NCBI RefSeq assembly: GCF_008728195.1
Contig: NZ_CP031598.1
Span: 3,658,001 to 3,722,000, forward strand
DNA length: 64,000 bases
Direction: 5' to 3'
Source: Roseovarius indicus
GTDB taxonomy: Bacteria > Pseudomonadota > Alphaproteobacteria > Rhodobacterales > Rhodobacteraceae
Shown here piece after piece: positions 1 to 64,000 of the stretch. Position 1 is the first letter of the stretch, and each line of letters begins with the position of its first letter. Below the pieces are notes generated by a model that did not search any database, was not told where the DNA came from, and saw only the letters and a list, made by a program, of their open reading frames with translations. A program made the position numbers and the translations under genes.

Positions 1-1470
1 GGGTTCGGCCTCAGCTTCGACCATTTCGGCCGTTCTTCCTCGCCCCAGAACACCGCCCTCACCCAGCATTTCGCGGGCAAGCTCTACGAGGCCGGCCTGA
101 TCGAGGAAGTGACGGAGAAACAGGTCTATTCCAACGCCGACGGCCGCTTCCTCCCCGACCGCTATATCGAGGGGACCTGCCCCAATTGCGGCTACGACAA
201 GGCCCGCGGTGACCAGTGCGAGAACTGCACCAAGCAGCTCGACCCGACCGACCTCATTGACCCGCGCTCGGCCATCTCCGGCTCGACCGATCTCGAGGTG
301 CGCGAAACCAAGCACCTCTACCTCCGCCAAAGCCAGATGCGCGACCGGCTCAATAACTGGATCGACTCGAAAACCGACTGGCCGATCCTGACCACCTCGA
401 TCGCGAAGAAATGGCTCAACGACGGCGACGGCCTGCGCGACCGCGGCATCACCCGCGACCTCGACTGGGGCATCCCCGTCAAGCGCGGCAGCGAGGACTG
501 GCCCGGCATGGAAGGCAAGGTCTTCTACGTCTGGTTCGACGCGCCCATCGAATACATCGCCTGCGCCGGCGAATGGGCCGAAGCCACCGGGCGCACCGAG
601 GCCGACTGGCAACGCTGGTGGCGCACCGACAAGGGCGCCGAAGACGTCCGCTACACCCAGTTCATGGGCAAGGACAACGTGCCCTTCCACACGCTCTCCT
701 TCCCGGCCACCATCCTCGGGTCGGGCGAGCCGTGGAAGCTCGTCGACTACATCAAGTCCTTCAACTACCTCAATTACGACGGCGGCCAGTTCTCCACCTC
801 CCAGGGCCGCGGCGTCTTCATGGACCAGGCGCTCGACATCCTGCCCGCCGACTACTGGCGCTGGTGGTTGCTCAGCCACGCCCCCGAAACCTCCGACGCC
901 GAATTCACCTGGGAGAACTTCCAGGCTTCGGTGAACAAGGACCTCGCCGACGTGCTGGGCAACTTCGTCTCCCGCGTCACCAAGTTCTGCCGCTCCAAGT
1001 TCGGCGAAGAGGTCCCGGCAGGCGGCACGATGGGCGAGCGTGAAACCGCCCTCATCGAGGAACTCACCACCAAGCTCCACGCCTACGAGGGCCACATGGA
1101 CGCCATCGAGGTGCGCAAGGCCGCCGCGGCGCTCCGCTCCATCTGGGTCGCGGGGAACGAGTACCTGCAGGACGCCGCCCCCTGGGCCACCTTCAAGGAA
1201 GACCCCGAGACCGCCGCGATGCAGATCCGCCTCGCCCTCAACCTCATCCGCGTCTACGCGGTCCTCTCGGCGCCCTTCATCCCCGACGCCTCCGCCCGGA
1301 TGCTGTCCTCGATGAACACGCTCGACCCGGACTGGCCGTCAGACCTGCAATCGGCCCTCGCCACCCTGCCCGAGGGCCACGCCTTCACCGTGCCGGACGT
1401 GCTCTTCGCCAAGATCACCGACGATCAACGCGAAGACTGGGCCACCCGCTTCGCCGGCACGCGCAGCTGA
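1..1470 (+). CDS. metG: Methionyl-tRNA synthetase, 5'-truncated by window edge
   Basis: Charges tRNA-Met with methionine in the cytoplasm. The reading frame is open from base 1, so the N-terminus, including the HIGH motif, lies outside the window; 489 codons remain. A zinc-knuckle with spacing C-x2-C-x9-C-x2-C ([17 protein letters not shown]) lies near bases 178-228. The KMSKS-equivalent loop reads QFSTSQGRG (about 787-813), so the usual first Lys is Gln. The anticodon-binding helical domain follows and the gene stops at TGA 1468-1470. The zinc-knuckle plus FSTS loop resemble the MetG1/archaeal-type family more than the short MetG2 type. The family assignment is secure; the Lys-to-Gln change is seen but its effect is unknown. 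Confidence 0.95.
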
Positions 1471-1626
1471 AACGCCGGAACGGGTATTTGAAACCATAGG
1501 GAAGCCGCGACCGCGCCCTGCTTCTTCTTGTTCTCAAGTATCCCGGGGGTCTGGGGGCAGCGCCTCCAGGGCCTGCGTGGCCCGAACGCAAACTCACCGG
1601 CTGCGCCGAACAGGCGCACAATCGGA

Positions 1627-2811
1627 TCACGGCAACAGCCCGACCCCCACCAGCTTCCGCGCCGCGATATCGGCCACCACGGGCACGAAGCCGGGCATCG
1701 GCAGCCCGCCATAGTGGTACACGCCCAGGCCGCCCGACATCACCAGCACCGCCCCGAAGACCATCGGCGGCACCGGCCGGCGCAGCCACCCGGCCTCGGT
1801 GTGAATGGCCAGGAGCATCGTCAGGAACGCCGCGCTGAACATGAACATCGACATCCAGCGGCCCCAGTCCACCGCCACCGCGTAAAGCGGCAGGAACCCG
1901 GCAAACACCACCGCCCCGGCCGCCAGCCAGAGCCGCGTCTTCGGCGCATGCCGATACGCCAGCGCCACCGGCACCAGCAGGGCCCCGAAAACCAAGGCCG
2001 CCGCCGTCTGGCTGTACCTGTCCAGCAGGTTCCGCAACGGCCCCCGCGCCGACCCGGCCGGGTCATCCATCCAGTCGATCGCCCCGCCGCAGATCTCCGG
2101 AGACAGCCCCCGTGCCGTCAGCGCCACGCACATCGCCACCGTGTCCGGCAGGCTCCGGTACTGGATCGCGAAACCGAACCCAAGAACCCCGATCGCCAGG
2201 ATCACCGCCACCATCCGCATCCGCCGCTCCGGCGCCTCCGCGCCGAACCGGATCATCACGCCAACGCACAGCGCCGGCGCGAAGAACGCGTTCGCCTCAT
2301 GCGCCGCCACCGCCACCGCGAAGAGCACCGGCACCAGCCAGGCCGCGACACGCCCGCGCCCCTGCGGCAACAAGGGCAGAAACGCCAGCAGACCCAGCAG
2401 CTCCTTCCGGAACGCCCCCACGGAATCGATCGCCCAGAACGTCACCAGCAAGGGCGACACCAGGATCAGCAAAAGCCGGTCCGGCAGCCGCGCCAGCAAC
2501 GCCCCGTGAAAGATCATCGCGAAGATCGCCACCACCAGCACCGCCTGCACGCCGCCCACCAGCGGCAACAGCCCGATGCCCGTCGCGTCCGAGACGGCGA
2601 GGAACACCTCTCCGGCGACCCCGCGCCGCACCAGCCCGCTTTGAAGATTGACCAGCCAGTCACCCTGCGTGAACGGCCCCCCGCCATTCCCGATCAGCCA
2701 GTTCAGCCTCCACAGCACCACCGCCAGCGCGACGGAGAAGACGAAGCCCAGTATGGCCACGTTCCGCGCCGGCCACGCCGGCGCAGCCACCCCTGGCCGA
2801 CCGACCGTCAT
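1627..2811 (-). CDS. Polytopic inner-membrane protein of unknown function
   Basis: This is a 394-aa protein with about ten hydrophobic segments and short loops, starting with a segment at roughly residues 18-38 (NVAILGFVFSVALAVVLWRL). I do not recognise a named family; the layout resembles membrane proteins of surface polysaccharide assembly or glycosyltransferase-C type enzymes, but no catalytic motif is evident. The start is the ATG at 2809-2811. It stands alone between metG and the protease gene, with 156 bp to the metG stop and 164 bp to the next gene. Membrane location is well supported and function is not. Confidence 0.75.
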   Translation of the reverse strand: MTVGRPGVAAPAWPARNVAILGFVFSVALAVVLWRLNWLIGNGGGPFTQGDWLVNLQSGLVRRGVAGEVFLAVSDATGIGLLPLVGGVQAVLVVAIFAMIFHGALLARLPDRLLLILVSPLLVTFWAIDSVGAFRKELLGLLAFLPLLPQGRGRVAAWLVPVLFAVAVAAHEANAFFAPALCVGVMIRFGAEAPERRMRMVAVILAIGVLGFGFAIQYRSLPDTVAMCVALTARGLSPEICGGAIDWMDDPAGSARGPLRNLLDRYSQTAAALVFGALLVPVALAYRHAPKTRLWLAAGAVVFAGFLPLYAVAVDWGRWMSMFMFSAAFLTMLLAIHTEAGWLRRPVPPMVFGAVLVMSGGLGVYHYGGLPMPGFVPVVADIAARKLVGVGLLP

Positions 2812-2975
2812 CCGGCACGTCGCCGGCTATGCCAACGTCCTGAAAACATCCCTCTCCGCTCCCCAATGCGGACCGGAGCAGCCTAGCACGAAACAAGGTA
2901 AACTCATTCAAACTATCGCATTCCAGAACGGAAACACTGTGTCCGCACCGGGCAAAGGCCGAAGGCCGGGCCCTG

Positions 2976-4091
2976 TCAGCCGCCCTCGCCCAGCGTGACC
3001 TCGATCTCCCGCGTCTCCCCCTCTCGTCGCAGGCTGAGACGGACCGTATCCCCCGGCCGGTGCGCCTCCAGCGCCGCCAGCAGGTCGTCGACCCCGCGCA
3101 CCGTCTCGCCGCCCAGCCCCGTCACGATGTCCCCCGCAACAAGCCGCCCGTCGCCCGACAGCCGCGCCGGTTCCAGCCCCGCCCGCGCCGCGGCCGAGCC
3201 CGGCTCGACCCCGAGGATCAGAACCCCCTCCAGCCCCTCGCGCCGGGCCATCTCGTTCACCCGCGGGTCATAGCGAATGCCGATCGACGGCGGCGCATAG
3301 CGCCCCGTCTCGATCAGCTCCGGCACCACCCGGTTCACCGTGCCCACCGGCACCGAGAACCCGATCCCGGCGCTGGCCCCCGACGGGCTGTAGATCGCCG
3401 TGTTCACCCCGATCAACCGCCCGGCACTGTCCAGCAAGGGCCCGCCCGAATTGCCGGGGTTGATCGCCGCATCGCTCTGGATAAGCCCGGTGATCGGCCG
3501 GCCCGCGGGCGACGGCAACTCCCGGTCGAGCGCCGAGACGATCCCCCGCGTCAGCGTCCAGTCCAGCCCGAACGGGTTGCCGATCGCCAGCACGGTCTGA
3601 CCCACTTGCAAGTCATCGCTGCTGCCCACCGTCACCGGCTCCGGCAGGTCGCGCGCATCGATCCGCAGCACGGCCAGGTCATGCGACGGGTCCCGCCCCA
3701 CCAGCTCGGCCGGAAAGCTCCGCCCGTCGGCCAGCCTTACCGTCGCGGCCGACGCGCCCTCGATCACATGCGTGTTGGTCACGACATGCCCCCGGTTGTC
3801 CCACAGAAACCCCGACCCCGTGCCGCGCGGCTGTTCATACACGTTGCGCGACCACGGGTCCCTGACCCGCTCGGCGGTGGAAATGAAAACGACGCTGTCG
3901 CGCGCCGACTGGAACAGCTCGATCGTCGCCTGCTCCTCTCCGGCCAGGTCGCCCCGCGCCGTCACCACCCGCGGCGCGGCCTCGGGCTCCAGGTAGGCCA
4001 TCCGCAGCGCCGGCATCACCTGGTAGGTCGCCACCACCAGCATGGCCGCGAGCGTGATCATCAGAAGACGAACGGTGAATCGATAGGTCAT
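2976..4091 (-). CDS. HtrA/DegS-type serine protease with one PDZ domain
   Basis: A periplasm-facing, membrane-anchored quality-control protease. A single N-terminal hydrophobic anchor (about residues 9-26) is followed by a trypsin-like domain with the catalytic triad His108 (TNTHVIEG), Asp138 (PSHDLAVL) and Ser215 (INPGNSGGP). A single C-terminal PDZ domain covers about 270-365 (GVEPGSAAARAGLEPARL). One PDZ plus an anchor matches DegS/HhoA-type members rather than two-PDZ DegP. The ATG at 4091 has a GGGGAG 11 bases upstream; a GTG at 4103 is in frame but sits on that sequence. It is divergent from the secreted PRC-like gene, sharing a 350-bp upstream region. Confidence 0.93.
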   Translation of the reverse strand: MTYRFTVRLLMITLAAMLVVATYQVMPALRMAYLEPEAAPRVVTARGDLAGEEQATIELFQSARDSVVFISTAERVRDPWSRNVYEQPRGTGSGFLWDNRGHVVTNTHVIEGASAATVRLADGRSFPAELVGRDPSHDLAVLRIDARDLPEPVTVGSSDDLQVGQTVLAIGNPFGLDWTLTRGIVSALDRELPSPAGRPITGLIQSDAAINPGNSGGPLLDSAGRLIGVNTAIYSPSGASAGIGFSVPVGTVNRVVPELIETGRYAPPSIGIRYDPRVNEMARREGLEGVLILGVEPGSAAARAGLEPARLSGDGRLVAGDIVTGLGGETVRGVDDLLAALEAHRPGDTVRLSLRREGETREIEVTLGEGG

Positions 4092-4103
4092 GGAAACGCG
4101 CAC

Positions 4104-4444
4104 TCCCCCAATAAAACCATGAAGGACAGGTGGCGGCAGGCCGCGGCGGTTTCAAGCCGACGGGCCCGTCTCTCCCGTACCTTTCGGTGACGCCTTGCAA
4201 CGCCCCCGCCGCGCCACGGCCCGGCGCAAAACGGAAACATACGTATGAACGCCGAAAAGGTTTCACGCCCGGCACGGCCTGCGCAGCATCCCGCCGCGAC
4301 CCGGGGCGCAAATTGGCTGAATTCAGCCAGCGCCACCCGCCGGTAACCGCGGATCGTTGAAACCGCCCGGTTGCGCACATTTCTTTGTCCAACCCGGCCG
4401 ACCCCCGTGTCCCGGGCCATCGAAATGAACCAAAGGTGAGCTCA
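4104..4444. other. Divergent intergenic region with 16-bp perfect palindrome
   Basis: No gene is seen in these 341 bases. They separate the minus-strand protease gene from the plus-strand repeat protein gene and must carry both promoters. A perfect 16-bp palindrome, TGGCTGAATTCAGCCA, lies at 4314-4329 and is a candidate operator. I cannot assign a regulator or confident -35/-10 boxes. Confidence 0.5.
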
Positions 4445-5110
4445 ATGAAACTCAGATCACTCGCACTCACGACCGCACTGGCCTCAACCCTGGCGCTGCC
4501 CCTTCAGGCCCAAGGGCTCGGCGGTGTCGGCGCTGACGCAGGCGTTGGCGCAGATGCCGGTGTCGGCGCAGATGCAGGCGTGGGCGGTGTCGGCGCAGAC
4601 GTGGGCGTGGGCGCAGATGCCGGCGCAAGCGTCGGCACCGACGGCGCCAGCGTGGGCACCGATGCAGACGCCAGCGCCAGCGCAGGCGTCAGCGGCAGCT
4701 CGACCACGGGTGACGACAGCGACACCGCAGACACCGACACCGCGGACAGCAGCACCGGCGAAGACGAAAGCAGCGCCGGCGCATCGGCGGCCGCGTCTGT
4801 CGGCACGGGCACGCAAGGCTCGGGCGAGCTGAACGCCGCCGTCGCGGCCGGTGCCGACGTGCTCTCCGCCGACGGCCAGGTCATCGGTCAGGTCAGCGGC
4901 CTGCGCACCGACGAGAAGGATGGCAGCACCCAGGCCGTCATCGACCTCGCGGCCGATCTGCAAGGCCCGCACAGCCAGGTTGCGGTCGAGGCGCAGAACC
5001 TCTCGCAACAGGCCGGCGGCCAGCTCAGCTACGGCATGACCAAGGCCGACCTGCAGGGCCACCTGACGGCCAGCGCCGCCGGCACGGCCCGGTCCGGCAT
5101 GTCCGACTAA
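4445..5110 (+). CDS. Secreted low-complexity protein with GVGADAG repeats and PRC-barrel-like C-terminus
   Basis: This is a 221-aa protein with a clear signal peptide (MKLRSLALTTALASTLALPL, cleavage likely after QAQ). Residues about 26-60 are a glycine-alanine-aspartate repeat built from GVGADAG units. A Ser/Thr/Asp-rich acidic linker follows to about residue 115. The C-terminal 75 residues (VLSADGQVIGQVSGLRTDEK and onward) have the strand pattern of a PRC-barrel. The ATG at 4445 follows AAGGTGAG; an upstream in-frame codon at 4385 would add residues before the signal peptide and is rejected. Probably periplasmic or exported; the biological role is unknown. Confidence 0.8.
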   Translation: MKLRSLALTTALASTLALPLQAQGLGGVGADAGVGADAGVGADAGVGGVGADVGVGADAGASVGTDGASVGTDADASASAGVSGSSTTGDDSDTADTDTADSSTGEDESSAGASAAASVGTGTQGSGELNAAVAAGADVLSADGQVIGQVSGLRTDEKDGSTQAVIDLAADLQGPHSQVAVEAQNLSQQAGGQLSYGMTKADLQGHLTASAAGTARSGMSD

Positions 5111-5124
5111 AGGGGTCTTCCCCG

Positions 5125-5152
5125 CCGGGCCGCCCGTCCCTCCGCGGCCCGG
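5125..5152 (+). terminator. Stem-loop after the repeat protein gene
   Basis: A 9-bp perfect stem, CCGGGCCGC and GCGGCCCGG, with a 10-base loop lies 14 bases after the stop. It is followed by TTCCCCC rather than a clean T tract, so this is a possible rather than a textbook intrinsic terminator. Confidence 0.5.
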
Positions 5153-5243
5153 TTCCCCCGGCCTCGCGCCCCAGCATTCCACCACGGGCGCGGGGCCGGT
5201 GACGTTGCCCCGGCGGGGCGCATGACTTCCAATCATCAAAAGC

Positions 5244-5329
5244 TGGTACCCGCGGCCGGATTCGAACCGGCACGGCCTTTCGGCCTAGGGATTTTAAGTC
5301 CCCTGTGTCTACCATTCCACCACGCGGGC
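5244..5329 (-). tRNA. tRNA-Leu (anticodon TAA)
   Basis: The 86-base gene folds as a long-variable-arm class II tRNA with encoded CCA (plus-strand TGG at 5244-5246). The acceptor stem pairs GCCCGCG with CGCGGGT, opening with a G-U pair. The T arm carries GGTTCGAATCC, and the anticodon loop is CTTAAAA with TAA at 5294-5296 in plus-strand coordinates. It stands between the repeat protein gene and a TPR gene. Confidence 0.95.
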
Positions 5330-5384
5330 CAGGTGGCGGGACAATATCCGCTCAGGCCGTCGTGTAAACGGGGGACATGGGACG

Positions 5385-5939
5385 TTAAAGCTCTTCTTCC
5401 TCGTACTCCAGCACCGGCAGCAACGCCCGCTCGCTCAGCCAAGGGTTCAGCTCCAGCGCCTCCCGCAGGATCAGCGCCGCCTCGGCCTTCCGCTCGAGTG
5501 CCGTCAGCGTCAGCGCCTGACCCGTCATCGCCGCGATATGGCGCGGCGAAAGCTCCACCGCCCGCTCCAGGTCGGGCAAGGCGTCCTCATAGTCCTGCCG
5601 GATGAAATTGACGAAAGCCCGCTGGTTATACCCCTCGGCATAATTCGGGCAGTAGGCGATCAGCGCATCGAACGCATCCACCGCGCCCGCGTAATCATAG
5701 GCCGAGCGCCGGGTCATCCCCTCGTCCAGCAACTCCTGCGCCCGCTTGTCCGGCGCATCCGCCCAGATTTCCCACATCTCGTTCGAAATGATCTTGGCCG
5801 AGCGTTCATCCGGCGCCGCCTGGACCTTTTCGATCAGTCCGGTCAGCGCATCGGCATGATCCGGCGGCGGCGGGCACTCGGCCCGGGCCGGAAAGGCGGC
5901 CAGGGCCCCGAGCATGGCGGCGGCGGCAAGCTGTCTCAT
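5385..5939 (-). CDS. Periplasmic TPR-repeat protein
   Basis: This 184-aa protein has a signal peptide ([20 protein letters not shown]) followed by an alpha-helical mature part. TPR units are visible around [40 protein letters not shown] and [20 protein letters not shown]. The ATG at 5939 is preferred because it begins the signal peptide; a start ten codons earlier would put charged residues in front of it. It probably serves as a protein-interaction scaffold in the periplasm. The partner is unknown, and the next gene on this strand, putR, starts a different pathway. Confidence 0.85.
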
Positions 5940-5970
5940 GAGGTCTATTATGGCCCGCCGGCCGCGCAAA

Positions 5971-6447
5971 TCAAATCACGGTTGGCAGCGTGCTTTCCTT
6001 CACGGCCTCCATCGCCACGTAGGTCGAGGTGTTCGCCACATGCGGCAGGGTCGAGACATGCTCCGCCAGGATGCGCCGGTAATCGGCCATGTTCTGCGTC
6101 CGGATCTTCAGAAGATAGTCGAAATTCCCCGCGATCATATGCGCCTGCTCGATCTCCGGCACTTTCAGAACGGCCGCGTTGAACTCCGCCAGCGCCCGCT
6201 CCCGCGTGTCGTGCAGGCGCACCTCCACGAAACTCACGTGGTCATGCCCCAGCCGGATCGGATCGACCAGCGCCCGGTAGCCGGTGATCACCCCCGCCCC
6301 TTCCAGCCGCCTCAGCCGCGCCTGCGTCGGCGATTTCGACAACCCGATCTCGCGCGCGAGATCGGTGATGGAAATCCGCCCGTCCCCGGCCAGCACCCGC
6401 AGAATCGCCCGGTCGAACCGATCAAGCTGCGCGTATTCATCTTGCAT
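5971..6447 (-). CDS. putR: Lrp/AsnC-family regulator, probable PutR
   Basis: This is a 158-aa regulator with an N-terminal winged helix-turn-helix (about residues 8-55, ISITDLAREIGLSKSPTQAR). A C-terminal RAM/AsnC ligand-sensing domain follows (GHDHVSFVEVRLHDTRERAL to NTSTYVAMEAVKE). It is transcribed away from putA across 114 bp. In Agrobacterium and Rhodobacter the same arrangement holds PutR, which activates putA in response to proline; that role is inferred here from context. The ATG at 6447 is chosen because upstream codons are not conserved-looking and cover the promoter region. Confidence 0.92.
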   Translation of the reverse strand: MQDEYAQLDRFDRAILRVLAGDGRISITDLAREIGLSKSPTQARLRRLEGAGVITGYRALVDPIRLGHDHVSFVEVRLHDTRERALAEFNAAVLKVPEIEQAHMIAGNFDYLLKIRTQNMADYRRILAEHVSTLPHVANTSTYVAMEAVKESTLPTVI

Positions 6448-6561
6448 GGTATTCCCCGATTTTTCCGCCCGGATCGCCTGCACTTTTGCGATATTCGGGA
6501 AAAATGTTAAATCAGGCAATGGTAAAATAGGACAAATCACTTCTGCGATCAGGAGACTGCC
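6448..6561. promoter_or_regulatory. putR-putA divergent promoter region
   Basis: The only gene-free space between the divergent putR and putA genes, notably AT-richer than its surroundings. Two facing elements, TTCCCCGATTTTTCC (6452-6466) and ATTCGGGAAAAATG (6492-6505), form an imperfect inverted repeat of the size expected for an Lrp-family dimer pair. A strong ribosome site, AGGAG at 6551-6555, precedes the TTG start of putA. PutR binding here is inferred. Confidence 0.55.
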
Positions 6562-9500
6562 TTGCCCTATGACAGCGACACCCGCCGTACCATCGACCTC
6601 GCCACCTACGCCGACGAGGCCGAAACGCTCGACCGCCTGACCACCATCGCCGCGCTCTCCGAGGACGACCGCACCCGCATCTGCGACCGCGGCGCCGCCC
6701 TCGTCCGCGACATCCGCAACCAGTCGAACCCGGGCCTGATGGAAGTGTTCCTCGCCGAATACGGCCTGTCAACGGAGGAAGGCATCGCGCTCATGTGCCT
6801 CGCCGAGGCCCTCCTCCGCGTCCCCGACGCCGAAACCATCGACGCGCTCATCGAGGACAAGATCGCGCCCTCCGACTGGGGCCGCCACATGGGCCACTCC
6901 ACCTCGCCCCTCGTCAACGCCTCCACCTGGGCGCTGATGCTCACCGGCAAGGTGCTCAAGGACGAAGACCCCGGCCCCGTCAAAGCCCTCCGCGGCGCCA
7001 TCCGCCGCCTGGGCGAGCCTGTCATCCGCACCGCAGTAGGCCGCGCCATGAAGGAAATGGGCCGCCAGTTCGTGCTGGGCGAGACCATCGACAGCGCCAT
7101 GCACCGCGCCGCCAACATGGAGAAGAAGGGCTACACCTACTCCTACGACATGCTGGGCGAGGCCGCGCGCACCGATGACGACGCGATCCGCTACCACCTC
7201 TCCTATTCCCGCGCCATCACCGCCATCTCCGCCGCCTGCACCAACCGCGACATCCGCGACAACCCCGGCATCTCGGTCAAGCTCTCCGCCCTTCACCCCC
7301 GCTACGAGGTGGCGCAGGAAGACCTCGTCATGAACGTCCTCATGCCCCGACTGCGCTCCCTCGCGCTCTTGGCGAAATCCGCCCGCATGGGCCTCAACAT
7401 CGACGCCGAGGAGGCCGACCGCCTCTCCCTCTCCCTCGAGGTGATCGAGGCCACCCTCTCCGAGCCCTCCCTCGCCGGCTGGGACGGCTTCGGCGTCGTC
7501 GTGCAGGCCTATGGCCAGCGCGCCGCCCCCGTGCTCGACCACCTCTACGACATGGCCCAGCGCCTCGACCGCAAGATCATGGTCCGCCTGGTGAAAGGCG
7601 CCTACTGGGACACCGAGATCAAGCGCGCGCAGGTCGAAGGCGTCGACGGCTTCCCCGTCTTCACCTCCAAGGCCGCGACCGACATTTCCTACATCGCCAA
7701 CGCCCGCAAGCTCCTGTCGATGACCGACCGGATCTACCCCCAGTTCGCCACCCACAACGCCCACACCGCCGCCGCCGTGCTCGACATGGGCAAGGATCAG
7801 AAGGACGAGTTCGAATTCCAGCGCCTGCATGGCATGGGCGAGTCGCTCCACACCCTCATCATGAAATCCGAAAACACCCGCTGCCGCATCTACGCCCCCG
7901 TCGGCGCGCATCGCGACCTGCTGGCCTATCTCGTCCGCCGCCTTCTGGAAAACGGCGCCAACTCCTCCTTCGTGAACCAGATCGTCGACGAGGATGTCCC
8001 GCCAGAAGAAGTCGCCCGCGATCCCTTCAACGCGGTCAGCGACATGAAAGCCCGCCTCCCCCGCGGCCCGGAACTCTTCCTCCCCGAACGCCCCAACTCC
8101 CGCGGCTTCGACCTCACCCACCAGCCCACGCTCGACCTCATCGCCTCCGAGCGCGGCCCCTTCGCCACCGCCAAGTGGGAAGCAGCCCCGATCCTCGCCG
8201 CCAAAGCGGCGCCGAACGAGGCCCAGCAGGTCACCAACCCCGCCGACCCCGCCGACAGCCCCGGCACCGTCGCCACGGCCAGCGAAGCGGATATCGAAAC
8301 CGCCCTCGCCAACGCCAGGCCGTGGGATGCGAGCCCCGAGGAACGCGCAGCCGTCCTCAACCGCGCCGCCGACCTCTACGAAAAGAACTTCGGCGAGATC
8401 TTCGCCATCATCGCCCGCGAGGCCGGGAAATCCCTGCCTGACGCCGTGGCCGAACTGCGCGAGGCGGTCGATTTCCTCCGCTACTACGCCGCCAACGCCC
8501 CCGACGCCCCACCCGTCGGCACCTTCACCTGCATTTCGCCCTGGAACTTCCCGCTCGCCATCTTCACCGGCCAGATCAGCGCGGCGCTCGCCGCCGGCAA
8601 CGCGGTCCTCTCCAAACCGGCGGAACAGACCCCGCTCATCTCCCACCTGGCCATCAAGCTCCTGCACGAGGCGGGCGTGCCGAAAACCGCCCTGCAACTC
8701 CTCCCCGGCGCAGGCGAGGTCGGCGCGGCCCTCACCTCCGACCCGCGCGTCGATGGCGTGGCCTTCACCGGCTCGACCGACACGGCGATGAAGATCCGCA
8801 AAGCCATGGCCGAAAACCTCGCCCCCGGCGCGCCGCTCATCGCCGAGACAGGCGGGCTCAACGCCATGATCGTCGACTCCACCGCGCTCCCCGAACAGGC
8901 CGTGCAGGCGATCATCGAATCCGCCTTCCAATCCGCCGGCCAGCGCTGCTCGGCCCTCCGCTGCCTCTACGTGCAGGAAGACATCGTCGAGGGCTTCACC
9001 GAAATGCTGACCGGCGCGATGGACGCGATGGTCATGGGCAACCCCTGGCACCTCTCTACCGACGTCGGCCCCGTGATCGACGAAGAGGCCCGCTCCGGCA
9101 TCGCCGCCCACATCCAGGCCGCCCGCGCCGAGGGCCGCCTGATGCACGAGCTCAACACGCCGAACGCCGGCAGCTTCATCGCCCCCACCCTGATCCGCGT
9201 AAACGGCATCGGCGATCTGGAACGCGAAATCTTCGGCCCCGTCCTGCACCTCGCCACCTTCAAGGCCGACAAGCTCGACCGGGTGATCGACGACATCAAC
9301 GCCACCGGCTACGGCCTCACCTTCGGCCTGCAAACCCGCATCGACGACCGCGTGCAGCACGTCACCGACCGGATCGAGGCCGGCAACATGTACGTGAACC
9401 GCAACCAGATCGGCGCCATCGTCGGCTCCCAACCCTTTGGCGGCGAAGGCCTTTCCGGCACCGGGCCGAAGGCCGGCGGGCCCCACTACCTGCCCCGCTA

Positions 9501-9996
9501 CACCTGGGCCTCCGCCCCGCAACAGGGCACCGACTGGTCTGGCGCCATGAAACAGGCCGACATCGAAAAGGCCCTGAAAGAGGCCAACAAGGGCCGCGAC
9601 AAGCGCCTGAACGATCTCGTCCTGCCCGGCCCCACCGGCGAGTCGAACCGCCTCGGCAGTTACCGGCGCAACGCCATCCTCTGCCTCGGGCCCGGTGCCG
9701 ACACGGCGAAAGCCCAGGCCGAGGCCGTCCGCGCCCTCGGCGGCGCGGCGGTCGAAGCCACAGGCGAGGTCTCCCCGGACACGCTCACCGAGCTCGACGG
9801 CCACGCCGGCGCACTCTGGTGGGGCGACGCGGAAAAGGGCCGCGCCTATGCGCAGGCGCTGGCCGCCCGCACCGGCCCGATCCTGCCGCTCATCACTGGC
9901 CAGCCCGACCACGGCCATGTCTGCAACGAGCGCCATGTCTGCGTCGATACCACGGCCGCCGGAGGAAACGCAGCCCTGCTGGGCGGAGCCGCTTGA
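6562..9996 (+). CDS. putA: Bifunctional proline dehydrogenase / delta-1-pyrroline-5-carboxylate dehydrogenase
   Basis: Oxidises proline to glutamate in two steps, feeding electrons to the quinone pool from the FAD domain. The 1144-aa product has an N-terminal arm and an FAD-binding PRODH barrel (about residues 180-470, with VKGAYWDTEIKRAQ and YPQFATHNAHT). An NAD-dependent aldehyde dehydrogenase domain follows (about 540-1000) with catalytic Glu762 (LIAETGG) and Cys796 (SAGQRCSALR), then a C-terminal tail that likely closes the substrate tunnel. There is no N-terminal ribbon-helix-helix, so regulation is left to PutR. The TTG at 6562 is set by AGGAG six bases upstream. A 1098-codon open frame on the opposite strand is a composition artefact. 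Confidence 0.98.
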   Translation: MPYDSDTRRTIDLATYADEAETLDRLTTIAALSEDDRTRICDRGAALVRDIRNQSNPGLMEVFLAEYGLSTEEGIALMCLAEALLRVPDAETIDALIEDKIAPSDWGRHMGHSTSPLVNASTWALMLTGKVLKDEDPGPVKALRGAIRRLGEPVIRTAVGRAMKEMGRQFVLGETIDSAMHRAANMEKKGYTYSYDMLGEAARTDDDAIRYHLSYSRAITAISAACTNRDIRDNPGISVKLSALHPRYEVAQEDLVMNVLMPRLRSLALLAKSARMGLNIDAEEADRLSLSLEVIEATLSEPSLAGWDGFGVVVQAYGQRAAPVLDHLYDMAQRLDRKIMVRLVKGAYWDTEIKRAQVEGVDGFPVFTSKAATDISYIANARKLLSMTDRIYPQFATHNAHTAAAVLDMGKDQKDEFEFQRLHGMGESLHTLIMKSENTRCRIYAPVGAHRDLLAYLVRRLLENGANSSFVNQIVDEDVPPEEVARDPFNAVSDMKARLPRGPELFLPERPNSRGFDLTHQPTLDLIASERGPFATAKWEAAPILAAKAAPNEAQQVTNPADPADSPGTVATASEADIETALANARPWDASPEERAAVLNRAADLYEKNFGEIFAIIAREAGKSLPDAVAELREAVDFLRYYAANAPDAPPVGTFTCISPWNFPLAIFTGQISAALAAGNAVLSKPAEQTPLISHLAIKLLHEAGVPKTALQLLPGAGEVGAALTSDPRVDGVAFTGSTDTAMKIRKAMAENLAPGAPLIAETGGLNAMIVDSTALPEQAVQAIIESAFQSAGQRCSALRCLYVQEDIVEGFTEMLTGAMDAMVMGNPWHLSTDVGPVIDEEARSGIAAHIQAARAEGRLMHELNTPNAGSFIAPTLIRVNGIGDLEREIFGPVLHLATFKADKLDRVIDDINATGYGLTFGLQTRIDDRVQHVTDRIEAGNMYVNRNQIGAIVGSQPFGGEGLSGTGPKAGGPHYLPRYTWASAPQQGTDWSGAMKQADIEKALKEANKGRDKRLNDLVLPGPTGESNRLGSYRRNAILCLGPGADTAKAQAEAVRALGGAAVEATGEVSPDTLTELDGHAGALWWGDAEKGRAYAQALAARTGPILPLITGQPDHGHVCNERHVCVDTTAAGGNAALLGGAA

Positions 9997-10027
9997 CGCC
10001 GCCCGGCTTTCGCCGCAGCTTGAGCGC

Positions 10028-10777
10028 ATGTTCCCCATCCGCGACCATAACCCGTCGGGGCGCACGCCCTATGTGACCTACGCCCTGATGGCGGCCAATA
10101 TCCTGATTTTCATCGGGTATTGGCCCCAGTTCACCGACGCGCGCGATCTCAACGCCTTCTTCTACGAATGGGCGATGGTGCCGCGCATGGTCGTGGAAAA
10201 CGGCACCTACCACACGGTCTTCACCTCCATGTTCCTGCATGGCGGGGTGATGCACCTTCTGGGCAACATGCTGTTCCTCTATATCTTCGGCGACAACATG
10301 GAAGACGAGATGGGCCATATCGGCTATCTCGCCTTCTACCTGGCCTCCGGCATCGGCGCGGGCGTGGCGCATATCATGGCCGCCCCCTATTCGCCCGTAC
10401 CCACCGTCGGCGCCTCGGGCGCCATCGCGGGGGTGATGGGCGGCTACCTCCTGCTCTTCCCGAAGGCCAAGGTCGATATTCTCATCATCTTCATCTTCTT
10501 CTTCCGCATCTTCACCATCCCGGCCTGGATCATGCTGGCGCTCTGGTTCGGCATCCAGCTCTTCGCCGGCTTCGGCGCCGATGCCATGCAGGGCGGCGTC
10601 GCCTACTGGGCCCACGCGGGCGGCTTCATCGTCGGCGCGATCCTGACCCTGCCGGTCTTCCTCGCCCGGGGCGGCCGCGCCTTCTGGGATCGCACCCACG
10701 GCCACCCGCCCCACCCGGACGCCGAATACAAATACGTCCGCTCCAACGTGCCCACGGTGGGAAGGAAACGGCGATGA
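10028..10777 (+). CDS. Rhomboid-family intramembrane serine protease
   Basis: This 249-aa protein has six hydrophobic segments. It shows the rhomboid hallmarks: an Asn-containing segment (HLLGNMLFLYIFGDN), the nucleophile Ser in VGASGAIAG and the catalytic His in YWAHAGGF. These form the Ser-His dyad that cuts substrate helices in the inner membrane. The ATG at 10028 lies 31 bp after putA; the open frame extends further upstream inside putA, but that part is a shadow. The stop overlaps the next start as ATGA, so the two are translationally coupled. Confidence 0.95.
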   Translation: MFPIRDHNPSGRTPYVTYALMAANILIFIGYWPQFTDARDLNAFFYEWAMVPRMVVENGTYHTVFTSMFLHGGVMHLLGNMLFLYIFGDNMEDEMGHIGYLAFYLASGIGAGVAHIMAAPYSPVPTVGASGAIAGVMGGYLLLFPKAKVDILIIFIFFFRIFTIPAWIMLALWFGIQLFAGFGADAMQGGVAYWAHAGGFIVGAILTLPVFLARGGRAFWDRTHGHPPHPDAEYKYVRSNVPTVGRKRR

Positions 10778-11139
10778 TCAAGAAGGCCACCTGCCATTGC
10801 GGCGCGGTCGAGCTGCGCGTCGACCTGCCCGAGGGCGCGCTCGACAAGCCCATGCGCTGCGACTGCAGCTTCTGCCGCCGCCGCGCGGCCCCCAATATCA
10901 GCGTGCCGCTCGCCAACGTCGAAATCGTGAAAGGCGCCGACACCCTGACGCTCTACCAATGGAACACCGGCACGGCACAACACTGGTTCTGCTCGGTCTG
11001 CGGGATCTACACCCACCACCGCCGCCGCTCCGACCCCACCGAATACGGCGTCAACCTCGGCTGCCTGGACGGCATCAACCCTGCCGATTACGAACCGATC
11101 CCGTGGAACGACGGCGTGAACCACCCGTCGGATGCCTGA
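10774..11139 (+). CDS. GFA-domain protein (glutathione-dependent formaldehyde-activating family)
   Basis: A small 121-aa zinc-binding protein with the family's cysteine pattern CHCGAVEL near the N-terminus, CDCSFCRRR at about residues 29-37 and FCSVCGIYTHH at about 71-81. Members bind zinc through these cysteines; the founding member accelerates formaldehyde-glutathione adduct formation, but most homologues have no proven substrate. It overlaps the rhomboid stop codon by four bases (ATGA). A short stem, CCAGCC-TGCAAG-GGCTGG (11146-11163), lies between it and the convergent suhB. Confidence 0.9.
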   Translation: MIKKATCHCGAVELRVDLPEGALDKPMRCDCSFCRRRAAPNISVPLANVEIVKGADTLTLYQWNTGTAQHWFCSVCGIYTHHRRRSDPTEYGVNLGCLDGINPADYEPIPWNDGVNHPSDA

Positions 11140-11174
11140 ACGAGGCCAGCCTGCAAGGGCTGGACGAGTGGCGC

Positions 11175-11963
11175 CTAGACGTCCCGGATAATCTCCGCGA
11201 ACTTGTCGAACACCACCTCGTTGGCGCAGATCACCTCGCCATGCCCGAGAATGTCGCGCCCCTCGCGCAGCGGCTGCACCAGCCCACCGGCCTCGCGCAC
11301 GATCACCACACCGGCCGCAAGATCCCACGCGTTCAACCGACGCTCCCAGAACCCCTCGTACCGGCCCGCGGCCACGTAAGCCATATCCAGCGCCGCCGAC
11401 CCCCAGCGCCGCACGCCCGCACAGGTCGGCATCAGCCGCGCCAGGTCCTGCAACGTCTGCGGAAGATCCCCGCGCCCGCCGAACGGCACGCCCGTGGCGA
11501 AGATCGATTCGATCATCTTCCCCCGGTTCGACACCCGCAACCGGCTCTCGTTCAGCCACGCGCCCTCGCCCTTCTCGGCCCAGTACAGCTCGTCCTTCGC
11601 GGCATCGAAAATGACCCCGGCCACGATCTGACCCTTGTGCTCCAGCCCGATCGAGATCGCCCAGTGCGGCAAGCCATGCAAAAAGTTCGTCGTCCCGTCG
11701 AGCGGGTCCACGATCCAGCGGCGGGTCGGGTCCTTGCCCTCCTCCTCGCCACCTTCCTCGGCCAGCCAGCCATAGGTCGGCCGCGCGCCCATCAGCTCTT
11801 CCTTGAGGATCTTCTCGGCGGCGATATCGGCCCGGCTCACGAAGTCGCCGGCGCTCTTCATCGAGGCCTGCAGGTTCTCCACCTCGCGGAAATCCTTGAC
11901 CAGCGACCGCCCCGCCTTGCGCGCGGCCTTGATCATGATGTTGACGTTTGCGCTGCCATGCAT
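11175..11963 (-). CDS. suhB: Inositol monophosphatase family protein
   Basis: This 262-aa cytoplasmic Mg-dependent phosphatase carries the family signatures WIVDPLDGTTNFLHG (metal-binding Asp residues, about residues 82-96) and WDLAAGVVIVREAGG (about 213-227). Substrate is probably myo-inositol-1-phosphate or a related sugar phosphate; SuhB homologues also bind RNA polymerase antitermination complexes, which cannot be judged here. It converges on the GFA gene. The symbol follows close similarity to SuhB-type proteins. Confidence 0.93.
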   Translation of the reverse strand: MHGSANVNIMIKAARKAGRSLVKDFREVENLQASMKSAGDFVSRADIAAEKILKEELMGARPTYGWLAEEGGEEEGKDPTRRWIVDPLDGTTNFLHGLPHWAISIGLEHKGQIVAGVIFDAAKDELYWAEKGEGAWLNESRLRVSNRGKMIESIFATGVPFGGRGDLPQTLQDLARLMPTCAGVRRWGSAALDMAYVAAGRYEGFWERRLNAWDLAAGVVIVREAGGLVQPLREGRDILGHGEVICANEVVFDKFAEIIRDV

Positions 11964-12196
11964 GGGCCACGAACTCCTCTGACTAAGGCCGCGCGTATAC
12001 GCCGCGTGGCCAAAGGTGACAAGGGGGCGGTCACGTCTCCCAAGCCTCTGATCGGTTGTGTTGAAGACCCGCGGCTAAACCCGCGTGCAACAGGGACACA
12101 AACGCCCTGACACTCCCGTGGAAATCTGCGGACGCGGATTGATCGTCAACCATGTCGGCCGTGCGGATGAAGCGGACCTTCGAAAATTGGATGTTG

Positions 12197-12811
12197 TCAA
12201 CGCGGGCAGTTGTTTACCTCATGGAGACTTTCGATCCAAAGACGCTCTGCATCGACGTCCTTAACCAATTCAGAAAGCTCCGAAGGCGTTAAATACTCAA
12301 CCTTTTCACCGACAATTTTGAATGACTTCAGGCCGTGTGCCGCCATGTAAATGGGCTCATAGCTCGGAGGGCCAAGCTTCTCGACCAAATCGCAGGTCCC
12401 CTTGAAGAGCGCGCCAGAAGCGTCTTGAAATTCCTGAGCGGCGTTTGCCATGCCTTCCCGCTGTCCTGCAGACAGGGTCCGAAACGTCTTTAAATTCAAT
12501 GCCCCGATTGCATTTCCAGCGCTCGTGTCCACCATCCGCTCTTGATCGTAGTAACCATACACCGAATACACAAAAAAGAGCTGAATAGCCTGCTCGAATT
12601 TACCGCGTTCGGCGCATTTTGTGACTGCCCTCGAAATATCAGCTGGTGTGTAAGAATTCCTTACTTTCTCCAGCGCAATACAGCCCAACCTGTGGGTAAC
12701 TTTCAAATTGTCCGGGTGTTCTAGATTGGTTGCCTGTGTCTGCGAAACGGCGCTTGTACCCAGCGAAGCAGCAAGCAACGTCGTCAAAATAATAATACGT
12801 ACCCTGCTCAT
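12197..12811 (-). CDS. Secreted hypothetical protein in AT-rich segment
   Basis: This 204-aa protein has an N-terminal signal peptide (RIIILTTLLAASLGTSAVSQ) and no family I recognise. Three cysteines lie in the mature part (around GCIALEK, TKCAERG and GTCDLVEK) and a fourth near the end (NNCPR), compatible with periplasmic disulfides. Its codons use far more A and T than the genes on either side, for example runs such as GAATTTACC and AAATTCAATG, suggesting recent acquisition or a different expression class. No mobile-element end is visible nearby. Confidence 0.75.
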   Translation of the reverse strand: MSRVRIIILTTLLAASLGTSAVSQTQATNLEHPDNLKVTHRLGCIALEKVRNSYTPADISRAVTKCAERGKFEQAIQLFFVYSVYGYYDQERMVDTSAGNAIGALNLKTFRTLSAGQREGMANAAQEFQDASGALFKGTCDLVEKLGPPSYEPIYMAAHGLKSFKIVGEKVEYLTPSELSELVKDVDAERLWIESLHEVNNCPR

Positions 12812-13143
12812 TTGTTTCCTCCAATATCCTTAAGTCGTACCACCATTCCACAGTCCGTCCTGCTGTGAAATGTCCAAAACCTTGGCGTCAATGAGCGTGT
12901 TGGCGATACTTGCGCCTGAGACTTGTACAGGTGGAAACCCGGCACCTCAGGCTCAAAGAGAACAACCGCCCTTTGAATGACCACCGCCGCCCCCCTCGTC
13001 ACAATCATCAACACGTCCCACAAGGCACCGTCACGTCCCCGCCAGCCCCTCTTTACGCCCCTGCCCCCCGCGCTCTACCATGGGCCCAAACCGGCGCGGC
13101 GCCACGCCCGCACGGCAACCCACATCAACGGAGGTCCCTCGGC
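12812..13143. other. Intergenic region, no gene seen
   Basis: These 332 bases lie between the divergent secreted protein gene and the HD-domain gene. The left 150 bases share the AT-rich character of the secreted gene; the right half returns to GC-rich. An open frame from 12910 runs into the HD gene but lacks a ribosome site and protein-like composition. A ribosome site for the HD gene, CGGAGG, lies at about 13129-13134. Confidence 0.4.
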
Positions 13144-13764
13144 ATGGACAAGGTCAGCTTCACCCAGATGAAGGACGGCACCAAGGAAGATTACGAATTC
13201 CTCACCGCTCATGAGATCGACCACACCAAACACACGGCCAAGCGTCTGCTGAAGGCGCTGGTGGAACTCGACGAAGGCCTCTCGGGCTACCAGATCACCC
13301 GGCTCGGCCACTCGGTGCAATCCGCCACCCGCGCCTGGCGCGACGGGGCCGATACCGACTGGGTCGTCTCGGCGCTGCTGCACGATATCGGCGATATCTA
13401 CGCGCCCTACAATCACGACGAATACGCCGCCACGATCCTGAAACCCTTCGTGCGCGAACAATGCGCTTGGGTAGTGCAGACCCATGGCGACTTCCAGATG
13501 CTGTATTACGGCCACCACCTCGAAGGATTCGACCAGAACAAGCGCGAACGCCACCGCGGCCACCCCTATTTCGACGACAACGCCGAATTCTGCGAACGCT
13601 GGGACCAGGCCAGCTTCGACCCGGATTACGACACCCTGCCGCTCGAGTTTTTCGCGCCCATGGTGGAGGAGGTCTTCGCCCGCCAAGCCTACGACCCCGA
13701 GGTCATCCGCCCCGGCGCGCGCGAGCCGCTGGTCGACCCCAAGGTCGCGGCCGAACGCGCCTGA
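13144..13764 (+). CDS. HD-domain protein, possibly a PhnZ-like mixed-valent di-iron oxygenase
   Basis: A 206-aa protein with HD-superfamily metal ligands: GHSVQSA, ALLHDIGDIYAP, NHDEYAA, QTHGDFQM and a late Asp in ERWDQASFDP. The tandem of HD, two further His and a C-terminal Asp resembles the phosphonate-cleaving PhnZ/TmpB group more than classical HD phosphohydrolases. That is inference; no phosphonate transport or TmpA-like gene lies alongside. The ATG at 13144 is preceded by CGGAGG. It ends 12 bp from the convergent symporter gene. The safe description is HD-domain metalloprotein. Confidence 0.85.
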   Translation: MDKVSFTQMKDGTKEDYEFLTAHEIDHTKHTAKRLLKALVELDEGLSGYQITRLGHSVQSATRAWRDGADTDWVVSALLHDIGDIYAPYNHDEYAATILKPFVREQCAWVVQTHGDFQMLYYGHHLEGFDQNKRERHRGHPYFDDNAEFCERWDQASFDPDYDTLPLEFFAPMVEEVFARQAYDPEVIRPGAREPLVDPKVAAERA

Positions 13765-13776
13765 CCATCTGCAACA

Positions 13777-15138
13777 TCAGGCGGCGGCCCCTTCCTCGGC
13801 CCCGCCTGCCGATCTCAGCAGCACGGCCGCCACGAGGTCGCCGGTGACATTCACCACCGTCCGGCTCATGTCGAGCAGCCGGTCGACCCCGAGAATCACC
13901 ACCATCCCCTCGATCGGAATGCCCATGCCCGTCGCCACGTTCACGAGGATGGCGATGCTGACCCCGGGCGTGCCCGGCGCCCCGATGCTCGACGCCACCA
14001 GCGTGCCCACCACCACCGCGATCTGCACGGGCGCCAGCTCGACCCCCGAAAGCTGGGCCAGGAACAGGATCGCCACCGCCTGGTAAAGCGCAGTCCCGGC
14101 CATGTTCATCGTCGCCCCCAGCGGCACCACGAGGTTCGCGGTGCTCTCCGGCACCCCCAGCTGCCGCGCCGACTGGATCGTCACCGGCATCACCGCCGAA
14201 GAGCTCGAGGTCGAGAAGGCCAGCAACAGGTTGCCCCCCGCCGCCTTGAAAAAGCGCGGCGGCGTGATCCGGGCGGCCAGCAACGCGACCAACAGGTAGA
14301 AGCAAAGCAACAGGGCCAGCCCAACCAGCACCACGCCCACGTAACCGGATATGCCGATCATCGTCTCGAACCCGGTGCGCATCACCAGCTGCGCCATCAG
14401 CCCGAACACCGCGTAAGGGGCCAGGAACATCGCCCATTTCACGATATTCATCGAAATCGACAGCAGCGCATCCATCAGCGCAAGGAAGGGCGCCGCGCGC
14501 TCGGTCTGCACCTGCGTGACCGAAATCCCCACCAGCAGCGCCAGCACCACCACGGCCAGCATGTCGCCCTGCGCGATCGACGCGGTCGGGTTGCTGGGCA
14601 GGATATTGGAAATGAGGTCGGGAAAGGTCGAGGGCTCGGTCAGGTCAGGCGCGGCGACCTCGGCTTCCGTTCCGGCATCTGCCTCCGCCGCCTGAACCAC
14701 CGCCGCCGGCGGCGCCTCCGCCGACAGCCCGGCAATCCCCGCGCCCGGTTGCAGCCACACGGCCAGCACCACCCCCAGGCTCGCGGCGGCGGCGGTGGTC
14801 AGCAGGATGAACCCCGCCAGCCGCAGCCCCACCGCCCGTAACGCCTCGCCCGAACCGGCCCCCGCGAGGCCGCCGACGATCGAGGAAAAGATCAGCGGCA
14901 CCAGCACCATCGCGATCAGCCCGAGGAAGATCTGCCCCGGCAACGCCAGCCAAAGGCCCACCAGCTCCGCCATCTCCGGCTCGACAAGCCCGGTGCCCTC
15001 GCTCAGCAACAGCCCCAGCCCGAAGCCAAGCACCATCCCGGCGATCACCTGCGCCCAAAGCCGCGAGGTGATCCAGACCCGCAGCTTGAACCGCTGCCGG
15101 GCAATCTGCATCGGGGTATCCTGCTGATCTGCCGCCAT
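13777..15138 (-). CDS. Dicarboxylate/amino acid:cation symporter (DAACS family)
   Basis: This 453-aa inner-membrane carrier is related to GltP/DctA, with eight helices and two re-entrant hairpins. Family motifs are the serine-rich hairpin TSSSSAVMPVTI, the unwound helix 7 motif NMAGTALY and the C-terminal GVDRLLDMSRTVVNVTGD. The usual NMDGT has Ala in place of Asp, which may alter cation or substrate coupling. A loop of about 55 residues rich in Ala and acidic residues (AEAPPAAVVQAAEADAGTEA) sits between helices 3 and 4, longer than in E. coli GltP. Substrate is unknown. It is monocistronic. Confidence 0.92.
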   Translation of the reverse strand: MAADQQDTPMQIARQRFKLRVWITSRLWAQVIAGMVLGFGLGLLLSEGTGLVEPEMAELVGLWLALPGQIFLGLIAMVLVPLIFSSIVGGLAGAGSGEALRAVGLRLAGFILLTTAAAASLGVVLAVWLQPGAGIAGLSAEAPPAAVVQAAEADAGTEAEVAAPDLTEPSTFPDLISNILPSNPTASIAQGDMLAVVVLALLVGISVTQVQTERAAPFLALMDALLSISMNIVKWAMFLAPYAVFGLMAQLVMRTGFETMIGISGYVGVVLVGLALLLCFYLLVALLAARITPPRFFKAAGGNLLLAFSTSSSSAVMPVTIQSARQLGVPESTANLVVPLGATMNMAGTALYQAVAILFLAQLSGVELAPVQIAVVVGTLVASSIGAPGTPGVSIAILVNVATGMGIPIEGMVVILGVDRLLDMSRTVVNVTGDLVAAVLLRSAGGAEEGAAA

Positions 15139-15180
15139 GACGGCCCTTTACCACGCGCGCTTCCCGCTCCGAAAGCCGTC

Positions 15181-15924
15181 TCAGCCGGCCGTATCGTCGC
15201 GGTCGCCGATATCCTTTGCCCACCACGCCCGCTTCAGCCCCTGGTAAACCCGCACCCTGTCACCGGGCCGAACCTCCTCCACATCCCGCCGCGTCTCCAA
15301 CAGACTCTGCCCCGGGCGCCCCTGCCCGTCGCGCCATTTCACCCGATAGCGCGGCCGGTTGTTCACGCTGATCGCCGTCCGGTACACCTCCGTCACCTCG
15401 GCCCGCTCACAGGCCCCGTACCGCCGCGCCCGGACCGCCTCGACCACCCAGCGCCCCACCAGCCAGAAGAGCCCCAGCCAGATCACCCCGAGCACCAGCG
15501 ACATCACCCGGAACACCCGCGCCGACCCGGCATTCTCCCCCTTCGTCACCTCCACCCGCGTCGGCTCGCTCTCCAGGTACCAGATCTCCAGCGCCTCCCC
15601 CTCCTCGGCCGCCCGATACTCCCCCACGTTCACCGTCGTCGCCTGCCGGATCTCCTCCCCGGCCCCGGTCACGTACTCCAGCGTCAGCCAATAGGTCACC
15701 GTCCGGTCGCCATCGGAATCGCGCCCCTCCGCCACCCGCTTCTCCGTCACCAAAGCCACAACCGGCCGGCCTTCCGCCTCGAACCGCTGCGCCGCCCCGA
15801 AAAACAGCTGCGCCACCGCCGTCACGCCCAGGAACGCCACGGTAACGCCCACCACGAACCACCCGCCCATCCGGAAAAACAGGCGCAGCATCGAAACCGG
15901 CGGAAGGGGCGCGTCCTCGCTCAT
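15181..15924 (-). CDS. DUF3592-type membrane protein
   Basis: This 247-aa protein has two transmembrane segments (about residues 18-42 and 140-160) bracketing a beta-rich extracytoplasmic domain (VTEKRVAEGRDSDGDRTVTY to LEIWYLESEPTRVEV). A second, shorter cytoplasmic copy of the same fold follows (AEVTEVYRTAISVNNRPRYR). This duplicated pattern is typical of DUF3592. Function is unknown in the family. The ATG at 15924 is preferred over an in-frame start ten codons upstream because it gives the usual short cytoplasmic tail. It is divergent from valS. Confidence 0.8.
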   Translation of the reverse strand: MSEDAPLPPVSMLRLFFRMGGWFVVGVTVAFLGVTAVAQLFFGAAQRFEAEGRPVVALVTEKRVAEGRDSDGDRTVTYWLTLEYVTGAGEEIRQATTVNVGEYRAAEEGEALEIWYLESEPTRVEVTKGENAGSARVFRVMSLVLGVIWLGLFWLVGRWVVEAVRARRYGACERAEVTEVYRTAISVNNRPRYRVKWRDGQGRPGQSLLETRRDVEEVRPGDRVRVYQGLKRAWWAKDIGDRDDTAG

Positions 15925-16050
15925 GACCCCAATCCAAAGCCGATCCGCCCCCACCGCGCAAGCCTCATCGCCATTCCCGTCTTTCCCTCGGCCTTTTCAT
16001 TGGGTATGCCGATCCCCGACTGAAAATGAGCAGCGCGGAGACCGCGACAG

Positions 16051-19000
16051 ATGGCGATGGACAAGACATTCGACGCAGCAGAGGCCGAGGGCCGCATCTA
16101 CGACGCCTGGGAGAACTCCGGCGCCTTCAAGGCCGGCGCAAACGCCGCCGACGGGGCCGAGACCTTCTCGATCATGATCCCCCCGCCCAACGTGACGGGC
16201 TCCCTCCACATGGGCCACGCCTTCAACAACACGCTGCAGGATATCCTGATCCGCTGGCACCGCATGAAAGGCCACGACACGCTCTGGCAGCCGGGGCAGG
16301 ACCATGCCGGCATCGCCACCCAGATGGTCGTCGAACGCCGCCTCGCCGAGGAAGGCAACGAATCCCGCCGCGAGATGGGCCGCGAGAAATTCCTCGAAAA
16401 GGTCTGGGAATGGAAAACCCAGTCCGGCGGCACCATCATCAACCAGCTCAAGCGCCTCGGCGCCTCCTGCGACTGGTCGCGCAACGCCTTCACCATGTCC
16501 GGCGCCCCCGGCGCGCCCGAGGGCGAAGACGGCAATTTCCACGATGCCGTCATCAAGGTCTTCGTCGACATGTACGACAAGGGCCTCATCTACCGTGGCA
16601 AGCGGCTGGTGAACTGGGACCCGCATTTCGAGACCGCCATCTCCGATCTCGAGGTCGAGAACACCGAGACCCACGGCCACATGTGGCACTTCAAATACCC
16701 GCTCGCGGGCGGCGAAACCTACACCTATGTCGAGCGTGACGAGCACGGAAAGGTGCTCTTCGAGGAAGAGCGCGACTATATCTCCATCGCCACCACGCGC
16801 CCCGAAACCATGCTGGGCGACGGCGCCGTCGCGGTCCACCCGTCGGATGAGCGTTACGCGCCAATCGTCGGAAAACTCTGCGAAATCCCCGTCGGCCCGA
16901 AAGAGCATCGGCGCATGATCCCGATCATCACCGACGACTACCCCGACCCCTCCTTCGGCTCGGGCGCGGTCAAGATCACCGGCGCGCATGACTTCAACGA
17001 CTATGGCGTCGCCAAGCGCGGCAACATCCCCATGTACCGCCTGATGAACACCAGCGCCCACATGCGCTCGGACGGGGCCGATTACGCCACCTGCGCCACG
17101 CGCGCCCAGGACATCGCCAACGGCAGCGACTTCACCATCGAGGAGGTCGACACCCTCAACCTCGTCCCCGACGACCTACGCGGTCTCGACCGGTTCGAGG
17201 CCCGCAAGAAGGTCGTCGAACAGATAACAAGCGAAGGTTTGGCCGTCGAAGTTGTAAATGATCAAGGCGAGCCCGAGCCGTTTGTGGAAAACAAGCTGAT
17301 CATGCAGCCTTTTGGTGATCGCTCGAAGGTCGTGATCGAGCCGATGCTCACCGATCAATGGTTCGTCGACACCCAGAAAATCGTCGGCCCGGCCATCGAC
17401 TCCGTCCGCAAGGGCGAGGTCAACATCATGCCCGAGCAGGACCGCAAGGTTTACTTCCACTGGCTTGAAAACATTGAACCTTGGTGCATTTCACGCCAGC
17501 TCTGGTGGGGCCACCAGATCCCCGTCTGGTACGGGTTCGACCTCTCCAGCCCCGGCTTCCATGATGACGAGGGCGACGGCACGCTCGACCTTGTCGAGAT
17601 GCTGCGCCTGCTGAACGAGGGGCATAACAGCTACCTGATGGAGTGTGCGCCTGATTTTGACGCGATTACAGACGCTTACCACGACAAGCTCGCGTCGCTC
17701 CCGGTACCGCTTCAGGCCATGCAGGTGGTCGAGGTCAAATCGCGCGACGAGGCCCTGCACCGACTCGCCGAAAGCCTGGCCGAATACACCGCATCGCAGG
17801 ATCCCACGCACCTTGTCTACCCCGTCTGGCAAGACCCCGACGTGCTCGACACGTGGTTCTCCTCCGGCCTCTGGCCGATCGGCACGCTGGGCTGGCCCGA
17901 AGACACGCCCGAGCTGCAAAAATACTTTCCGACCAGTGTCTTGGTGACCGGCTTTGACATCATTTTCTTCTGGGTCGCCCGGATGATGATGATGCAATAT
18001 GCCGTCGTCGGGCAGCGCCCCTTCGATCACGTCTATGTCCACGCCCTCGTCCGCGACGAGAAGGGCAAGAAAATGTCGAAGTCGCTGGGCAACGTGCTCG
18101 ACCCGCTCGAGCTGATCGAGGAATACGGCGCCGACGCCGTGCGCTTCACCCTCACGGCCATGGCCGCCATGGGCCGCGACCTGAAGCTTTCGACGCAACG
18201 CATTGCAGGATATCGGAATTTCGGCACCAAGCTCTGGAACGCCGCCCGCTTTGCCGAGATGAACGGCGCGACCGGGTCCGACGGCACGACGCCCCAGCCC
18301 ACCGCCACGGTGAATCGCTGGATCGTCGGCGAAACCGCCAAGGTGCGCCTCGAGGTCGACACCGCGCTCGAGCAATTCCGCTTCAACGACGCGGCCAACG
18401 CCCTCTATGCCTTCGTCTGGGGCAAGGTCTGCGACTGGTATGTCGAATTCTCCAAGCCGCTCCTGCTTGACGGCGACGAGGCCACCAAGGCCGAGACACA
18501 GGCGACGATGGCCTGGGTCATCGACCAGTGCCTCGTTCTCCTGCATCCGATCATGCCCTTCATCACTGAAGAGCTTTGGGGAACCCTCGGAAAACGCGAG
18601 AAAATGCTCGTTCACGCCGATTGGCCCACCTACGGCGAAGAGCTGATCGACCGCGACGCCGACCGCGAGATGAACTGGGTCATCGACCTGATCGACTCGA
18701 TCCGCTCGGCCCGCGCCCAGGTGCATGTGCCGGTCGGTCTCCACATCCCCATGCTGGTGACCGAAATCGACGGGGCCGCCAAGGCCGCGTGGGACCGCAA
18801 CGAGGTGATGATCAAGCGCCTCGCCCGCATCGACAGCCTGACGCCCACGGATGCCCTGCCCAAGGGCTGCATCACCGTCCCCGCCGACGGCGCCAGCTTC
18901 GGCCTTCCGCTCGCCGACGTCATCGACGTGGAAGAGGAAAAAGCCCGGCTCGAAAAGACCCTCGGCAAGCTCGAGAAGGAACTGGGCGGCCTGCGCGGCC

Positions 19001-19134
19001 GGCTCAACAATCCGAAATTCGTCGAAAGCGCGCCGGATGACGTGGTCGAGGAGGCCCGCGAGAACCTGCGCGCGCGGGAAGAGGAAGAGGCCAAGATCCG
19101 CGCCGCGCTCGACCGGCTGGCCGAGTTGGGCTGA
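16051..19134 (+). CDS. valS: Valyl-tRNA synthetase
   Basis: Charges tRNA-Val. The 1027-aa class I synthetase has the HIGH motif in [15 protein letters not shown] (about residues 45-59) and KMSKS in [10 protein letters not shown] (about 672-681). An editing domain lies between these ([20 protein letters not shown]). An anticodon-binding domain and a C-terminal tRNA-binding coiled coil ([20 protein letters not shown]) follow. Between [16 protein letters not shown] and [10 protein letters not shown] there are about 102 residues where the E. coli enzyme has about 31. The ATG at 16051 lies ten bases after GGAG. Confidence 0.97.
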
Positions 19135-19184
19135 CGTCGCACCGACGTAATACCGACAAAATACCGACGTTATACCGACGTTGG
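19130..19184 (+). repeat. Four to five copies of an 11-bp motif (consensus ACCGACGTWAT)
   Basis: Directly at the valS stop codon the units ACCGACGTAAT (19141-19151), ACCGACAAAAT (19152-19162), ACCGACGTTAT (19163-19173) and ACCGACGTTGG (19174-19184) follow one another with an exact 11-bp period. A degenerate unit, GCTGACGTCGC, precedes them at 19130-19140. The array lies between the convergent valS and crotonase genes. The same motif recurs inverted at 57618-57661. Confidence 0.85.
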
Positions 19185-19191
19185 ATTTTGC

Positions 19192-19977
19192 CTATTTGAA
19201 CTCCGGATCGCGGCCCGCCATGTTGGCCGCGATCACCTCCATCTGGTCGGGTTTGCCCATCACCCCGGCCTGCTCGCGGCTCTCCGCCAGAAGCACCTCA
19301 TCCTCCCCCGCGCCGCTCTCGGCAAACTCGATCAGCCGCTTGGCCGCACGGATGGCCGAGGGGCTTTTCTTGGCGATCTGCTGTGCGATTTCCTTCGCTC
19401 TTTCAAAGGGTTGCTCGTTGATCTCGGTCACCAGCCCCCAAGCCTCGCCCTGCTCCGCCTCGATCGGCTCGGCGGTATAGGTCAGCCTCCGGATCACGTC
19501 CGACCGCGCCAGTTTCGGCAACAGAACCATGCCCCCCATGTCGGGAATCAGCCCCCATTTCATCTCCATGATCGCCAGCTTCGTCCCCGGCGCCGCGATC
19601 CTGATGTCCGCTCCCAGCGCCAACTGGAACCCGGCCCCGAACGCCACCCCCTGCACCGCCCCGATCACCGGCACCGGCACCTTGCGCCAGACCATGGCAA
19701 CCTCTTGAAATAGATTGGTATTTCCATGCGTCCGCGGCATGATCCGGGCCTCCGGATCGCCCGCCGCATGCTTGGCAAAACTCATCACGTCGAGCCCCGC
19801 GCAGAAGGCCTTGCCCTCCCCCGACAGCACCACCGCCCGGATATCCGCATCGATCAGGCTCTGCCCCGCCTCGACGATCCCCTCGGCCATCTCGGGGTCG
19901 ACCGCGTTCATCTTTTCCGGCCGGGTGAGGGTGACAAAGGCAATCTTGTCAATGGTTTCGACGGTCACGCGTGGCAT
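19192..19977 (-). CDS. Crotonase/enoyl-CoA hydratase-isomerase family protein
   Basis: A 261-aa crotonase-fold protein acting on an acyl-CoA. The CoA-binding and oxyanion-hole segments are GEGKAFCAGLDVMSF and GVAFGAGFQLALGADIRI. The first catalytic Glu of true hydratases (the E of GGGCEL) is Gln here (GAGFQL), while the second (MEMKWGLIPDMGG) is kept together with an Asp as in PaaG-like isomerases. An isomerase or other crotonase activity is therefore more likely than simple hydration. The ATG at 19977 has AAGGAGG upstream; a GTG at 19983 overlaps that site. Confidence 0.88.
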   Translation of the reverse strand: MPRVTVETIDKIAFVTLTRPEKMNAVDPEMAEGIVEAGQSLIDADIRAVVLSGEGKAFCAGLDVMSFAKHAAGDPEARIMPRTHGNTNLFQEVAMVWRKVPVPVIGAVQGVAFGAGFQLALGADIRIAAPGTKLAIMEMKWGLIPDMGGMVLLPKLARSDVIRRLTYTAEPIEAEQGEAWGLVTEINEQPFERAKEIAQQIAKKSPSAIRAAKRLIEFAESGAGEDEVLLAESREQAGVMGKPDQMEVIAANMAGRDPEFK

Positions 19978-20088
19978 GGGCACCTCCTTTGTTAACCTCC
20001 ATCAAACCGCAATTGCCCGGGCTTCGCCATCGAAACGTGGCGGCATCCCGCCCTTGCAACCTCGCGCCGACTGGTCTTATCTCCCGCC

Positions 20089-21195
20089 ATGACAGGACCA
20101 CGCTATACAGACCTCGTAAACGCCCTCCCCGCCAACGTCCCCTTCGTCGGCCCCGAGGAGCAGGAACGCGCCCGCGGCGCTCCCTTCCGCGCCCGCCTCG
20201 GCGCCAATGAAAGCCTGTTCGGGCCCTCGCCCAAGGCCGTCGCCGCCATGCGGGAAGAGGCCGCGCAAATCTGGAAATACGGCGACCCAACCAGCCACGA
20301 CCTGCGCGTCGCCGTGGCCGCGCATCATGGCGTCGAGCTGGGTAATGTCCTGATCGGTGAGGGAATCGATGGTTTGCTGGGCAATCTCGTCCGTCTGCTG
20401 ATCGGCCCGGGCGACCCTGTGGTCACGTCCGAGGGCGCCTACCCGACCTTCAACTACCACGTCGACGGCTTCGGTGGCGAGCTGCACAAGGTGCGCTACA
20501 AGGAAGATCACGAAGACCCGAAACGCCTGTTTTCAAAGGCAAAAGAGATCGGCGCCAAACTTGTCTACCTCGCCAATCCCGACAACCCGATGGGCAGCTG
20601 GCACAGCGGCGAAACCATTGCCGCGGCGCTTGATCAACTGCCCGATGGTTGCCTGCTGCTGCTCGACGAAGCCTATGTCGAGTTCGCGCCCGAAGGCACC
20701 GCCGCCCCGATTGAGGCCGACGACCCGCGCGTCATCCGGATGCGCACCTTTTCAAAGGCTTACGGCATGGCCGGCGCCCGGATCGGCTATGCCATCGGCG
20801 CCGAGGAATTGATCCGAAGCTTCGACAAGATCCGCAATCATTTCGGCATGAACCGCGTGGCGCAGGCCGGTGCCTTGGCGGCGCTGCAGGATCATGGCTG
20901 GCTCGATTACGTCTGTCGCAAGGTCGACGAATCGCGCCACGAGATCGCCCGCATCGCCTCCGAAAGCGGCATGGCGGCCCTGCCTTCGGCCACGAATTTC
21001 GTGGCGGTGGATTGCGGCCGCGACGGCGCGTTTGCCACCCGTATCCTCGAGGCACTGGTCAAGCGCGGCGTTTTCGTCCGCAAGCCCATGGTCGCCCCGC
21101 AGGATCGCTGTATCCGCATCAGCTGTGGCCGCCCCGAGGACATGGCCGTGCTGGCCGAAGCCCTGCCAGAAGCGCTGGCGGAGGTCCGCGAATAA
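20089..21195 (+). CDS. Class I/II aminotransferase, HisC-like
   Basis: A 368-aa PLP-dependent enzyme. The N-terminal ANESLFGPSP corresponds to the phosphate/aldimine region of HisC. The central NPDNPMGSW and LLLLDEAYVEF hold the Asn and Asp that contact the cofactor, and TFSKAYGMAGARIGYAIG carries the Schiff-base Lys. A C-terminal substrate arginine is likely in RCIRISCG. It resembles histidinol-phosphate aminotransferase, but no other his genes are present, so it may serve another amino acid. It is divergent from the crotonase gene by 111 bp, with a small membrane-protein gene immediately downstream. Confidence 0.9.
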   Translation: MTGPRYTDLVNALPANVPFVGPEEQERARGAPFRARLGANESLFGPSPKAVAAMREEAAQIWKYGDPTSHDLRVAVAAHHGVELGNVLIGEGIDGLLGNLVRLLIGPGDPVVTSEGAYPTFNYHVDGFGGELHKVRYKEDHEDPKRLFSKAKEIGAKLVYLANPDNPMGSWHSGETIAAALDQLPDGCLLLLDEAYVEFAPEGTAAPIEADDPRVIRMRTFSKAYGMAGARIGYAIGAEELIRSFDKIRNHFGMNRVAQAGALAALQDHGWLDYVCRKVDESRHEIARIASESGMAALPSATNFVAVDCGRDGAFATRILEALVKRGVFVRKPMVAPQDRCIRISCGRPEDMAVLAEALPEALAEVRE

Positions 21196-21252
21196 CCGAA
21201 CCTCAGCAGGAATTTACCTGACAGACAGGATTCGTGCGCTAATCTCGGCAGC

Positions 21253-21429
21253 ATGAAAAAGGGTACGTTGCCAGAGGCCCCGAACTACACCAATGCCGCC
21301 TTGGTCATGGGTCTCGTCAACTTGCTCTGGGTTCTCATGGTCCTGTGGGCCGTCTTTGGCCTGCCGGTCGTGCTGGCGATCAGCTACGGTCTGAACCGGC
21401 TGATCACCTGGATGGGCCAGCGCGCCTAG
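21253..21429 (+). CDS. Small hydrophobic protein, 58 aa
   Basis: This short gene lies 57 bp after the aminotransferase. It reads MKKGTLPEAPNYTNAALVMG, then a continuous hydrophobic stretch of about 30 residues containing WVLMVLWAVFGLPVVLAISY, then NRLITWMGQRA. The charge pattern predicts one membrane-spanning segment. No obvious Shine-Dalgarno is seen, but the composition is far more protein-like than random GC-rich frames. Function unknown. The stop is three bases from the convergent aminotransferase gene. Confidence 0.65.
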   Translation: MKKGTLPEAPNYTNAALVMGLVNLLWVLMVLWAVFGLPVVLAISYGLNRLITWMGQRA

Positions 21430-21432
21430 CCC

Positions 21433-22629
21433 TCACCCCGCCGCCAGCGCCCGCGCGGCCGCATCCACCGCGCCCGTTTCGTGGGGGATACCCAAGGCCG
21501 ACAGCCCCGCTTCCATTGCCCCCAGGACGCCCAGCACCATGTGCGCGTTGACATGCCCCATGTGCCCGATACGGAAATAGCCGTCGCCGTGGGGGTCTTC
21601 CTCGGTCGCCATGCCAAGACCGATGCCAAGCGTGACGCCTGCATTTGCCTCGAGCCATTGTCGCAGGCGCGTGCCGTCGGGCGCGTTGAGCCCCAGCGAA
21701 GTCACGGCGTGGCTGCGAAAGGCCCTGTCCGCCACGTTGAGCCGCAAGGCCCCCGCCTGCCCCCAGACCTCGCAGGCCGCCCATATGGCCCCTGCCAGCC
21801 GCTCATGCCGTGCCCAGACGGCCTCGATGCCTTCCGCATGGATCATGTCCAGCGCAGCCCGCAGACCATAGATGTGATGCGTTGGGGCCGTGCCGCCGAA
21901 ATAGTGGTAGAACATCTCCGGTTCCGAACGCAGCCGCCAGTCCCAGTAGCGCGAAACACGTGGCATGGCGGCTCGTACCGCCGCCGCGCGCTCGTTGAAG
22001 AAGACAAAGCCCAGCCCCGGCGGCACCATGAACCCCTTCTGGCTGGCGGCGACAGCGACGTCGGCGCCCCAGGCATCCATCTCGAACCTGTCGCATGCCA
22101 TCGAGGCGATGCAGTCGGCCATAAGGAGCGCCGGGTGCCCGGCCGCGTCTATCGCCTTGCGCACGGCGGCAACATCGTTCCGGATCGACGTCGAAGTATC
22201 GACATGCGTGGCCAGCACCGCCTTGATCCGCCGGTCGGTATCGGCCCGCAACGCCTCTTCCACGCGGTTCGGGTCGATCGGCGTCTGTCGGCCAAAGTCG
22301 ATGAGTTCCACCTCGACGCCCAGTGTCTCGGCAATCTCCGCCCAGCCCAGGCCGAACCGCCCTGTCGCCGGCACAAGCACCTTGTCGCCCGGGCCCGCCA
22401 CATTGGCCAGCGACGCCTCCCATGCACCGTGACCGTTGGCGATGTAGATCGTCGCATGACCCTCTGTCCGCGCCACCCGGCGCAGATCCGGGATCAGGCT
22501 TTCGGTCAGGTCGACCACTTCGCCCGCGTAAATGTTGGGCGCGGTGCGGTGCATGGCACGCAACACCTCCTCGGGCATCACCGAGGGGCCGGGAATGGCG
22601 CGGTAGGGGCGGCCGCCTGCATCGCTCAT
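21433..22629 (-). CDS. Class V aminotransferase (alanine/serine-glyoxylate type)
   Basis: This 398-aa PLP enzyme of the serine-pyruvate/alanine-glyoxylate aminotransferase group has the PLP-binding Asp in LMADCIASMACDRF and the Schiff-base Lys in VAASQKGFMVPPGLG. The N-terminal PYRAIPGPSVMPEEVLRAM is the usual entry for this group, and the C-terminal FRIGHMGHVN is a family signature. It likely interconverts glyoxylate and an amino acid, for example in photorespiration-like or serine-cycle metabolism; the donor is not decided by sequence. The ATG at 22629 follows AAGGAGAAGACC. Confidence 0.9.
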   Translation of the reverse strand: MSDAGGRPYRAIPGPSVMPEEVLRAMHRTAPNIYAGEVVDLTESLIPDLRRVARTEGHATIYIANGHGAWEASLANVAGPGDKVLVPATGRFGLGWAEIAETLGVEVELIDFGRQTPIDPNRVEEALRADTDRRIKAVLATHVDTSTSIRNDVAAVRKAIDAAGHPALLMADCIASMACDRFEMDAWGADVAVAASQKGFMVPPGLGFVFFNERAAAVRAAMPRVSRYWDWRLRSEPEMFYHYFGGTAPTHHIYGLRAALDMIHAEGIEAVWARHERLAGAIWAACEVWGQAGALRLNVADRAFRSHAVTSLGLNAPDGTRLRQWLEANAGVTLGIGLGMATEEDPHGDGYFRIGHMGHVNAHMVLGVLGAMEAGLSALGIPHETGAVDAAARALAAG

Positions 22630-22777
22630 GGTCTTCTCCTTCTGCGGGGTCGGCCGGACTTTACGCCGCCCGCCCGGGGCGTCAATCGGCGATCTCACGG
22701 GTTGCCTTGCGGACAGGTTCCCCCTAGATGAACCCGGCCCCTGCTAGGCCCGATGTGAACGGAGCGCACTGACCCTC

Positions 22778-23461
22778 ATGAAGCTGATCAAACGGATTTC
22801 CGACTGGGAACGGGGTCTGCGCGCCTATTACAACACCGACCTGTCGACGCCGGAAAACCGCCGCCGCGCGCATATCTACAACCTTTGGTTCGATCATGCT
22901 GTCCTGCGCAAGGTGTGGACGAACTTCTTCCCCGTGGCACCAGGCGTCTACCGCTCGAACCAGCCGACGCATGAGCGCTTCGTCAAGCTCAAGGCGATGG
23001 GGATCAAGTCGATCCTGAACCTGCGCGGCGCGGGCGGCGCGGCGCATTACCTCGTGGAAGAGGAAAGCTGTCGCGAACTGGGGTTGAAGCTGGTGAACGT
23101 GACCTTCCACGCCCGCCACGCGGCCCCGCGAGAGGATATCCTGAAGGTGATCGACGCCTTCCGAACGATCGAGAAACCCTTCGTCATGCATTGCAAGTCG
23201 GGGGCCGACCGGGCCGGGTTCGCCTCGGCGATCTACCTGATCGTGATCGAGGGACGGCCGATATCGGAAGCGCGCAAGATGCTGACGGCGAAGTACATCC
23301 ACTTCCGCTGGACCAAGACGGGCGTGCTCGATTACATCCTCGACCTTTACGAGGCGCGACAGGCCGAAACGGGTATCTCGTTCGAGGAGTGGGTGCGCAC
23401 CGAGTACGAGTTCAAGGACGTGCAGAAGACCTTCAACGAGACGAAGCGGACGTTCTTCTGA
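22778..23461 (+). CDS. Tyrosine/dual-specificity protein phosphatase family protein
   Basis: A 227-aa cytoplasmic protein with the cysteine-phosphatase active-site loop HCKSGADRAG (C-x5-R, about residues 136-145) and the upstream general-acid region. The N-terminal YRSNQPTHERFVKLKAMGIK and ILNLRGAGG match the bacterial DSP/PTP group. It may act on protein phosphotyrosine or on phospholipid or inositol phosphates. It ends two bases before the convergent glycosyltransferase gene. Confidence 0.85.
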   Translation: MKLIKRISDWERGLRAYYNTDLSTPENRRRAHIYNLWFDHAVLRKVWTNFFPVAPGVYRSNQPTHERFVKLKAMGIKSILNLRGAGGAAHYLVEEESCRELGLKLVNVTFHARHAAPREDILKVIDAFRTIEKPFVMHCKSGADRAGFASAIYLIVIEGRPISEARKMLTAKYIHFRWTKTGVLDYILDLYEARQAETGISFEEWVRTEYEFKDVQKTFNETKRTFF

Positions 23462-23463
23462 CG

Positions 23464-24135
23464 TCAGTAACGCCTCGCCAACCGCTCGGGATCGGCGCCC
23501 AGACGGTAGCGCAGCAAGAATGACAGGTTGCGCGCGCCGCGTCGAAACCATCCGTCCTGCGTGTACCGGTCGGCGCTTGTCGTCACCGTCACCGGCAAGG
23601 GCACCAGCCGACGGCCCAGTTTTCGCGCCATTGCAACATCTTCCATCAGCGCAATGTCCGGGTAGCCCCCGGCCCGATCATACTCTTCACGCGAGATCAG
23701 CAAGCCCTGGTCGCCGTAAGGCAAATGACACACCCGAGAGCGAAAGTTGGCCCAGCCTGCGGTCCATGAGGCCCCGAACCCGGATTTGTCGAACCGCAGC
23801 CGAAAGTAGGCAGGCCGACCGGTCTCGAGATGCGCCAGAACCTCATCAGCCCAGCCCGGCGGCAGCATCGTGTCGGCGTGCAAGAAGAGCAGCCACTCCC
23901 CTCGCGCCATCTCTGCGCCGCGTCGTAACTGGCCGCCGCGCGACGGTGAGCCGGTGACAAGCTCCGCCCCGGCCTCCTCGGCAATCGCAAGCGTTGCATC
24001 CTCCGACCCGCCATCCGAAATCACCAACTCGCGGATCAGCCCGGCCGACAAGCCTTCGGCCAGCGTCGACAGGCCGCGCATCAGCCCGGTTTCGGCATTG
24101 AGTGTCGGGATGATGACTGACAGTTTCGCGCGCAT
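23464..24135 (-). CDS. Family 2 glycosyltransferase (TIGR04283-like)
   Basis: A 223-aa GT-A fold enzyme. It has the nucleotide-sugar site VIIPTLNAETGL with ELVISDGGSEDAT, a metal-binding LFLHADT (DxD-like) and the acceptor-side LMEDVAMARKLGR. Its small size, with no membrane segment, and the GYPDIALMEDV motif match the TIGR04283 branch, which is often found beside TIGR04282 partners; no partner is present here. Acceptor unknown. It lies tail-to-tail with the phosphatase gene and is divergent from ygfZ. Confidence 0.87.
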   Translation of the reverse strand: MRAKLSVIIPTLNAETGLMRGLSTLAEGLSAGLIRELVISDGGSEDATLAIAEEAGAELVTGSPSRGGQLRRGAEMARGEWLLFLHADTMLPPGWADEVLAHLETGRPAYFRLRFDKSGFGASWTAGWANFRSRVCHLPYGDQGLLISREEYDRAGGYPDIALMEDVAMARKLGRRLVPLPVTVTTSADRYTQDGWFRRGARNLSFLLRYRLGADPERLARRY

Positions 24136-24200
24136 GACTCTCCCCTGTTGCCGTGGGCACGGGCACCTATATTACAGGGGGAAAGGAAACGGGAGGCACG

Positions 24201-24932
24201 ATGACACGCGCGATCTATGAAATCACCGGCAGCGATGCCGAGCATTTTCTGCAAGGCCTTGTGACCAACAATGTCTCGAAGCTGTCCGAAGGGCCGGTTT
24301 ATACCGCGCTGCTGACGCCACAGGGCAAGTACATCGCCGACTTCATCCTGTTCCGCCGGGACGAGGCGATCATGCTGGATGTCGACCAGTCGCTGGCCGA
24401 CGACCTTGTCAAGCGTCTCAGGATGTACAAGCTGCGTTCGAACGTGACGATCGAGGAGAGCCCCCTGAAGGTCTACCGCGGCACCGGCCCGGCGCCCGAG
24501 GGCGCCCTGCCCGACCCGCGCCACCCCGAACTGGGCTGGCGGCTTTACGGCAATGAGGAAGGCGATGACGGCACCGATTTCGACGCCATCCGGGTGGCGC
24601 ACTGCATCCCCGAAACAGGAGTTGAGCTGACACCGGACACCTTCATCCTCGAGGCCGGATTCGGCCGGCTGAACGGGGTCGATTTCCGCAAGGGCTGTTA
24701 CGTCGGGCAGGAGGTGACTGCCCGGATGAAGCATAAGACCGAGCTGAACAAGGGGCTCGTGCCTGTGATGGTCGAAGGCGCCGCTCCGGTTGGAACAGAA
24801 GTCACGGCCGATGGCAAACCGGCCGGCACGCTGTTCACTCAGGCTGACGGGCGCGGCATCGCCTATCTGCGCTTCAACCGCGCGAAGGGCGAGATGCGCG
24901 CAGGCGACGCGACGGTCACCTACGCGGAATGA
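24201..24932 (+). CDS. ygfZ: YgfZ/GcvT-domain folate-binding protein
   Basis: A 243-aa tetrahydrofolate-binding protein related to glycine cleavage T protein. It supports assembly or repair of certain iron-sulfur enzymes and thereby tRNA modification. The diagnostic motif KGCYVGQEVTARMKHK lies at about residues 174-189, and the N-terminal FLQGLVTNNV and LLTPQGKYIADFIL are also typical. The ATG at 24201 has GGGAGG seven bases upstream; an earlier frame start is rejected. Its stop overlaps the next gene by four bases (ATGA). Confidence 0.92.
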   Translation: MTRAIYEITGSDAEHFLQGLVTNNVSKLSEGPVYTALLTPQGKYIADFILFRRDEAIMLDVDQSLADDLVKRLRMYKLRSNVTIEESPLKVYRGTGPAPEGALPDPRHPELGWRLYGNEEGDDGTDFDAIRVAHCIPETGVELTPDTFILEAGFGRLNGVDFRKGCYVGQEVTARMKHKTELNKGLVPVMVEGAAPVGTEVTADGKPAGTLFTQADGRGIAYLRFNRAKGEMRAGDATVTYAE

Positions 24933-25729
24933 GCCGCACGGCGCAGATCGAGGGGGCGCTGGGTCAACGCGTCGCCCGTCTTGTGCCGCTGCACGGTGGC
25001 GATCTGTCGGACGTCGCCCGGGCCGATCTCGAAGATGGCCGCGAGGTTGTCGTAAAGACCGGCCCGATGGTTGAAATGGAGGCGCGCATGCTGCAGGCGA
25101 TGCGCGCCGCCAACGCGCCGGTGCCCGAGGTTCTTCATACCGAGCCGGGGCTGATCCTTTTGCAGCATCTGACAGAAACGCCGCCCTCCCCCGAAAGTTA
25201 CCGCGCCCTCGGAGCGGCCCTGGCCCAGCTTCATGGCACCGAAGGCAACAGCTACGGCTGGCCGGAACCCTATGCATTCGGTCCCGTCGAAATCCGGAAT
25301 ACCCAAGACGGGCACTGGCCCACCTTCTGGGCCGAGCACAGGCTGCAGCCGTTTCTGGATGTGGTGCCTAAGGAAACGGCCGAAAGGCTCGAAACGCTGT
25401 GTATCAGGCTGCCCGACCTCTTGCCGGCGCAACCGCGCCCGGCACTGCTGCATGGAGATATCTGGATGGGCAACGCGCTTTTCTCGGGCGCCGCCGCCTA
25501 TCTGATAGACCCGTCCTGCTATCACGGCGACCCGGTGGTCGACCTTGCGATGCTCAACCTCTTCGGACAGCCGCCGACCGAGGTCATGGAGGGCTACGGT
25601 TCTCTGGCTGCGGGCCTTGAGGCCAGGCAACCGATCTACCAGCTCTGGCCCGCGCTGGTGCACCTGCGCCTGTTCGGCGCAGGGTACCACGGTCTTGTCA
25701 CACGGCTGCTCGGCCGTGCCGGTGTCTGA
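24929..25729 (+). CDS. Fructosamine kinase family protein
   Basis: A 266-aa aminoglycoside-phosphotransferase-fold kinase. It has ATP-site LEDGREVVVKTGP, catalytic HGDIWMGNALF and metal-binding YLIDPSCYHGDPVVDLAM. These are hallmarks of the fructosamine-3-kinase family, which phosphorylates glycated (Amadori) amines to trigger deglycation. ATGA overlap with ygfZ implies translational coupling; the functional link between them is unknown. Confidence 0.9.
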   Translation: MSRTAQIEGALGQRVARLVPLHGGDLSDVARADLEDGREVVVKTGPMVEMEARMLQAMRAANAPVPEVLHTEPGLILLQHLTETPPSPESYRALGAALAQLHGTEGNSYGWPEPYAFGPVEIRNTQDGHWPTFWAEHRLQPFLDVVPKETAERLETLCIRLPDLLPAQPRPALLHGDIWMGNALFSGAAAYLIDPSCYHGDPVVDLAMLNLFGQPPTEVMEGYGSLAAGLEARQPIYQLWPALVHLRLFGAGYHGLVTRLLGRAGV

Positions 25730-25732
25730 GGT

Positions 25733-26296
25733 TCAGGCGCGCTCGGCGTATTCCATCGTCTCGGTGTTCACGACGATATCCTCGTCGGGGCCCACGAAGG
25801 GCGGCACCATGACCTTGACGCCGTTGTCGAGCACTGCGGGCTTGAAGCTGTTGGCCGCAGTCTGGCCCTTCACCACCGGTTCCGTTTCGACCACCTTGCA
25901 CACCACTTTCTGCGGCAGCGTCGCGTTCAACGCCTCGCTTTCGTAGAATTCCACGGTGATGGTCATGCCGTCCTGCAGGAACGGGCGGCGTTCGCCGAGG
26001 ATGTCGGCGGGCAGCTCGATCTGCTCGTAGGTTTCGGCATCCATGAAGATCAGCATCCCGTCGTTTTCGTACAGGAACTGCTGGTCTTTCTGCTCCAGCC
26101 GGACACGGTCGACCTTGTCGGCACTCCGGAAGCGCTCGTTCAATTTCGAGCCGTTGCGAAGGTTGCGCAGCTCGACCTGTGCAAACGCGCCACCCTTTCC
26201 AGGTTTCACGTGGTCGACCTTCACGGCGCTCCATAGACCGCCGTTATGCTCCAGCACGTTGCCGGGGCGAATTTCATTTCCGTTGATCTTGGGCAT
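25733..26296 (-). CDS. efp: Elongation factor P
   Basis: This 187-aa ribosome-associated factor relieves stalling at polyproline. The three-barrel architecture is complete. The modifiable tip lysine is Lys34 in [12 protein letters not shown], consistent with a lysylation system as in enterics. The C-terminal signature [13 protein letters not shown] is normal. It is convergent with the fructosamine kinase gene and divergent from the 110-aa gene. Confidence 0.97.
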
Positions 26297-26514
26297 CGTG
26301 ACTTTCCCATGACAGAAGGTTGATCATATTTCGACCAACCCTATATCTGGGGATGCAATGGTGGGCAAGACGACGAAATCTCGTGCTGCAGGTGCAGAAA
26401 GATATGCAGAAAATGCAACCTAGCTATGCAACACAGGGCTATCCGAATCGAACAAACTTCGTCATAACCATCGCCACGCCGAAAAGACAAGAGCAATAAA
26501 AGCAAGGACGAATC

Positions 26515-26847
26515 ATGAAAGATTTCGTTGACGGCACGGCCTTCAATGCTGAACAGGGCAACCGTGCTCGCAAACTGTTCGCGGCCGTGGTACTGGCCGC
26601 ACTGGACGATGCCATTTCTGACGACAAGAAATATGGCAATGGTCCGGAGCAGATCGCCCGTTGGGCGCGTTCGCGCGACGGTCGTGAAGTGCTGAGCTGT
26701 GCCGGTATCGACCCCAACGAGCGGGTTGTGACCGGCCTGATGGAATTCGTGTCGAAAGGTGTTCGCACCTCTGTCGCGCTGTCGCGTGAGGAGAGCGAGC
26801 GCCGCAATGCTGCCGCGACTCTGGCCGCCCAGGCCGAAGCCGCCTGA
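26515..26847 (+). CDS. Conserved small protein, DUF6280-like
   Basis: A 110-aa soluble, probably helical protein (KLFAAVVLAALDDAISDDKK, QIARWARSRDGREVLSCAGI). Near-identical proteins are common in Rhodobacteraceae, and I believe this is DUF6280, though I cannot check. Codon use is noticeably more relaxed (T and A in third positions) than in its neighbours, as often seen in highly expressed genes. It has a 218-bp leader shared with divergent efp and a clear terminator after it. Confidence 0.8.
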   Translation: MKDFVDGTAFNAEQGNRARKLFAAVVLAALDDAISDDKKYGNGPEQIARWARSRDGREVLSCAGIDPNERVVTGLMEFVSKGVRTSVALSREESERRNAAATLAAQAEAA

Positions 26848-26868
26848 CACTCTTTTCCTGACCTGACG

Positions 26869-26900
26869 AAAAGGCCCTGCCCCTGCGGCGGGGCTTTTTC
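26869..26900 (+). terminator. Intrinsic terminator after the DUF6280-like gene
   Basis: Stem GCCCC (26879-26883) and GGGGC (26890-26894) with loop TGCGGC, preceded by AAAAGGCCCT and followed by TTTTTC. It lies 31 bases past the stop codon and is a typical rho-independent site. Confidence 0.8.
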
Positions 26901-27064
26901 ATTTCTGTGGGTGCCAATGACGCAAGGTCACCGAGAACGACACGCGCCGATCTTCTTGCTGGAAGGTCTGCCGGCATCTGCGAGAGATCATGCGGCGGCG
27001 TTTTCATGGCTTTCCCCATGCGGATGCGCGCTGTATCACGGCACACGCAGTATGAGGGCGCGGC

Positions 27065-28525
27065 ATGGCAAAGGCGATCATGATCCAGGGCGCGGGCTCG
27101 AATGTCGGCAAGTCCATGATCGTGGCAGGGCTGGCGCGGGCCTGTGCCAACCGGGGGTTCAACGTGGCCCCCTTTAAACCCCAGAACATGTCGAACAACG
27201 CGGCCGTCACGGTCGACGGCGGCGAGATCGGCCGCGCGCAGGCGCTTCAGGCTCTGGCGGCCCGCAAGCCGGCGCATACCGACATGAACCCCGTACTGCT
27301 GAAGCCGGAAACGGACATCGGCGCACAGGTCATCGTGCAGGGCAAACGCTTTGCCACGCTCAGGGCGCGGGACTATTCAAAGCGGAAACCCAGCCTGCTG
27401 GCGGCCACGCTCGAGAGTTTTCATCGGTTGAGCCGTGACGCAGATATCGTGCTGGTCGAGGGTGCGGGAAGCCCGGCCGAGATCAATCTGAGGGCGGGCG
27501 ACATCGCCAACATGGGGTTTGCCGAAGCGGCGGGCGTGCCGGTGATCCTGGTGGGTGACATCGACCGGGGTGGCGTCATCGCCCAGGTCGTCGGCACCCA
27601 GGCGATCCTTGATCCGGCCGATGCCGGCCGAATAAAAGGTTTTGCGATCAACAAGTTTCGGGGCGACGTGAGCCTCTTCGACGACGGCCTGGCAGAAATC
27701 GTGCGGCGCACCGGCTGGCCTTCGCTCGGCGTGCTTCCGTGGTTCGAAGACGCCTGGCGCCTGCCTGCGGAAGACGTGATGGACCTCAGGAACCGACCCG
27801 GGGGGCAATTCAAGGTGGCCGTGCCACGGCTTGGCCGGATTGCGAATTTCGACGATCTCGACCCGTTGTCGGGAGAGCCGGACGTGACCGTCGAGATCGT
27901 CGAGCCGGGCCGGCCCCTGCCCGGCGACGCCGATCTCGTGCTGATCCCGGGCAGCAAGTCGACCATTGCCGACCTTGCGCACTTTCGTGCGCAGGGCTGG
28001 GATATCGACCTGACAGCGCATATCCGGCGCGGCGGGCACGTGATGGGCGTCTGCGGCGGCTACCAGATGCTCGGCCGCACGATCGCGGACCCGGAGGGAC
28101 TCGAGGGCGCGCCGGGCGAAGTTCCCGGACTTGGGCATCTCGACGTGGCAACCGTGATGAAACCTGAAAAGCACCTTGCCCTGACCCAGGCCACCTACCG
28201 GGCGACCGGAGGCCTTGTCGAGGGCTACGAGATACATCTTGGCGAGACCACCGGACCCGATTGCGCACGGGCATGGCTGGATATCGGCGGCACCCCCGAA
28301 GGGGCATCCAGTGCCGACGGCCGCATACGCGGATGCTACCTGCACGGGCTCTTTGCCTCGGACGGGTTCCGAAAGAGCTTTCTGGAAGAGCTTGGCGCGC
28401 GCTCGGACCTGTTCTTCACCGACAATGTCGACAAGACGCTGGACGCGCTGGCACAACATCTGGAGACGCATTTCGCCATCGACCAACTCCTGGGGCTCGC
28501 AGAGCCCGTGAAGGTCGACGCCTAG
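27065..28525 (+). CDS. cobQ: Cobyric acid synthase
   Basis: Amidates four side chains of adenosylcobyrinic acid a,c-diamide in cobalamin synthesis. The 486-aa enzyme has an N-terminal dethiobiotin-synthetase-like ATPase domain with P-loop GAGSNVGKS (about residues 9-17) and [11 protein letters not shown]. The C-terminal class I glutamine amidotransferase domain has nucleophile Cys in [11 protein letters not shown] and His in YLHGLF. No other cob gene is in the window and I see no convincing cobalamin riboswitch upstream. Its last four bases overlap the end of the convergent PopZ-like gene. Confidence 0.96.
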
Positions 28526-29601
28526 TCGATACCCTGGCTCGTAAGCGCCCGGTGGATTTCGCGACGCACGAGCTTGCGGACGTTACGCGTGATCCGCTCG
28601 CCCAACGCCCCCTGAAGTTCCTGCCGTACGATTTCGCTGACCATGTCGCGAAGCGCATCCTCGTCGAGAACCGCATCTTCGGAATACCATGACCCGGCTT
28701 CGGACGGGCTGGTATTGTCTCCCTCTTCCTCGGCAAGACGATCAGAGCCGGTTGAAGCGGCGGCCGCTTCCTCGAACGTATCTTCTGCGAGGTACGTGTC
28801 AGGTTTGGCATCTTGGGCACTGAAATTTGCCTCTGACTCGTCCACGTCGGTAACGTCTTCCTCGACATCCTGCCAAGGAAGCGGCGATTGCGGGCCCGCG
28901 GCATAGTCGTCATCCGACGTGCCGTCCGGCTCCCATTCCTCGTCTTTCTCGGCCACCGCGGTCTCAAACCCCGCGATGCGTGCCTCGAGAGCCTTCAGGT
29001 CGATATCGCCGGTGTCGCCTTCATCTTCGTCCTCGAAATCGGCAACATGAAGGTCTTCCGGTGCCGGCTCTTCCTGGGCAATGGGTCCATCTTCGGCCGT
29101 ATCAGCGACCAGGGCTGCGTCATCCTCGAGGTCATCCCAATCGTCTCGCACGGCAGCCAGCGTATCCGCTGCGCCGTCGTCGACGTCATCGGCATGTCCA
29201 AGGTCCGCCTCGTCAGGGGCCGTTTCTGCCTTCTCTGACCCGGTCTCAGGCTCTTCGATGCGGTCATGGATGCCGCTACGGATGAAGTGGGGAAGATCCT
29301 TGAGAATATCCTCGTCGGTTTCCTCGGCGCGTGCCTCGACGATTTCCGCGTCTTCGATACCGTCGAACCGGCCTTCATCCCAAGCCTGCGCCTCGGGCGC
29401 TTCGATTTCCATCTCCGTCGAATCGTCGCTCTCTTCGTCCACCCGCTGGGCGGGGGTCAGAACAAGCTTCGCCTCGCGCTGCTGCGCAGCGGTGCGTGGC
29501 TCGTCACGACGCTTCGGTTCCTCGCGTTCTTCCGCGGAAACCAGCCGCCGAATAGACGACAGAACGTCCTCGATTTCGACATTCGTTACGGGGTCTGACA
29601 T
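28522..29601 (-). CDS. Acidic PopZ-like (DUF2497-type) protein
   Basis: A 359-aa protein with three parts. A short N-terminal helix ([20 protein letters not shown]) comes first, then about 270 residues of very acidic, low-complexity sequence, then a C-terminal helical block of about 45 residues ([32 protein letters not shown]). That architecture matches the alphaproteobacterial polar organiser PopZ, whose N-terminal helix binds clients and whose C-terminus oligomerises. Identity is inferred from layout and these two motifs; it may be a diverged relative. The ATG at 29601 is preferred to a TTG two codons upstream. Confidence 0.7.
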
Positions 29602-29673
29602 GCTCAATTACCGTTCTTGCCTTCGGATAGTCTACCGCCGAGGGCCTCTTCGCACAACAATTTAGGGAGGATT

Positions 29674-31083
29674 CTATTCTTTCCCAATCGCCCGCAACAC
29701 ACGTTCGAGCTTCTGGCCCTGCGGGCTGATCGGAACCGGCGCATCCTTGACCAGGTTGTAATATGCCTCGGGGTCATAGGTCTGCACGTTCAAGCGCAGG
29801 TCTTTCGCGGTCAGTTCACCAATCGTTTCAAGCACCTGGTAAGCCGCGATATAGAGATCGGTCTCTGCCGAAATCAGGCCCGCCTGCGCGTCGAGCAGCT
29901 CCTGTTCGGCATCCAGCACGTCAAGCGTGGTCCGGGCGCCCAGCTTGGCCTCTTCCCGGACACCTCGGAAAGCGACGCGCGCGGCGCGCACCTGTTCCTG
30001 CCCGGCCTGCCGGCTGGCCTGGGCGGCACGCAGAATGGCATAGGCGTTGCCGACATCCGCGACCACCTGCTTCTGGGTCACGTGAAGCTGACCACGCAGC
30101 GAGTCGGCCTGCGCCATCGCCTGACGCCGGGCCGAACTCAGCAAACCGCCCTGGTAGATCGGACCGGAGACCGTGACGCCGATGCTGCCCGACCGGGTGT
30201 AATCGGTGCCGTCAATCTCTTCCCCCGCGCCAAGGCGGGTCGTCAGGCTGACGCTCGGCTTCATCGCCGCCTCGGCAGCGGCCACGGTCAGCTCTGCCGA
30301 GGAGACGTCATACTGGGCCTTGCGCATGTCGGGGTGGTTCCGCACCGCAATGGATTTGGCCGTATCGATGTTGCCCGAAAGATTGGGCAACTGCCGCGGT
30401 GCACGCAACTGGCCCGGCGCACGCCCGACAGCGGACCGGTATTCCTCGACGGCTTGCGTCAGATCGCCCTGTGCCGTGGCCAGACCGCTCTGGGCCGACG
30501 CCAGCCGCGCTTCGGCCAGTGCCACGTCGGTGCGGGTCACCTCGCCCACTTCGAACCGGTCATTCGCGGCGCGCAATTCCTGGCGCAGAAGCCGCAGGTT
30601 GTTCTGACGCACCGACACCAGCTCGCCGGTGCGACGTACGTTCATGAAGGCCGCAACGGCACGCAGCAGAACTTGCTGCTCGATGTTGCGCAGCGATTCG
30701 CGGGTCGCCAACACCGTTTCCTTGGCCGCCTGCAGCCGCAGGTTGGTGCGCCCGAAATCGAACAGAAGCAGATCGAGTGAAATCCCGAGGTTCAGATCGT
30801 TCGAATCCGAGCCGCGCATGACCCCGCCCGTGCGGGTTGTCCCGAACGTCCGGGTGATATCGGCCGACCAGTTGATGATCGGGCGCAGCTCCGCGACGAT
30901 CTGCGCGACGCTTTCATCCGCGGCCCGCAGAAGGGCGCGGTTCTGCTCCAGCAGGCCGCTGTTCTCATAGGCGCTGACCAATGCGTCGGCGAGCGTTTCG
31001 GCCGATGCGGCCTGCGGTTGCGCGAAACCAAGGATAACGGCGGACACGGCACCGATAACGCGGGTCTTGAACGGGACTCTCAT
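29674..31083 (-). CDS. tolC: TolC-family outer-membrane efflux protein
   Basis: A 469-aa outer-membrane channel component for type I secretion and RND efflux. It has a signal peptide (RVIGAVSAVILGFAQPQAASA) and two internally homologous OEP repeats. The repeats have alternating helical hairpins (LRAADESVAQIVAELRPIIN; AEARLASAQSGLATAQGDLT) and the usual GARTTLDVLDAEQELLDAQ near the C-terminus. The ATG at 31083 starts the signal peptide; the frame is open further upstream but overlaps the 3' end of pcm. It lies 28 bp after pcm and is probably cotranscribed. Confidence 0.94.
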   Translation of the reverse strand: MRVPFKTRVIGAVSAVILGFAQPQAASAETLADALVSAYENSGLLEQNRALLRAADESVAQIVAELRPIINWSADITRTFGTTRTGGVMRGSDSNDLNLGISLDLLLFDFGRTNLRLQAAKETVLATRESLRNIEQQVLLRAVAAFMNVRRTGELVSVRQNNLRLLRQELRAANDRFEVGEVTRTDVALAEARLASAQSGLATAQGDLTQAVEEYRSAVGRAPGQLRAPRQLPNLSGNIDTAKSIAVRNHPDMRKAQYDVSSAELTVAAAEAAMKPSVSLTTRLGAGEEIDGTDYTRSGSIGVTVSGPIYQGGLLSSARRQAMAQADSLRGQLHVTQKQVVADVGNAYAILRAAQASRQAGQEQVRAARVAFRGVREEAKLGARTTLDVLDAEQELLDAQAGLISAETDLYIAAYQVLETIGELTAKDLRLNVQTYDPEAYYNLVKDAPVPISPQGQKLERVLRAIGKE

Positions 31084-31111
31084 ATCGGCGCTCTGCGGCC
31101 TCCTCGTTAAA

Positions 31112-31765
31112 TTACAGGGTAAAGGCGCTATGCCGCTCGAACCCGGGAAGAACCGGCGCACCGGCGTTGAAGGAAAACCGCCACGTCATCTTGCCGTCGA
31201 TCTTGTAGCCGATACGGACCGCACCAAGCGTACCTTCCATGAAGAGGCACGCAATGCGCCCACCGTCCTTGAGCTGATCGGTCAGCGCCTCGGGCAGGTG
31301 CGCCACGGCACCTTCGATCACGATCACGTCAAAGGGGCCGTGCTCGGCCGCGCCTTCGGTCAGCGGGCCTTCGTGAACCGCAACGTTGTCAGCTCCAAGT
31401 TCGGGCAGGAGCGACTGCGCCTCGGTCGCCATCTCGCTGTCTTCCTCGACCGCGACGACGGCCTGCGCCATGTGGGCGATCACGGCCGCCGAATAGCCCA
31501 GCGCGCTGCCGATATCGAGCACCAGTTCGTCCTGCTGGATGTCGAGCGCATCGAGTATCTTTGCCAGCGTGCGCGGATCGAGAACCACCCGGTTGCCGCC
31601 CAGGTCGACGTTGTCGCCCATATAAGCCGCCTCGCGCAGATGATCCGGCACGAAGGCTTCGCGCGGAACGGAAAGCATCGCGTTGATGATCGGAAACTTG
31701 GTCACATCGGAAGGTCTGACCTGGGTATCGACCATCATCGTCCGGCGGGCAGCGTAGTCAGTCAT
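31112..31765 (-). CDS. pcm: Protein-L-isoaspartate O-methyltransferase family protein
   Basis: A 217-aa SAM-dependent methyltransferase. Motif I is LDIGSALGYSAAVIAHMA with the acidic EED ribose-binding strand after it. The N-terminal MLSVPREAFVPDHLREAAYM matches the substrate-binding segment of PIMT. Other protein repair genes are absent; the pcm-tolC order is common in alphaproteobacteria. Motif I reads GSALGY where active PIMTs have GTGSGY, so the substrate may have drifted. Confidence 0.88.
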   Translation of the reverse strand: MTDYAARRTMMVDTQVRPSDVTKFPIINAMLSVPREAFVPDHLREAAYMGDNVDLGGNRVVLDPRTLAKILDALDIQQDELVLDIGSALGYSAAVIAHMAQAVVAVEEDSEMATEAQSLLPELGADNVAVHEGPLTEGAAEHGPFDVIVIEGAVAHLPEALTDQLKDGGRIACLFMEGTLGAVRIGYKIDGKMTWRFSFNAGAPVLPGFERHSAFTL

Positions 31766-31912
31766 GTTGCTAAACTCTTGCGTTCAGTCCTGTCCTGAAT
31801 GTTGTGACACATATCCCTACGCCCGACAATGTCAATCAACCCTCGAACCGGCGCTGTCGGGCCTTGCGCATGGCAGAGCGATCATATAATTCGATGCAAC
31901 CACTTCTTAGGC

Positions 31913-31986
31913 GGCGAGTTGGCGGAGTGGTGACGCAGCGGATTGCAAATCCGTGTACACCGGTTCGATTCCGGTACTCGCCTCCA
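31913..31986 (+). tRNA. tRNA-Cys (anticodon GCA)
   Basis: A 74-base cloverleaf with acceptor pair GGCGAGT/ACTCGCC, discriminator T and encoded CCA. The T arm is CCGGTTCGATTCCGG and the anticodon loop TTGCAAA has GCA at 31945-31947. U73 and GCA together are diagnostic for cysteine. Confidence 0.96.
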
Positions 31987-32311
31987 CCGTCCTACAGACA
32001 GCGTATCGCATGGTTTCAAAGCCGACCCTAAGGCAGGATCGCTTGCGCCATGCGCGTTGGCGCGAAGCCCGACCGGTGCTTGCGTTGCAGGATCGACGGT
32101 TCGTTTGCGCCCGGTTGCCCAAAAATGCAGCGCATTCGGTTGACCGGAGCATTGGCAACACCCGACCGGTCGTTCAGCAGGCTCCAAAGGGCCTCAGTAT
32201 CGTCCCGCCGGAATCGCCCGGCAACTCGGCATCGCTGCGTGATTGCCCCTCGCATTCCATCAAGCCAAGCCGTCACGAGCGGCCAAACCGGAACCAGTTT
32301 CCGTGCGGCTC
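31987..32311. other. Intergenic region, no gene seen
   Basis: These 325 bases lie between tRNA-Cys and the end of the caspase-TPR gene. Several short open frames exist on both strands, but none has a ribosome site or convincing composition. No repeat or strong hairpin stands out. Confidence 0.4.
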
Positions 32312-35300
32312 CTACCGTGCCAACTCCTGTTGGCGCTGCCTCAAGGCGTCCAGGATGCCGTCATCCGACTCGGCCCAGCCGCCCAGGTCTTTCATCTTGT
32401 CAGCGGCCTCGAGAGCGAGCCTGATGCTGCGTTCTGCGTTGCCGCCGGCCTCTGCCACCCCCTTGTGGGCCATGAATAAGTCCCTCTGCCACCGGGTATT
32501 CCGGGCGTCAGAGGCCACGAGGCGGCTGGCAATTTCAAGGCTGTCGGTAAAGGCCTCGAGCGCGGCGTCGGATTTACCTGCGGCCAGATGAACCTCACCT
32601 ATCTTGCGCAGCGTCACCGCCGTGAACCGCTGCGTCGACAGGTTGCCCGGCTCCGCATCTCGAGCGGCAGTCATCCGTGACAGGCTGGTTGCGTACTGGC
32701 CAAGTGCGCTCTCGAGATCGCCCGCCGCCACATAGGCATCCCCAAGCAACTCGTTGCTGATGGACACGACTTTCCGCCATCGCGGATTCGCGGGATCGTT
32801 CTTCAGCAACTCCGACATGACAGACACTTCCTGCCGGTAGGCAGCCACCGCCCGAGCGGGCTGTTCCATCCGCATATAAGCGTTGCCGACAAGCTCGTGA
32901 CTTACGCCGAGGATAAACCGCCAATCCGCATTTTGCGGATCCATCGAAACAAGCCGCTCGCGAAGCGCCAGGCTATTGCGGTAAAGGTCTAGCGCGGCAT
33001 CCGTCTCTCCCTTGTCCAGCAGGACGCTGGCCAGATGATCCTGGGTGAACGACAGGAAGCGGTTCAGTTCCATGTCGGTCGGGCTGGCTTCCCGCACCAG
33101 GGTCATGCGGTCGAGGCTGCGCCGATAGTACAAGATTGCCTCGTCCAGATCACCGCGATCATGCGCCAGTTGCCCGAGGCGTTCGTCGGCGACGGACAGG
33201 TCCCGTAACCAACGGACATTCGTCGGGTCCGCCTCGGACAGCAGCGACACGATATGGTGCTTTGCCTCGTAGGCGGCCTTTGCGGCCTCAGCCTCGCCCA
33301 TGCGGGTCAACACGTCACCGAGACGCTCGTGGCTGATACCAAGCACGTACTGCCAGTCGGTGTTGGCAGGATCCGCCGCAACGAGAGCCTTTCTAAGGTC
33401 GAGGCTCTCCTCGAACTTCCTGCGGGCCGCCGGCAAATCGCCTTGAATGGCATACACGTCCCCCATCCGGTCAAGCGTGATCGAGGTGAAGCGGCCAAGC
33501 TCCAAGTCGCCGGTGTTGGCTTCGCGGATCGGGATCATGCGATCGAGGCTCGCCTTGTAATGCGCCAGGGCGCCCTGCAGGTCGCCGCGTTCCTGCAGGA
33601 CGTCGCCCAGCAGTTCGTCACTGATCGAAAGATCCCTCCGCCACCGATAGCCCTCCGCCTCGCTCGCCGCCATCTCGGAGCCGAGCCGGTTCTTGTCGAG
33701 ATAGTTCGCGTGCGCCGCCGCAAGATCGCCCTGCCTGTGACGGGTGCGGCCAAGCCGTTCGTAACTGTTGCTCAGCGCGAACCGGATATCCTCGTCATCG
33801 GGGTGGCGTTCGGCCAAGGCAAGCCTCACCTCGTGGCCGGCCTGGTAGTGATCGAAGGCATCACCGATCCTGCCCTGCTCGAACAGGACGTCTCCGAGGT
33901 TGTCGCGTGAAAGGGCAAGAGCCAGTTGCAGGTCAGCATCGCCGGGGTGTTGTGCACTGGCAGTCCGGGACACCGAAAGCTGTCTCTCGAAGGCCTCACG
34001 CGCCCCGGGCAGGTTGCCGAGCGTGACGTTGATACGCCCCAGTGCCCCGAGCGCGTTGAGTTGCTGGCGTCTCGCGTCGGCCGGGATCATGTCATCCTCG
34101 ATTTCCGCGAACAGGTCGATGGCCTTGTCATAGTCGGCGCTGGCAAGCTGGTATCTGAGCTCGGCCTGGGCGGCCCCACCGTTCAGGTAATGGGTCGCCG
34201 CCTCGGAAAGCGTGCGTTCGACAAGGTTCGCCTGCAGCGTGGCCCGTGACGTTGCGTCGATATCGGCCGCTTCGGTCAGCTTGCCCCGTGCCGTATCAAA
34301 GGCACCAAGCGACAGGTGTGCTTCGGCCTCCTGCCGCAGGGCCGTAACCCTGTCATCCCCCGATCGCAGCGTGCGAAGCTCGTCCCGAACTTTCGTAAAG
34401 GCGCTGGCCGCCTCCTTCAGCTTGTCGTCGCGCTCCTGCCGGTTCAGCCCCGCAATGTCGGACCCCAGCAACGCGCCGTAGAGCGGTGCCAGTGGCATAT
34501 CGGCATCGCTGGCCACGCGCTCCACGTCGCGGCGGGTCGTGTCGTCGATCTCGGCCATCGCAAGCAGCAATCTTTCGCGCTCCGGCAAGTCCCCCGGCGT
34601 CTCGCTGACAAAGAACAGCCCCGGAAGGCCGCTTTCCACGTAGGGCAGTTGCACGCCACGAGTCCGGTCATAGACATCCTGCTGTACGAGCGTGAGGGCC
34701 GTGCGAACCTCCAGCCCGCTCGTTCCGAGATGGCGGACAAGCGCGGCTGCGAAGGGAGAGTTCTCCCCCTCCCCGTCCAGCGCCCCCTGCCCGGGCGCCG
34801 CCGCGAAGGCGTATACCAGCTTGTCCGCCCGACCGATGCGGCCAAGACCGGGGCTTACGTCCGCTTCGAGCGTGAAAGATCCCCGGCTCGCATCGCCGAC
34901 CGGCACACCGAACGCATCTGTCCGGCAGGCATCGATCAGCAACAGCCCGGCCCGGGCCGCGGAAACTGCCGCAACGACGTCGGCCAGCGGCAGGGCCGTC
35001 GCCTTCAGCTCCTCGATATTGCCGGCAGCGGCGTCGCGCGCGAAGAGCAGGTTCTCGCCATCGACCTCCATCCCGTGCCCCGCGAAATAGATGACCGCGA
35101 GATCGGCGTCCTCTGCATCTTCCGAGAACTGCTCCAGAGCGCGGCCCAGACGGACCAGATCGCGATCTGTGACCATGTCCACGTCGAACCCGAGGTCGTA
35201 AAGGATTTCGTCCATCGCGCGGGCGTCGTTGCGGGGGTTCTTGAGCGGGCGCAGCGCGTCGTACTCGCCGACACCGATCACCAGAGCCACGCGTTGCTCG

Positions 35301-35362
35301 GCAAGGGATGCCGAGCTCAGGAACACAACGAACACTGCGGCCACCAGGAATCGCACGTACAT
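32312..35362 (-). CDS. Secreted caspase-like peptidase with long TPR-type repeat array
   Basis: A 1016-aa protein. Residues 1-21 are a signal peptide (VRFLVAAVFVVFLSSASLA). Residues 24-255 are a caspase (C14, orthocaspase) domain with catalytic His96 (YFAGHGMEV) and Cys146 (LLIDACRTDAF), a bacterial metacaspase-type dyad expected to cut after basic residues. A linker to about 330 leads into helical repeats. From about 475 to the C-terminus an approximately 48-residue unit (SDELLGDVLQERGDLQGALA-like) recurs, and a 144-residue superunit recurs exactly (Trp574, Trp718, Trp862; Trp670, Trp814, Trp958). GGGAG abuts the ATG; a GTG two codons later has better spacing. Monocistronic; substrate unknown. 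Confidence 0.9.
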   Translation of the reverse strand: MYVRFLVAAVFVVFLSSASLAEQRVALVIGVGEYDALRPLKNPRNDARAMDEILYDLGFDVDMVTDRDLVRLGRALEQFSEDAEDADLAVIYFAGHGMEVDGENLLFARDAAAGNIEELKATALPLADVVAAVSAARAGLLLIDACRTDAFGVPVGDASRGSFTLEADVSPGLGRIGRADKLVYAFAAAPGQGALDGEGENSPFAAALVRHLGTSGLEVRTALTLVQQDVYDRTRGVQLPYVESGLPGLFFVSETPGDLPERERLLLAMAEIDDTTRRDVERVASDADMPLAPLYGALLGSDIAGLNRQERDDKLKEAASAFTKVRDELRTLRSGDDRVTALRQEAEAHLSLGAFDTARGKLTEAADIDATSRATLQANLVERTLSEAATHYLNGGAAQAELRYQLASADYDKAIDLFAEIEDDMIPADARRQQLNALGALGRINVTLGNLPGAREAFERQLSVSRTASAQHPGDADLQLALALSRDNLGDVLFEQGRIGDAFDHYQAGHEVRLALAERHPDDEDIRFALSNSYERLGRTRHRQGDLAAAHANYLDKNRLGSEMAASEAEGYRWRRDLSISDELLGDVLQERGDLQGALAHYKASLDRMIPIREANTGDLELGRFTSITLDRMGDVYAIQGDLPAARRKFEESLDLRKALVAADPANTDWQYVLGISHERLGDVLTRMGEAEAAKAAYEAKHHIVSLLSEADPTNVRWLRDLSVADERLGQLAHDRGDLDEAILYYRRSLDRMTLVREASPTDMELNRFLSFTQDHLASVLLDKGETDAALDLYRNSLALRERLVSMDPQNADWRFILGVSHELVGNAYMRMEQPARAVAAYRQEVSVMSELLKNDPANPRWRKVVSISNELLGDAYVAAGDLESALGQYATSLSRMTAARDAEPGNLSTQRFTAVTLRKIGEVHLAAGKSDAALEAFTDSLEIASRLVASDARNTRWQRDLFMAHKGVAEAGGNAERSIRLALEAADKMKDLGGWAESDDGILDALRQRQQELAR

Positions 35363-35666
35363 CTCCCAAGCGTGACGAACAGCCCGTGCTGCTCGTGTAA
35401 CAAGTGGTCCAGCCGGAATTTACTGCATGACCGGCTCTTGGTCTACTTGGACGATCCAAAGCGGCCGTTTCCTTGCGCCGATCACCGCATCGTGAACAGG
35501 CACGCCAAGGCAATAAGGCGGAAGGCTATCGCTTGGAGGCGGTGGTGAGCGTGGCCAGGGCACAGGCCCGAGACCCAAAGCACAATCAGGCCGAGCTATT
35601 TCTGGACAACATGACACTATAGTGCTTCCATAACCTCGATCTATGGGCCGCGAGAGGAGGAGAATC
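35363..35666. other. Divergent promoter region of caspase-TPR and LysR genes
   Basis: 304 bases without a convincing gene between the two divergent starts. The right part is AT-richer, with a perfect 10-bp palindrome CACTATAGTG at 35615-35624 and TATAGT as a possible -10 element about 45 bases upstream of the LysR start. A strong ribosome site, GAGGAGG, lies at 35654-35660. Confidence 0.45.
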
Positions 35667-36599
35667 GTGGACTCAAGACAACTGAGGTATTTTCGCCAGA
35701 TCGTTGCGCATGGCTCGATGAGTTCTGCCGCACGCAGCCTCGGGGTGGCTCAACCGTCGCTTTCACAACTGGTCAGATCGCTCGAGACCACGCTCGGCAC
35801 CGAGCTTCTGGTGCGCTCGGCCCGCGGCATATCGCCCACCGAGGCAGGCGAACGGCTCGAGTCCTACGCCGTCCGCATCGAGCGCCTGCTCGACGATGCC
35901 CGCACCGACGTGGCCAATATCGGTTCTTCCCCTGCAGGCCGTGTCGCGTTCGGTATGCCGCCCTCGATCTGCATGGCGTTGTCGATCCCGATGGCCGAGA
36001 CGCTGCGCCTGGAGCAGCCGGAAATCCAGTTCTGCGTGACCGAGGCAATGAGCGGCCACCTGCGGGAATGGGTGATGAATGGCGAGATCGACATGGCCAT
36101 CCTCTACGACAACACGGGGCTTGGCGATTGCACCTCGGCCTTTCTGCTGACCGAGGAGCTTTGGTTCTACTCGGCCGCCGATGACTGGCCCTTCGACACC
36201 CCCCCGGGCGAGCCCGTCGACCTGAGGGACGTGATCACGACCTTCCTCGTGCTGCCATCTAAGCGGCACGGCCTGCGGAAATTCATCGACCGGGTGGCGC
36301 AGGCCGAAAGCCGCAAGCCGCTGGTGACGCTCGAGATGGACTCTCTGCCGCAGATCAAGTCTCTGGTCGCCCGGGGTAGTGGCTACACGATCATTTCACC
36401 GGCAGCGGTCATCGACCTCGTGGAAGATGGCAAGCTGCTCGGCAGCCCGATCCGGGGCCCGAGACTGAGCCGGAAGATCTATCTCGTCCGGTCCGCCGTG
36501 AACCGGATCACCGCCGCCTGCCGCGCAACCGAGGAGTGTTGCCGCGAGGTGGTCGACGATCTCGTCACGCGGGGCATCTGGCAGGCAAACCTCGCCTGA
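35667..36599 (+). CDS. LysR-family transcriptional regulator
   Basis: A 310-aa regulator. The N-terminal winged helix-turn-helix (RQLRYFRQIVAHGSMSSAAR, LGVAQPSLSQLVRSLE) is followed by a periplasmic-binding-protein-like effector domain (AGRVAFGMPPSICMALSIPM, DMAILYDN). The GTG at 35667 is chosen for GAGGAGG six bases upstream; an ATG at 35643 is in frame but lacks a site. It faces, tail to tail, the MmgE/PrpD gene at the end of the 36.6-51 kb series, so it may control that series; this is inference from position only. Confidence 0.92.
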   Translation: MDSRQLRYFRQIVAHGSMSSAARSLGVAQPSLSQLVRSLETTLGTELLVRSARGISPTEAGERLESYAVRIERLLDDARTDVANIGSSPAGRVAFGMPPSICMALSIPMAETLRLEQPEIQFCVTEAMSGHLREWVMNGEIDMAILYDNTGLGDCTSAFLLTEELWFYSAADDWPFDTPPGEPVDLRDVITTFLVLPSKRHGLRKFIDRVAQAESRKPLVTLEMDSLPQIKSLVARGSGYTIISPAAVIDLVEDGKLLGSPIRGPRLSRKIYLVRSAVNRITAACRATEECCREVVDDLVTRGIWQANLA

Positions 36600-36603
36600 G
36601 AGG

Positions 36604-37917
36604 TCAATCCGAAAGGCTGTCGCCGAGTGCCTGCGCAGCCATCCCGTCCAGCTGATCGAGACGGTTCCAGATGGCGACCCCGCGCGGGCCCAGAACGGCC
36701 TCGGCCTTGGCGCGCAGCTTGCCGGCCAGAACCTCCTCGGGAATCGGCGCATCGAGGTCATGGCGGATGGTCAGGCTGCGCCCGTCCACGAGGGTCAACG
36801 CGCCCTCGGCCTGCGCGTCGGTCAGGCTCTCGTCGCCCTCCACGGTGACCTTGTCGGCAAAGGTCGCAAGCTCGGTGTCGGTGCAGATGTCGTCGGTGTA
36901 GGTCCGGTCGCTGCCCGTCTGATCGCCCCGCAGGGTCATACCGGCAAGCCACTTGTAGGAAAACTTCGCCTCGAGCCCGGTCCGCGGCGCGGGATTGTTG
37001 CAGACGCGAAGCCAGCGGGGCGCCGTGCGCAGGTGAAGGGCCTCGATATCGGAAAGGGCAAGCGTCTCCGCCTTCCGCACCTCGGAGAGCGCCTCGATCA
37101 TCGCGTGCAGCCCGTGACAGCAGGCGTGCAGCTTGTACTTGTTGTCGCGGAACAGGAAGGTTTCCGGCGGCGGCGTGACCCACCCGGCCCCGGGGTCAGG
37201 CTGGGGCGTGTGCGTTTCGACAAAGCCCTGCACGCCCATCAGCCCGTCATCGGCCGAGGTGAAGCCGAGCCCCGCCAGCTGCGCACATTCCACGCCATTG
37301 GCCGCGGCGATACCGGCATTGTACGGCTTGCCCATGGTGCCGAATTGCGACTTCAGGCCCGATGCGCGGGTGGCGCAGAGGCTCAGCGCCGTGCGCATCT
37401 GGTCCTTGTCCAGACCGTAAAGGCGGCCCGCCGCTGCAGTCGCGCCAAAGGCCCCGGCGGTGGCTGTCTGGTGAAAGCCAAGATTGTAATGCGCGCTGCC
37501 CAGAACCACGCCCACTCGGATTGCCACCTCGGCACCGACAAGAAACGCCTCGACCACCTCTTCCACGCTGGCGGCCTGGTCCTCGCCCGCGGCGAGGGCT
37601 GCCGGGTAGATGCCCACCGACAGGTGCCCGACATGAGCAAAATGGGTATCGTCGTAATCGAGCGCGTGGCTGGTTGCCCCGTTGACCAGCGCCGCCATCC
37701 GGGCCGGCACGCGCGCGCCGCCGAAGACCGAAGCCACTGGCTTGCCGCCCTCGCGATCTGCCAGTTGGCGCAGTTTCTCAGCCAGCGGCTCGCCGATACC
37801 GGCGACACCGCAGGTCACCCAGTCGAGCAGTGAATAACGCGCCAGTTGCAGTTCGTGCTTGGGCAGCTGGTTGCGCGGAAGAAGCGCGAGGCCTGCAAGA
37901 TCGTCAATGAACGCCAT
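36604..37917 (-). CDS. MmgE/PrpD-family protein
   Basis: A 437-aa enzyme of the 2-methylcitrate dehydratase/immune-responsive gene 1 fold. It shows the expected early ALDYDDTHFAHVGHLSVGIY segment with conserved Asp and His, then ASGLKSQFGTMGKPYNAGIA and KLHACCHGLHAMIEAL. Known members dehydrate 2-methylcitrate or decarboxylate cis-aconitate, but many family members have unknown substrates; no prp cluster is present. The ATG at 37917 is preferred to an upstream in-frame start with random-looking residues. It is last in the minus-strand series, 138 bp after the symporter gene, so possibly a separate unit. Confidence 0.88.
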   Translation of the reverse strand: MAFIDDLAGLALLPRNQLPKHELQLARYSLLDWVTCGVAGIGEPLAEKLRQLADREGGKPVASVFGGARVPARMAALVNGATSHALDYDDTHFAHVGHLSVGIYPAALAAGEDQAASVEEVVEAFLVGAEVAIRVGVVLGSAHYNLGFHQTATAGAFGATAAAGRLYGLDKDQMRTALSLCATRASGLKSQFGTMGKPYNAGIAAANGVECAQLAGLGFTSADDGLMGVQGFVETHTPQPDPGAGWVTPPPETFLFRDNKYKLHACCHGLHAMIEALSEVRKAETLALSDIEALHLRTAPRWLRVCNNPAPRTGLEAKFSYKWLAGMTLRGDQTGSDRTYTDDICTDTELATFADKVTVEGDESLTDAQAEGALTLVDGRSLTIRHDLDAPIPEEVLAGKLRAKAEAVLGPRGVAIWNRLDQLDGMAAQALGDSLSD

Positions 37918-38055
37918 GGGTGGGCTCCGGTTTGGGCGTTGTGTCTGCAAGGTCGAATAGCACACCGCGAGAGGGGATAGAACGGCCCGGCTGGGGGCCA
38001 TTCACTTTGTCGGCCAGGCCATAACCTTGCGCAATGGCTCTGGTTCGCTCATCGA

Positions 38056-39915
38056 TCACGAGGCCTTCTTTACGACCCTCTCCAGTCCGGCGGCCAGCCA
38101 GTCTGGGGTGCGCCGGTCTTCCGGCGCGCCAAGCGTGATCGGCTTGATGCGCTCGGCCGATGTCCGGCCCAGTCCGACACGGTAGGCGAACCACCACACC
38201 AGCAGCACGCCCAGCAGCCAGAAAAGGATCTGCCAGACCCAGAGCGACGGGATGCCCAGGTCTGCCGACCGCTCGGTAAAGATCGGCTCGCTGAAGAACG
38301 TGTTGCCGAGGATGGCCCCCGGCCCGTAGGCAAGGAACCCCCAGAGCAGCATCAGCGACCACAAAAGCCCCCGCCCGCCCGTCTGGCGCGGCGGCAGGGC
38401 TGCCTCGACCGCATCGTGCAGGCGGTCACGCTGAAACCGGTCGGGCGCGCGCAGCGTGGCGGCCGAGCTCAACAGGACAAAGGCCAGGTTGAACGCCAGC
38501 CCCCAGGCCGCCGAGTGGATGGTCAGCGGCCAGCGGCCCCAGGGCAGCTCGACGAAGAGCGACTCGAACAGGATCAGGCCCAGCGGCTCGGTGAAGGTCA
38601 CGATCAGGCAGCCGATGGCGAGCCCCGCCATGACTGCGCCGCGGCTGATCACGCGAAGGAATGTCAGCCCCAGAAGCGCTGGCAGAAGCTGCACCGAGAG
38701 CGGCAATGCCACGCTGGCCCCGATGGCGCAGATCAGCGGCGCGAAACTGGCGGCGAGCGCCACGAAGAAGAAGGCGAAGCCCAATGCGATACGATGGCCG
38801 AGGCGTGTCTGCCGGGCATCGAGCTTCGGGAAGAGATAGGTCAGCACGAGCTCGCGCGTGATCAGGATGGACCCGCCGGTGACGAAGAAACTGACCGCCA
38901 GCAGCCCGCCGATCATCATCAGCAGCAAAAGCCCTGCCCCGGCCAGTGGCTCGATTTCGAAAAGCGTACCGGCCAGCGCCACGGGCCCGTCGGCCATCCG
39001 CGCCGCCAGAACCGGGCCGCCCAGAACGAAGCCGCCCGCGACAAGCCCCGCCAGAAGCCACACGGTCGACACGCCGAAGCCGCGCCCGGCCGGTGCGGTC
39101 TGGCCGAGATAGAGCACCGCCGGAGAGAACACGATTCCGAGCAGCGCCACGGATGACGACGCGATGGCGGCCGCCGTGAAGATCCCGCCAGGCGGCATTG
39201 CCTTGCCGATCCCGGCCGAGTTCTGCAGGACACCGGGGATACGATCCCAAAGGATGCCGTCGGCGACGCCGATGGGTTGCGCCGGAAAACCCGGGCCGGT
39301 GGCGGTGATCTCGGTCAGAATGGTCAGCCCCGGCAACAGCAGCGCCAGAAGCCCGGAATACATTGCCAGCGTCATGATCGTCGCCCGCCAGCCTCCGACA
39401 ATGGCCGGAATGGCCAGCGCGATGGCGATCAGCCAGACCCCGGCCGCACGGGGGATAAGACCCTCGGTCGCCGCCTCGAGCAGGACGGACACCGTCGACA
39501 GGATATGACCCGCGAAAGGCAGCGCGAAAAGCACGGTGAGCCCCATCACGATCACCCGAAGCGCCACGGAATCGTAGAACCTTCCCAGTGCTTCACCGGG
39601 CGTGGAAAGCCCCGCCACCCGCGTGGCCATCCAAAGCCGGTTCCAGACCAGCAGTGCCGCGATGGCAACAAGCACCAGCCCGGCCGAAACGTGCGAGGCC
39701 TGAAGGCCGAACCGCCCGACCATGGCGAAATGCCGCTCCACCCCCAGCCCGGCCGCGGCCAGTCCCGGCAGAAGGAACATCACCGCCCAGCCCGGCAGGT
39801 TCGCGCCGCCATCGGCAAAATCGCCGGGCGGGCCGCCGACCCGCGCCGTGCGGGCCGCGAAATAGAGACCGTAAAGCGCGATCAGCACGAGCAAACTGAG
39901 AAGCAGCGGTGTCAC
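38056..39915 (-). CDS. Sodium:solute symporter-like membrane protein
   Basis: A 619-aa protein with about 13 transmembrane segments. The early segments, GFGVSTVWLLAGLVAGGFVL and GGSILITRELVLTYLFPKLD, fit the SSS family (acetate/pantothenate permease-like) but the usual sodium-site motif is not obvious, so the assignment is moderate. The C-terminus adds two extra helices (LWVWQILFWLLGVLLVWWFA) and a basic tail. It starts with GTG at 39915, overlapping the previous stop as GTGA, so it is coupled to the four-helix protein, as in transporters with a small partner subunit. Confidence 0.78.
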   Translation of the reverse strand: MTPLLLSLLVLIALYGLYFAARTARVGGPPGDFADGGANLPGWAVMFLLPGLAAAGLGVERHFAMVGRFGLQASHVSAGLVLVAIAALLVWNRLWMATRVAGLSTPGEALGRFYDSVALRVIVMGLTVLFALPFAGHILSTVSVLLEAATEGLIPRAAGVWLIAIALAIPAIVGGWRATIMTLAMYSGLLALLLPGLTILTEITATGPGFPAQPIGVADGILWDRIPGVLQNSAGIGKAMPPGGIFTAAAIASSSVALLGIVFSPAVLYLGQTAPAGRGFGVSTVWLLAGLVAGGFVLGGPVLAARMADGPVALAGTLFEIEPLAGAGLLLLMMIGGLLAVSFFVTGGSILITRELVLTYLFPKLDARQTRLGHRIALGFAFFFVALAASFAPLICAIGASVALPLSVQLLPALLGLTFLRVISRGAVMAGLAIGCLIVTFTEPLGLILFESLFVELPWGRWPLTIHSAAWGLAFNLAFVLLSSAATLRAPDRFQRDRLHDAVEAALPPRQTGGRGLLWSLMLLWGFLAYGPGAILGNTFFSEPIFTERSADLGIPSLWVWQILFWLLGVLLVWWFAYRVGLGRTSAERIKPITLGAPEDRRTPDWLAAGLERVVKKAS

Positions 39916-40382
39916 CGGCGCCCACCCCTGTGCGGAAGGCGAGACGCAGGGCGCAGGTTGTTGTCGCGGATGACGTCGAACCTCTCGAAGGCGCCGCGCG
40001 GCCCGAAGGCTATCACGAGGTAGATGATCACCGCCACGACCAGCGAAGCCAGACCCAGCGCCACCGGAAGCACGACACGCTCGGCCATCTCGGCCGGGGC
40101 CACCAGCACGGTGAGCAGCAGCGCCACGATCCCGACGGCAAAGGCAACCATGCCAAGCGCCGTCTCGCCCGCCGTGAACCGGGTCTTGAGTACGGCATTG
40201 ACGATGACATGGCCCACAAAGCCGAGGATCAGCACCGCGAAACCCGCCCCGATCCACCACGCGCCGCCACCGGCCGTCACGCCCTTGTGCAGCAGCGCGG
40301 CGGCCAGGAAGACCGCCGGCGACCAGATCGCCATCACCAGCCCGTGGCGGTCGAGGCGGTCGAAGAGGTTGTTCTCGATCAT
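39912..40382 (-). CDS. Four-helix membrane protein
   Basis: A 156-aa protein with four predicted transmembrane helices (about residues 14-32, 40-63, 72-92 and 100-125) and a basic C-terminal tail. I do not recognise a family. Small membrane proteins often precede SSS-type symporters, and the GTGA overlap with that gene suggests a paired subunit. It lies 20 bp after the flotillin-like gene. Confidence 0.75.
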   Translation of the reverse strand: MIENNLFDRLDRHGLVMAIWSPAVFLAAALLHKGVTAGGGAWWIGAGFAVLILGFVGHVIVNAVLKTRFTAGETALGMVAFAVGIVALLLTVLVAPAEMAERVVLPVALGLASLVVAVIIYLVIAFGPRGAFERFDVIRDNNLRPASRLPHRGGRR

Positions 40383-40402
40383 CGCGGTCTCACCCTGCCC
40401 GG

Positions 40403-42622
40403 TCAGTCATCCTTGCCGCCGGAACTGCCGTCTCCGCCCTTCACCTCGGGGAAGTTGCGGAACGACATGCCGCCGGCCGAGCCGAGGTTCTTCAGAGGCA
40501 GGCCGATCTCTTCCATCAGCCCGTCGACGAACGCGACCTGGGTGCGGTATTTCATGGCGGAGTTCACCACCGAATCCGACACGCTGCCGCCCCCGCCGGT
40601 GCCATCGCCGCCGCCCGAGCCGCCACCGCGCATCTCGGACGGGCTGTTGAGGCCCGGCAGGCCGTCGACCTGAAGGATCTTGATCGACTCGATGTTCTCC
40701 ATCGGCTTGACCTGCTCGCGAATGATTTCGGGCAGGCGGTTGACCACGGCCTCGAGGATGGCGCTGCGCCGCGCCTCGTCGTTGCGCATGTTCTCGGCCT
40801 CGTTGAGCTTGCGATTGCCCTCGGCATCGACGCCATAGCGGAACTCGGCGGCACGCGCCTCGGCCATGTCGCCCTCGGCGCGCTGTTCGCTGGCGCTCTT
40901 CTCGGCCTCGGCCTGCTTGACCAGCCTGATGGTCTCGCGCTGCGCGCGGGCCTCGGCGTCGATGACCTCGATCGTCTTGGCACGGTTGGCCTTCTCGGCG
41001 GCGCGGGCCGACTCGATCTGCTCTTCGGTCTGGGCGAGGATCTTTTGCGCCTCCGCCTCGCTGGTCCGGGCCACGGCCTCGTCGATGGCCTTGTTGACCA
41101 CGGCGATCAGTCGCTCTTTCTCGGCGATGTCGATTTCCATCTGCCGCTCGATATCGAACCGTTCGATATAGCGCCGCGCGGCCACCCGCAGTTCTTCGAC
41201 TTCGCGGTCGGCGACGATGCGGGCATCCTCGATCTCGCGGAAGCTGGCGGTCTCGGCCAGCTTGATCTTGTGCTCACGCTGGATTTCGCGGGCACGGATC
41301 TGTTCCTCGGTCTCGACCCGGTTGCTTTCCACGGCCAGCTTGCGGGCCAGTATCGCGCGTTCCTGCTCGGTTTCCGATTCCGCGACCGAGACGCTGATTT
41401 CCTTCTCCCGAGTCACATCGGCCAGCTCGATGAATTTCTCGGTGTTGATCCGGGCGTTCTCGATTTCCTGTTGCGACAGGTAATGTGCATGCTGGATCTC
41501 GGCGTTGCTCTTGGCCTCGTAGGTTTCAAGCTCCAGCCGCGATTTGATCTGCGCCTCGCGCACCTCCTGTTCGCGCTCGATACGCTCTGACTCTACCTGC
41601 CGGCGGGTCTGGATGCGCTCGGTCTCGAGGCGGGATTTCGCGGTGATATCGGCCAGCTCGGTGTCGCGCAGTCGCTCGATCTCGTAGGACCGGATTTCGT
41701 TTTCGCTACGAATACGTTCCTCGTCGATGGCCCGCGACTTGGCGATCTTGACGCGCTCGGATTCCTCTTCCGTCCTGGTGCGGGCCTGGGTGATGGCGAT
41801 CTGCGAAGTGGAGCGTTCGGCCTCGATCGCCGCGGCCTGCTGAGATTTGCGAGTCTCGATGTCGCGGCTCTGATCGAGCCGGACATATTCGAGATCGCGG
41901 TCGATCTCGATCACCCGTTGTTCGGCTTCGAAATCGCGGGTCTTGATCTGCACCTTGGTTTCGTTCTCGATCTGATTGCGCAGCTTGCGGCGCTCTTCGG
42001 TTTCCCGCACGATCAGGGTCAAACCTTCGGAGTCGAAGAAGTTCGACGGGTCGAAGACCGAGATATCCGCCTGGTTGAGCGAGGTGAGCGACGCGGTTTC
42101 AAGCTCCAGCCCGTTCTTTTCGAGAACCCCTTCCAGCAGCTGTGTCACCTGCCGGATGAAGCCTGCACGATCCTGGTGGATCTCGTCCATCGTCATCGAC
42201 GCGGCGACGGTCGACATCGCATCGACCAGCCGGCCCTGGATCACCTCCTTCAGGGCCATCGCATCCTGCGTGCGCGCGCCAAGGGTGCGCGCGGCGGCCG
42301 AAACGCCCTCTTCCGTCGCCACCACCCGCACGAAGAACTCGGTCGTGATGTCGATCCGCATCTTGTTCTTGGTGATCAGCGATTGCTCGCCCTGCCGCCG
42401 GATCTCGATCGGGATGGCGTTCATGTTCACCACGGTGATGTCGTGAACGATCGGGATCACCAGCGCCCCGCCGCCCATCACGACCCGCTCGCCGCCCGAA
42501 CCGGTTCGGACGAAACTCTGGTCTTTCGAGGAATGGCGATAGAGCCAGTGCAGCAGGTAGACCCCCACTGCGATCAGGATCGTGATCAGGATGACGATTG
42601 CGATGATATCGGCACCGGTCAT
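40403..42622 (-). CDS. Flotillin-like SPFH protein with extended coiled coil
   Basis: A 739-aa membrane-anchored scaffold. One N-terminal transmembrane segment (about residues 4-27, IIAIVILITILIAVGVYLLH) is followed by an SPFH/band-7 domain (about 38-200; GGGALVIPIVHDITVVNM, RIDITTEFFVRV). About 400 residues of charged heptad sequence come next (ERIQTRRQVESERIEREQEV and similar), then a conserved helical segment (ILEAVVNRLPEIIREQVKPM), a Gly-rich linker and a tail. This is the YqiK/flotillin architecture, with a coiled coil longer than in typical FloA. Flotillins organise membrane microdomains, so it may cluster the transporters and the rhodopsin-like protein encoded beside it. Confidence 0.9.
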   Translation of the reverse strand: MTGADIIAIVILITILIAVGVYLLHWLYRHSSKDQSFVRTGSGGERVVMGGGALVIPIVHDITVVNMNAIPIEIRRQGEQSLITKNKMRIDITTEFFVRVVATEEGVSAAARTLGARTQDAMALKEVIQGRLVDAMSTVAASMTMDEIHQDRAGFIRQVTQLLEGVLEKNGLELETASLTSLNQADISVFDPSNFFDSEGLTLIVRETEERRKLRNQIENETKVQIKTRDFEAEQRVIEIDRDLEYVRLDQSRDIETRKSQQAAAIEAERSTSQIAITQARTRTEEESERVKIAKSRAIDEERIRSENEIRSYEIERLRDTELADITAKSRLETERIQTRRQVESERIEREQEVREAQIKSRLELETYEAKSNAEIQHAHYLSQQEIENARINTEKFIELADVTREKEISVSVAESETEQERAILARKLAVESNRVETEEQIRAREIQREHKIKLAETASFREIEDARIVADREVEELRVAARRYIERFDIERQMEIDIAEKERLIAVVNKAIDEAVARTSEAEAQKILAQTEEQIESARAAEKANRAKTIEVIDAEARAQRETIRLVKQAEAEKSASEQRAEGDMAEARAAEFRYGVDAEGNRKLNEAENMRNDEARRSAILEAVVNRLPEIIREQVKPMENIESIKILQVDGLPGLNSPSEMRGGGSGGGDGTGGGGSVSDSVVNSAMKYRTQVAFVDGLMEEIGLPLKNLGSAGGMSFRNFPEVKGGDGSSGGKDD

Positions 42623-42654
42623 GACATGTTTCCTTCCTTAACGCCGGGGGGCGG

Positions 42655-43344
42655 TCAGTAGCGGTCCTGGCCGGCGACGGCCACGACGATGAGAGACGGG
42701 ATGATGAGGTTGACGATGTCGAACACGCTGTAGAGCACGATCACACCGCCCGATTGTCCGACGCCGATCACGACGTCGACGAAATGCAGGATCGGATAGG
42801 CGGCCCAGCCCACGGTCATCAGCAGCCGGATCCAGAAATAGCCGATGCGGACGGGGCGCGAGGATTTGCGCACCGCCTCGGACATGGCGCCGAAATACAT
42901 CTCGCCCAGGATGTAGAGCCAGAAGGCGATCGACAGCAGCGCGCCCAAGGTCGGGTTGAAGAAGCTGGCATCCCCCAGCCAGCGGCCGAAGACCATCAGA
43001 AGCGCCGCCCCGGTGATGCGCCAGAACACGCCGACCGGCACGGGGCCTTGGGTGCGGGCGAAGAAATAGACCGCCGCCACCTGTAGCGGATGCACCGTGT
43101 ACCACGCCGAGAAGCGCACGCCGGCACTGGCCTCGCCGCCCGAGAACCAGAAGCCCGCCGCTCCGGCATAATAAAGCGCCGTGGCAAGGCAGGCCGTGCC
43201 GACCAAGCCCTCGGGCACCCGCCAGCGTTCGTTTGACCAGCTGAGACCCACGTAACAGATCATCGCCGAGGCCAGGCTCATCAGGGCAAGCCCGGTCAGG
43301 GCGCTGGCGACCACGTCGGCGGAGGTATAGAGAGTAGTGAACAT
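42655..43344 (-). CDS. Microbial-rhodopsin homologue lacking the retinal-binding lysine
   Basis: A 229-aa seven-helix protein. It can be aligned by eye along its length with green proteorhodopsin: helix C RFSAWYTVHPLQVAAVYFF against RYIDWLLTVPLLICEFYLI, helix D ALLMVFGRWLGDA, helix E SIAFWLYILGEMYFG, helix F VGWAAYPILHF against FGWAIYPVGYF, and helix G LYSVFDIVNLIIPSLIVV against IYNLADFVNKILFGLIIW. Arg77, Trp180, Tyr183, Pro184 and Asp209 of the retinal pocket are kept. Proton acceptor Asp97 is Ala80, donor Glu108 is Ala91, and Schiff-base Lys231 is Leu213 (codon CTC, 42706-42708). It therefore cannot bind retinal covalently. The upstream permease stop overlaps its ribosome site (TGAGGAA). 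Confidence 0.88.
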   Translation of the reverse strand: MFTTLYTSADVVASALTGLALMSLASAMICYVGLSWSNERWRVPEGLVGTACLATALYYAGAAGFWFSGGEASAGVRFSAWYTVHPLQVAAVYFFARTQGPVPVGVFWRITGAALLMVFGRWLGDASFFNPTLGALLSIAFWLYILGEMYFGAMSEAVRKSSRPVRIGYFWIRLLMTVGWAAYPILHFVDVVIGVGQSGGVIVLYSVFDIVNLIIPSLIVVAVAGQDRY

Positions 43345-43353
43345 TGCGTTTCC

Positions 43354-44772
43354 TCAGACGGTGGCCCGGATATGCGGTGAGCGCCCGTAAAGAGCGACCA
43401 TCGGCAGGATCAGCAGACCGAAGATGAACTGTTGCCATTCGTACTGGAGCCCGATGCCCTGCAGGAACGAGGTCAGCACCTGCAGCACGAGGACACCGAT
43501 CACGGTGAAGCCATAACCGCCGTTGCCGCCCAGCAGCGAGGTGCCCCCGATGACGACAGCGGCCAGCGTGGTGAAAAGATAGGGGTCGCCCACCCCGATG
43601 AACGCCCCGCCGGACCAGCCCAGCAGAAGCGAGCCGGTCAGCGCCGCGAAGACGCCCGAGATCGTGTAGCAGCCGACCCAGTACTTGAACTCGCTCACGC
43701 CGATCAGGCTGGCCGAGCGGCGGTTGCCGCCGAGGGCATAGAGGTTACGGCCCCAGGCCGTGGTTCTCAGCCCGATGATCATGAGAATGGCGATGATGAT
43801 CCAGATGGCGATGGTGGGCGGGAAGTTCATGCCGATGAACTTTCCGTTCATCGCCGCCAGGTTCGACAGCCATTTCGGCACCGTCCCGAACACGTTCCCG
43901 GCGAATTGCGAGCCGATAGAAGTCATGATCTGGGTGAAGCCTGCAAGCGCAAAGCCCGACCCAAGCGTCACGATCAGTGCCTGCCCCTGCAAACGGAAGC
44001 TCATGATGCCATTGAGAAGCCCGACGATGCCGCCCAGCACGAGTATGAAGCCGAAGGCCACGAAGGACGGCACGCCGAGCGTGATCAGGAACAGAAGCGC
44101 GATGTTGGACGACCCGATCACGAAGGGAATCGACAGGTCGAGCCCGCCCAGAAGCGCCACCATCGTCTGCCCGACGCTTGCGATGCCGAGAAAGGCCGCG
44201 AACAGCAGGATCGCCTTGATGTTTGGCCCCGAGAGGAACCCCTCGATCGAGAAGGACGAGATCACGATCAGCGCGAAGAGTACGATCAGCCCGATGAAGG
44301 CGCTGCGGCCCGAGGCGAACTGGCCCGAGACCTTGAAGGCGAATAGCAGGATCAGCTCGAGGACGAGGAAGCCGATCAGGTTCTTGATCGACCGGAACTC
44401 CGGGATGGCCGCCGTCAGCAGCAGGTAGAGCACCAGCAGCCCGGCCATCGCGATGATCAGCACGCGGTTGTTGCGCCAGAGCTTGCGCGCGCGGCCGCTG
44501 CGGTCTTCCTGCTCTTCCTCGGTTTCCTCTGCGCGGGCCGCGGCATTGGCCTCAAAGGCGGCCACGATATAGTTGAGCAGCAGGAAGAGAACCGTCGCCG
44601 TCAGGATGGTGAAAAGTATCACCCGCTGGGCCGAGACCTCCTGCGCGAACCCCACGCCCAGGCCGATCGCCGCCACGACCAGCGACAGGCCGATATTCAG
44701 CCAGATCAGCGCGAAGGACTTCGGCATAGGCAGCACGGAGACGCGGCCCCTGGTATCGGAACGCCCGGTCAT
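43354..44772 (-). CDS. Ribose-type ABC transporter permease, N-terminally extended
   Basis: A 472-aa inner-membrane permease of the RbsC/BPD_transp_2 family. The canonical core (about 180-465) includes VGQTMVALLGGLDLSIPFVI, GFILVLGGIVGLLNGIMSF and the ATPase-contact region TTAWGRNLYALGGNRRSASL. Ahead of it lie about 130 extra residues with four hydrophobic segments separated by an acidic cytoplasmic stretch (EETEEEQEDRSGRARK), unusual for a family of about 330 aa. The start overlaps the other permease by four bases (ATGA). Confidence 0.9.
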   Translation of the reverse strand: MTGRSDTRGRVSVLPMPKSFALIWLNIGLSLVVAAIGLGVGFAQEVSAQRVILFTILTATVLFLLLNYIVAAFEANAAARAEETEEEQEDRSGRARKLWRNNRVLIIAMAGLLVLYLLLTAAIPEFRSIKNLIGFLVLELILLFAFKVSGQFASGRSAFIGLIVLFALIVISSFSIEGFLSGPNIKAILLFAAFLGIASVGQTMVALLGGLDLSIPFVIGSSNIALLFLITLGVPSFVAFGFILVLGGIVGLLNGIMSFRLQGQALIVTLGSGFALAGFTQIMTSIGSQFAGNVFGTVPKWLSNLAAMNGKFIGMNFPPTIAIWIIIAILMIIGLRTTAWGRNLYALGGNRRSASLIGVSEFKYWVGCYTISGVFAALTGSLLLGWSGGAFIGVGDPYLFTTLAAVVIGGTSLLGGNGGYGFTVIGVLVLQVLTSFLQGIGLQYEWQQFIFGLLILPMVALYGRSPHIRATV

Positions 44773-46106
44773 TTCGGCACCCCGAAAAGGCTGCTGTCAG
44801 GCTGGACAATAATTGCCACGAATAGCGCGATCAGCATTACCGCCACGAAGAGGTAAAGGAACGGGCCCATCCTGCGGGCGCCGGATTCCGCGTCGACCAG
44901 CCTTGCCGCAAGGACGATGGCGATGGCGCCCAGCCCGGCGATCAGGGCGAAGGCCTGAACCGCCGAGATCTGGAACCCGTCTGTGGCCACGCGCGCCGGC
45001 TCGATCAGGAAATACCGCTCGGAGGTCGCCGCCTCGACGGCGACCGGCGCGACCTCGGCATAGGTGTCGAAGGTGCCGACCTGCATCATGATGCTGAGGA
45101 CGATGACGCCCAGCACGAGGAACGCGCTCCAGGGGGAGATGAAGCTGACATAGCGCGCGATCACGGGCACCAGCAGCGTCAGAAGCAGGGAAAGGACAAG
45201 GATGATTCCGTAGACCATCTGCGTCATGAACGCCTGGATCGCGCCGAAGTTGAAGGTGGCCAGCACGTACCCGATCAGCCACAGGCTGACTGCGCCCAGA
45301 AGGGCCCCGGTCACCCCGCCGCGCCCGCCCGACAAAGCCACGCCGCCCAGCACCAGCGCGGTAATCGCCGTCAGCGTCATGTTCTGGCCTTGGGTCGGGT
45401 CGCCGGAAGAGATCAGCGCGGTGTAACAGATCGCACCCAGCCCGACATAGACGCCGGCGATCAGGTGCGCCCCGATGCGTACGACGTCGGTGCGTATGCC
45501 CGAGGTCCATGCGGCACGCTCGTCATAGCCCATCATCTTGAGGTTGGTGTAGAAGGTCGATGCGGTGAACAGGTACCAGCTCAGCGTGGCGACCACGAGG
45601 ATCACCAGAACCGGCGAAAAGATCGTCGTACCCGCGCCCCACCCCATCATGAATTCAGGCGCAACACCGCCCGGACGCGGCAGGATCACGAGGTTGATGC
45701 CGGTGAGCGCCAGGAACCCGGACAGCGCCACGATGATCGGCTGCACCCGCACCCAGATCACGATCAGCGCAAACAGAAGCTGGTAGAGCATGCCCAGCCC
45801 GATCGCCACGATGAAGGTCGCGATCGGGCTGGCCAGGATACCGGCCGTGCTGAGCTTGACGAGGACAACGTTGATGAAGGCCAGAAGCGGCCCGACGGCC
45901 AGGTCGACCGTGCCGCGCCCGGCCACCGCCAGCACCATCAGCGCATAGGTCGCAAGGATCACCGGCGCCGCCACGATGACGGCGCTGCCGATACCCGATT
46001 CCGTGATCAGGTTCGGCCCGCGGATGACCGCTGTTCCCAGCAGGGCGGCCATCAGCACGATGGGCACCAGCAGGTAGGCGTTTGCGGATGAGGCGCGGGA
46101 TGCCAT
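44769..46106 (-). CDS. Ribose-type ABC transporter permease, C-terminally extended
   Basis: A 445-aa permease of the same family. Its N-terminal core (to about residue 315) has LAVAGRGTVDLAVGPLLAFI, VQPIIVALSGFLALTGINLV and MGYDERAAWTSGIRTDVVRI. About 120 further residues with three more hydrophobic segments and an extracytoplasmic loop (GTFDTYAEVAPVAVEAATSE) follow, again beyond the usual family length. It pairs with the adjacent permease, to which it is coupled by an ATGA overlap, to form the membrane part of the importer. Confidence 0.9.
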   Translation of the reverse strand: MASRASSANAYLLVPIVLMAALLGTAVIRGPNLITESGIGSAVIVAAPVILATYALMVLAVAGRGTVDLAVGPLLAFINVVLVKLSTAGILASPIATFIVAIGLGMLYQLLFALIVIWVRVQPIIVALSGFLALTGINLVILPRPGGVAPEFMMGWGAGTTIFSPVLVILVVATLSWYLFTASTFYTNLKMMGYDERAAWTSGIRTDVVRIGAHLIAGVYVGLGAICYTALISSGDPTQGQNMTLTAITALVLGGVALSGGRGGVTGALLGAVSLWLIGYVLATFNFGAIQAFMTQMVYGIILVLSLLLTLLVPVIARYVSFISPWSAFLVLGVIVLSIMMQVGTFDTYAEVAPVAVEAATSERYFLIEPARVATDGFQISAVQAFALIAGLGAIAIVLAARLVDAESGARRMGPFLYLFVAVMLIALFVAIIVQPDSSLFGVPK

Positions 46107-46138
46107 GCGTGTCGTCGTCTTTCTTCAGGTGAAGCCGG

Positions 46139-47092
46139 TCAGAGATCGATCACGCGGCGGTCGCTCTTGGCTTCGGACGAGCGGCTGCGCGAGCCCCCGT
46201 CAGAGCCGCGGGACGACCAGTCGCGCGAGGATTTGCCCCGGCGTTCGGGGTCGTTCTGCACGATCTTCTTGAGCACCGGCGTGATCACTTCCTTGAACTT
46301 TTCGGGGTCTTCCGAAGTCGGGAAGTGGCCGCCGCCGAAGATGATGCACTCGCTGTTCTTGACCTTCTCGGCGGTACGCTGGGTCATCTCGGGGGTGCAG
46401 GCGAAATCGTATTCCCCGGTCAGGAAGTAGATCGGCACCTTGCCGGAAATCTTGTGCACCTTGTCGCGGTAGTCGCTGTCGACGGAGTAGTAGAACAGGT
46501 CGCCCTTGAAGATGCCGGGGCCCCCTTGAGCGTAATACCACCATGTCTCCCAGCGGTATTCATCCGGGCTGTCGGGTGCCATCAGGCCGAACACGGCCGT
46601 GGCACAGGCCTCGCCGCCGTGAATGGCGGGGTGATGCAGCGGGTCGATCCACCAGCCCGGCGAGTGGTCGCAGCCTTCCAGCGCGATCAGGGCGGAATAT
46701 TCGTTCTCGTAGCGCAGTGCCAGTTCGAGGCAGATGTTGCCGCCCATCGACTGGCCCATGATCACCGGCTTGTGCAGTTCCAGCGCGCGGCAGAATTCGA
46801 GGATGAACTCGGAATAGAAGCTGGTGGTCAGCTTGTACTCGTCCTCCATCAGTTGGAAGCCTTCCGGCGGAATCGACTTGCCGTGCCATGGCAGGTCGAA
46901 CGCGATCATCCGGAAGTTCGAATTCATGTCCGGGTCGCTGAGCTGATGGCGGTATTCGCGCCCGTCGGCACCGGCGGTGTGCAGGCAGACCATCGGAATG
47001 CCCTCGCCCGCTTCTTCGTAATAGGTCCGGTACGTCTTGCCCTGGCAGGTGATATAGACGTAGCGGCCGACGATCGGATCATGCTTGTTCAT
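46139..47092 (-). CDS. Alpha/beta hydrolase
   Basis: A 317-aa cytoplasmic hydrolase with nucleophile Ser115 in MGQSMGGNICLE, oxyanion region VCLHTAGADGREYRHQL, Asp in LTGEYDFACTPEM and catalytic His in GGGHFPTSEDPEKF. The last 40 residues are Arg/Ser-rich (SSRDWSSRGSDGGSRSRSSE) and probably disordered, an unusual tail. No signal peptide. It is encoded within the ABC operon, 12 bp after the SCP2-like gene, so it probably acts on the imported substrate, perhaps an ester or lactone. Confidence 0.9.
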   Translation of the reverse strand: MNKHDPIVGRYVYITCQGKTYRTYYEEAGEGIPMVCLHTAGADGREYRHQLSDPDMNSNFRMIAFDLPWHGKSIPPEGFQLMEDEYKLTTSFYSEFILEFCRALELHKPVIMGQSMGGNICLELALRYENEYSALIALEGCDHSPGWWIDPLHHPAIHGGEACATAVFGLMAPDSPDEYRWETWWYYAQGGPGIFKGDLFYYSVDSDYRDKVHKISGKVPIYFLTGEYDFACTPEMTQRTAEKVKNSECIIFGGGHFPTSEDPEKFKEVITPVLKKIVQNDPERRGKSSRDWSSRGSDGGSRSRSSEAKSDRRVIDL

Positions 47093-47104
47093 GGCTCGCT
47101 CTCC

Positions 47105-47509
47105 TTAAACTTCGCGCATCAGCGCCAGCATCCAGGTCAGCGCCCGCAGGTTCTGCCAAAAGGTCAGCTGGTTGCCTTCGATGTGAAGCTGCTTGTGCAG
47201 CGGGTGCGCCATCGCCCAGATGTCGTTGAACATCGGCGGCGGCATTTTCTGGCTGAACTTCGACCAGGCCGACGAAGGCGCGCGCAGCGCGAACTCGTAG
47301 CCCAGGTCGGAGGGTTCGAGCCCTTCGGAAATCTTCTCGACCTTGCCCTTCCGGATTTCCAGTAGGTAGTCGGTGTCGTCCACGCCCAGCACGAAACGGG
47401 CATTGAAGAACCGTCCGATCCGGGGCAGGACACGGTCCTCGTTCACAAGGCGCGCCCAGCGTTCGACCCATTCAAGGTCGAAGGCGTTTCTGCTGCCGAA
47501 TTTGCTCAT
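47105..47509 (-). CDS. SCP2-like lipid/sterol-carrier domain protein
   Basis: A 134-aa protein with the pattern of SCP2-type lipid carriers: strand-rich ARFVLGVDDTDYLLEIRKGK, then GYEFALRAPSSAWSKFSQKM, then LHKQLHIEGNQLTFWQNLRAL (G-x-hydrophobic IEGN motif). The match is by shape and a few residues, so moderate. It is a single-domain protein placed between the ATPase-PEBP gene and the hydrolase gene, suggesting that it carries a hydrophobic intermediate to the hydrolase. The ATG at 47509 is set by GGAGAGT upstream. Confidence 0.65.
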   Translation of the reverse strand: MSKFGSRNAFDLEWVERWARLVNEDRVLPRIGRFFNARFVLGVDDTDYLLEIRKGKVEKISEGLEPSDLGYEFALRAPSSAWSKFSQKMPPPMFNDIWAMAHPLHKQLHIEGNQLTFWQNLRALTWMLALMREV

Positions 47510-47525
47510 TGTACTCTCCTGTCTG

Positions 47526-49688
47526 TCAGGCCGCGGGCAGCGCCGCTTTGGCCGGGCCATAGGTTGCGGTGAAACTTGTCTGGTCGATCGTCACGGGCAG
47601 GATCGCCTGCGCGAAAGCGGGAAGGTCGGCATCGGGCGGCAGGTCGAGCGTCCGCGCCTTGAGCGCGTAGAGCGTGAAGATGTAGCGGTGCGCCCGGTCG
47701 GGCGGCCATGGTCCGCCATAGCCGCGCCCGAAGCCGGGGATGCCGAAGGTGACGAAATCGGGGTTCAGCTCCTGCGAGCCCGAGGGCATGGCCGACGTCA
47801 TCGACGCGCCCTCCTTCAGGCTGCGCGCATCGCCGGGGATGTTGTAGACCAGCCAGTGCGCGAAGCTGCGCGGAAACTCGAACTCCGGCGGCAGGTCGGG
47901 ATCGGTGATCGACAAGGCAAAGCTCTGTGTCCCCTCTGGCACCCCTTCCCATTCCAGCGCGGGCGAGCGCTTGTTGGTTTCGGAAAACCGGTCCGGAATG
48001 ATGCTGCCCTGCGGGATATCGGGGGCCAGCAGCAGGAAACCCGATTGATTCATGGCAATCCTCCTGTTGATCTCGGGGCGCATGCGCACCGGGCGCGCGG
48101 CGGGGCGGCCGGCCTCGTGCCGTGGGCGCCATTCGACGACCTTGCGTTCCTCGTGGTGATCCTCGCCGGGCATCGCCGCATCAAGCTTGCGGCCGAAAGT
48201 GGCGTTCAGGATGACATGGGGGTCGAAGGGCGGCTCGAAGGTCGAGGAGATCACCCCGCCCCGGAACACCAGCACCCGGTTGCAGAGGTCGATGAATTCC
48301 TCAATCTCGGACGACAGGAACACCACCGCGTTGCCCCGCGCCGCAAAGGCCCGCAGGTTGCGATAGAGATCGAGCTTGGCGCCGACGTCGATGCCCCGCG
48401 CCGGATCGTTCAGCACCAGCACGCGCGGCCGCTCGGCAAAGGACCGCGCGATCAGGATCTTCTGCTGGTTGCCGCCCGAAAGCGAGGTGATCAGGTTGCC
48501 CGGGTCGCCCATCTTGGTGGCAAGGTTGCCGGTCTCGTGCTCGAAGATCGGGTCGAGCTTCTGCCGGTTGACGAAATTGAACGGCCCGCCGGCAGAATAT
48601 TCCGGATAGATCGACAGGCACATGTTCTCGTAGATCGACAGGTTCGGGAAGATCCCTTCCTTCTTCCGGTCGCCCGAGACATAGGCGATGCCGTTATGCC
48701 GGGCGCTGTGCAGGTCGAAGATCGGTTCGGCAACCCCGTGATGCACGGTGTGGATCGACCCGCCCAGCGCGGGCTCGATCCCGGCGAGGGACTGCACGAA
48801 ATCCGCCTGCCCCTGCCCGTCGAGACCGGTCACGCCGACCACCTCCCCCGGGTAGAGGTTGAAATCGAAGGCCGCGGTGTCGGGCCAGACCCGCATGTCG
48901 TTGGCGCGCAGCACCGGGCGGTCGGCCTGCTTCTCGACCGGCTTGCTGGTGGAATGCGCGCTTTCGCGTTCCGGTCCGGCGATCAAGTGCAGGATCTGTT
49001 CCTCGGTGATCTCTTCCTTGTTCAGCGTGCCCACCGACACGCCATCGCGCAGCACGGTGGCCCGGTCGGCGATCTGGACAAGCTCGGCGATCCGGTGCGT
49101 CACGATGAAGATGGCGCAGCCCTGCGCCGTAAGCTCGCGCATCTTCCGGAACAGCCGCTGTGTCGCCTCGAAATCGAGCGCCGCCGAGCTTTCGTCGAGG
49201 ATCAGCACGCGCGGGTTGGTCAGCATTCCCCGGGCGATGGTGATCCACTGCTTGATCGACAGCGGCAGCTCGCCAACGATCGTCTCCGGGTCGAGATCGA
49301 AGCCCAGCAGCTCGCGCATGATCTTCTCGGCGCGGGCGTAACGCTCGTCATAGGGCTCCGCGGTCGAGAACAGCCCGTCGGCGCCCAGGAACAGGTTGTC
49401 GATGACCGAACATTCATCGGCAACAAGCACCTCCTGGTAGACGTTCGAGATGCCCAGCGCGCGGGATTCAGAGGGGTTCGTCGCCGATTTGCCGAAGATC
49501 GACACCTGCCCCTGATCGGGCACGAGCACGCCGGAGATCACCTTGGCCAGCGTCGACTTGCCAGAGCCGTTGCCGCCGATGATGGCGTGCACCTCTCCGG
49601 TGAAGGCGCGCAGGCTCACGCGATCAAGCGCCACGGTCGGACCGAAGGTCTTGCGCACGTCGATGATTTCGGCCGCTACGGTCGCCAC
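47526..49688 (-). CDS. Ribose-type ABC ATPase fused in frame to a PEBP (YbhB/YbcL) domain
   Basis: A 720-aa protein. Residues 1-510 are a duplicated sugar ABC ATPase. The first half has Walker A GGNGSGKST (38-46), a degenerate signature LPLSIKQWITIAR and Walker B VLILDESSAAL. The second half has a degenerate Walker A GLDGQGQAD, an intact signature SLSGGNQQKILIARSF and VLVLNDPARGIDVG. Residues 546-720 are a phosphatidylethanolamine-binding-protein domain (AHWLVYNIPGDARS, GYGGPWPPDRAHRY, FTLYAL). The join is a basic linker (RPRHEAGRPAARPVRMRPE). Met546 has its own AGGAGG, so the PEBP part may also be made alone. No stop codon separates them. Confidence 0.88.
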   Translation of the reverse strand: MATVAAEIIDVRKTFGPTVALDRVSLRAFTGEVHAIIGGNGSGKSTLAKVISGVLVPDQGQVSIFGKSATNPSESRALGISNVYQEVLVADECSVIDNLFLGADGLFSTAEPYDERYARAEKIMRELLGFDLDPETIVGELPLSIKQWITIARGMLTNPRVLILDESSAALDFEATQRLFRKMRELTAQGCAIFIVTHRIAELVQIADRATVLRDGVSVGTLNKEEITEEQILHLIAGPERESAHSTSKPVEKQADRPVLRANDMRVWPDTAAFDFNLYPGEVVGVTGLDGQGQADFVQSLAGIEPALGGSIHTVHHGVAEPIFDLHSARHNGIAYVSGDRKKEGIFPNLSIYENMCLSIYPEYSAGGPFNFVNRQKLDPIFEHETGNLATKMGDPGNLITSLSGGNQQKILIARSFAERPRVLVLNDPARGIDVGAKLDLYRNLRAFAARGNAVVFLSSEIEEFIDLCNRVLVFRGGVISSTFEPPFDPHVILNATFGRKLDAAMPGEDHHEERKVVEWRPRHEAGRPAARPVRMRPEINRRIAMNQSGFLLLAPDIPQGSIIPDRFSETNKRSPALEWEGVPEGTQSFALSITDPDLPPEFEFPRSFAHWLVYNIPGDARSLKEGASMTSAMPSGSQELNPDFVTFGIPGFGRGYGGPWPPDRAHRYIFTLYALKARTLDLPPDADLPAFAQAILPVTIDQTSFTATYGPAKAALPAA
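48051..48066 (-). promoter_or_regulatory. Internal ribosome binding site before the PEBP domain
   Basis: On the minus strand AGGAGG is followed by ATTGCC and ATG (48053-48051), in frame within the fusion. The spacing is ideal, so a free 175-residue PEBP protein could be translated from the same message. Confidence 0.65.
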
Positions 49689-49751
49689 GGCTAACTCCCC
49701 CTCGGGTCAGTATTCCACAAGAAACGGGATTTTCGGATAGTTTTGTTTGCA

Positions 49752-49780
49752 GCCCGGCCACCGCATCACGGTGGCCGGGC
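49752..49780 (-). terminator. 12-bp hairpin between binding-protein and ATPase genes
   Basis: A perfect stem, GCCCGGCCACCG and CGGTGGCCGGGC, with loop CATCA lies nine bases after the binding-protein stop and about 64 before the ATPase start. On the minus strand it is followed by TGCAAACAAAA, with no T tract, so it is more likely an mRNA-stabilising or attenuating hairpin that raises binding-protein level than a full terminator. Confidence 0.7.
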
Positions 49781-49789
49781 CTTCAAGCC

Positions 49790-51007
49790 TTACTGGGCGG
49801 CCGAATGCGACGCCGGATCATAGGCTTCCGGGTCGGCGGGACGCAGGAAGAAGTTGTCGAGGAAGTCCTTGCCGGCCCATTCCTCGATGCCCGGGTGGTA
49901 CCAGCCTGCCGACTGCTCGGAGCAATCCTCGGGAATGGCTTCCATCATCTCTTCCTTGGTCATCTTGACGGGCGTCGTCAGGATCGACTGGATCTTCGGA
50001 CCCTGCCCCTGAAGCGTGCGCATCATGATGTTCCAGATCATCTCGAAGTCGTCACCCGGGGGCCAGGCGTGGATCGCCGCCGACACGTAATCCGGGTTGT
50101 TCCGCCAGTAGCAGAGCGCGCCCATTTCCGAGCCGATGGTGATCGGAACCATCGGACGGCCGGATTGCTGCAGGGCCCGCAGTGCGCCGAGTTCGGAGGC
50201 CGATTGGATCAGGATGCCATCCAGCTTGCCGGGGTTGGTGGCCAGCCAGCGCTGAACCTCGGCCTGCGCGACCTGGTCGGTCCACATGCCGGCAATGGGG
50301 CCTTTGACCTCGATATCAGGGTATTCCGCCATCGCCGCCTCGATACCCACGTTCTGGCTATCGGAGGCGGACGCACCGGGGATACCCTCGACGTTCAGCA
50401 CGCGGCCCTCGCCACCGATCTCCTCGGCCATCCACTCGCCCATCATGCGGCCACCCACGACGAAGTTCGCCGACGAGTTCACCGAATACGGGCTGGTCAG
50501 GTAGCCGATGCCCGAGAACACGGCCACGTCGTTGTTATAGGCATACTCGACCGAGGCATTGAGCGCGGTCGGGTTGGAACAGCACACCACGATGGCATCG
50601 ACACCCTGGTCGACGAGCTGGCGGATCTGCTGGATCTGGGTGGCGTCGTTCAGGTTCGACTGGGTGATGATCACCTCGTCGATCATGCCGAGATCTTTCC
50701 ACTTGGGAATGATCTCGTTCTGAAGCCGGTCCATCACGGCCGCGCGCCACGTGTTGCCGGCATAGGACGAGGCATAGCCGATCGTCCAGGGCGGCGGGTT
50801 CTTGGCGACGAAATCGCGATAGGCGCTGTCGCCGATGGGCTGGTTCGGGTCGAGCAGGTCAGGATTGTATAGCTTGTCCTGAATGTCCTGCGGCAACTCG
50901 TCTACGCCGGCCGAGGCGGCCGAAGCGACGGAGACCGCCGCGCATAGCGTAGCGGCGCGCAGCACGGCTGCGGTATTCGAAATTATGGCTTTCCTCCCTG
51001 GGTTCAT
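49790..51007 (-). CDS. Ribose-type ABC transporter substrate-binding protein
   Basis: A 405-aa periplasmic protein with signal peptide (about residues 1-33, ending SVASAASA) and the RbsB/Peripla_BP_4 fold. Diagnostic parts are WTIGYASSYAGNTWRAAVMD, IRQLVDQGVDAIVVCCSNPT and GIEAAMAEYPDIEVKGPIAG. Ligand is unknown: the family binds ribose, xylose, autoinducer-2 and other small polyols. It is the first gene of the minus-strand series, about 100 bp before the ATPase gene with a hairpin between, consistent with the highest expression in the operon. Confidence 0.93.
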   Translation of the reverse strand: MNPGRKAIISNTAAVLRAATLCAAVSVASAASAGVDELPQDIQDKLYNPDLLDPNQPIGDSAYRDFVAKNPPPWTIGYASSYAGNTWRAAVMDRLQNEIIPKWKDLGMIDEVIITQSNLNDATQIQQIRQLVDQGVDAIVVCCSNPTALNASVEYAYNNDVAVFSGIGYLTSPYSVNSSANFVVGGRMMGEWMAEEIGGEGRVLNVEGIPGASASDSQNVGIEAAMAEYPDIEVKGPIAGMWTDQVAQAEVQRWLATNPGKLDGILIQSASELGALRALQQSGRPMVPITIGSEMGALCYWRNNPDYVSAAIHAWPPGDDFEMIWNIMMRTLQGQGPKIQSILTTPVKMTKEEMMEAIPEDCSEQSAGWYHPGIEEWAGKDFLDNFFLRPADPEAYDPASHSAAQ

Positions 51008-51187
51008 AGCCTTTGCGGCTTCTCCTCTGGGGAAAGTGAACCATCATAGTGAAGCCAATAGAAATAAGAATATTACATAGGTGTCATACGGCAGCCCTAT
51101 GGCTGTCATGGGAAGACCCGACCGCCGCGCCACGGCCAAAAGGGCCGGCCGCGAAGCGCCTGCTTAGACAAAAAGTCCGGGATTTCT

Positions 51188-52282
51188 TCAGGATTTCCTG
51201 CGATTGAGCCCCGGCACGGGCCCGTAGTGACGGAGTTCATCCGCGAATGCAAACCCCGGCGCGGGGAAGCTTATCGGGCCGTTGGGGCTGTCCACGGTCA
51301 CACGTTGCAGGTGAGGATGGTCCGCCAGCCCCGCCATGTCATTGACAGAGGCGAAGGCAATCTGGCTGCGAGACAGGATATCAACTGCCTGTTCCGCACT
51401 GAACCGCGCAAAGGCGCGCGCCACGTGCGCATCGGTGTCCTCGCGATTTCGCACGCGTTGCACATTGGTGGCAAATCGCGGGTCGTCGCTCAGGTCCGGT
51501 GCGCCGATGAAATCGCGGCACAGGATCGCCCATTCCCGGTCGCTCTGGATCGAGATCAGGATCGGCGGGCCGCTGCCCGGCTGGAAGGCGCCGTAGGGTG
51601 ATATCGACGGATGGGCCAACCCTGCGCGCCGCGGGCTGTTGCCCCCTTCATGGTTGAGCAGCGGCACTGACAGCCAATCGGCCATCACGCCGAACATCGA
51701 CACGTTGATCTCGGCGCCCTGCCCTGTCCTGCCGCGGCGGATCAGGGCCTCGAGTATGGCGGCATGGGCGGTAGCGCCGCTTGCGATATCCACGATGGAA
51801 ATGCCCACACGCGCCGGTTCGTTCGGCCCGCCGGTGATCGAGCACAGCCCCGATTCCGCCTGGATCAGCAGGTCATAGGCCTTCCGGTCGGCCATCGGGC
51901 CCGTCTCGCCATAGCCGCTGATCGAACAGAGGATGAGCTTCGGATAATCGGCGCGAAGCCGGGAGGGTTCAAAGCCCAGCCGACCCAATGACCCCGGCTT
52001 GAGGTTCTGGACAAGAACATCCGCCCCCGCCAGCAGCCTTTCCAGCCGTGCGCGGTCTTCCGTCTGCGCAAGGTCGAGCGTGAGGGACTCCTTGCCGCGG
52101 TTCAGCCAGACGAAATAGCTCGACTGGCCCTTCACCGCCTCATCGTACCCCCGCGCGAAATCGCCCTCGGGCCGCTCGACCTTGACGACATGCGCCCCAG
52201 CATCCGCCAGGCGGGACGTGGCGAAAGGCGCGGCGACGGCCTGTTCGATGGCGACAACCTCGATTCCCTCGAGCGGCAGCAT
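51188..52282 (-). CDS. CaiB/BaiF-family CoA transferase
   Basis: A 364-aa family III CoA transferase. It has GIEVVAIEQAVAAPFATSRL and DAGAHVVKVERPEGDFARGY at the N-terminus, VLVQNLKPGSLGRLGF, and the catalytic Asp in RKAYDLLIQAESGLCSITGG. Members move CoA between carboxylic acids. The ATG at 52282 is certain from the start of the family domain and shares a base (TGATG) with the stop of a short upstream frame. It lies 180 bp upstream of the binding-protein gene on the same strand and may supply CoA activation for the imported compound; that link is inferred. Confidence 0.92.
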   Translation of the reverse strand: MLPLEGIEVVAIEQAVAAPFATSRLADAGAHVVKVERPEGDFARGYDEAVKGQSSYFVWLNRGKESLTLDLAQTEDRARLERLLAGADVLVQNLKPGSLGRLGFEPSRLRADYPKLILCSISGYGETGPMADRKAYDLLIQAESGLCSITGGPNEPARVGISIVDIASGATAHAAILEALIRRGRTGQGAEINVSMFGVMADWLSVPLLNHEGGNSPRRAGLAHPSISPYGAFQPGSGPPILISIQSDREWAILCRDFIGAPDLSDDPRFATNVQRVRNREDTDAHVARAFARFSAEQAVDILSRSQIAFASVNDMAGLADHPHLQRVTVDSPNGPISFPAPGFAFADELRHYGPVPGLNRRKS

Positions 52283-52491
52283 CAGGCCGGCCCCGGCAGG
52301 CCGGGCACGTGGTCCGACAGGCAAGAGCGGCTCACATTGTCCCAGAACAGCACCACGCGGCCGTGCGGCGCTTCGCGGCACTCAGGCCGGGCCTGCACCC
52401 CCTGCCCGAGCATGGCGTCTCCGATATCTTCATATGTGTCAGCGAGATCTTGCATCGGAACAACTTGCGCAACGGTCGGGAACCCCGGCAT
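52282..52491 (-). CDS. Possible small protein coupled to the CoA transferase
   Basis: A 69-codon frame reading MPGFPTVAQVVPMQDLADTY and ending LSDHVPGLPGPA. It has natural-looking composition and a stop that shares its last base with the CoA transferase start (TGATG), the pattern of translational coupling. No ribosome site or family is evident, so it could be chance. Confidence 0.35.
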   Translation of the reverse strand: MPGFPTVAQVVPMQDLADTYEDIGDAMLGQGVQARPECREAPHGRVVLFWDNVSRSCLSDHVPGLPGPA

Positions 52492-52767
52492 CTAAGAAGA
52501 TCACGCGTCATTCCGGAAATATCCGTTTCGAATGATCGCCATAGTTGAAATGTATGGCCTGCCGGATTGCCGAACACGGGCAATACCACGGCCCGCGCCC
52601 GGAGCCGCATGACCTTGAACCGCCCCGGCGGCGAAGATATGGTCCGCGACATTGGTGACGACTAGGCATCTGGTTCAATCCCGAAACCCCGCTGCACCTT
52701 TCCAGAAACGTCGGCATGCCCTGTGCCGATGTCCCGAGAAACAGCGTTGCCGATCGTCCAGAGCGTC
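52492..52767. other. Region upstream of the iron-siderophore operon
   Basis: No gene is seen. Two hairpin candidates lie here: ATTGCC-N7-GGCAAT (52566-52584), and ACGTCGGCA-N7-TGCCGATGT (52708-52732, one mismatch), the latter 35 bases before the likely ATG at 52768. I see no clear Fur or RirA box. Confidence 0.4.
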
Positions 52768-53799
52768 ATGTCCATTTCCTTCGATTCCCGCGCCCGTAGA
52801 CCATCGGCCTGCACCCGAAGAGCCTTGCTTGCGGGCGCCGGGTGCGCCGTTCTGGCCGCCCCGGCGATCGCCCAGGCCACAGGAACGCTGAGTTTTTCCG
52901 GACCATGGGGCGAAACGGTACTCGGGCAGCCGGCACGCCGGGTGGTGTCTCTGGGCTACACGACACAGGATCCGCTGCTTGCGCTCGGCGTCGCACCGTT
53001 GGCCGTGCGCGAGTGGTTCGGGGGGCACCCCTATGCAGCGTGGCCCTGGGCCGAGGCGCATCTCGACGGCGCAGAGCCGGTCGTTCTGACCGGCGAGGTC
53101 TCGGCAGAACTGATCGCCGGCTTCAACCCGGACCTGATCATCGGCATCGGCTCGGGGATATCGCGCGCCGAGTACGAGCTTCTGTCGCAGATCGCCCCGG
53201 TGCTGATGCAGGGCCGGGACCAGCCGGCCTTCGGCAGCCCCTGGGACGCCGACACAAGGCGCATCGGCCGGGCGCTCGGGCGATCGGACAAGGCCGAGGG
53301 CCTTGTCGCCGCGGTCAGGGCCGAGTTTGCCGCCATGCGCCGCCGCCACCCGGACTGGCAGCGGGCCACGGCCGTCGCCGCCTGGCAGAATGGCGGTCAG
53401 ACAGGGGCGTTCATGCCCGGAGACACGCGCGCCCGGTTCTTCGCCGAACTGGGCTTTTCCCTGCCGGAACGCTTGCGGAAACTGGCAGCGGTCGATGGCT
53501 TCTACACCACCCTCTCGCCGGAAGATCTGACGCCGCTCGAGGCTGACCTGCTGGTCTGGATATCCTCCTTCGGCGGTGCCGAGGATATCGCCACGCTGCC
53601 GATGCGCCGGACGCTTGATGCCCATCTGAAAGGCCGCGAGGTCTTTGCCGACGAGGTGACGGCCGGCGCCCTGTCCTTTGGCAGCGTCCTCTCGCTGCCT
53701 TTTGCCCTGAAAGCTTTGGAACCGGAGATCGTCGCCGCGCTTGACGGCAATCCGGAAACGGTCGTGCCCTCCGCCGCGGCCGCGGGGCTATTACCGTGA
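52768..53799 (+). CDS. Iron-siderophore ABC transporter substrate-binding protein
   Basis: A 343-aa periplasmic protein of the FepB/FhuD class with an N-terminal twin-arginine-like leader (SACTRRALLAGAGCAVLAAP, cleavage near AIAQA). It has the helical-backbone fold, including RRVVSLGYTTQDPLLALGV, FNPDLIIGIGSGISRAEYEL and IAPVLMQGRD. The ATG at 52768 opens the leader; earlier in-frame GTG and ATG codons would lengthen it implausibly. Its last bases overlap the first permease as GTGA. It delivers ferric siderophore from the TonB receptor to the permease. Confidence 0.9.
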   Translation: MSISFDSRARRPSACTRRALLAGAGCAVLAAPAIAQATGTLSFSGPWGETVLGQPARRVVSLGYTTQDPLLALGVAPLAVREWFGGHPYAAWPWAEAHLDGAEPVVLTGEVSAELIAGFNPDLIIGIGSGISRAEYELLSQIAPVLMQGRDQPAFGSPWDADTRRIGRALGRSDKAEGLVAAVRAEFAAMRRRHPDWQRATAVAAWQNGGQTGAFMPGDTRARFFAELGFSLPERLRKLAAVDGFYTTLSPEDLTPLEADLLVWISSFGGAEDIATLPMRRTLDAHLKGREVFADEVTAGALSFGSVLSLPFALKALEPEIVAALDGNPETVVPSAAAAGLLP

Positions 53800-54782
53800 G
53801 GCGCGCCCTGCTTGTCGCCCTTCTGCTGGCCGCATCGGTTGCTCTCTCTCTTTCGACGGGCGTGCGGTCGATCACGCTGGCGGAGGCCCTGTCGGCCGTC
53901 ACGGCCTATGACCTGCACGACCCCGCCCATGTCACGCTCATGGCCATCCGCCTGCCCCGGCTGGTGGCCGGGCTTGTGGCGGGGGCGGCGCTGGGGGTGG
54001 CCGGAACCGTGATGCAGACGCTCACCCGCAACCCGCTGGCCGATCCGGGTATTCTCGGCATCAACGCCGGGGCCGCCTTTGCGCTGCTGCTGGGTGCAGC
54101 GGTGCTCGGGCGCAGCGACCAGGGCGCCGTGGCCCTCTTCGCCTTTCCCGGCGCGGCGCTTGCGTCGCTGGCCGTCTTCTCGCTTGGCGGCGGGTTGCGG
54201 GGCGAGGCCGGGCCGGTTCGCCTGACGCTGGCGGGCGCGGCGCTGAACGCACTTCTGCTGTCCATGGTCACTGCGCTGGTGCTGATCCGGCAGGACTCGC
54301 TCGATATCCTGCGGTTCTGGGTCGCCGGGTCGCTGACGGAGGCCGTCTACCGGCCGGTGGCCGGGATGGCGCTGGTGATGCTGGCCGGCGCCGCGCTGGC
54401 CTTCCTGATCGCGCCGCTGATCGAGGCGCTTTCGATGGGGGCCAATGTGGCCCGCGGGCTGGGAACGCAGCCTGCGCGCGTGCAGGCCGGCGGGCTTGTG
54501 GCGGTGACGCTGACGACGGGCGCGGCGGTGGCGATTGCCGGGCCGATCGCGTTCCTGGGGCTGATGGCCCCGCACCTGGCGCGCGCCGCTGCCGGCGCCT
54601 CGATGCGCGCGCAGCTTCTGATATCGGCCGCGCTCGGCGCGATCATCCTGACGCTGGCGGACGTGGCCGGGCGGCTGGTGCTTGCGCCGGGCGAGGTGCG
54701 GGCAGGCATCATGGTGGCACTGCTGGGCGGGCCGCTCTTCATCTGGATCGCACGGCGGCTGCGCCCGGGAGCGATGTCATGA
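53796..54782 (+). CDS. Iron-siderophore ABC permease, FecCD family (first)
   Basis: A 328-aa inner-membrane protein with about ten helices. Family signatures are RLPRLVAGLVAGAALGVAGT, the early TLTRNPLADPGILGINAGAA and IAGPIAFLGLMAPHLARAAA. GTG start at 53796 inside the GTGA overlap with the binding-protein gene; ATGA overlap with the second permease. It dimerises with that permease to form the import channel. Confidence 0.94.
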   Translation: MRRALLVALLLAASVALSLSTGVRSITLAEALSAVTAYDLHDPAHVTLMAIRLPRLVAGLVAGAALGVAGTVMQTLTRNPLADPGILGINAGAAFALLLGAAVLGRSDQGAVALFAFPGAALASLAVFSLGGGLRGEAGPVRLTLAGAALNALLLSMVTALVLIRQDSLDILRFWVAGSLTEAVYRPVAGMALVMLAGAALAFLIAPLIEALSMGANVARGLGTQPARVQAGGLVAVTLTTGAAVAIAGPIAFLGLMAPHLARAAAGASMRAQLLISAALGAIILTLADVAGRLVLAPGEVRAGIMVALLGGPLFIWIARRLRPGAMS

Positions 54783-55756
54783 AGAGGGTGATACTGCTCG
54801 CCGGATTGCTCGGACTGGCGACCGTGGCGGCGCTGTTACATGGTCAGCTCGATGTCGGCCCGTCCGTTCTCTGGCAAGGCCTGGTGACCGGCGAAGGGCC
54901 CGGCGCGCTGATCCTCGACACGATCCGTGGGCCGCGCGTGGCCACGGCCCTTGGCGCAGGCGCCGTGCTGGGCCTCTCGGGCACGATCTTCCAGACGCTG
55001 TTCCGTAACCCATTGGCCGCGCCCGATCTTCTGGGGTTCAACGCGGGCGCCGGGCTTGCGATCATCGCAGGCATCGCGTTCGGCATCGCCCTGCCGGCGC
55101 CGGTGCTGGCGGCCGCGGGCGGCCTTGTCGTTGCTGTTCTCGTGGGCCTGCTGGCCTATCGCCGGGGCCACGGCACGCCGGCGCTGACGATCATCCTTGT
55201 CGGCCTTGGCACGGGCTTCACGGCGACCGCGCTGGCCACCTTCCTGATGACGCTGCTGCCCGGCACCGCCGCCGCCGAGGCCCAGCGCTGGCTGACCGGC
55301 TCGCTGGCGGCGCGGGACTGGGGCCATGCCGGGCAGGTCTGGGGCATCGGCGTTCCGTTGGCCTTGCTGGCCTTTGCACAGGCGCGGCATCTGATGGCGA
55401 TGGAGCTGGGCGGAGAGCTGGCGTCCGGGCTGGGGGTGCGGGTCGAGCGTACACGCTGGCAGGTGTCGGCCACGGCGGTGCTTCTGGCGGCCGCCGGGGT
55501 GGCGGTGGCCGGCCCGGTGCCGTTTGTGGCCCTGATGGCGGGCCCGTTCGGCGCCCGGATGACCGGGGCGCGCGGCCCGGCCGGGCGGATGGCCGCCGGT
55601 GCCGCGGCCGGGGCGCTGATCGTGGTGCTGGCGGACCTGCTGGCAAGGGCCACGCTGCCCGGCCTGCAATTGCCCGTGGGCGTTGCCACGGGCCTGCTGG
55701 GCGCGCCCTACCTGTTGTGGCGGCTGTCGCGCGAAATGGACCGAGGAGATTTGTGA
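54779..55756 (+). CDS. Iron-siderophore ABC permease, FecCD family (second)
   Basis: A 325-aa paralogue of the preceding permease. Signatures are RGPRVATALGAGAVLGLSGT, TLFRNPLAAPDLLGFNAGAG, LTGSLAARDWGHAGQVWGIG and VAGPVPFVALMAGPFGARMT. Coupled at both ends (ATGA upstream; TGATG, one shared base, downstream), so the four transport genes are translated as a block. Confidence 0.94.
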   Translation: MKRVILLAGLLGLATVAALLHGQLDVGPSVLWQGLVTGEGPGALILDTIRGPRVATALGAGAVLGLSGTIFQTLFRNPLAAPDLLGFNAGAGLAIIAGIAFGIALPAPVLAAAGGLVVAVLVGLLAYRRGHGTPALTIILVGLGTGFTATALATFLMTLLPGTAAAEAQRWLTGSLAARDWGHAGQVWGIGVPLALLAFAQARHLMAMELGGELASGLGVRVERTRWQVSATAVLLAAAGVAVAGPVPFVALMAGPFGARMTGARGPAGRMAAGAAAGALIVVLADLLARATLPGLQLPVGVATGLLGAPYLLWRLSREMDRGDL

Positions 55757-56550
55757 TGCTGGAGGCCCGCGCCCTGACCCTGTCCTACGATGGCTGGCCG
55801 GTCATCGAGGGGCTCAACCTGTCGCTCCCGGGCGACAAGGTGACGGCCATCATCGGGCCCAACGGGTGTGGAAAATCCACGCTTCTCAAGGCTTTGGCGC
55901 GCGTTCTTCCGGCGCATAGCGGCACCGTCACGCTGGATGGAGAGGCGGTTTCGGCCCTCGCGCCCCGCGCGCTGGCGCGGCGGCTGGCGATCCTGCCGCA
56001 ATCGCTGCATGCGCCCGAGGGCATCCGTGTGGCAGACCTCGTGCGGCGGGGCCGGCTGCCGTGGCGCGGGCTGCTCAGCCCGTGGCGCGAGGAGGATCGC
56101 GCGGCCTGTGCCCAAGCGATGGAGGCGGTCGGCATGACCGGGCTGGCCGACCGCGACCTTGGCGAGCTGTCCGGCGGACAGCGTCAACGGGCGTGGCTGG
56201 CGCTGGTGCTGGCACAGCAGTCGCCGTGGCTGTTGCTGGACGAGCCGACCACCTATCTCGACCTCACGCACCAGATGGAGGTGCTGGGCCTTCTGCGGCG
56301 GCTCAACCGGCGGTCGGGGACGGCGGTGGTCAGCGTGTTGCATGATCTCAACCTGGCGGCGCGCTACTCGGATCACCTTGTTTTACTGGCGAATGGCGGT
56401 GTAATCGCGGCCGGGGCGCCGGGCGAGGTGCTGACGCCGGACAACCTTTCATCGGCCTTCGGCCTGACGGCGAAGGTGATGCCAGACCCGGTGACCGGCA
56501 CGCCGATGGTCGTGCCGCTCGACATGCCTGACAGGGAGGTTCCCGCGTGA
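55756..56550 (+). CDS. Iron-siderophore ABC transporter ATPase
   Basis: A 264-aa FepC-type ATPase. Walker A is GPNGCGKST, the Q-loop is ILPQSLHAPEG, the signature is LSGGQRQRAWLA, Walker B is LLLDEPTTYLDLTHQ and the switch His is in SVLHDLNLAARYSD. The ATG at 55756 shares a base with the previous stop (TGATG) and has AGGAGA upstream. It powers the two FecCD permeases. Confidence 0.96.
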   Translation: MLEARALTLSYDGWPVIEGLNLSLPGDKVTAIIGPNGCGKSTLLKALARVLPAHSGTVTLDGEAVSALAPRALARRLAILPQSLHAPEGIRVADLVRRGRLPWRGLLSPWREEDRAACAQAMEAVGMTGLADRDLGELSGGQRQRAWLALVLAQQSPWLLLDEPTTYLDLTHQMEVLGLLRRLNRRSGTAVVSVLHDLNLAARYSDHLVLLANGGVIAAGAPGEVLTPDNLSSAFGLTAKVMPDPVTGTPMVVPLDMPDREVPA

Positions 56551-57578
56551 ACGACAGCCACCATAGCACCGCCCGCTTCGACGGTGCCCCGCCCGAGGAT
56601 CTTTTGCGCCAGGCGGCCGGGTACCTGCGCGCCTACGATCTGCCGACAGACCTGGGAGAAACGGCGCTTTCTGCAACGTTTTCCGAGGCTTGGGTGACAC
56701 TGGAACTTGACGGCGCGGGCTTCTCGCTCGACATCCGGGCGGGCAATTCCGCCCAGTTGCACCAGGCCCGCGAAGGGGTGCTGGTGGTGCTCGACCAGAT
56801 CAGTCCGGAGACCTGTGCGGCGCTGGAGTGGCAGGGGGAGGTGGCGCGGAATGTGCGGCCGCCGAATTTTCACCTTGGCACGGTGCTGGACGTGCGGCGG
56901 GTGTCGGCGAATTTCCTAAGGGTGGCAATGCGTTGCGAGGGGATCTGCAACCTGCTGAGCGGGGGGATGCATTTCTCGTTGCTGCTGGCCCCGGGGCCGG
57001 TGCCGCGCTGGCCGGAAGTGAACGACAAGGGCCGGACGGTCTGGCCTGACGGGGCGGACAAACTGCACCGGGCGGCCTATACGTTCGTGGAGCTGAACCC
57101 CGAGGAGGGCTGGTTCACCTTTGATGTTTTCGAACATGAAGGCGGGCAGACGACGGGCTGGGCGAAGGCCGCGAAACCGGGCGATACGGTCGGCATCATG
57201 GGGCCGGGTGGAGGTGATTTTCCGCAGGCGGATCATATGGTTATGGGCGGAGATGAAACCGCCCTGCCCGCGATCCGGCGCATCCTGGAGCACGCGCCGA
57301 CGGACCGCCGCGGCGAGGTTTTCGTCGAGACCGCGGACCCTGCCGACCGCTGCGATATGCCCCTGCCGGAGGGTATGCGCCTGACATGGCTGAGGCGGGG
57401 CGAGGATGAGCCGTTGCTTGAGCATATGCTGGCCGCAACGCTGCCCGGGCCGGGGGAAAGCCGGTTCGTGTGGCTGGCGGCGGAGGCGGGCATCGTCCGG
57501 GCCGCACGGCGCCACTTCCGCGAGGAGGCGGGGCTGGGCCGGGAGGAGATGTACCTTTCCGCCTATTGGACCGCCTGA
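56547..57578 (+). CDS. Siderophore-interacting protein / ferric reductase with N-terminal DUF2218
   Basis: A 343-aa cytoplasmic protein that probably releases iron from an imported ferric siderophore by NAD(P)H-dependent reduction. Residues about 1-95 are a DUF2218-like domain. An FAD-binding barrel follows (VRRVSANFLRVAMRCEGI, HRAAYTFVELNPEEGWFTFD), then an SIP domain (VMGGDETALPAIRRILEHAP, WLAAEAGIVRAARRHFREEA). It begins with GTG overlapping the ATPase stop (GTGA) and is the last gene of the operon. The DUF2218-SIP fusion is common in ViuB-like proteins. Confidence 0.93.
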   Translation: MNDSHHSTARFDGAPPEDLLRQAAGYLRAYDLPTDLGETALSATFSEAWVTLELDGAGFSLDIRAGNSAQLHQAREGVLVVLDQISPETCAALEWQGEVARNVRPPNFHLGTVLDVRRVSANFLRVAMRCEGICNLLSGGMHFSLLLAPGPVPRWPEVNDKGRTVWPDGADKLHRAAYTFVELNPEEGWFTFDVFEHEGGQTTGWAKAAKPGDTVGIMGPGGGDFPQADHMVMGGDETALPAIRRILEHAPTDRRGEVFVETADPADRCDMPLPEGMRLTWLRRGEDEPLLEHMLAATLPGPGESRFVWLAAEAGIVRAARRHFREEAGLGREEMYLSAYWTA

Positions 57579-58019
57579 CCGCGATTCGAAGGTTAACGGC
57601 GTTGTTTTGAAGGGATTCCGACGTCGGTATCACGTCGGTATTACGTCGGTATCGCGTCGGTTTCCGGGTCTGTGGAGGCGTGGGTTAATGTGGCGGACCC
57701 GGCGCAACACGCGACATGTGGGGGGCGGCGCAACGGGCGGGGATGGCCCGGCTGCGGACCTCCCTGCGGTTCGATGGACATGCTCCTTCATCGCGACCGT
57801 GGCGGGGATAGGTCGGAGGCACGGGCGGTCGTTCGCTGGATGTGGAGTGAAGGTCGGTGCAGCGGACCTTCCGACCGTTCGCTTCGAAGTACCCAAGAGA
57901 CGCTTGCGGCCCAGAGCCGACATTTGTCCGAGACGCAGCTGATGACCAGTCGCAGCCAAAAGCGGATGCGTGCCGAGCGAATAGTCATCTGAGCGTTTTC
58001 ATTCTCATTCTATTCCAAT
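57579..58019. other. Intergenic region holding the second 11-bp repeat array
   Basis: 441 bases without a convincing gene. The left end has the repeat array; the rest contains scrambled GC-rich sequence with short frames lacking ribosome sites. The last 50 bases turn AT-rich (GCGTTTTCATTCTCATTCTA) and likely hold the promoter of the DUF3800-type gene. Confidence 0.4.
57618..57661 (-). repeat. Four copies of the 11-bp motif, inverted relative to the valS copy
   Basis: Read on the plus strand, CCGACGTCGGT (57618-57628), ATCACGTCGGT, ATTACGTCGGT and ATCGCGTCGGT (57651-57661) follow with an exact 11-bp period. Reversed, they give the same ACCGACGTAAT unit found after valS. The array begins 40 bases after the end of the siderophore operon. 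Confidence 0.85.
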
Positions 58020-58925
58020 ATGTTGACTCGTGCCCCCATAGTCTCTGAGGCCAACTTGAACAGCAAATACGTTTTCTACATGGACGACTTCGGGACGCGA
58101 ACGACTTGCACAGGCGCGACCGACGCTACTTCTCCAGCTCATGAATTGAGCTTTGCACTCGGGGGAGTCATCGTTGCGTCCGAAGACGTTGACGCCCTCT
58201 CCTCCAAAGTGGAGGCGTTTTGCAAGAAATGGGGAGTCCCCGCACTTCATGGTAACAAAATCCGGTCCGGCAAAGGGAAATTCGGCTTCCTCAAAAAGGA
58301 TGCTGACCGAAAAGAAGCTTTCTTTGAGGAGTTAAATCAACTTGTCCTGGATGATCGGCTCATCGCCCACGCCTGCGTGATCTGTCGCCCTGGCTATCGG
58401 GATCGTTATATTGAGAAATATCCTGACGGCATTCGCTGGGCCATGAGCAAAACGGCTTTCGACATCTCTGTCGAACGAGCGGCGAAACTCGCAATGCAGG
58501 GCGGGCGGAAGCTGGACGTGGTCTATGAGCGCACTGGCAAGAAAGAGGATAGGTTGCTTGAGGACTACTTCGCAGACCTCAAGGTCGCAGGTATGGGTTT
58601 TTGTGCCGAGACTTCGAAGCAGTATGGGCCTTTGACCGGTGCGCAGTTCAAGGATCACCTCAACGTCATCTGGCCCGATGGCAAAGGAAATCCCTTACTT
58701 CAGCTGGCAGACCTGTTTGTTCATCCTGTCAGCCAAGTCACTTGCGGCAAGCAGAACCGTGCCTACGAGCAGCTGGTTGAACGAAAAATGCTGTTGGATT
58801 TCAAACACGATGACGATGCCGTAGGGGTGAAGTATTCCTGTTTCGATGGTGAATACGGACAGTGGGAAAAGCTCCAGACACACACAAGGGATCCCGAAGG
58901 ATCCCCTGAGGCGGTCGGCGTATAG
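58020..58925 (+). CDS. DUF3800-type protein
   Basis: A 301-aa protein with the DUF3800 layout. An early acidic motif YVFYMDDFGTR comes first, then FALGGVIVASEDVDAL, KLDVVYERTGKKEDRLLEDY in the centre and LLQLADLFVHPVSQ late in the sequence, a pattern related to RNase H-like folds. Function is not established; such genes are frequent in accessory regions and near defence loci. Its codon usage is AT-richer than that of the flanking iron genes, supporting horizontal transfer. No partner gene is adjacent. Confidence 0.75.
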   Translation: MLTRAPIVSEANLNSKYVFYMDDFGTRTTCTGATDATSPAHELSFALGGVIVASEDVDALSSKVEAFCKKWGVPALHGNKIRSGKGKFGFLKKDADRKEAFFEELNQLVLDDRLIAHACVICRPGYRDRYIEKYPDGIRWAMSKTAFDISVERAAKLAMQGGRKLDVVYERTGKKEDRLLEDYFADLKVAGMGFCAETSKQYGPLTGAQFKDHLNVIWPDGKGNPLLQLADLFVHPVSQVTCGKQNRAYEQLVERKMLLDFKHDDDAVGVKYSCFDGEYGQWEKLQTHTRDPEGSPEAVGV

Positions 58926-59555
58926 CCTGACCCCGTGGCAGTGCCATACTGCATGACATACACAGACCCTAAGCAAAGGCAAGAATTTTCTTGTCATCCT
59001 CAAAGCCAAGCAACGCCCTTCCCCGTAAGGCTCTTTTAACAATTACAGTAACTTGCTGGCCACAACACAAAGAATAAAGCCGAATTGCCGCATCTTCTTC
59101 CCAGCGGAACTTGCAAGGTCGCTACCTGCGCATCACGGCCACTCGACCGTCGCGCGGCGAAAGTCGGCAATCCGCCCATCGGACCGGATGCTGCGCATCT
59201 CACTGATCTCGCAGATGGGCTCACTGCGGAACTTCGCCGCGTCCTGGGGGAAGGCCGGTTTCGCGGGGCGAACCGGCTGTTCTTTTCCGCCGTTGAGGAG
59301 CCGCGCATCGTTGGGCCGTGGTGCGGCGAGCCGACGGGGGTGGCTGCCACTTCATGCCTGAGACGTGCCTCCAGCAATCGAGCGTGGCACTCCGGTTGCC
59401 AAATCGCCGTGCCGTCACGCCACAGGCGTGCCGTGAATGGCGGCGCACCTCCGGTGCGGCGGGACGGCCCAGCGATGCGCGGCGGGCTTCGCCCTGGATT
59501 CCGGGCTGGTGCTTCGTGGAAAGGTTTCAACACCAAAAAGGGCGCGGCCCTTTCA
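58926..59555. other. Gene-poor island segment
   Basis: 630 bases between the DUF3800-type gene and the insertion sequence. Long frames are open on both strands at 59036-59640 but code for Arg/Ser/Pro-rich, unfamiliar sequence and lack ribosome sites, so I read them as non-coding or decayed. The final bases AAAAAGGGCGCGGCC (59535-59549) are half of a disrupted terminator. Confidence 0.45.
59535..59549 (-). terminator. Left half of TonB-receptor terminator split by the insertion sequence
   Basis: AAAAA plus stem GGGCGCGGCC. Its partner GGCCGCGCCC is at 61465-61474. Joined without the insertion they form a 10-bp stem with loop CTTTCA and, on the minus strand, a following TTTTT, the expected intrinsic terminator of the receptor gene. 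Confidence 0.75.
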
Positions 59556-59583
59556 GGCAAGCCCCTTACCAGATGTGTTGAAG
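59556..59583 (+). repeat. Left terminal inverted repeat of the insertion sequence
   Basis: 28 bases beginning GGCAAGCCCCTTACC, matching the reversed right end at 25 positions with differences only at AG/GT and one T/G. Confidence 0.85.
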
Positions 59584-59664
59584 AAAATGCTTCGGTTGGC
59601 CACAAAGTGGCCAACCTTATCCTTAGAAACTTGACCTGAACGAATCCACGAATGGAGATATCAG

Positions 59665-61398
59665 GTGAAGTCCGTCTCGCAAAAATCTGCGACAGGCCCG
59701 AAACGGCGCCTTCCTCTCCCGTTTTTCGGAGTGGATGTGAACTTTTGCCGGAATGCGCAATGCGCCCATTTCGGTGTTCGCCCCGATCCCCGTGATGGCC
59801 GGGGCCTCAGGCTCTCGGCTGTGAATGCCAACTTTCCTCGCGGGAAAGTCGGAGGCACCGGCGACGACAAATACTTCGAATGCGGATATTGCGGCCAGGA
59901 GTCTGTCGTCAAAAACAACCGAGCTATCGTAGAAGAATACACACGCCTGCGGCGATTGCAATGCTTCCACGGTATGGGCAAGTCGTGCCCAAATGCTGAT
60001 TGCCTTTCACACGGGAAAACGGTGGATAAAAGACCTGATCTCTACTGGAGGACGGGGCGGACCAAAGCTGGGCATCAGCGATACGCCTGTAAGAAATGTC
60101 GATCGACATTCACCATTGGCCATCCGGCCCGCAATCATCGACGCCAATCCAAGAACGGGCAGATCCTGAAACTGCTCGTTCACGGAACCTCCCTGTCGAA
60201 GATCACGGAGATCGCCGATGTCGCGCCGCGTGATGTCTATCGGAAGATCGACTTCATCTACGATCGGGTTCGAGAGTTCACCGATCGGCGGGAAGGCGAT
60301 CTCCGCGATGTCGACTGGGTGAGATATGGCCGCCGCTTTGCGACGGACAGCCAGACGCTGACCCTCAACTGGCCCAACCGCAAGAAGCGTGCTTCCGTGT
60401 CCGTGCAGCACCTCTGCACCGCGCACGCGAACTCGGGCTTCATCGTCCTCGGGCATCTCCAGTTCGACCCTACGGGCGATATGAGACAGATCGAGGCCGA
60501 CATGTCGGCCAATGGAGATCTGGCAAAGGACCGCTGCTGGCGGCACCACGGACGTCTCTGGACGGCCTCCGAGTTCAAGAAATATCTCGACGACATCACC
60601 GCAGGCGCCGAGATCGACCCCGAGATCCTCGCAGATGTCGATCTGGGTTTACAACTGCCGCATGTAGGCGGCCTCGTGCGCCAAGACATCCAGCAGTTTG
60701 CTCACGCGCTGATGCTCCGCCGAATGGTGTCGAGATCCGAAAGCCGCTTCTTTTTCGTTCAGGACGGCGACGCCGGCCTCAGCAAGGCTTTTCTCGCAGC
60801 CTTCGCGCCGGAGGTCGCGGTGGGTCGGGTGGATGTGGCAACAGTGTCCTTCGCCAAATACGAGTTCAACGACGCACGCGAGGCTCTCTATGCCCAAGGG
60901 CGCCGAGACTTGCGGAATGATCTCAACCTGACCGCACATCAGCTCAACAGCCTGCCGGAGTTCGTGCTGAACGAGGAAATCGACAGGGAGATCGTCAAGC
61001 GTCTCGCCGGCAGGCCTATCGGCTCTCCCTTCGATTGGCCGTATCACACGAAGTCCGAACCTTCCCGGGCCGTTGATCTCAAGACGGACCGACCCGAGCT
61101 CTCAACAGAGCGATGCGCGAGATTGATGCGTCTCGCCACGCTGCGGAGCGTGGACAGCTATTTCCACAAGATTCGCAGCAATGTGCGGCCAGCATCCCGG
61201 CCAGTCTCGACGCCAAGCGCGAATGGCCGAACCTGGGATCGGCACTTCCTCTACAAGCCGGAGATGCTGGTCAAGATCATCGAGATCTACCGCTTTCACC
61301 ACAACTGGATGGGATCACGGGACACAAAACGAACCCCGGCGATGAAACTCGGCCTCGCTAAGGGCAAAGTCTACGAGCGGGATCTCTTCGGAGAATGA
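59665..61398 (+). CDS. DDE-type transposase with zinc-finger N-terminus
   Basis: A 577-aa protein. Cys-x2-Cys pairs (C73/C76, C108/C113, C142/C145 in HQRYACKKCRSTFT) form zinc-ribbon-like DNA-binding parts reminiscent of IS1 InsA. A helix-turn-helix follows (QILKLLVHGTSLSKITEIAD). The catalytic acids are most likely Asp228 (FATDSQT), Asp367 or Asp369 (VQDGDAGL) and Glu540 (KIIEIYRFHHNW). The C-terminal TPAMKLGLAKG resembles the ending of other DDE transposases. The GTG at 59665 has GGAGA six bases upstream. Complete, with no frameshift. Confidence 0.85.
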   Translation: MKSVSQKSATGPKRRLPLPFFGVDVNFCRNAQCAHFGVRPDPRDGRGLRLSAVNANFPRGKVGGTGDDKYFECGYCGQESVVKNNRAIVEEYTRLRRLQCFHGMGKSCPNADCLSHGKTVDKRPDLYWRTGRTKAGHQRYACKKCRSTFTIGHPARNHRRQSKNGQILKLLVHGTSLSKITEIADVAPRDVYRKIDFIYDRVREFTDRREGDLRDVDWVRYGRRFATDSQTLTLNWPNRKKRASVSVQHLCTAHANSGFIVLGHLQFDPTGDMRQIEADMSANGDLAKDRCWRHHGRLWTASEFKKYLDDITAGAEIDPEILADVDLGLQLPHVGGLVRQDIQQFAHALMLRRMVSRSESRFFFVQDGDAGLSKAFLAAFAPEVAVGRVDVATVSFAKYEFNDAREALYAQGRRDLRNDLNLTAHQLNSLPEFVLNEEIDREIVKRLAGRPIGSPFDWPYHTKSEPSRAVDLKTDRPELSTERCARLMRLATLRSVDSYFHKIRSNVRPASRPVSTPSANGRTWDRHFLYKPEMLVKIIEIYRFHHNWMGSRDTKRTPAMKLGLAKGKVYERDLFGE

Positions 61399-61405
61399 AT
61401 AAAAA

Positions 61406-61428
61406 GCGCGCTGCCATTGGCAGCGCGC
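61406..61428 (-). terminator. Hairpin at the right inner end of the insertion sequence
   Basis: Perfect 10-bp stem GCGCGCTGCC and GGCAGCGCGC with loop ATT, preceded on the plus strand by AAAAA. On the minus strand it ends in TTTTT, so it blocks transcripts arriving from the receptor gene and possibly also ends the transposase message. Confidence 0.8.
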
Positions 61429-61431
61429 AAT

Positions 61432-61459
61432 CTTCCACACATACGGTAAGGGGCTTGCC
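61432..61459 (-). repeat. Right terminal inverted repeat of the insertion sequence
   Basis: Reverse complement begins GGCAAGCCCCTTACC and pairs with the left end at 25 of 28 positions. Confidence 0.85.
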
Positions 61460-61464
61460 TTTCA

Positions 61465-61481
61465 GGCCGCGCCCCCGTTTT
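61465..61481 (-). terminator. Right half of the split TonB-receptor terminator
   Basis: Stem arm GGCCGCGCCC (61465-61474), then CCGTTTT, 18 bases from the receptor stop codon. Its complementary arm is at 59540-59549, 1.9 kb away across the insertion. Confidence 0.75.
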
Positions 61482-61498
61482 CCGTCGCATGGACCCCC

Positions 61499-63637
61499 TC
61501 AGAACCGCGAGGTGACCGAAAAGTTCACTTCGCGCCCCGAGCCGTAGGAGCAGACATAGACCGTCTGGCAGCCGGTGACGTAGCGCTCGTCGGCGACGTT
61601 GGTGACCGAGAGGTTGGCCTCGAGCCCGTTCTGGAAGGCGTAGCTGGCGTAGAGGTCGTAAATGGTCGAGTCGGGTACTTTCAGCGTGTTGGCCGCGTCG
61701 GCGAAGCTTTCGCCGCGGTGGCGGATGCCGGCCCCCAGTTCCAGCCCGCGCAGCGCGCCGGAGAAGGCGTAGGTGCCCAGGAGCGACAGCTCGGTTTCCG
61801 GGATGAGCGTGGGCGTCGTGCCGATCAGGGCGGCGTTGCTGTCGCGGCGGACTTCGGCGTCGAGGAAGGTGGCCGAGGCCTGCAGGTAGAGACCGTTGCC
61901 GAAATCGTACTCGCCTTCCAGTTCGACCCCGCGGGAGCGGACCTCGCCCAGCTGGCTGAAGTTCGGGAAGGCGCCGACGACGACGTTCTCGCGGTTGATC
62001 TCGAAGGCCGCGCCGGTGAGGGAGAAGCGGCCGCCCTCGGGCGCCCATTTGAAGCCCACTTCGACCTGGTCGCCGGTTTCGGGCTTGGTGACGCCGTTGG
62101 CCGGTGAGGTGATCAGCGGGTTGAAGAAGCTCGAATAGGAGACGTAGGGCGTGAAGCCCGCGGCCGTTTCATAGGCGAGCGCGGCGCGCCAGGAGGTTTC
62201 GCTGTCGTCGCGGCTGAAGGCGCCGGTGCCGTCCTGGCTGGTCTTGACGAAATCGTGCCGCAGGTTGGCGGTGGCGATCCAGCCGCTGCCCCAGCGCATC
62301 TGGTCCTGGAAATAGAGGCCGACTTGGCGCTGCTTGGTGGTGGCGTCCTGGTAGGGCGCGCCGATCACCGGGGTGCCCGGCGGGCGGGGGCCGACGACCT
62401 GGTTGGTGCCGAAGCCCGAGGCCTGCATCTCGTCGATCTCGTAATAGCGCGCGTCGAGGCCGAAGAGCAGGTCGTGCTCGACCGGCCCGGTCGAGACGGT
62501 GCCGTAGTAGCGCAGGTCGGTCTGGGCGGTGGCGACCTGGGTGTCATGCTCGAAGGCGATCAGGCTGAGGGTGCCCTGGGCGTCGCCCGGGCCGGGGGCG
62601 TAGCCGGCATAGCCGAAGGGGTAGTAATAGCGCTCGTGCACGTCGGCATAGCCCAGCCGGCCGATGCCGGTGAAGGTGAAGCCGTTCGCCAGCTCGCGCT
62701 CGACGATGGCCGAGACCGAGGCCTGGCGGCGTTCGTAGCTGTCCCAGTTGGGGTCGGAGAAGTTGGCGTCGGGGTCGATATAGCCGAACTGGGGCGTCGG
62801 CGTGACGGTGCCCTGGTAGGGCAGGAAGCTGCTGCCGTTGTGCTTCTCGTCGGCGATGTGGATGTTGGCCAGCAGCGTGACCTCGGTGCCGCCGTCGGTG
62901 GTGAACTTGTAGGAGGGCGCGAAGGTGCCGCGCAGGCCCTCGTTGAGGGCGTCGTACTTGTCGCCGCCTTCGAGCCGGCCGGTGAGGCGGTAGGCGCGGT
63001 CCTCGCCGATGTCGTTGCCGTAGTCGAATTCGAGATAGGCGCCGGTGGCGTCGTTGAGGCCGAAGGTCAGCTCGCGGATGCGGCCGCCGGGGCGCTTGGA
63101 GACGTAGTTGACGATGCCGCCCGGGTTCGAGCCGCCGTAGAGCGCCGAGGAGGGCCCGCGCAGCACCTCGATCCGCTCGATCGTGTAGGGGTCGATGAAG
63201 AAGGAGCCGAAGGCGAAGGAGAGGTTCTGGGCGTTGTCGAGGTAGATGCCGGTCTGGTCGGCCTGGAAGCCGCGGATGCGGAGCCAGTCGTAATCGTCGT
63301 CATCGCCGAACACGTCCGAGGTGACGCCGGCGGTGTAGCGCAGCGCCTCGCTGACGCGGTTGGCGCCGAAGCGTTCGATCTTCTCGCGGCCGAGCACCGA
63401 GACGGATTGCGGCACTTCGCTGACGGTGACGGGCGCCTTGGTGCCGGTCACGGTGGGCGGGTTCATGTCGGCGCCGACGGGTCCGGTGGCGTCTTCCTGG
63501 TTTTGCAGGGTGAGCGTGCCGAGGTCGAAATTCTCGTCTTCGGCCTGGGCATAGGCGGCGGTGGCTGCGGAGAGCAGCAGAAGCCCGGCGGCGCCCAGTC
63601 GCGCGGCGCCAAGGGCTTGGGTTTTGCGTGTGGCCAT
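61499..63637 (-). CDS. TonB-dependent siderophore receptor
   Basis: A 712-aa outer-membrane receptor of the FhuA/FoxA/FpvA type. It has a signal peptide (AARLGAAGLLLLSAATAAYA) and a TonB-box region near residues 35-45. The plug domain (TVSEVPQSVSVLGREKIERF, IERIEVLRGPSSALYGGSNP) precedes a 22-strand barrel ending in the terminal Phe of VNFSVTSRF. It imports a ferric siderophore and pairs with the ABC genes at 52.8-57.6 kb. An AraC-type gene lies upstream on the same strand. Its terminator has been split by the insertion sequence. Confidence 0.96.
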   Translation of the reverse strand: MATRKTQALGAARLGAAGLLLLSAATAAYAQAEDENFDLGTLTLQNQEDATGPVGADMNPPTVTGTKAPVTVSEVPQSVSVLGREKIERFGANRVSEALRYTAGVTSDVFGDDDDYDWLRIRGFQADQTGIYLDNAQNLSFAFGSFFIDPYTIERIEVLRGPSSALYGGSNPGGIVNYVSKRPGGRIRELTFGLNDATGAYLEFDYGNDIGEDRAYRLTGRLEGGDKYDALNEGLRGTFAPSYKFTTDGGTEVTLLANIHIADEKHNGSSFLPYQGTVTPTPQFGYIDPDANFSDPNWDSYERRQASVSAIVERELANGFTFTGIGRLGYADVHERYYYPFGYAGYAPGPGDAQGTLSLIAFEHDTQVATAQTDLRYYGTVSTGPVEHDLLFGLDARYYEIDEMQASGFGTNQVVGPRPPGTPVIGAPYQDATTKQRQVGLYFQDQMRWGSGWIATANLRHDFVKTSQDGTGAFSRDDSETSWRAALAYETAAGFTPYVSYSSFFNPLITSPANGVTKPETGDQVEVGFKWAPEGGRFSLTGAAFEINRENVVVGAFPNFSQLGEVRSRGVELEGEYDFGNGLYLQASATFLDAEVRRDSNAALIGTTPTLIPETELSLLGTYAFSGALRGLELGAGIRHRGESFADAANTLKVPDSTIYDLYASYAFQNGLEANLSVTNVADERYVTGCQTVYVCSYGSGREVNFSVTSRF

Positions 63638-63734
63638 GTCGGCGTCCCTCTGAATGATATCACGGCTGGCCGCGGTGGCGCCGGGTGGGGCACCGGGCGT
63701 CGCTGGCAGCTTGCGTCAGGGTACCTGATAAAAA

Positions 63735-64000
63735 CTATCGGGTTGGGTTGTCTTGAACAATCGGACCATCGCCGCCGGCGGCGTGGCCTTGCGCCCAGCG
63801 CGCCGGGGCAAGGCCGGTTTCGGCGCGGAAGCTGCGGGAGAAATGGGCCTGGTCGGCGAAGCCCGTGACCTGGGCCACCTCGGCGCAGGGGAGGCCGTGC
63901 ACGAGAAGCCGCTTCGCATAGCCCAGCTTGATGCCCAGCACCCATTGATAGGGCGACTGGCCGGTTTCCCGGCGGAAGGTGCGGTTGAAATGGGTGCGCG
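63735..64000 (-). CDS. AraC-family regulator, 5' part beyond window
   Basis: The reading frame is open to the last base of the window; 88 codons of the C-terminal DNA-binding domain are present. Two helix-turn-helix units are visible: the end of the first (THFNRTFRRETGQSPYQWV) and the second (CAEVAQVTGFADQAHFSRSF). AraC-type regulators next to TonB receptors usually sense the cognate siderophore and activate its uptake genes; that role is inferred. The 97-bp gap before the receptor holds that gene's start. Confidence 0.9.
   Translation of the reverse strand, partial: RTHFNRTFRRETGQSPYQWVLGIKLGYAKRLLVHGLPCAEVAQVTGFADQAHFSRSFRAETGLAPARWAQGHAAGGDGPIVQDNPTR

Follow-up and report, generated by a model that had tools for sequence, protein, structure and literature searches.

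A stretch of 64,000 nucleotides of Roseovarius indicus contig NZ_CP031598.1 (the window) carries on its minus strand, at positions 42655..43344, a gene for a lysine-less homologue of the flotillin-associated rhodopsins (FArhodopsins, FAR). The Pfam search, alignment, tree and structure model indicate that this 229-residue protein is a type-1 rhodopsin homologue and, judging by its sequence, not a retinylidene protein; it is a member of a published kind, the lysine-less FArhodopsins, and its neighbours, the genes for a flotillin and an ABC importer, are the best clue to its function. On balance, we favour a role as a light-independent membrane component of an ABC importer organised by flotillin, which is supported by a co-occurrence test on the importer permeases and by module chemistry that outlived the loss of the lysine. 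The protein, devoid of covalently bound retinal, would contact the membrane segments added to the two permeases and, with its opposite side, the flotillin system, and would hold or regulate the importer within a flotillin-organised patch; this physical assembly of rhodopsin, permeases and flotillin, and the regulatory role, are what we infer from the data below. The new elements are the constant gene module, the permease extensions, the single loss of the lysine with an arginine swap, and a near-complete genome with neither pump nor retinal-enzyme matches. The locus ties one retinal-free rhodopsin lineage to a defined importer and names the co-varying permease segments, and it argues for the possibility of recruiting a seven-helix light receptor into a transporter; since the lysine-less carriers include cultured bacteria with ordinary genomes, the question of function is open to experiment rather than metagenome guesswork.

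Residues, fold and relationships of the rhodopsin homologue

The open reading frame lies exactly where the original prediction put it, on the minus strand and with an ATG start, and the alignment reproduced the residues that this prediction had assigned by eye: Arg77, Trp180, Tyr183-Pro184 and Asp209 are retained, and Lys231, Asp97 and Glu108 of GPR correspond to Leu213 (the Schiff-base site), Ala80 and Ala91. The Asp97 and Glu108 carboxylates of the proteorhodopsin proton pump are absent, the pump motif is lacking, and Ala80, Val84 and Ala91 stand where marine FArhodopsins have DTT, DTL or DNI, which points to the subgroup without the lysine that has been described from fresh water. The Leu213 codon, CTC, is three base changes away from a lysine codon, so a sequencing error is unlikely, as had been argued, and a search for an alternative Schiff-base lysine found none; the sole lysine, Lys160, is located in the E-F loop according to the sequence and the model helices, and no helix contains a lysine.

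A profile search placed the protein inside the rhodopsin superfamily (Pfam Bac_rhodopsin, E-value 2.9e-9; score 37.2 bits, cut-off 24.6), and its AlphaFold model (pLDDT 90) follows the predicted rhodopsin fold through seven helices, PsFAR being the best solved match (TM-score 0.92). By sequence, the best solved relative is 9r21, a flotillin-associated rhodopsin (E-value 9.5e-31), ranking above the proteorhodopsins. The profile, the structure model and the residue counts given below all support the earlier claim that the protein is neither a retinylidene pump nor a classic sensor.

The counts were made in 82 loci, comprising the window, four loci taken from six plasmid records with a match (record L005 is without annotation) and 77 loci from a profile scan of genome contigs, which used the lysine-less alignment and two peptide patterns and may miss lysine-bearing intermediates; these loci are not all independent, L009 being close to the window's species, and L012 and G011 having contigs of equal length, as L063 and G887 probably do. 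The lysine is absent in all 82 (Leu in 33, Arg in 45, Gln in 4), and the gene shows a dN/dS of 0.021 against its nearest relative and 0.106–0.178 against six others; a sequencing error or a pseudogene is thus ruled out, and the gene is under purifying selection, with no decay. Among the matches listed in database searches, one search gave Leu at this site in 120 of 120 (of 394 matches), a second gave Arg in 116, Val in 2, Cys in 1 and Leu in 1 (120 listed of 2192), and for the PsFAR query 117 of the 118 proteins counted have Lys and the remaining one has Glu (120 listed of 3229, two of them dropped beforehand as too short). Position 121 of helix D is Arg in every lysine-less row of four sets (30/30, 52/52 and, among the matches listed in the database sets, 120/120 and 120/120); its equivalent is Glu in 102 of the 118 rows of the PsFAR-query set, also among the matches listed, and all 14 proteorhodopsins compared have Gly there.

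With the lysine column left out, a quick tree (79 rows) placed the window protein on the FAR side, apart from the proteorhodopsin outgroup (SH-aLRT 100), and joined all 49 lysine-less rows with Leu, Arg or Gln into one branch on that side (SH-aLRT 100, branch length 0.64). The tree requires two lysine changes, one on this branch and the other in a lone Glu row among the lysine-bearing FARs; in the Leu/Arg/Gln branch the lysine was lost once, with the swap to arginine in helix D.

FArhodopsins were named by Haro-Moreno et al. in 2023 (PMC10308929); in that article, a flotillin gene always adjoins where contigs allow, freshwater members without the lysine have Gln, Thr, Leu or Arg at its site, and the marine cluster is described with genes for an inner membrane translocator, a sodium symporter and a sterol carrier. 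A flotillin gene 32 bases downstream and an importer gene 9 bases upstream, both overlooked in the original prediction, identify the window protein as a lysine-less FArhodopsin. The remark in the original prediction that lysine-less rhodopsin homologues are already known, with their function unsettled, agrees with the same article (PMC10308929). The freshwater lysine-less FArhodopsins, compared by published description, are alike in belonging to the FAR branch beside a flotillin gene, in having Leu, Arg or Gln in place of the lysine and in lacking the pump motif, but come mostly from short metagenome contigs; the window genome and the other 81 loci, many of them from cultured Alphaproteobacteria to judge by their titles, add the full module, the permease extensions, the helix-D arginine and, for the window genome, the lack of a pump. 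Rh-noK of betaproteobacteria has also lost the lysine, but is described there as a relative of xanthorhodopsin whose gene forms a tandem with that of a working pump (PMC10308929), a description which sets it apart from the window protein with its FAR branch and no pump. PsFAR (9r21/9r23) shares the fold and a His at the His85 position, but keeps the lysine and the equivalent of Asp97, has Glu in helix D where the window protein has Arg121, and is 28–29% identical to the window protein. Proteorhodopsins such as 4jq6 and 7b03 share the seven-helix fold and the equivalents of Arg94, Trp, Tyr-Pro and Asp227, whereas the window protein lacks the lysine, acceptor and donor and has Arg for Gly in helix D.

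The gene module and its conservation

All module genes of the window lie on the minus strand. In the order of transcription, they encode a periplasmic substrate-binding protein (49790..51007; Peripla_BP_4, CUT2 type), a double ABC ATPase that carries a PEBP (phosphatidylethanolamine-binding protein) domain at its C-terminus (47526..49688), a small SCP2-like protein with a predicted sterol-carrier fold (47105..47560), an alpha/beta hydrolase, PcaD-like by profile but far under the curated cut-off (46139..47092), permease 1 (44769..46106; BPD_transp_2) with an extra C-terminal membrane segment of ~120 residues, permease 2 (43354..44772; BPD_transp_2) with an extra N-terminal membrane segment of ~150 residues, the rhodopsin homologue, a flotillin of 739 residues (40403..42622; Flot PF15975 and Band_7), a small membrane protein of 156 residues with four TM segments by hydropathy and no Pfam family over the cut-off (39912..40382), and an SSS (sodium:solute symporter)-like protein (38056..39915). 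The successive gaps between these genes, starting at the binding protein and ending at the small membrane protein, are 101, -35, 12, 32, -4, 9, 32 and 20 bases, a packing like that of an operon, and the GAGGA ribosome-site-like stretch of the rhodopsin gene overlaps the permease 2 stop. The open reading frame of the SSS-like protein starts at 40260 and so overlaps the gene of the small membrane protein, while a GTG at 39915 overlaps the stop of the latter by 4 bases and is the likelier start. Promoter-like sites number 1 against 2.4 expected, and that one is on the other strand; terminator-like sites number 18 against 9.5 expected.

According to Pfam, the binding protein, double ATPase and two BPD_transp_2 permeases make up a CUT2 ABC importer, as in the sugar importers of the RbsABC kind, to which the module adds the permease membrane segments and the rhodopsin, flotillin, SSS-like and SCP2-like genes. 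The model of the SCP2-like protein (pLDDT 81) has SCP2-type entries as its ten best Foldseek matches; the Pfam SCP2 profile gave weak matches in 9 of 32 relatives and none for the window protein itself. The SSS-like name is a weak one, the relative in L007 matching SSF at an E-value of 0.0064, below the cut-off, and the window protein having no Pfam match. The flotillin had no sequence match among solved structures at an E-value of 1e-5.

Gene presence in the 82 loci was determined by blastp against two reference loci only, one Leu-type and one Arg-type. The flotillin was found in 81, the small membrane protein, SSS-like protein and permease 2 in 80 each, permease 1 in 77, the hydrolase in 75, the SCP2-like protein and ATPase in 74 each, and the binding protein in 72; every missing gene, including the seven hydrolase misses, falls where the locus ends on that side, and the SCP2-like gene of L049, the only doubtful case, is present but cut by the contig end. 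The flotillin gene lies within 150 bases of the rhodopsin gene in 81 of the 81 loci holding it. As far as the sequence reaches, the rhodopsin gene thus has constant module company in the 82 loci. The genes for the SCP2-like protein and the hydrolase are, in most loci of the Arg type, upstream of the binding protein, together with IclR and AttM genes; in L050 both follow the module, and in L052 both are on the other strand. The ten proteins of the Leu-type and Arg-type references are homologous, with identities from 28% (SSS-like) to 63% (binding protein). Distances between rhodopsins correlate with those of the flotillin, permeases and SSS-like protein (r 0.91–0.97), but this partly reflects the Leu/Arg split and lends weak support. 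A point against the importer reading is that the small membrane protein had no match, at an E-value of 1e-4, in four loci with the lysine, whose binding-protein/ATPase or SSS-like genes are sometimes on the other strand.

The PEBP domain is fused to the ABC ATPase in 27 loci (the window, Leu-type loci and the Gln-type locus L038) and, at the same E-value of 1e-6, in no Arg-type locus among the 82. In L059, from a metagenome-assembled genome of Yoonia sp., permease 2, the hydrolase and the SSS-like protein are each split over two frames, probably owing to assembly errors, and the rhodopsin is whole. The module also occurs in Rhizobiaceae and Martelella, on four records that are filed as plasmids (NZ_CP119410.1, NZ_CP014276.1, NZ_CP011481.1 and NZ_CP069303.1), one of which (Pararhizobium gei p2) is typed as conjugative; the module may therefore move between hosts.

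Permease extensions and core-only importers

The extra segment of permease 2 is filled in 76 of the 79 rhodopsin loci besides the window, the exceptions being L041 and L069, which begin close to the gene, and the frame-split L059; that of permease 1 is filled in 76 of 76. The lysine-bearing modules L122 and L124 also carry both extensions (87–100% filled, 19–37% identical). When permease 2, and not the rhodopsin, was used as the query for collecting genomes, matches were found in 7 of 385 genomes of a class sample, 4 of 295 of a family sample (both at a threshold of 1e-60) and 8 of 398 of a phylum sample (1e-50), with the window genome counted in each sample. The rhodopsin is present in all eight genomes with a near-full-length permease 2 (G000, G011, G525, G598, G618, G675, G695 and G887) and in none of the nine with its core only (G587, G035, G163, G943, G755, G781, G767, G763 and G827); seven new genomes of the phylum sample had been typed by match length before the rhodopsin search. 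This distribution would have a probability of 4e-5 if the genomes were independent, but they are related; the core-only genomes are also few, six of the nine belonging to one family and two to another, and four of them match at only 39–40%.

Five core-only loci were read (L126, L130, L131, L140 and L142), and all contain the binding protein, the ATPase and both permeases. The flotillin, small membrane protein, SSS-like and SCP2-like references gave no match in them at an E-value of 1e-5, L126 beginning just past permease 2, so that its downstream side lies outside the sequence. L140 and L142 retain a hydrolase, which shares 43% identity with the window's, and an SSADH, which shares 60% with its counterpart in the Arg-type module. 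In none of the five loci does permease 1 reach into the extension (it has 321–324 residues in four of them), and the extension is 0–2% filled in the three loci measured. In L126 and L131, an open frame upstream of the permease 2 core is 67–69% filled at 13–14% identity, but the core starts ~40 bases after the end of permease 1, leaving no room for the segment. The possibility that the rhodopsin-less permease of G587 was produced by a contig end was dropped, since permease 1 is shorter there too and further genomes were found; G587 has a core-only importer. A tblastn search of the extensions against five loci was too insensitive, as it missed L122, which has the rhodopsin, and one of the two extensions in L124.

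From the co-occurrence test, it looks as if an ordinary importer had been supplemented with a single membrane unit made up of the rhodopsin, the flotillin and the permease extensions; in open-licence PMC papers, no link between the rhodopsin and permease extensions was found. The protein could instead be a purely structural seven-helix spacer or folding aid for the flotillin, without contact with the importer. The close and constant flotillin neighbour would fit such a role, but the rhodopsin co-occurs with the permease extensions, and both are absent in the core-only importers; we regard the role as unlikely. A light-independent importer subunit remains the reading we prefer.

Retinal supply, the former retinal pocket and the cargo

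The window genome (G000; 6.17 Mb, 99.99% complete) gave only one rhodopsin match, and no match to Blh (PF15461) or to RPE65-type enzymes (PF03055). Among the other lysine-less genomes, 48 (of the 77 loci) were searched for a second rhodopsin and Blh and 43 for RPE65-type enzymes. A second rhodopsin was found in 1 of 48 (G317), Blh over the cut-off in 3 of 48 (G303, G307 and G317) and an RPE65-type match in 3 of 43 (G325, G331 and G341), a family which also includes other enzymes. The rhodopsin profile missed the known lysine-less gene in 2 of 48 (G306 and G320) and is therefore imperfect for distant members, although true pumps have far higher scores (E-values of 1e-42 and 1e-46). In G598 and G675, which encode a lysine-bearing FAR, a second rhodopsin and Blh, the search sees the pathway where it is expected. 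G136 has one proteorhodopsin and neither Blh nor an RPE65-type enzyme; in G525, G618 and G695 the lysine-bearing FAR is the sole rhodopsin match and Blh is absent, and G525 carries two RPE65-type genes. The lysine-bearing FArhodopsins of L124 and L125 (G525 and G695) have D97/T101, and Ala at the position in helix D; encoded in genomes of 4 Mb that lack Blh, they may represent an intermediate state.

These searches bear on the published hypothesis (PMC10308929) that FArhodopsins, marine ones in particular, aid the proton pump of the same cell. G598 and G675 conform to it, and a second, proton-pumping rhodopsin in the genome is a mark of marine members, but the window genome has none and the other lysine-less genomes have it in the one case given above; the role of a helper of a retinal-bearing pump is ruled out for the window genome unless the pump lies in unassembled sequence, and is extremely improbable as an explanation of the lysine-less protein. 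Non-covalent binding of retinal or a carotenoid, with the protein as a receptor of scavenged pigment, would be in line with the preserved aromatic pocket residues and with the few relatives that have Blh or RPE65-type enzymes. Set against this are the lack of matches to either retinal-forming family in most carriers tested, the PsFAR double mutant H84V/E120G (named in an entry title), which hits the sites homologous to His85 and Arg121, and Arg121 itself, which replaces a Gly at the putative equivalent of bacteriorhodopsin Gly122, beside the ionone ring. A pigment receptor seems very unlikely.

Arg121 is located at a predicted retinal-pocket site, and Asp/Glu125 sits four residues (one turn) past it. 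With pocket columns mapped from bacteriorhodopsin contacts, these columns are better conserved than the other helix columns in the lysine-less set (0.43 bits against 1.06; 4 of 20000 shuffles were as low); the pocket is also conserved in proteorhodopsins (0 of 20000) and more weakly in lysine-bearing FARs (220 of 20000). Such conservation can mean a retained pocket or merely a retained core. The pocket of retinal-free proteoopsin holds decanoate through a carboxylate-lysine salt bridge (PMC11322631), and by this analogy, given the invariant arginine, a ligand in the pocket is plausible; the entry 8cnk was ranked third by Foldseek for the model of the window protein. The retained pocket may hold a small ligand or lipid.

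In the Arg-type reference L007, the module has as neighbours an IclR regulator, an iron alcohol dehydrogenase, an AttM lactonase (415 bits, cut-off 390) and an SSADH (696, cut-off 646); these correspond to the gamma-butyrolactone set of Agrobacterium, whose regulator BlcR belongs to the IclR family. The blcABC (attKLM) genes serve gamma-butyrolactone use in Agrobacterium (PMC4231840), and the Arg-type module shares with them the AttM lactonase, Fe-alcohol dehydrogenase, SSADH and IclR regulator. In the 82 loci, AttM was found in 45, the Fe-alcohol dehydrogenase in 38 and SSADH in 28, and an AttM-like gene (67% identity) lies beside the lysine-bearing module of G598. In the window, by contrast, AttM had no match at an E-value of 1e-6 between 30 and 58 kb, and the Leu-type branch has in place of the AttM set an MmgE/PrpD family enzyme (36604..38001, minus strand) and a CoA-transferase of family III (51188..52381, minus strand), both common near Leu-type modules. 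The cargo is likely a small hydroxy- or dicarboxylate or its lactone.

A chemoreceptor is conceivable on this basis, in which the former retinal pocket with its invariant arginine binds the putative carboxylate or lactone of the module, if not a fatty acid, and thereby gates the importer or sends it a signal. The arginine found in all lysine-less rows of the four sets where 14 of 14 proteorhodopsins have Gly, the conserved pocket columns, the decanoate of proteoopsin and the gamma-butyrolactone chemistry of Arg-type modules, with AttM and SSADH over curated cut-offs, speak for it, but Asp/Glu125 could neutralise Arg121, working proteorhodopsins are equally conserved in the pocket, where aromatics are maybe kept for folding, and the pocket positions are transferred from bacteriorhodopsin contacts; we consider it possible, with the balance clearly against it. 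A more far-reaching version, which we hold to be rather doubtful, is that the rhodopsin turned into an obligate ligand-responsive importer subunit, whose pocket, rebuilt around the invariant arginine once the lysine had been lost, would bind the transported carboxylate or lactone, or a lipid carrying it; the subunit would gate uptake via the permease segments within a flotillin patch. If this is true, lysine-bearing FArhodopsins would represent early or transitional stages of this chemical device.

The light-independent importer subunit is also supported by the hydrolase, for which four modules with the lysine show 77–81% identity to the Arg-type reference, whereas their rhodopsins show only 35–40%; the Leu-type hydrolase is more distant from that reference (43%). 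This similarity across lysine-bearing and lysine-less modules indicates that the module chemistry outlived the loss of the lysine, an argument against a need of the module for covalent retinal.

Elsewhere in the window, positions 32312-35362 encode a large caspase-domain (Peptidase_C14) protein with TPR repeats. Siderophore-type iron uptake genes are also found near the module, at 52723-57578 and 61499-63637; these two regions encode a binding protein, two FecCD permeases, an ATPase, a siderophore-interacting protein and a TonB receptor.
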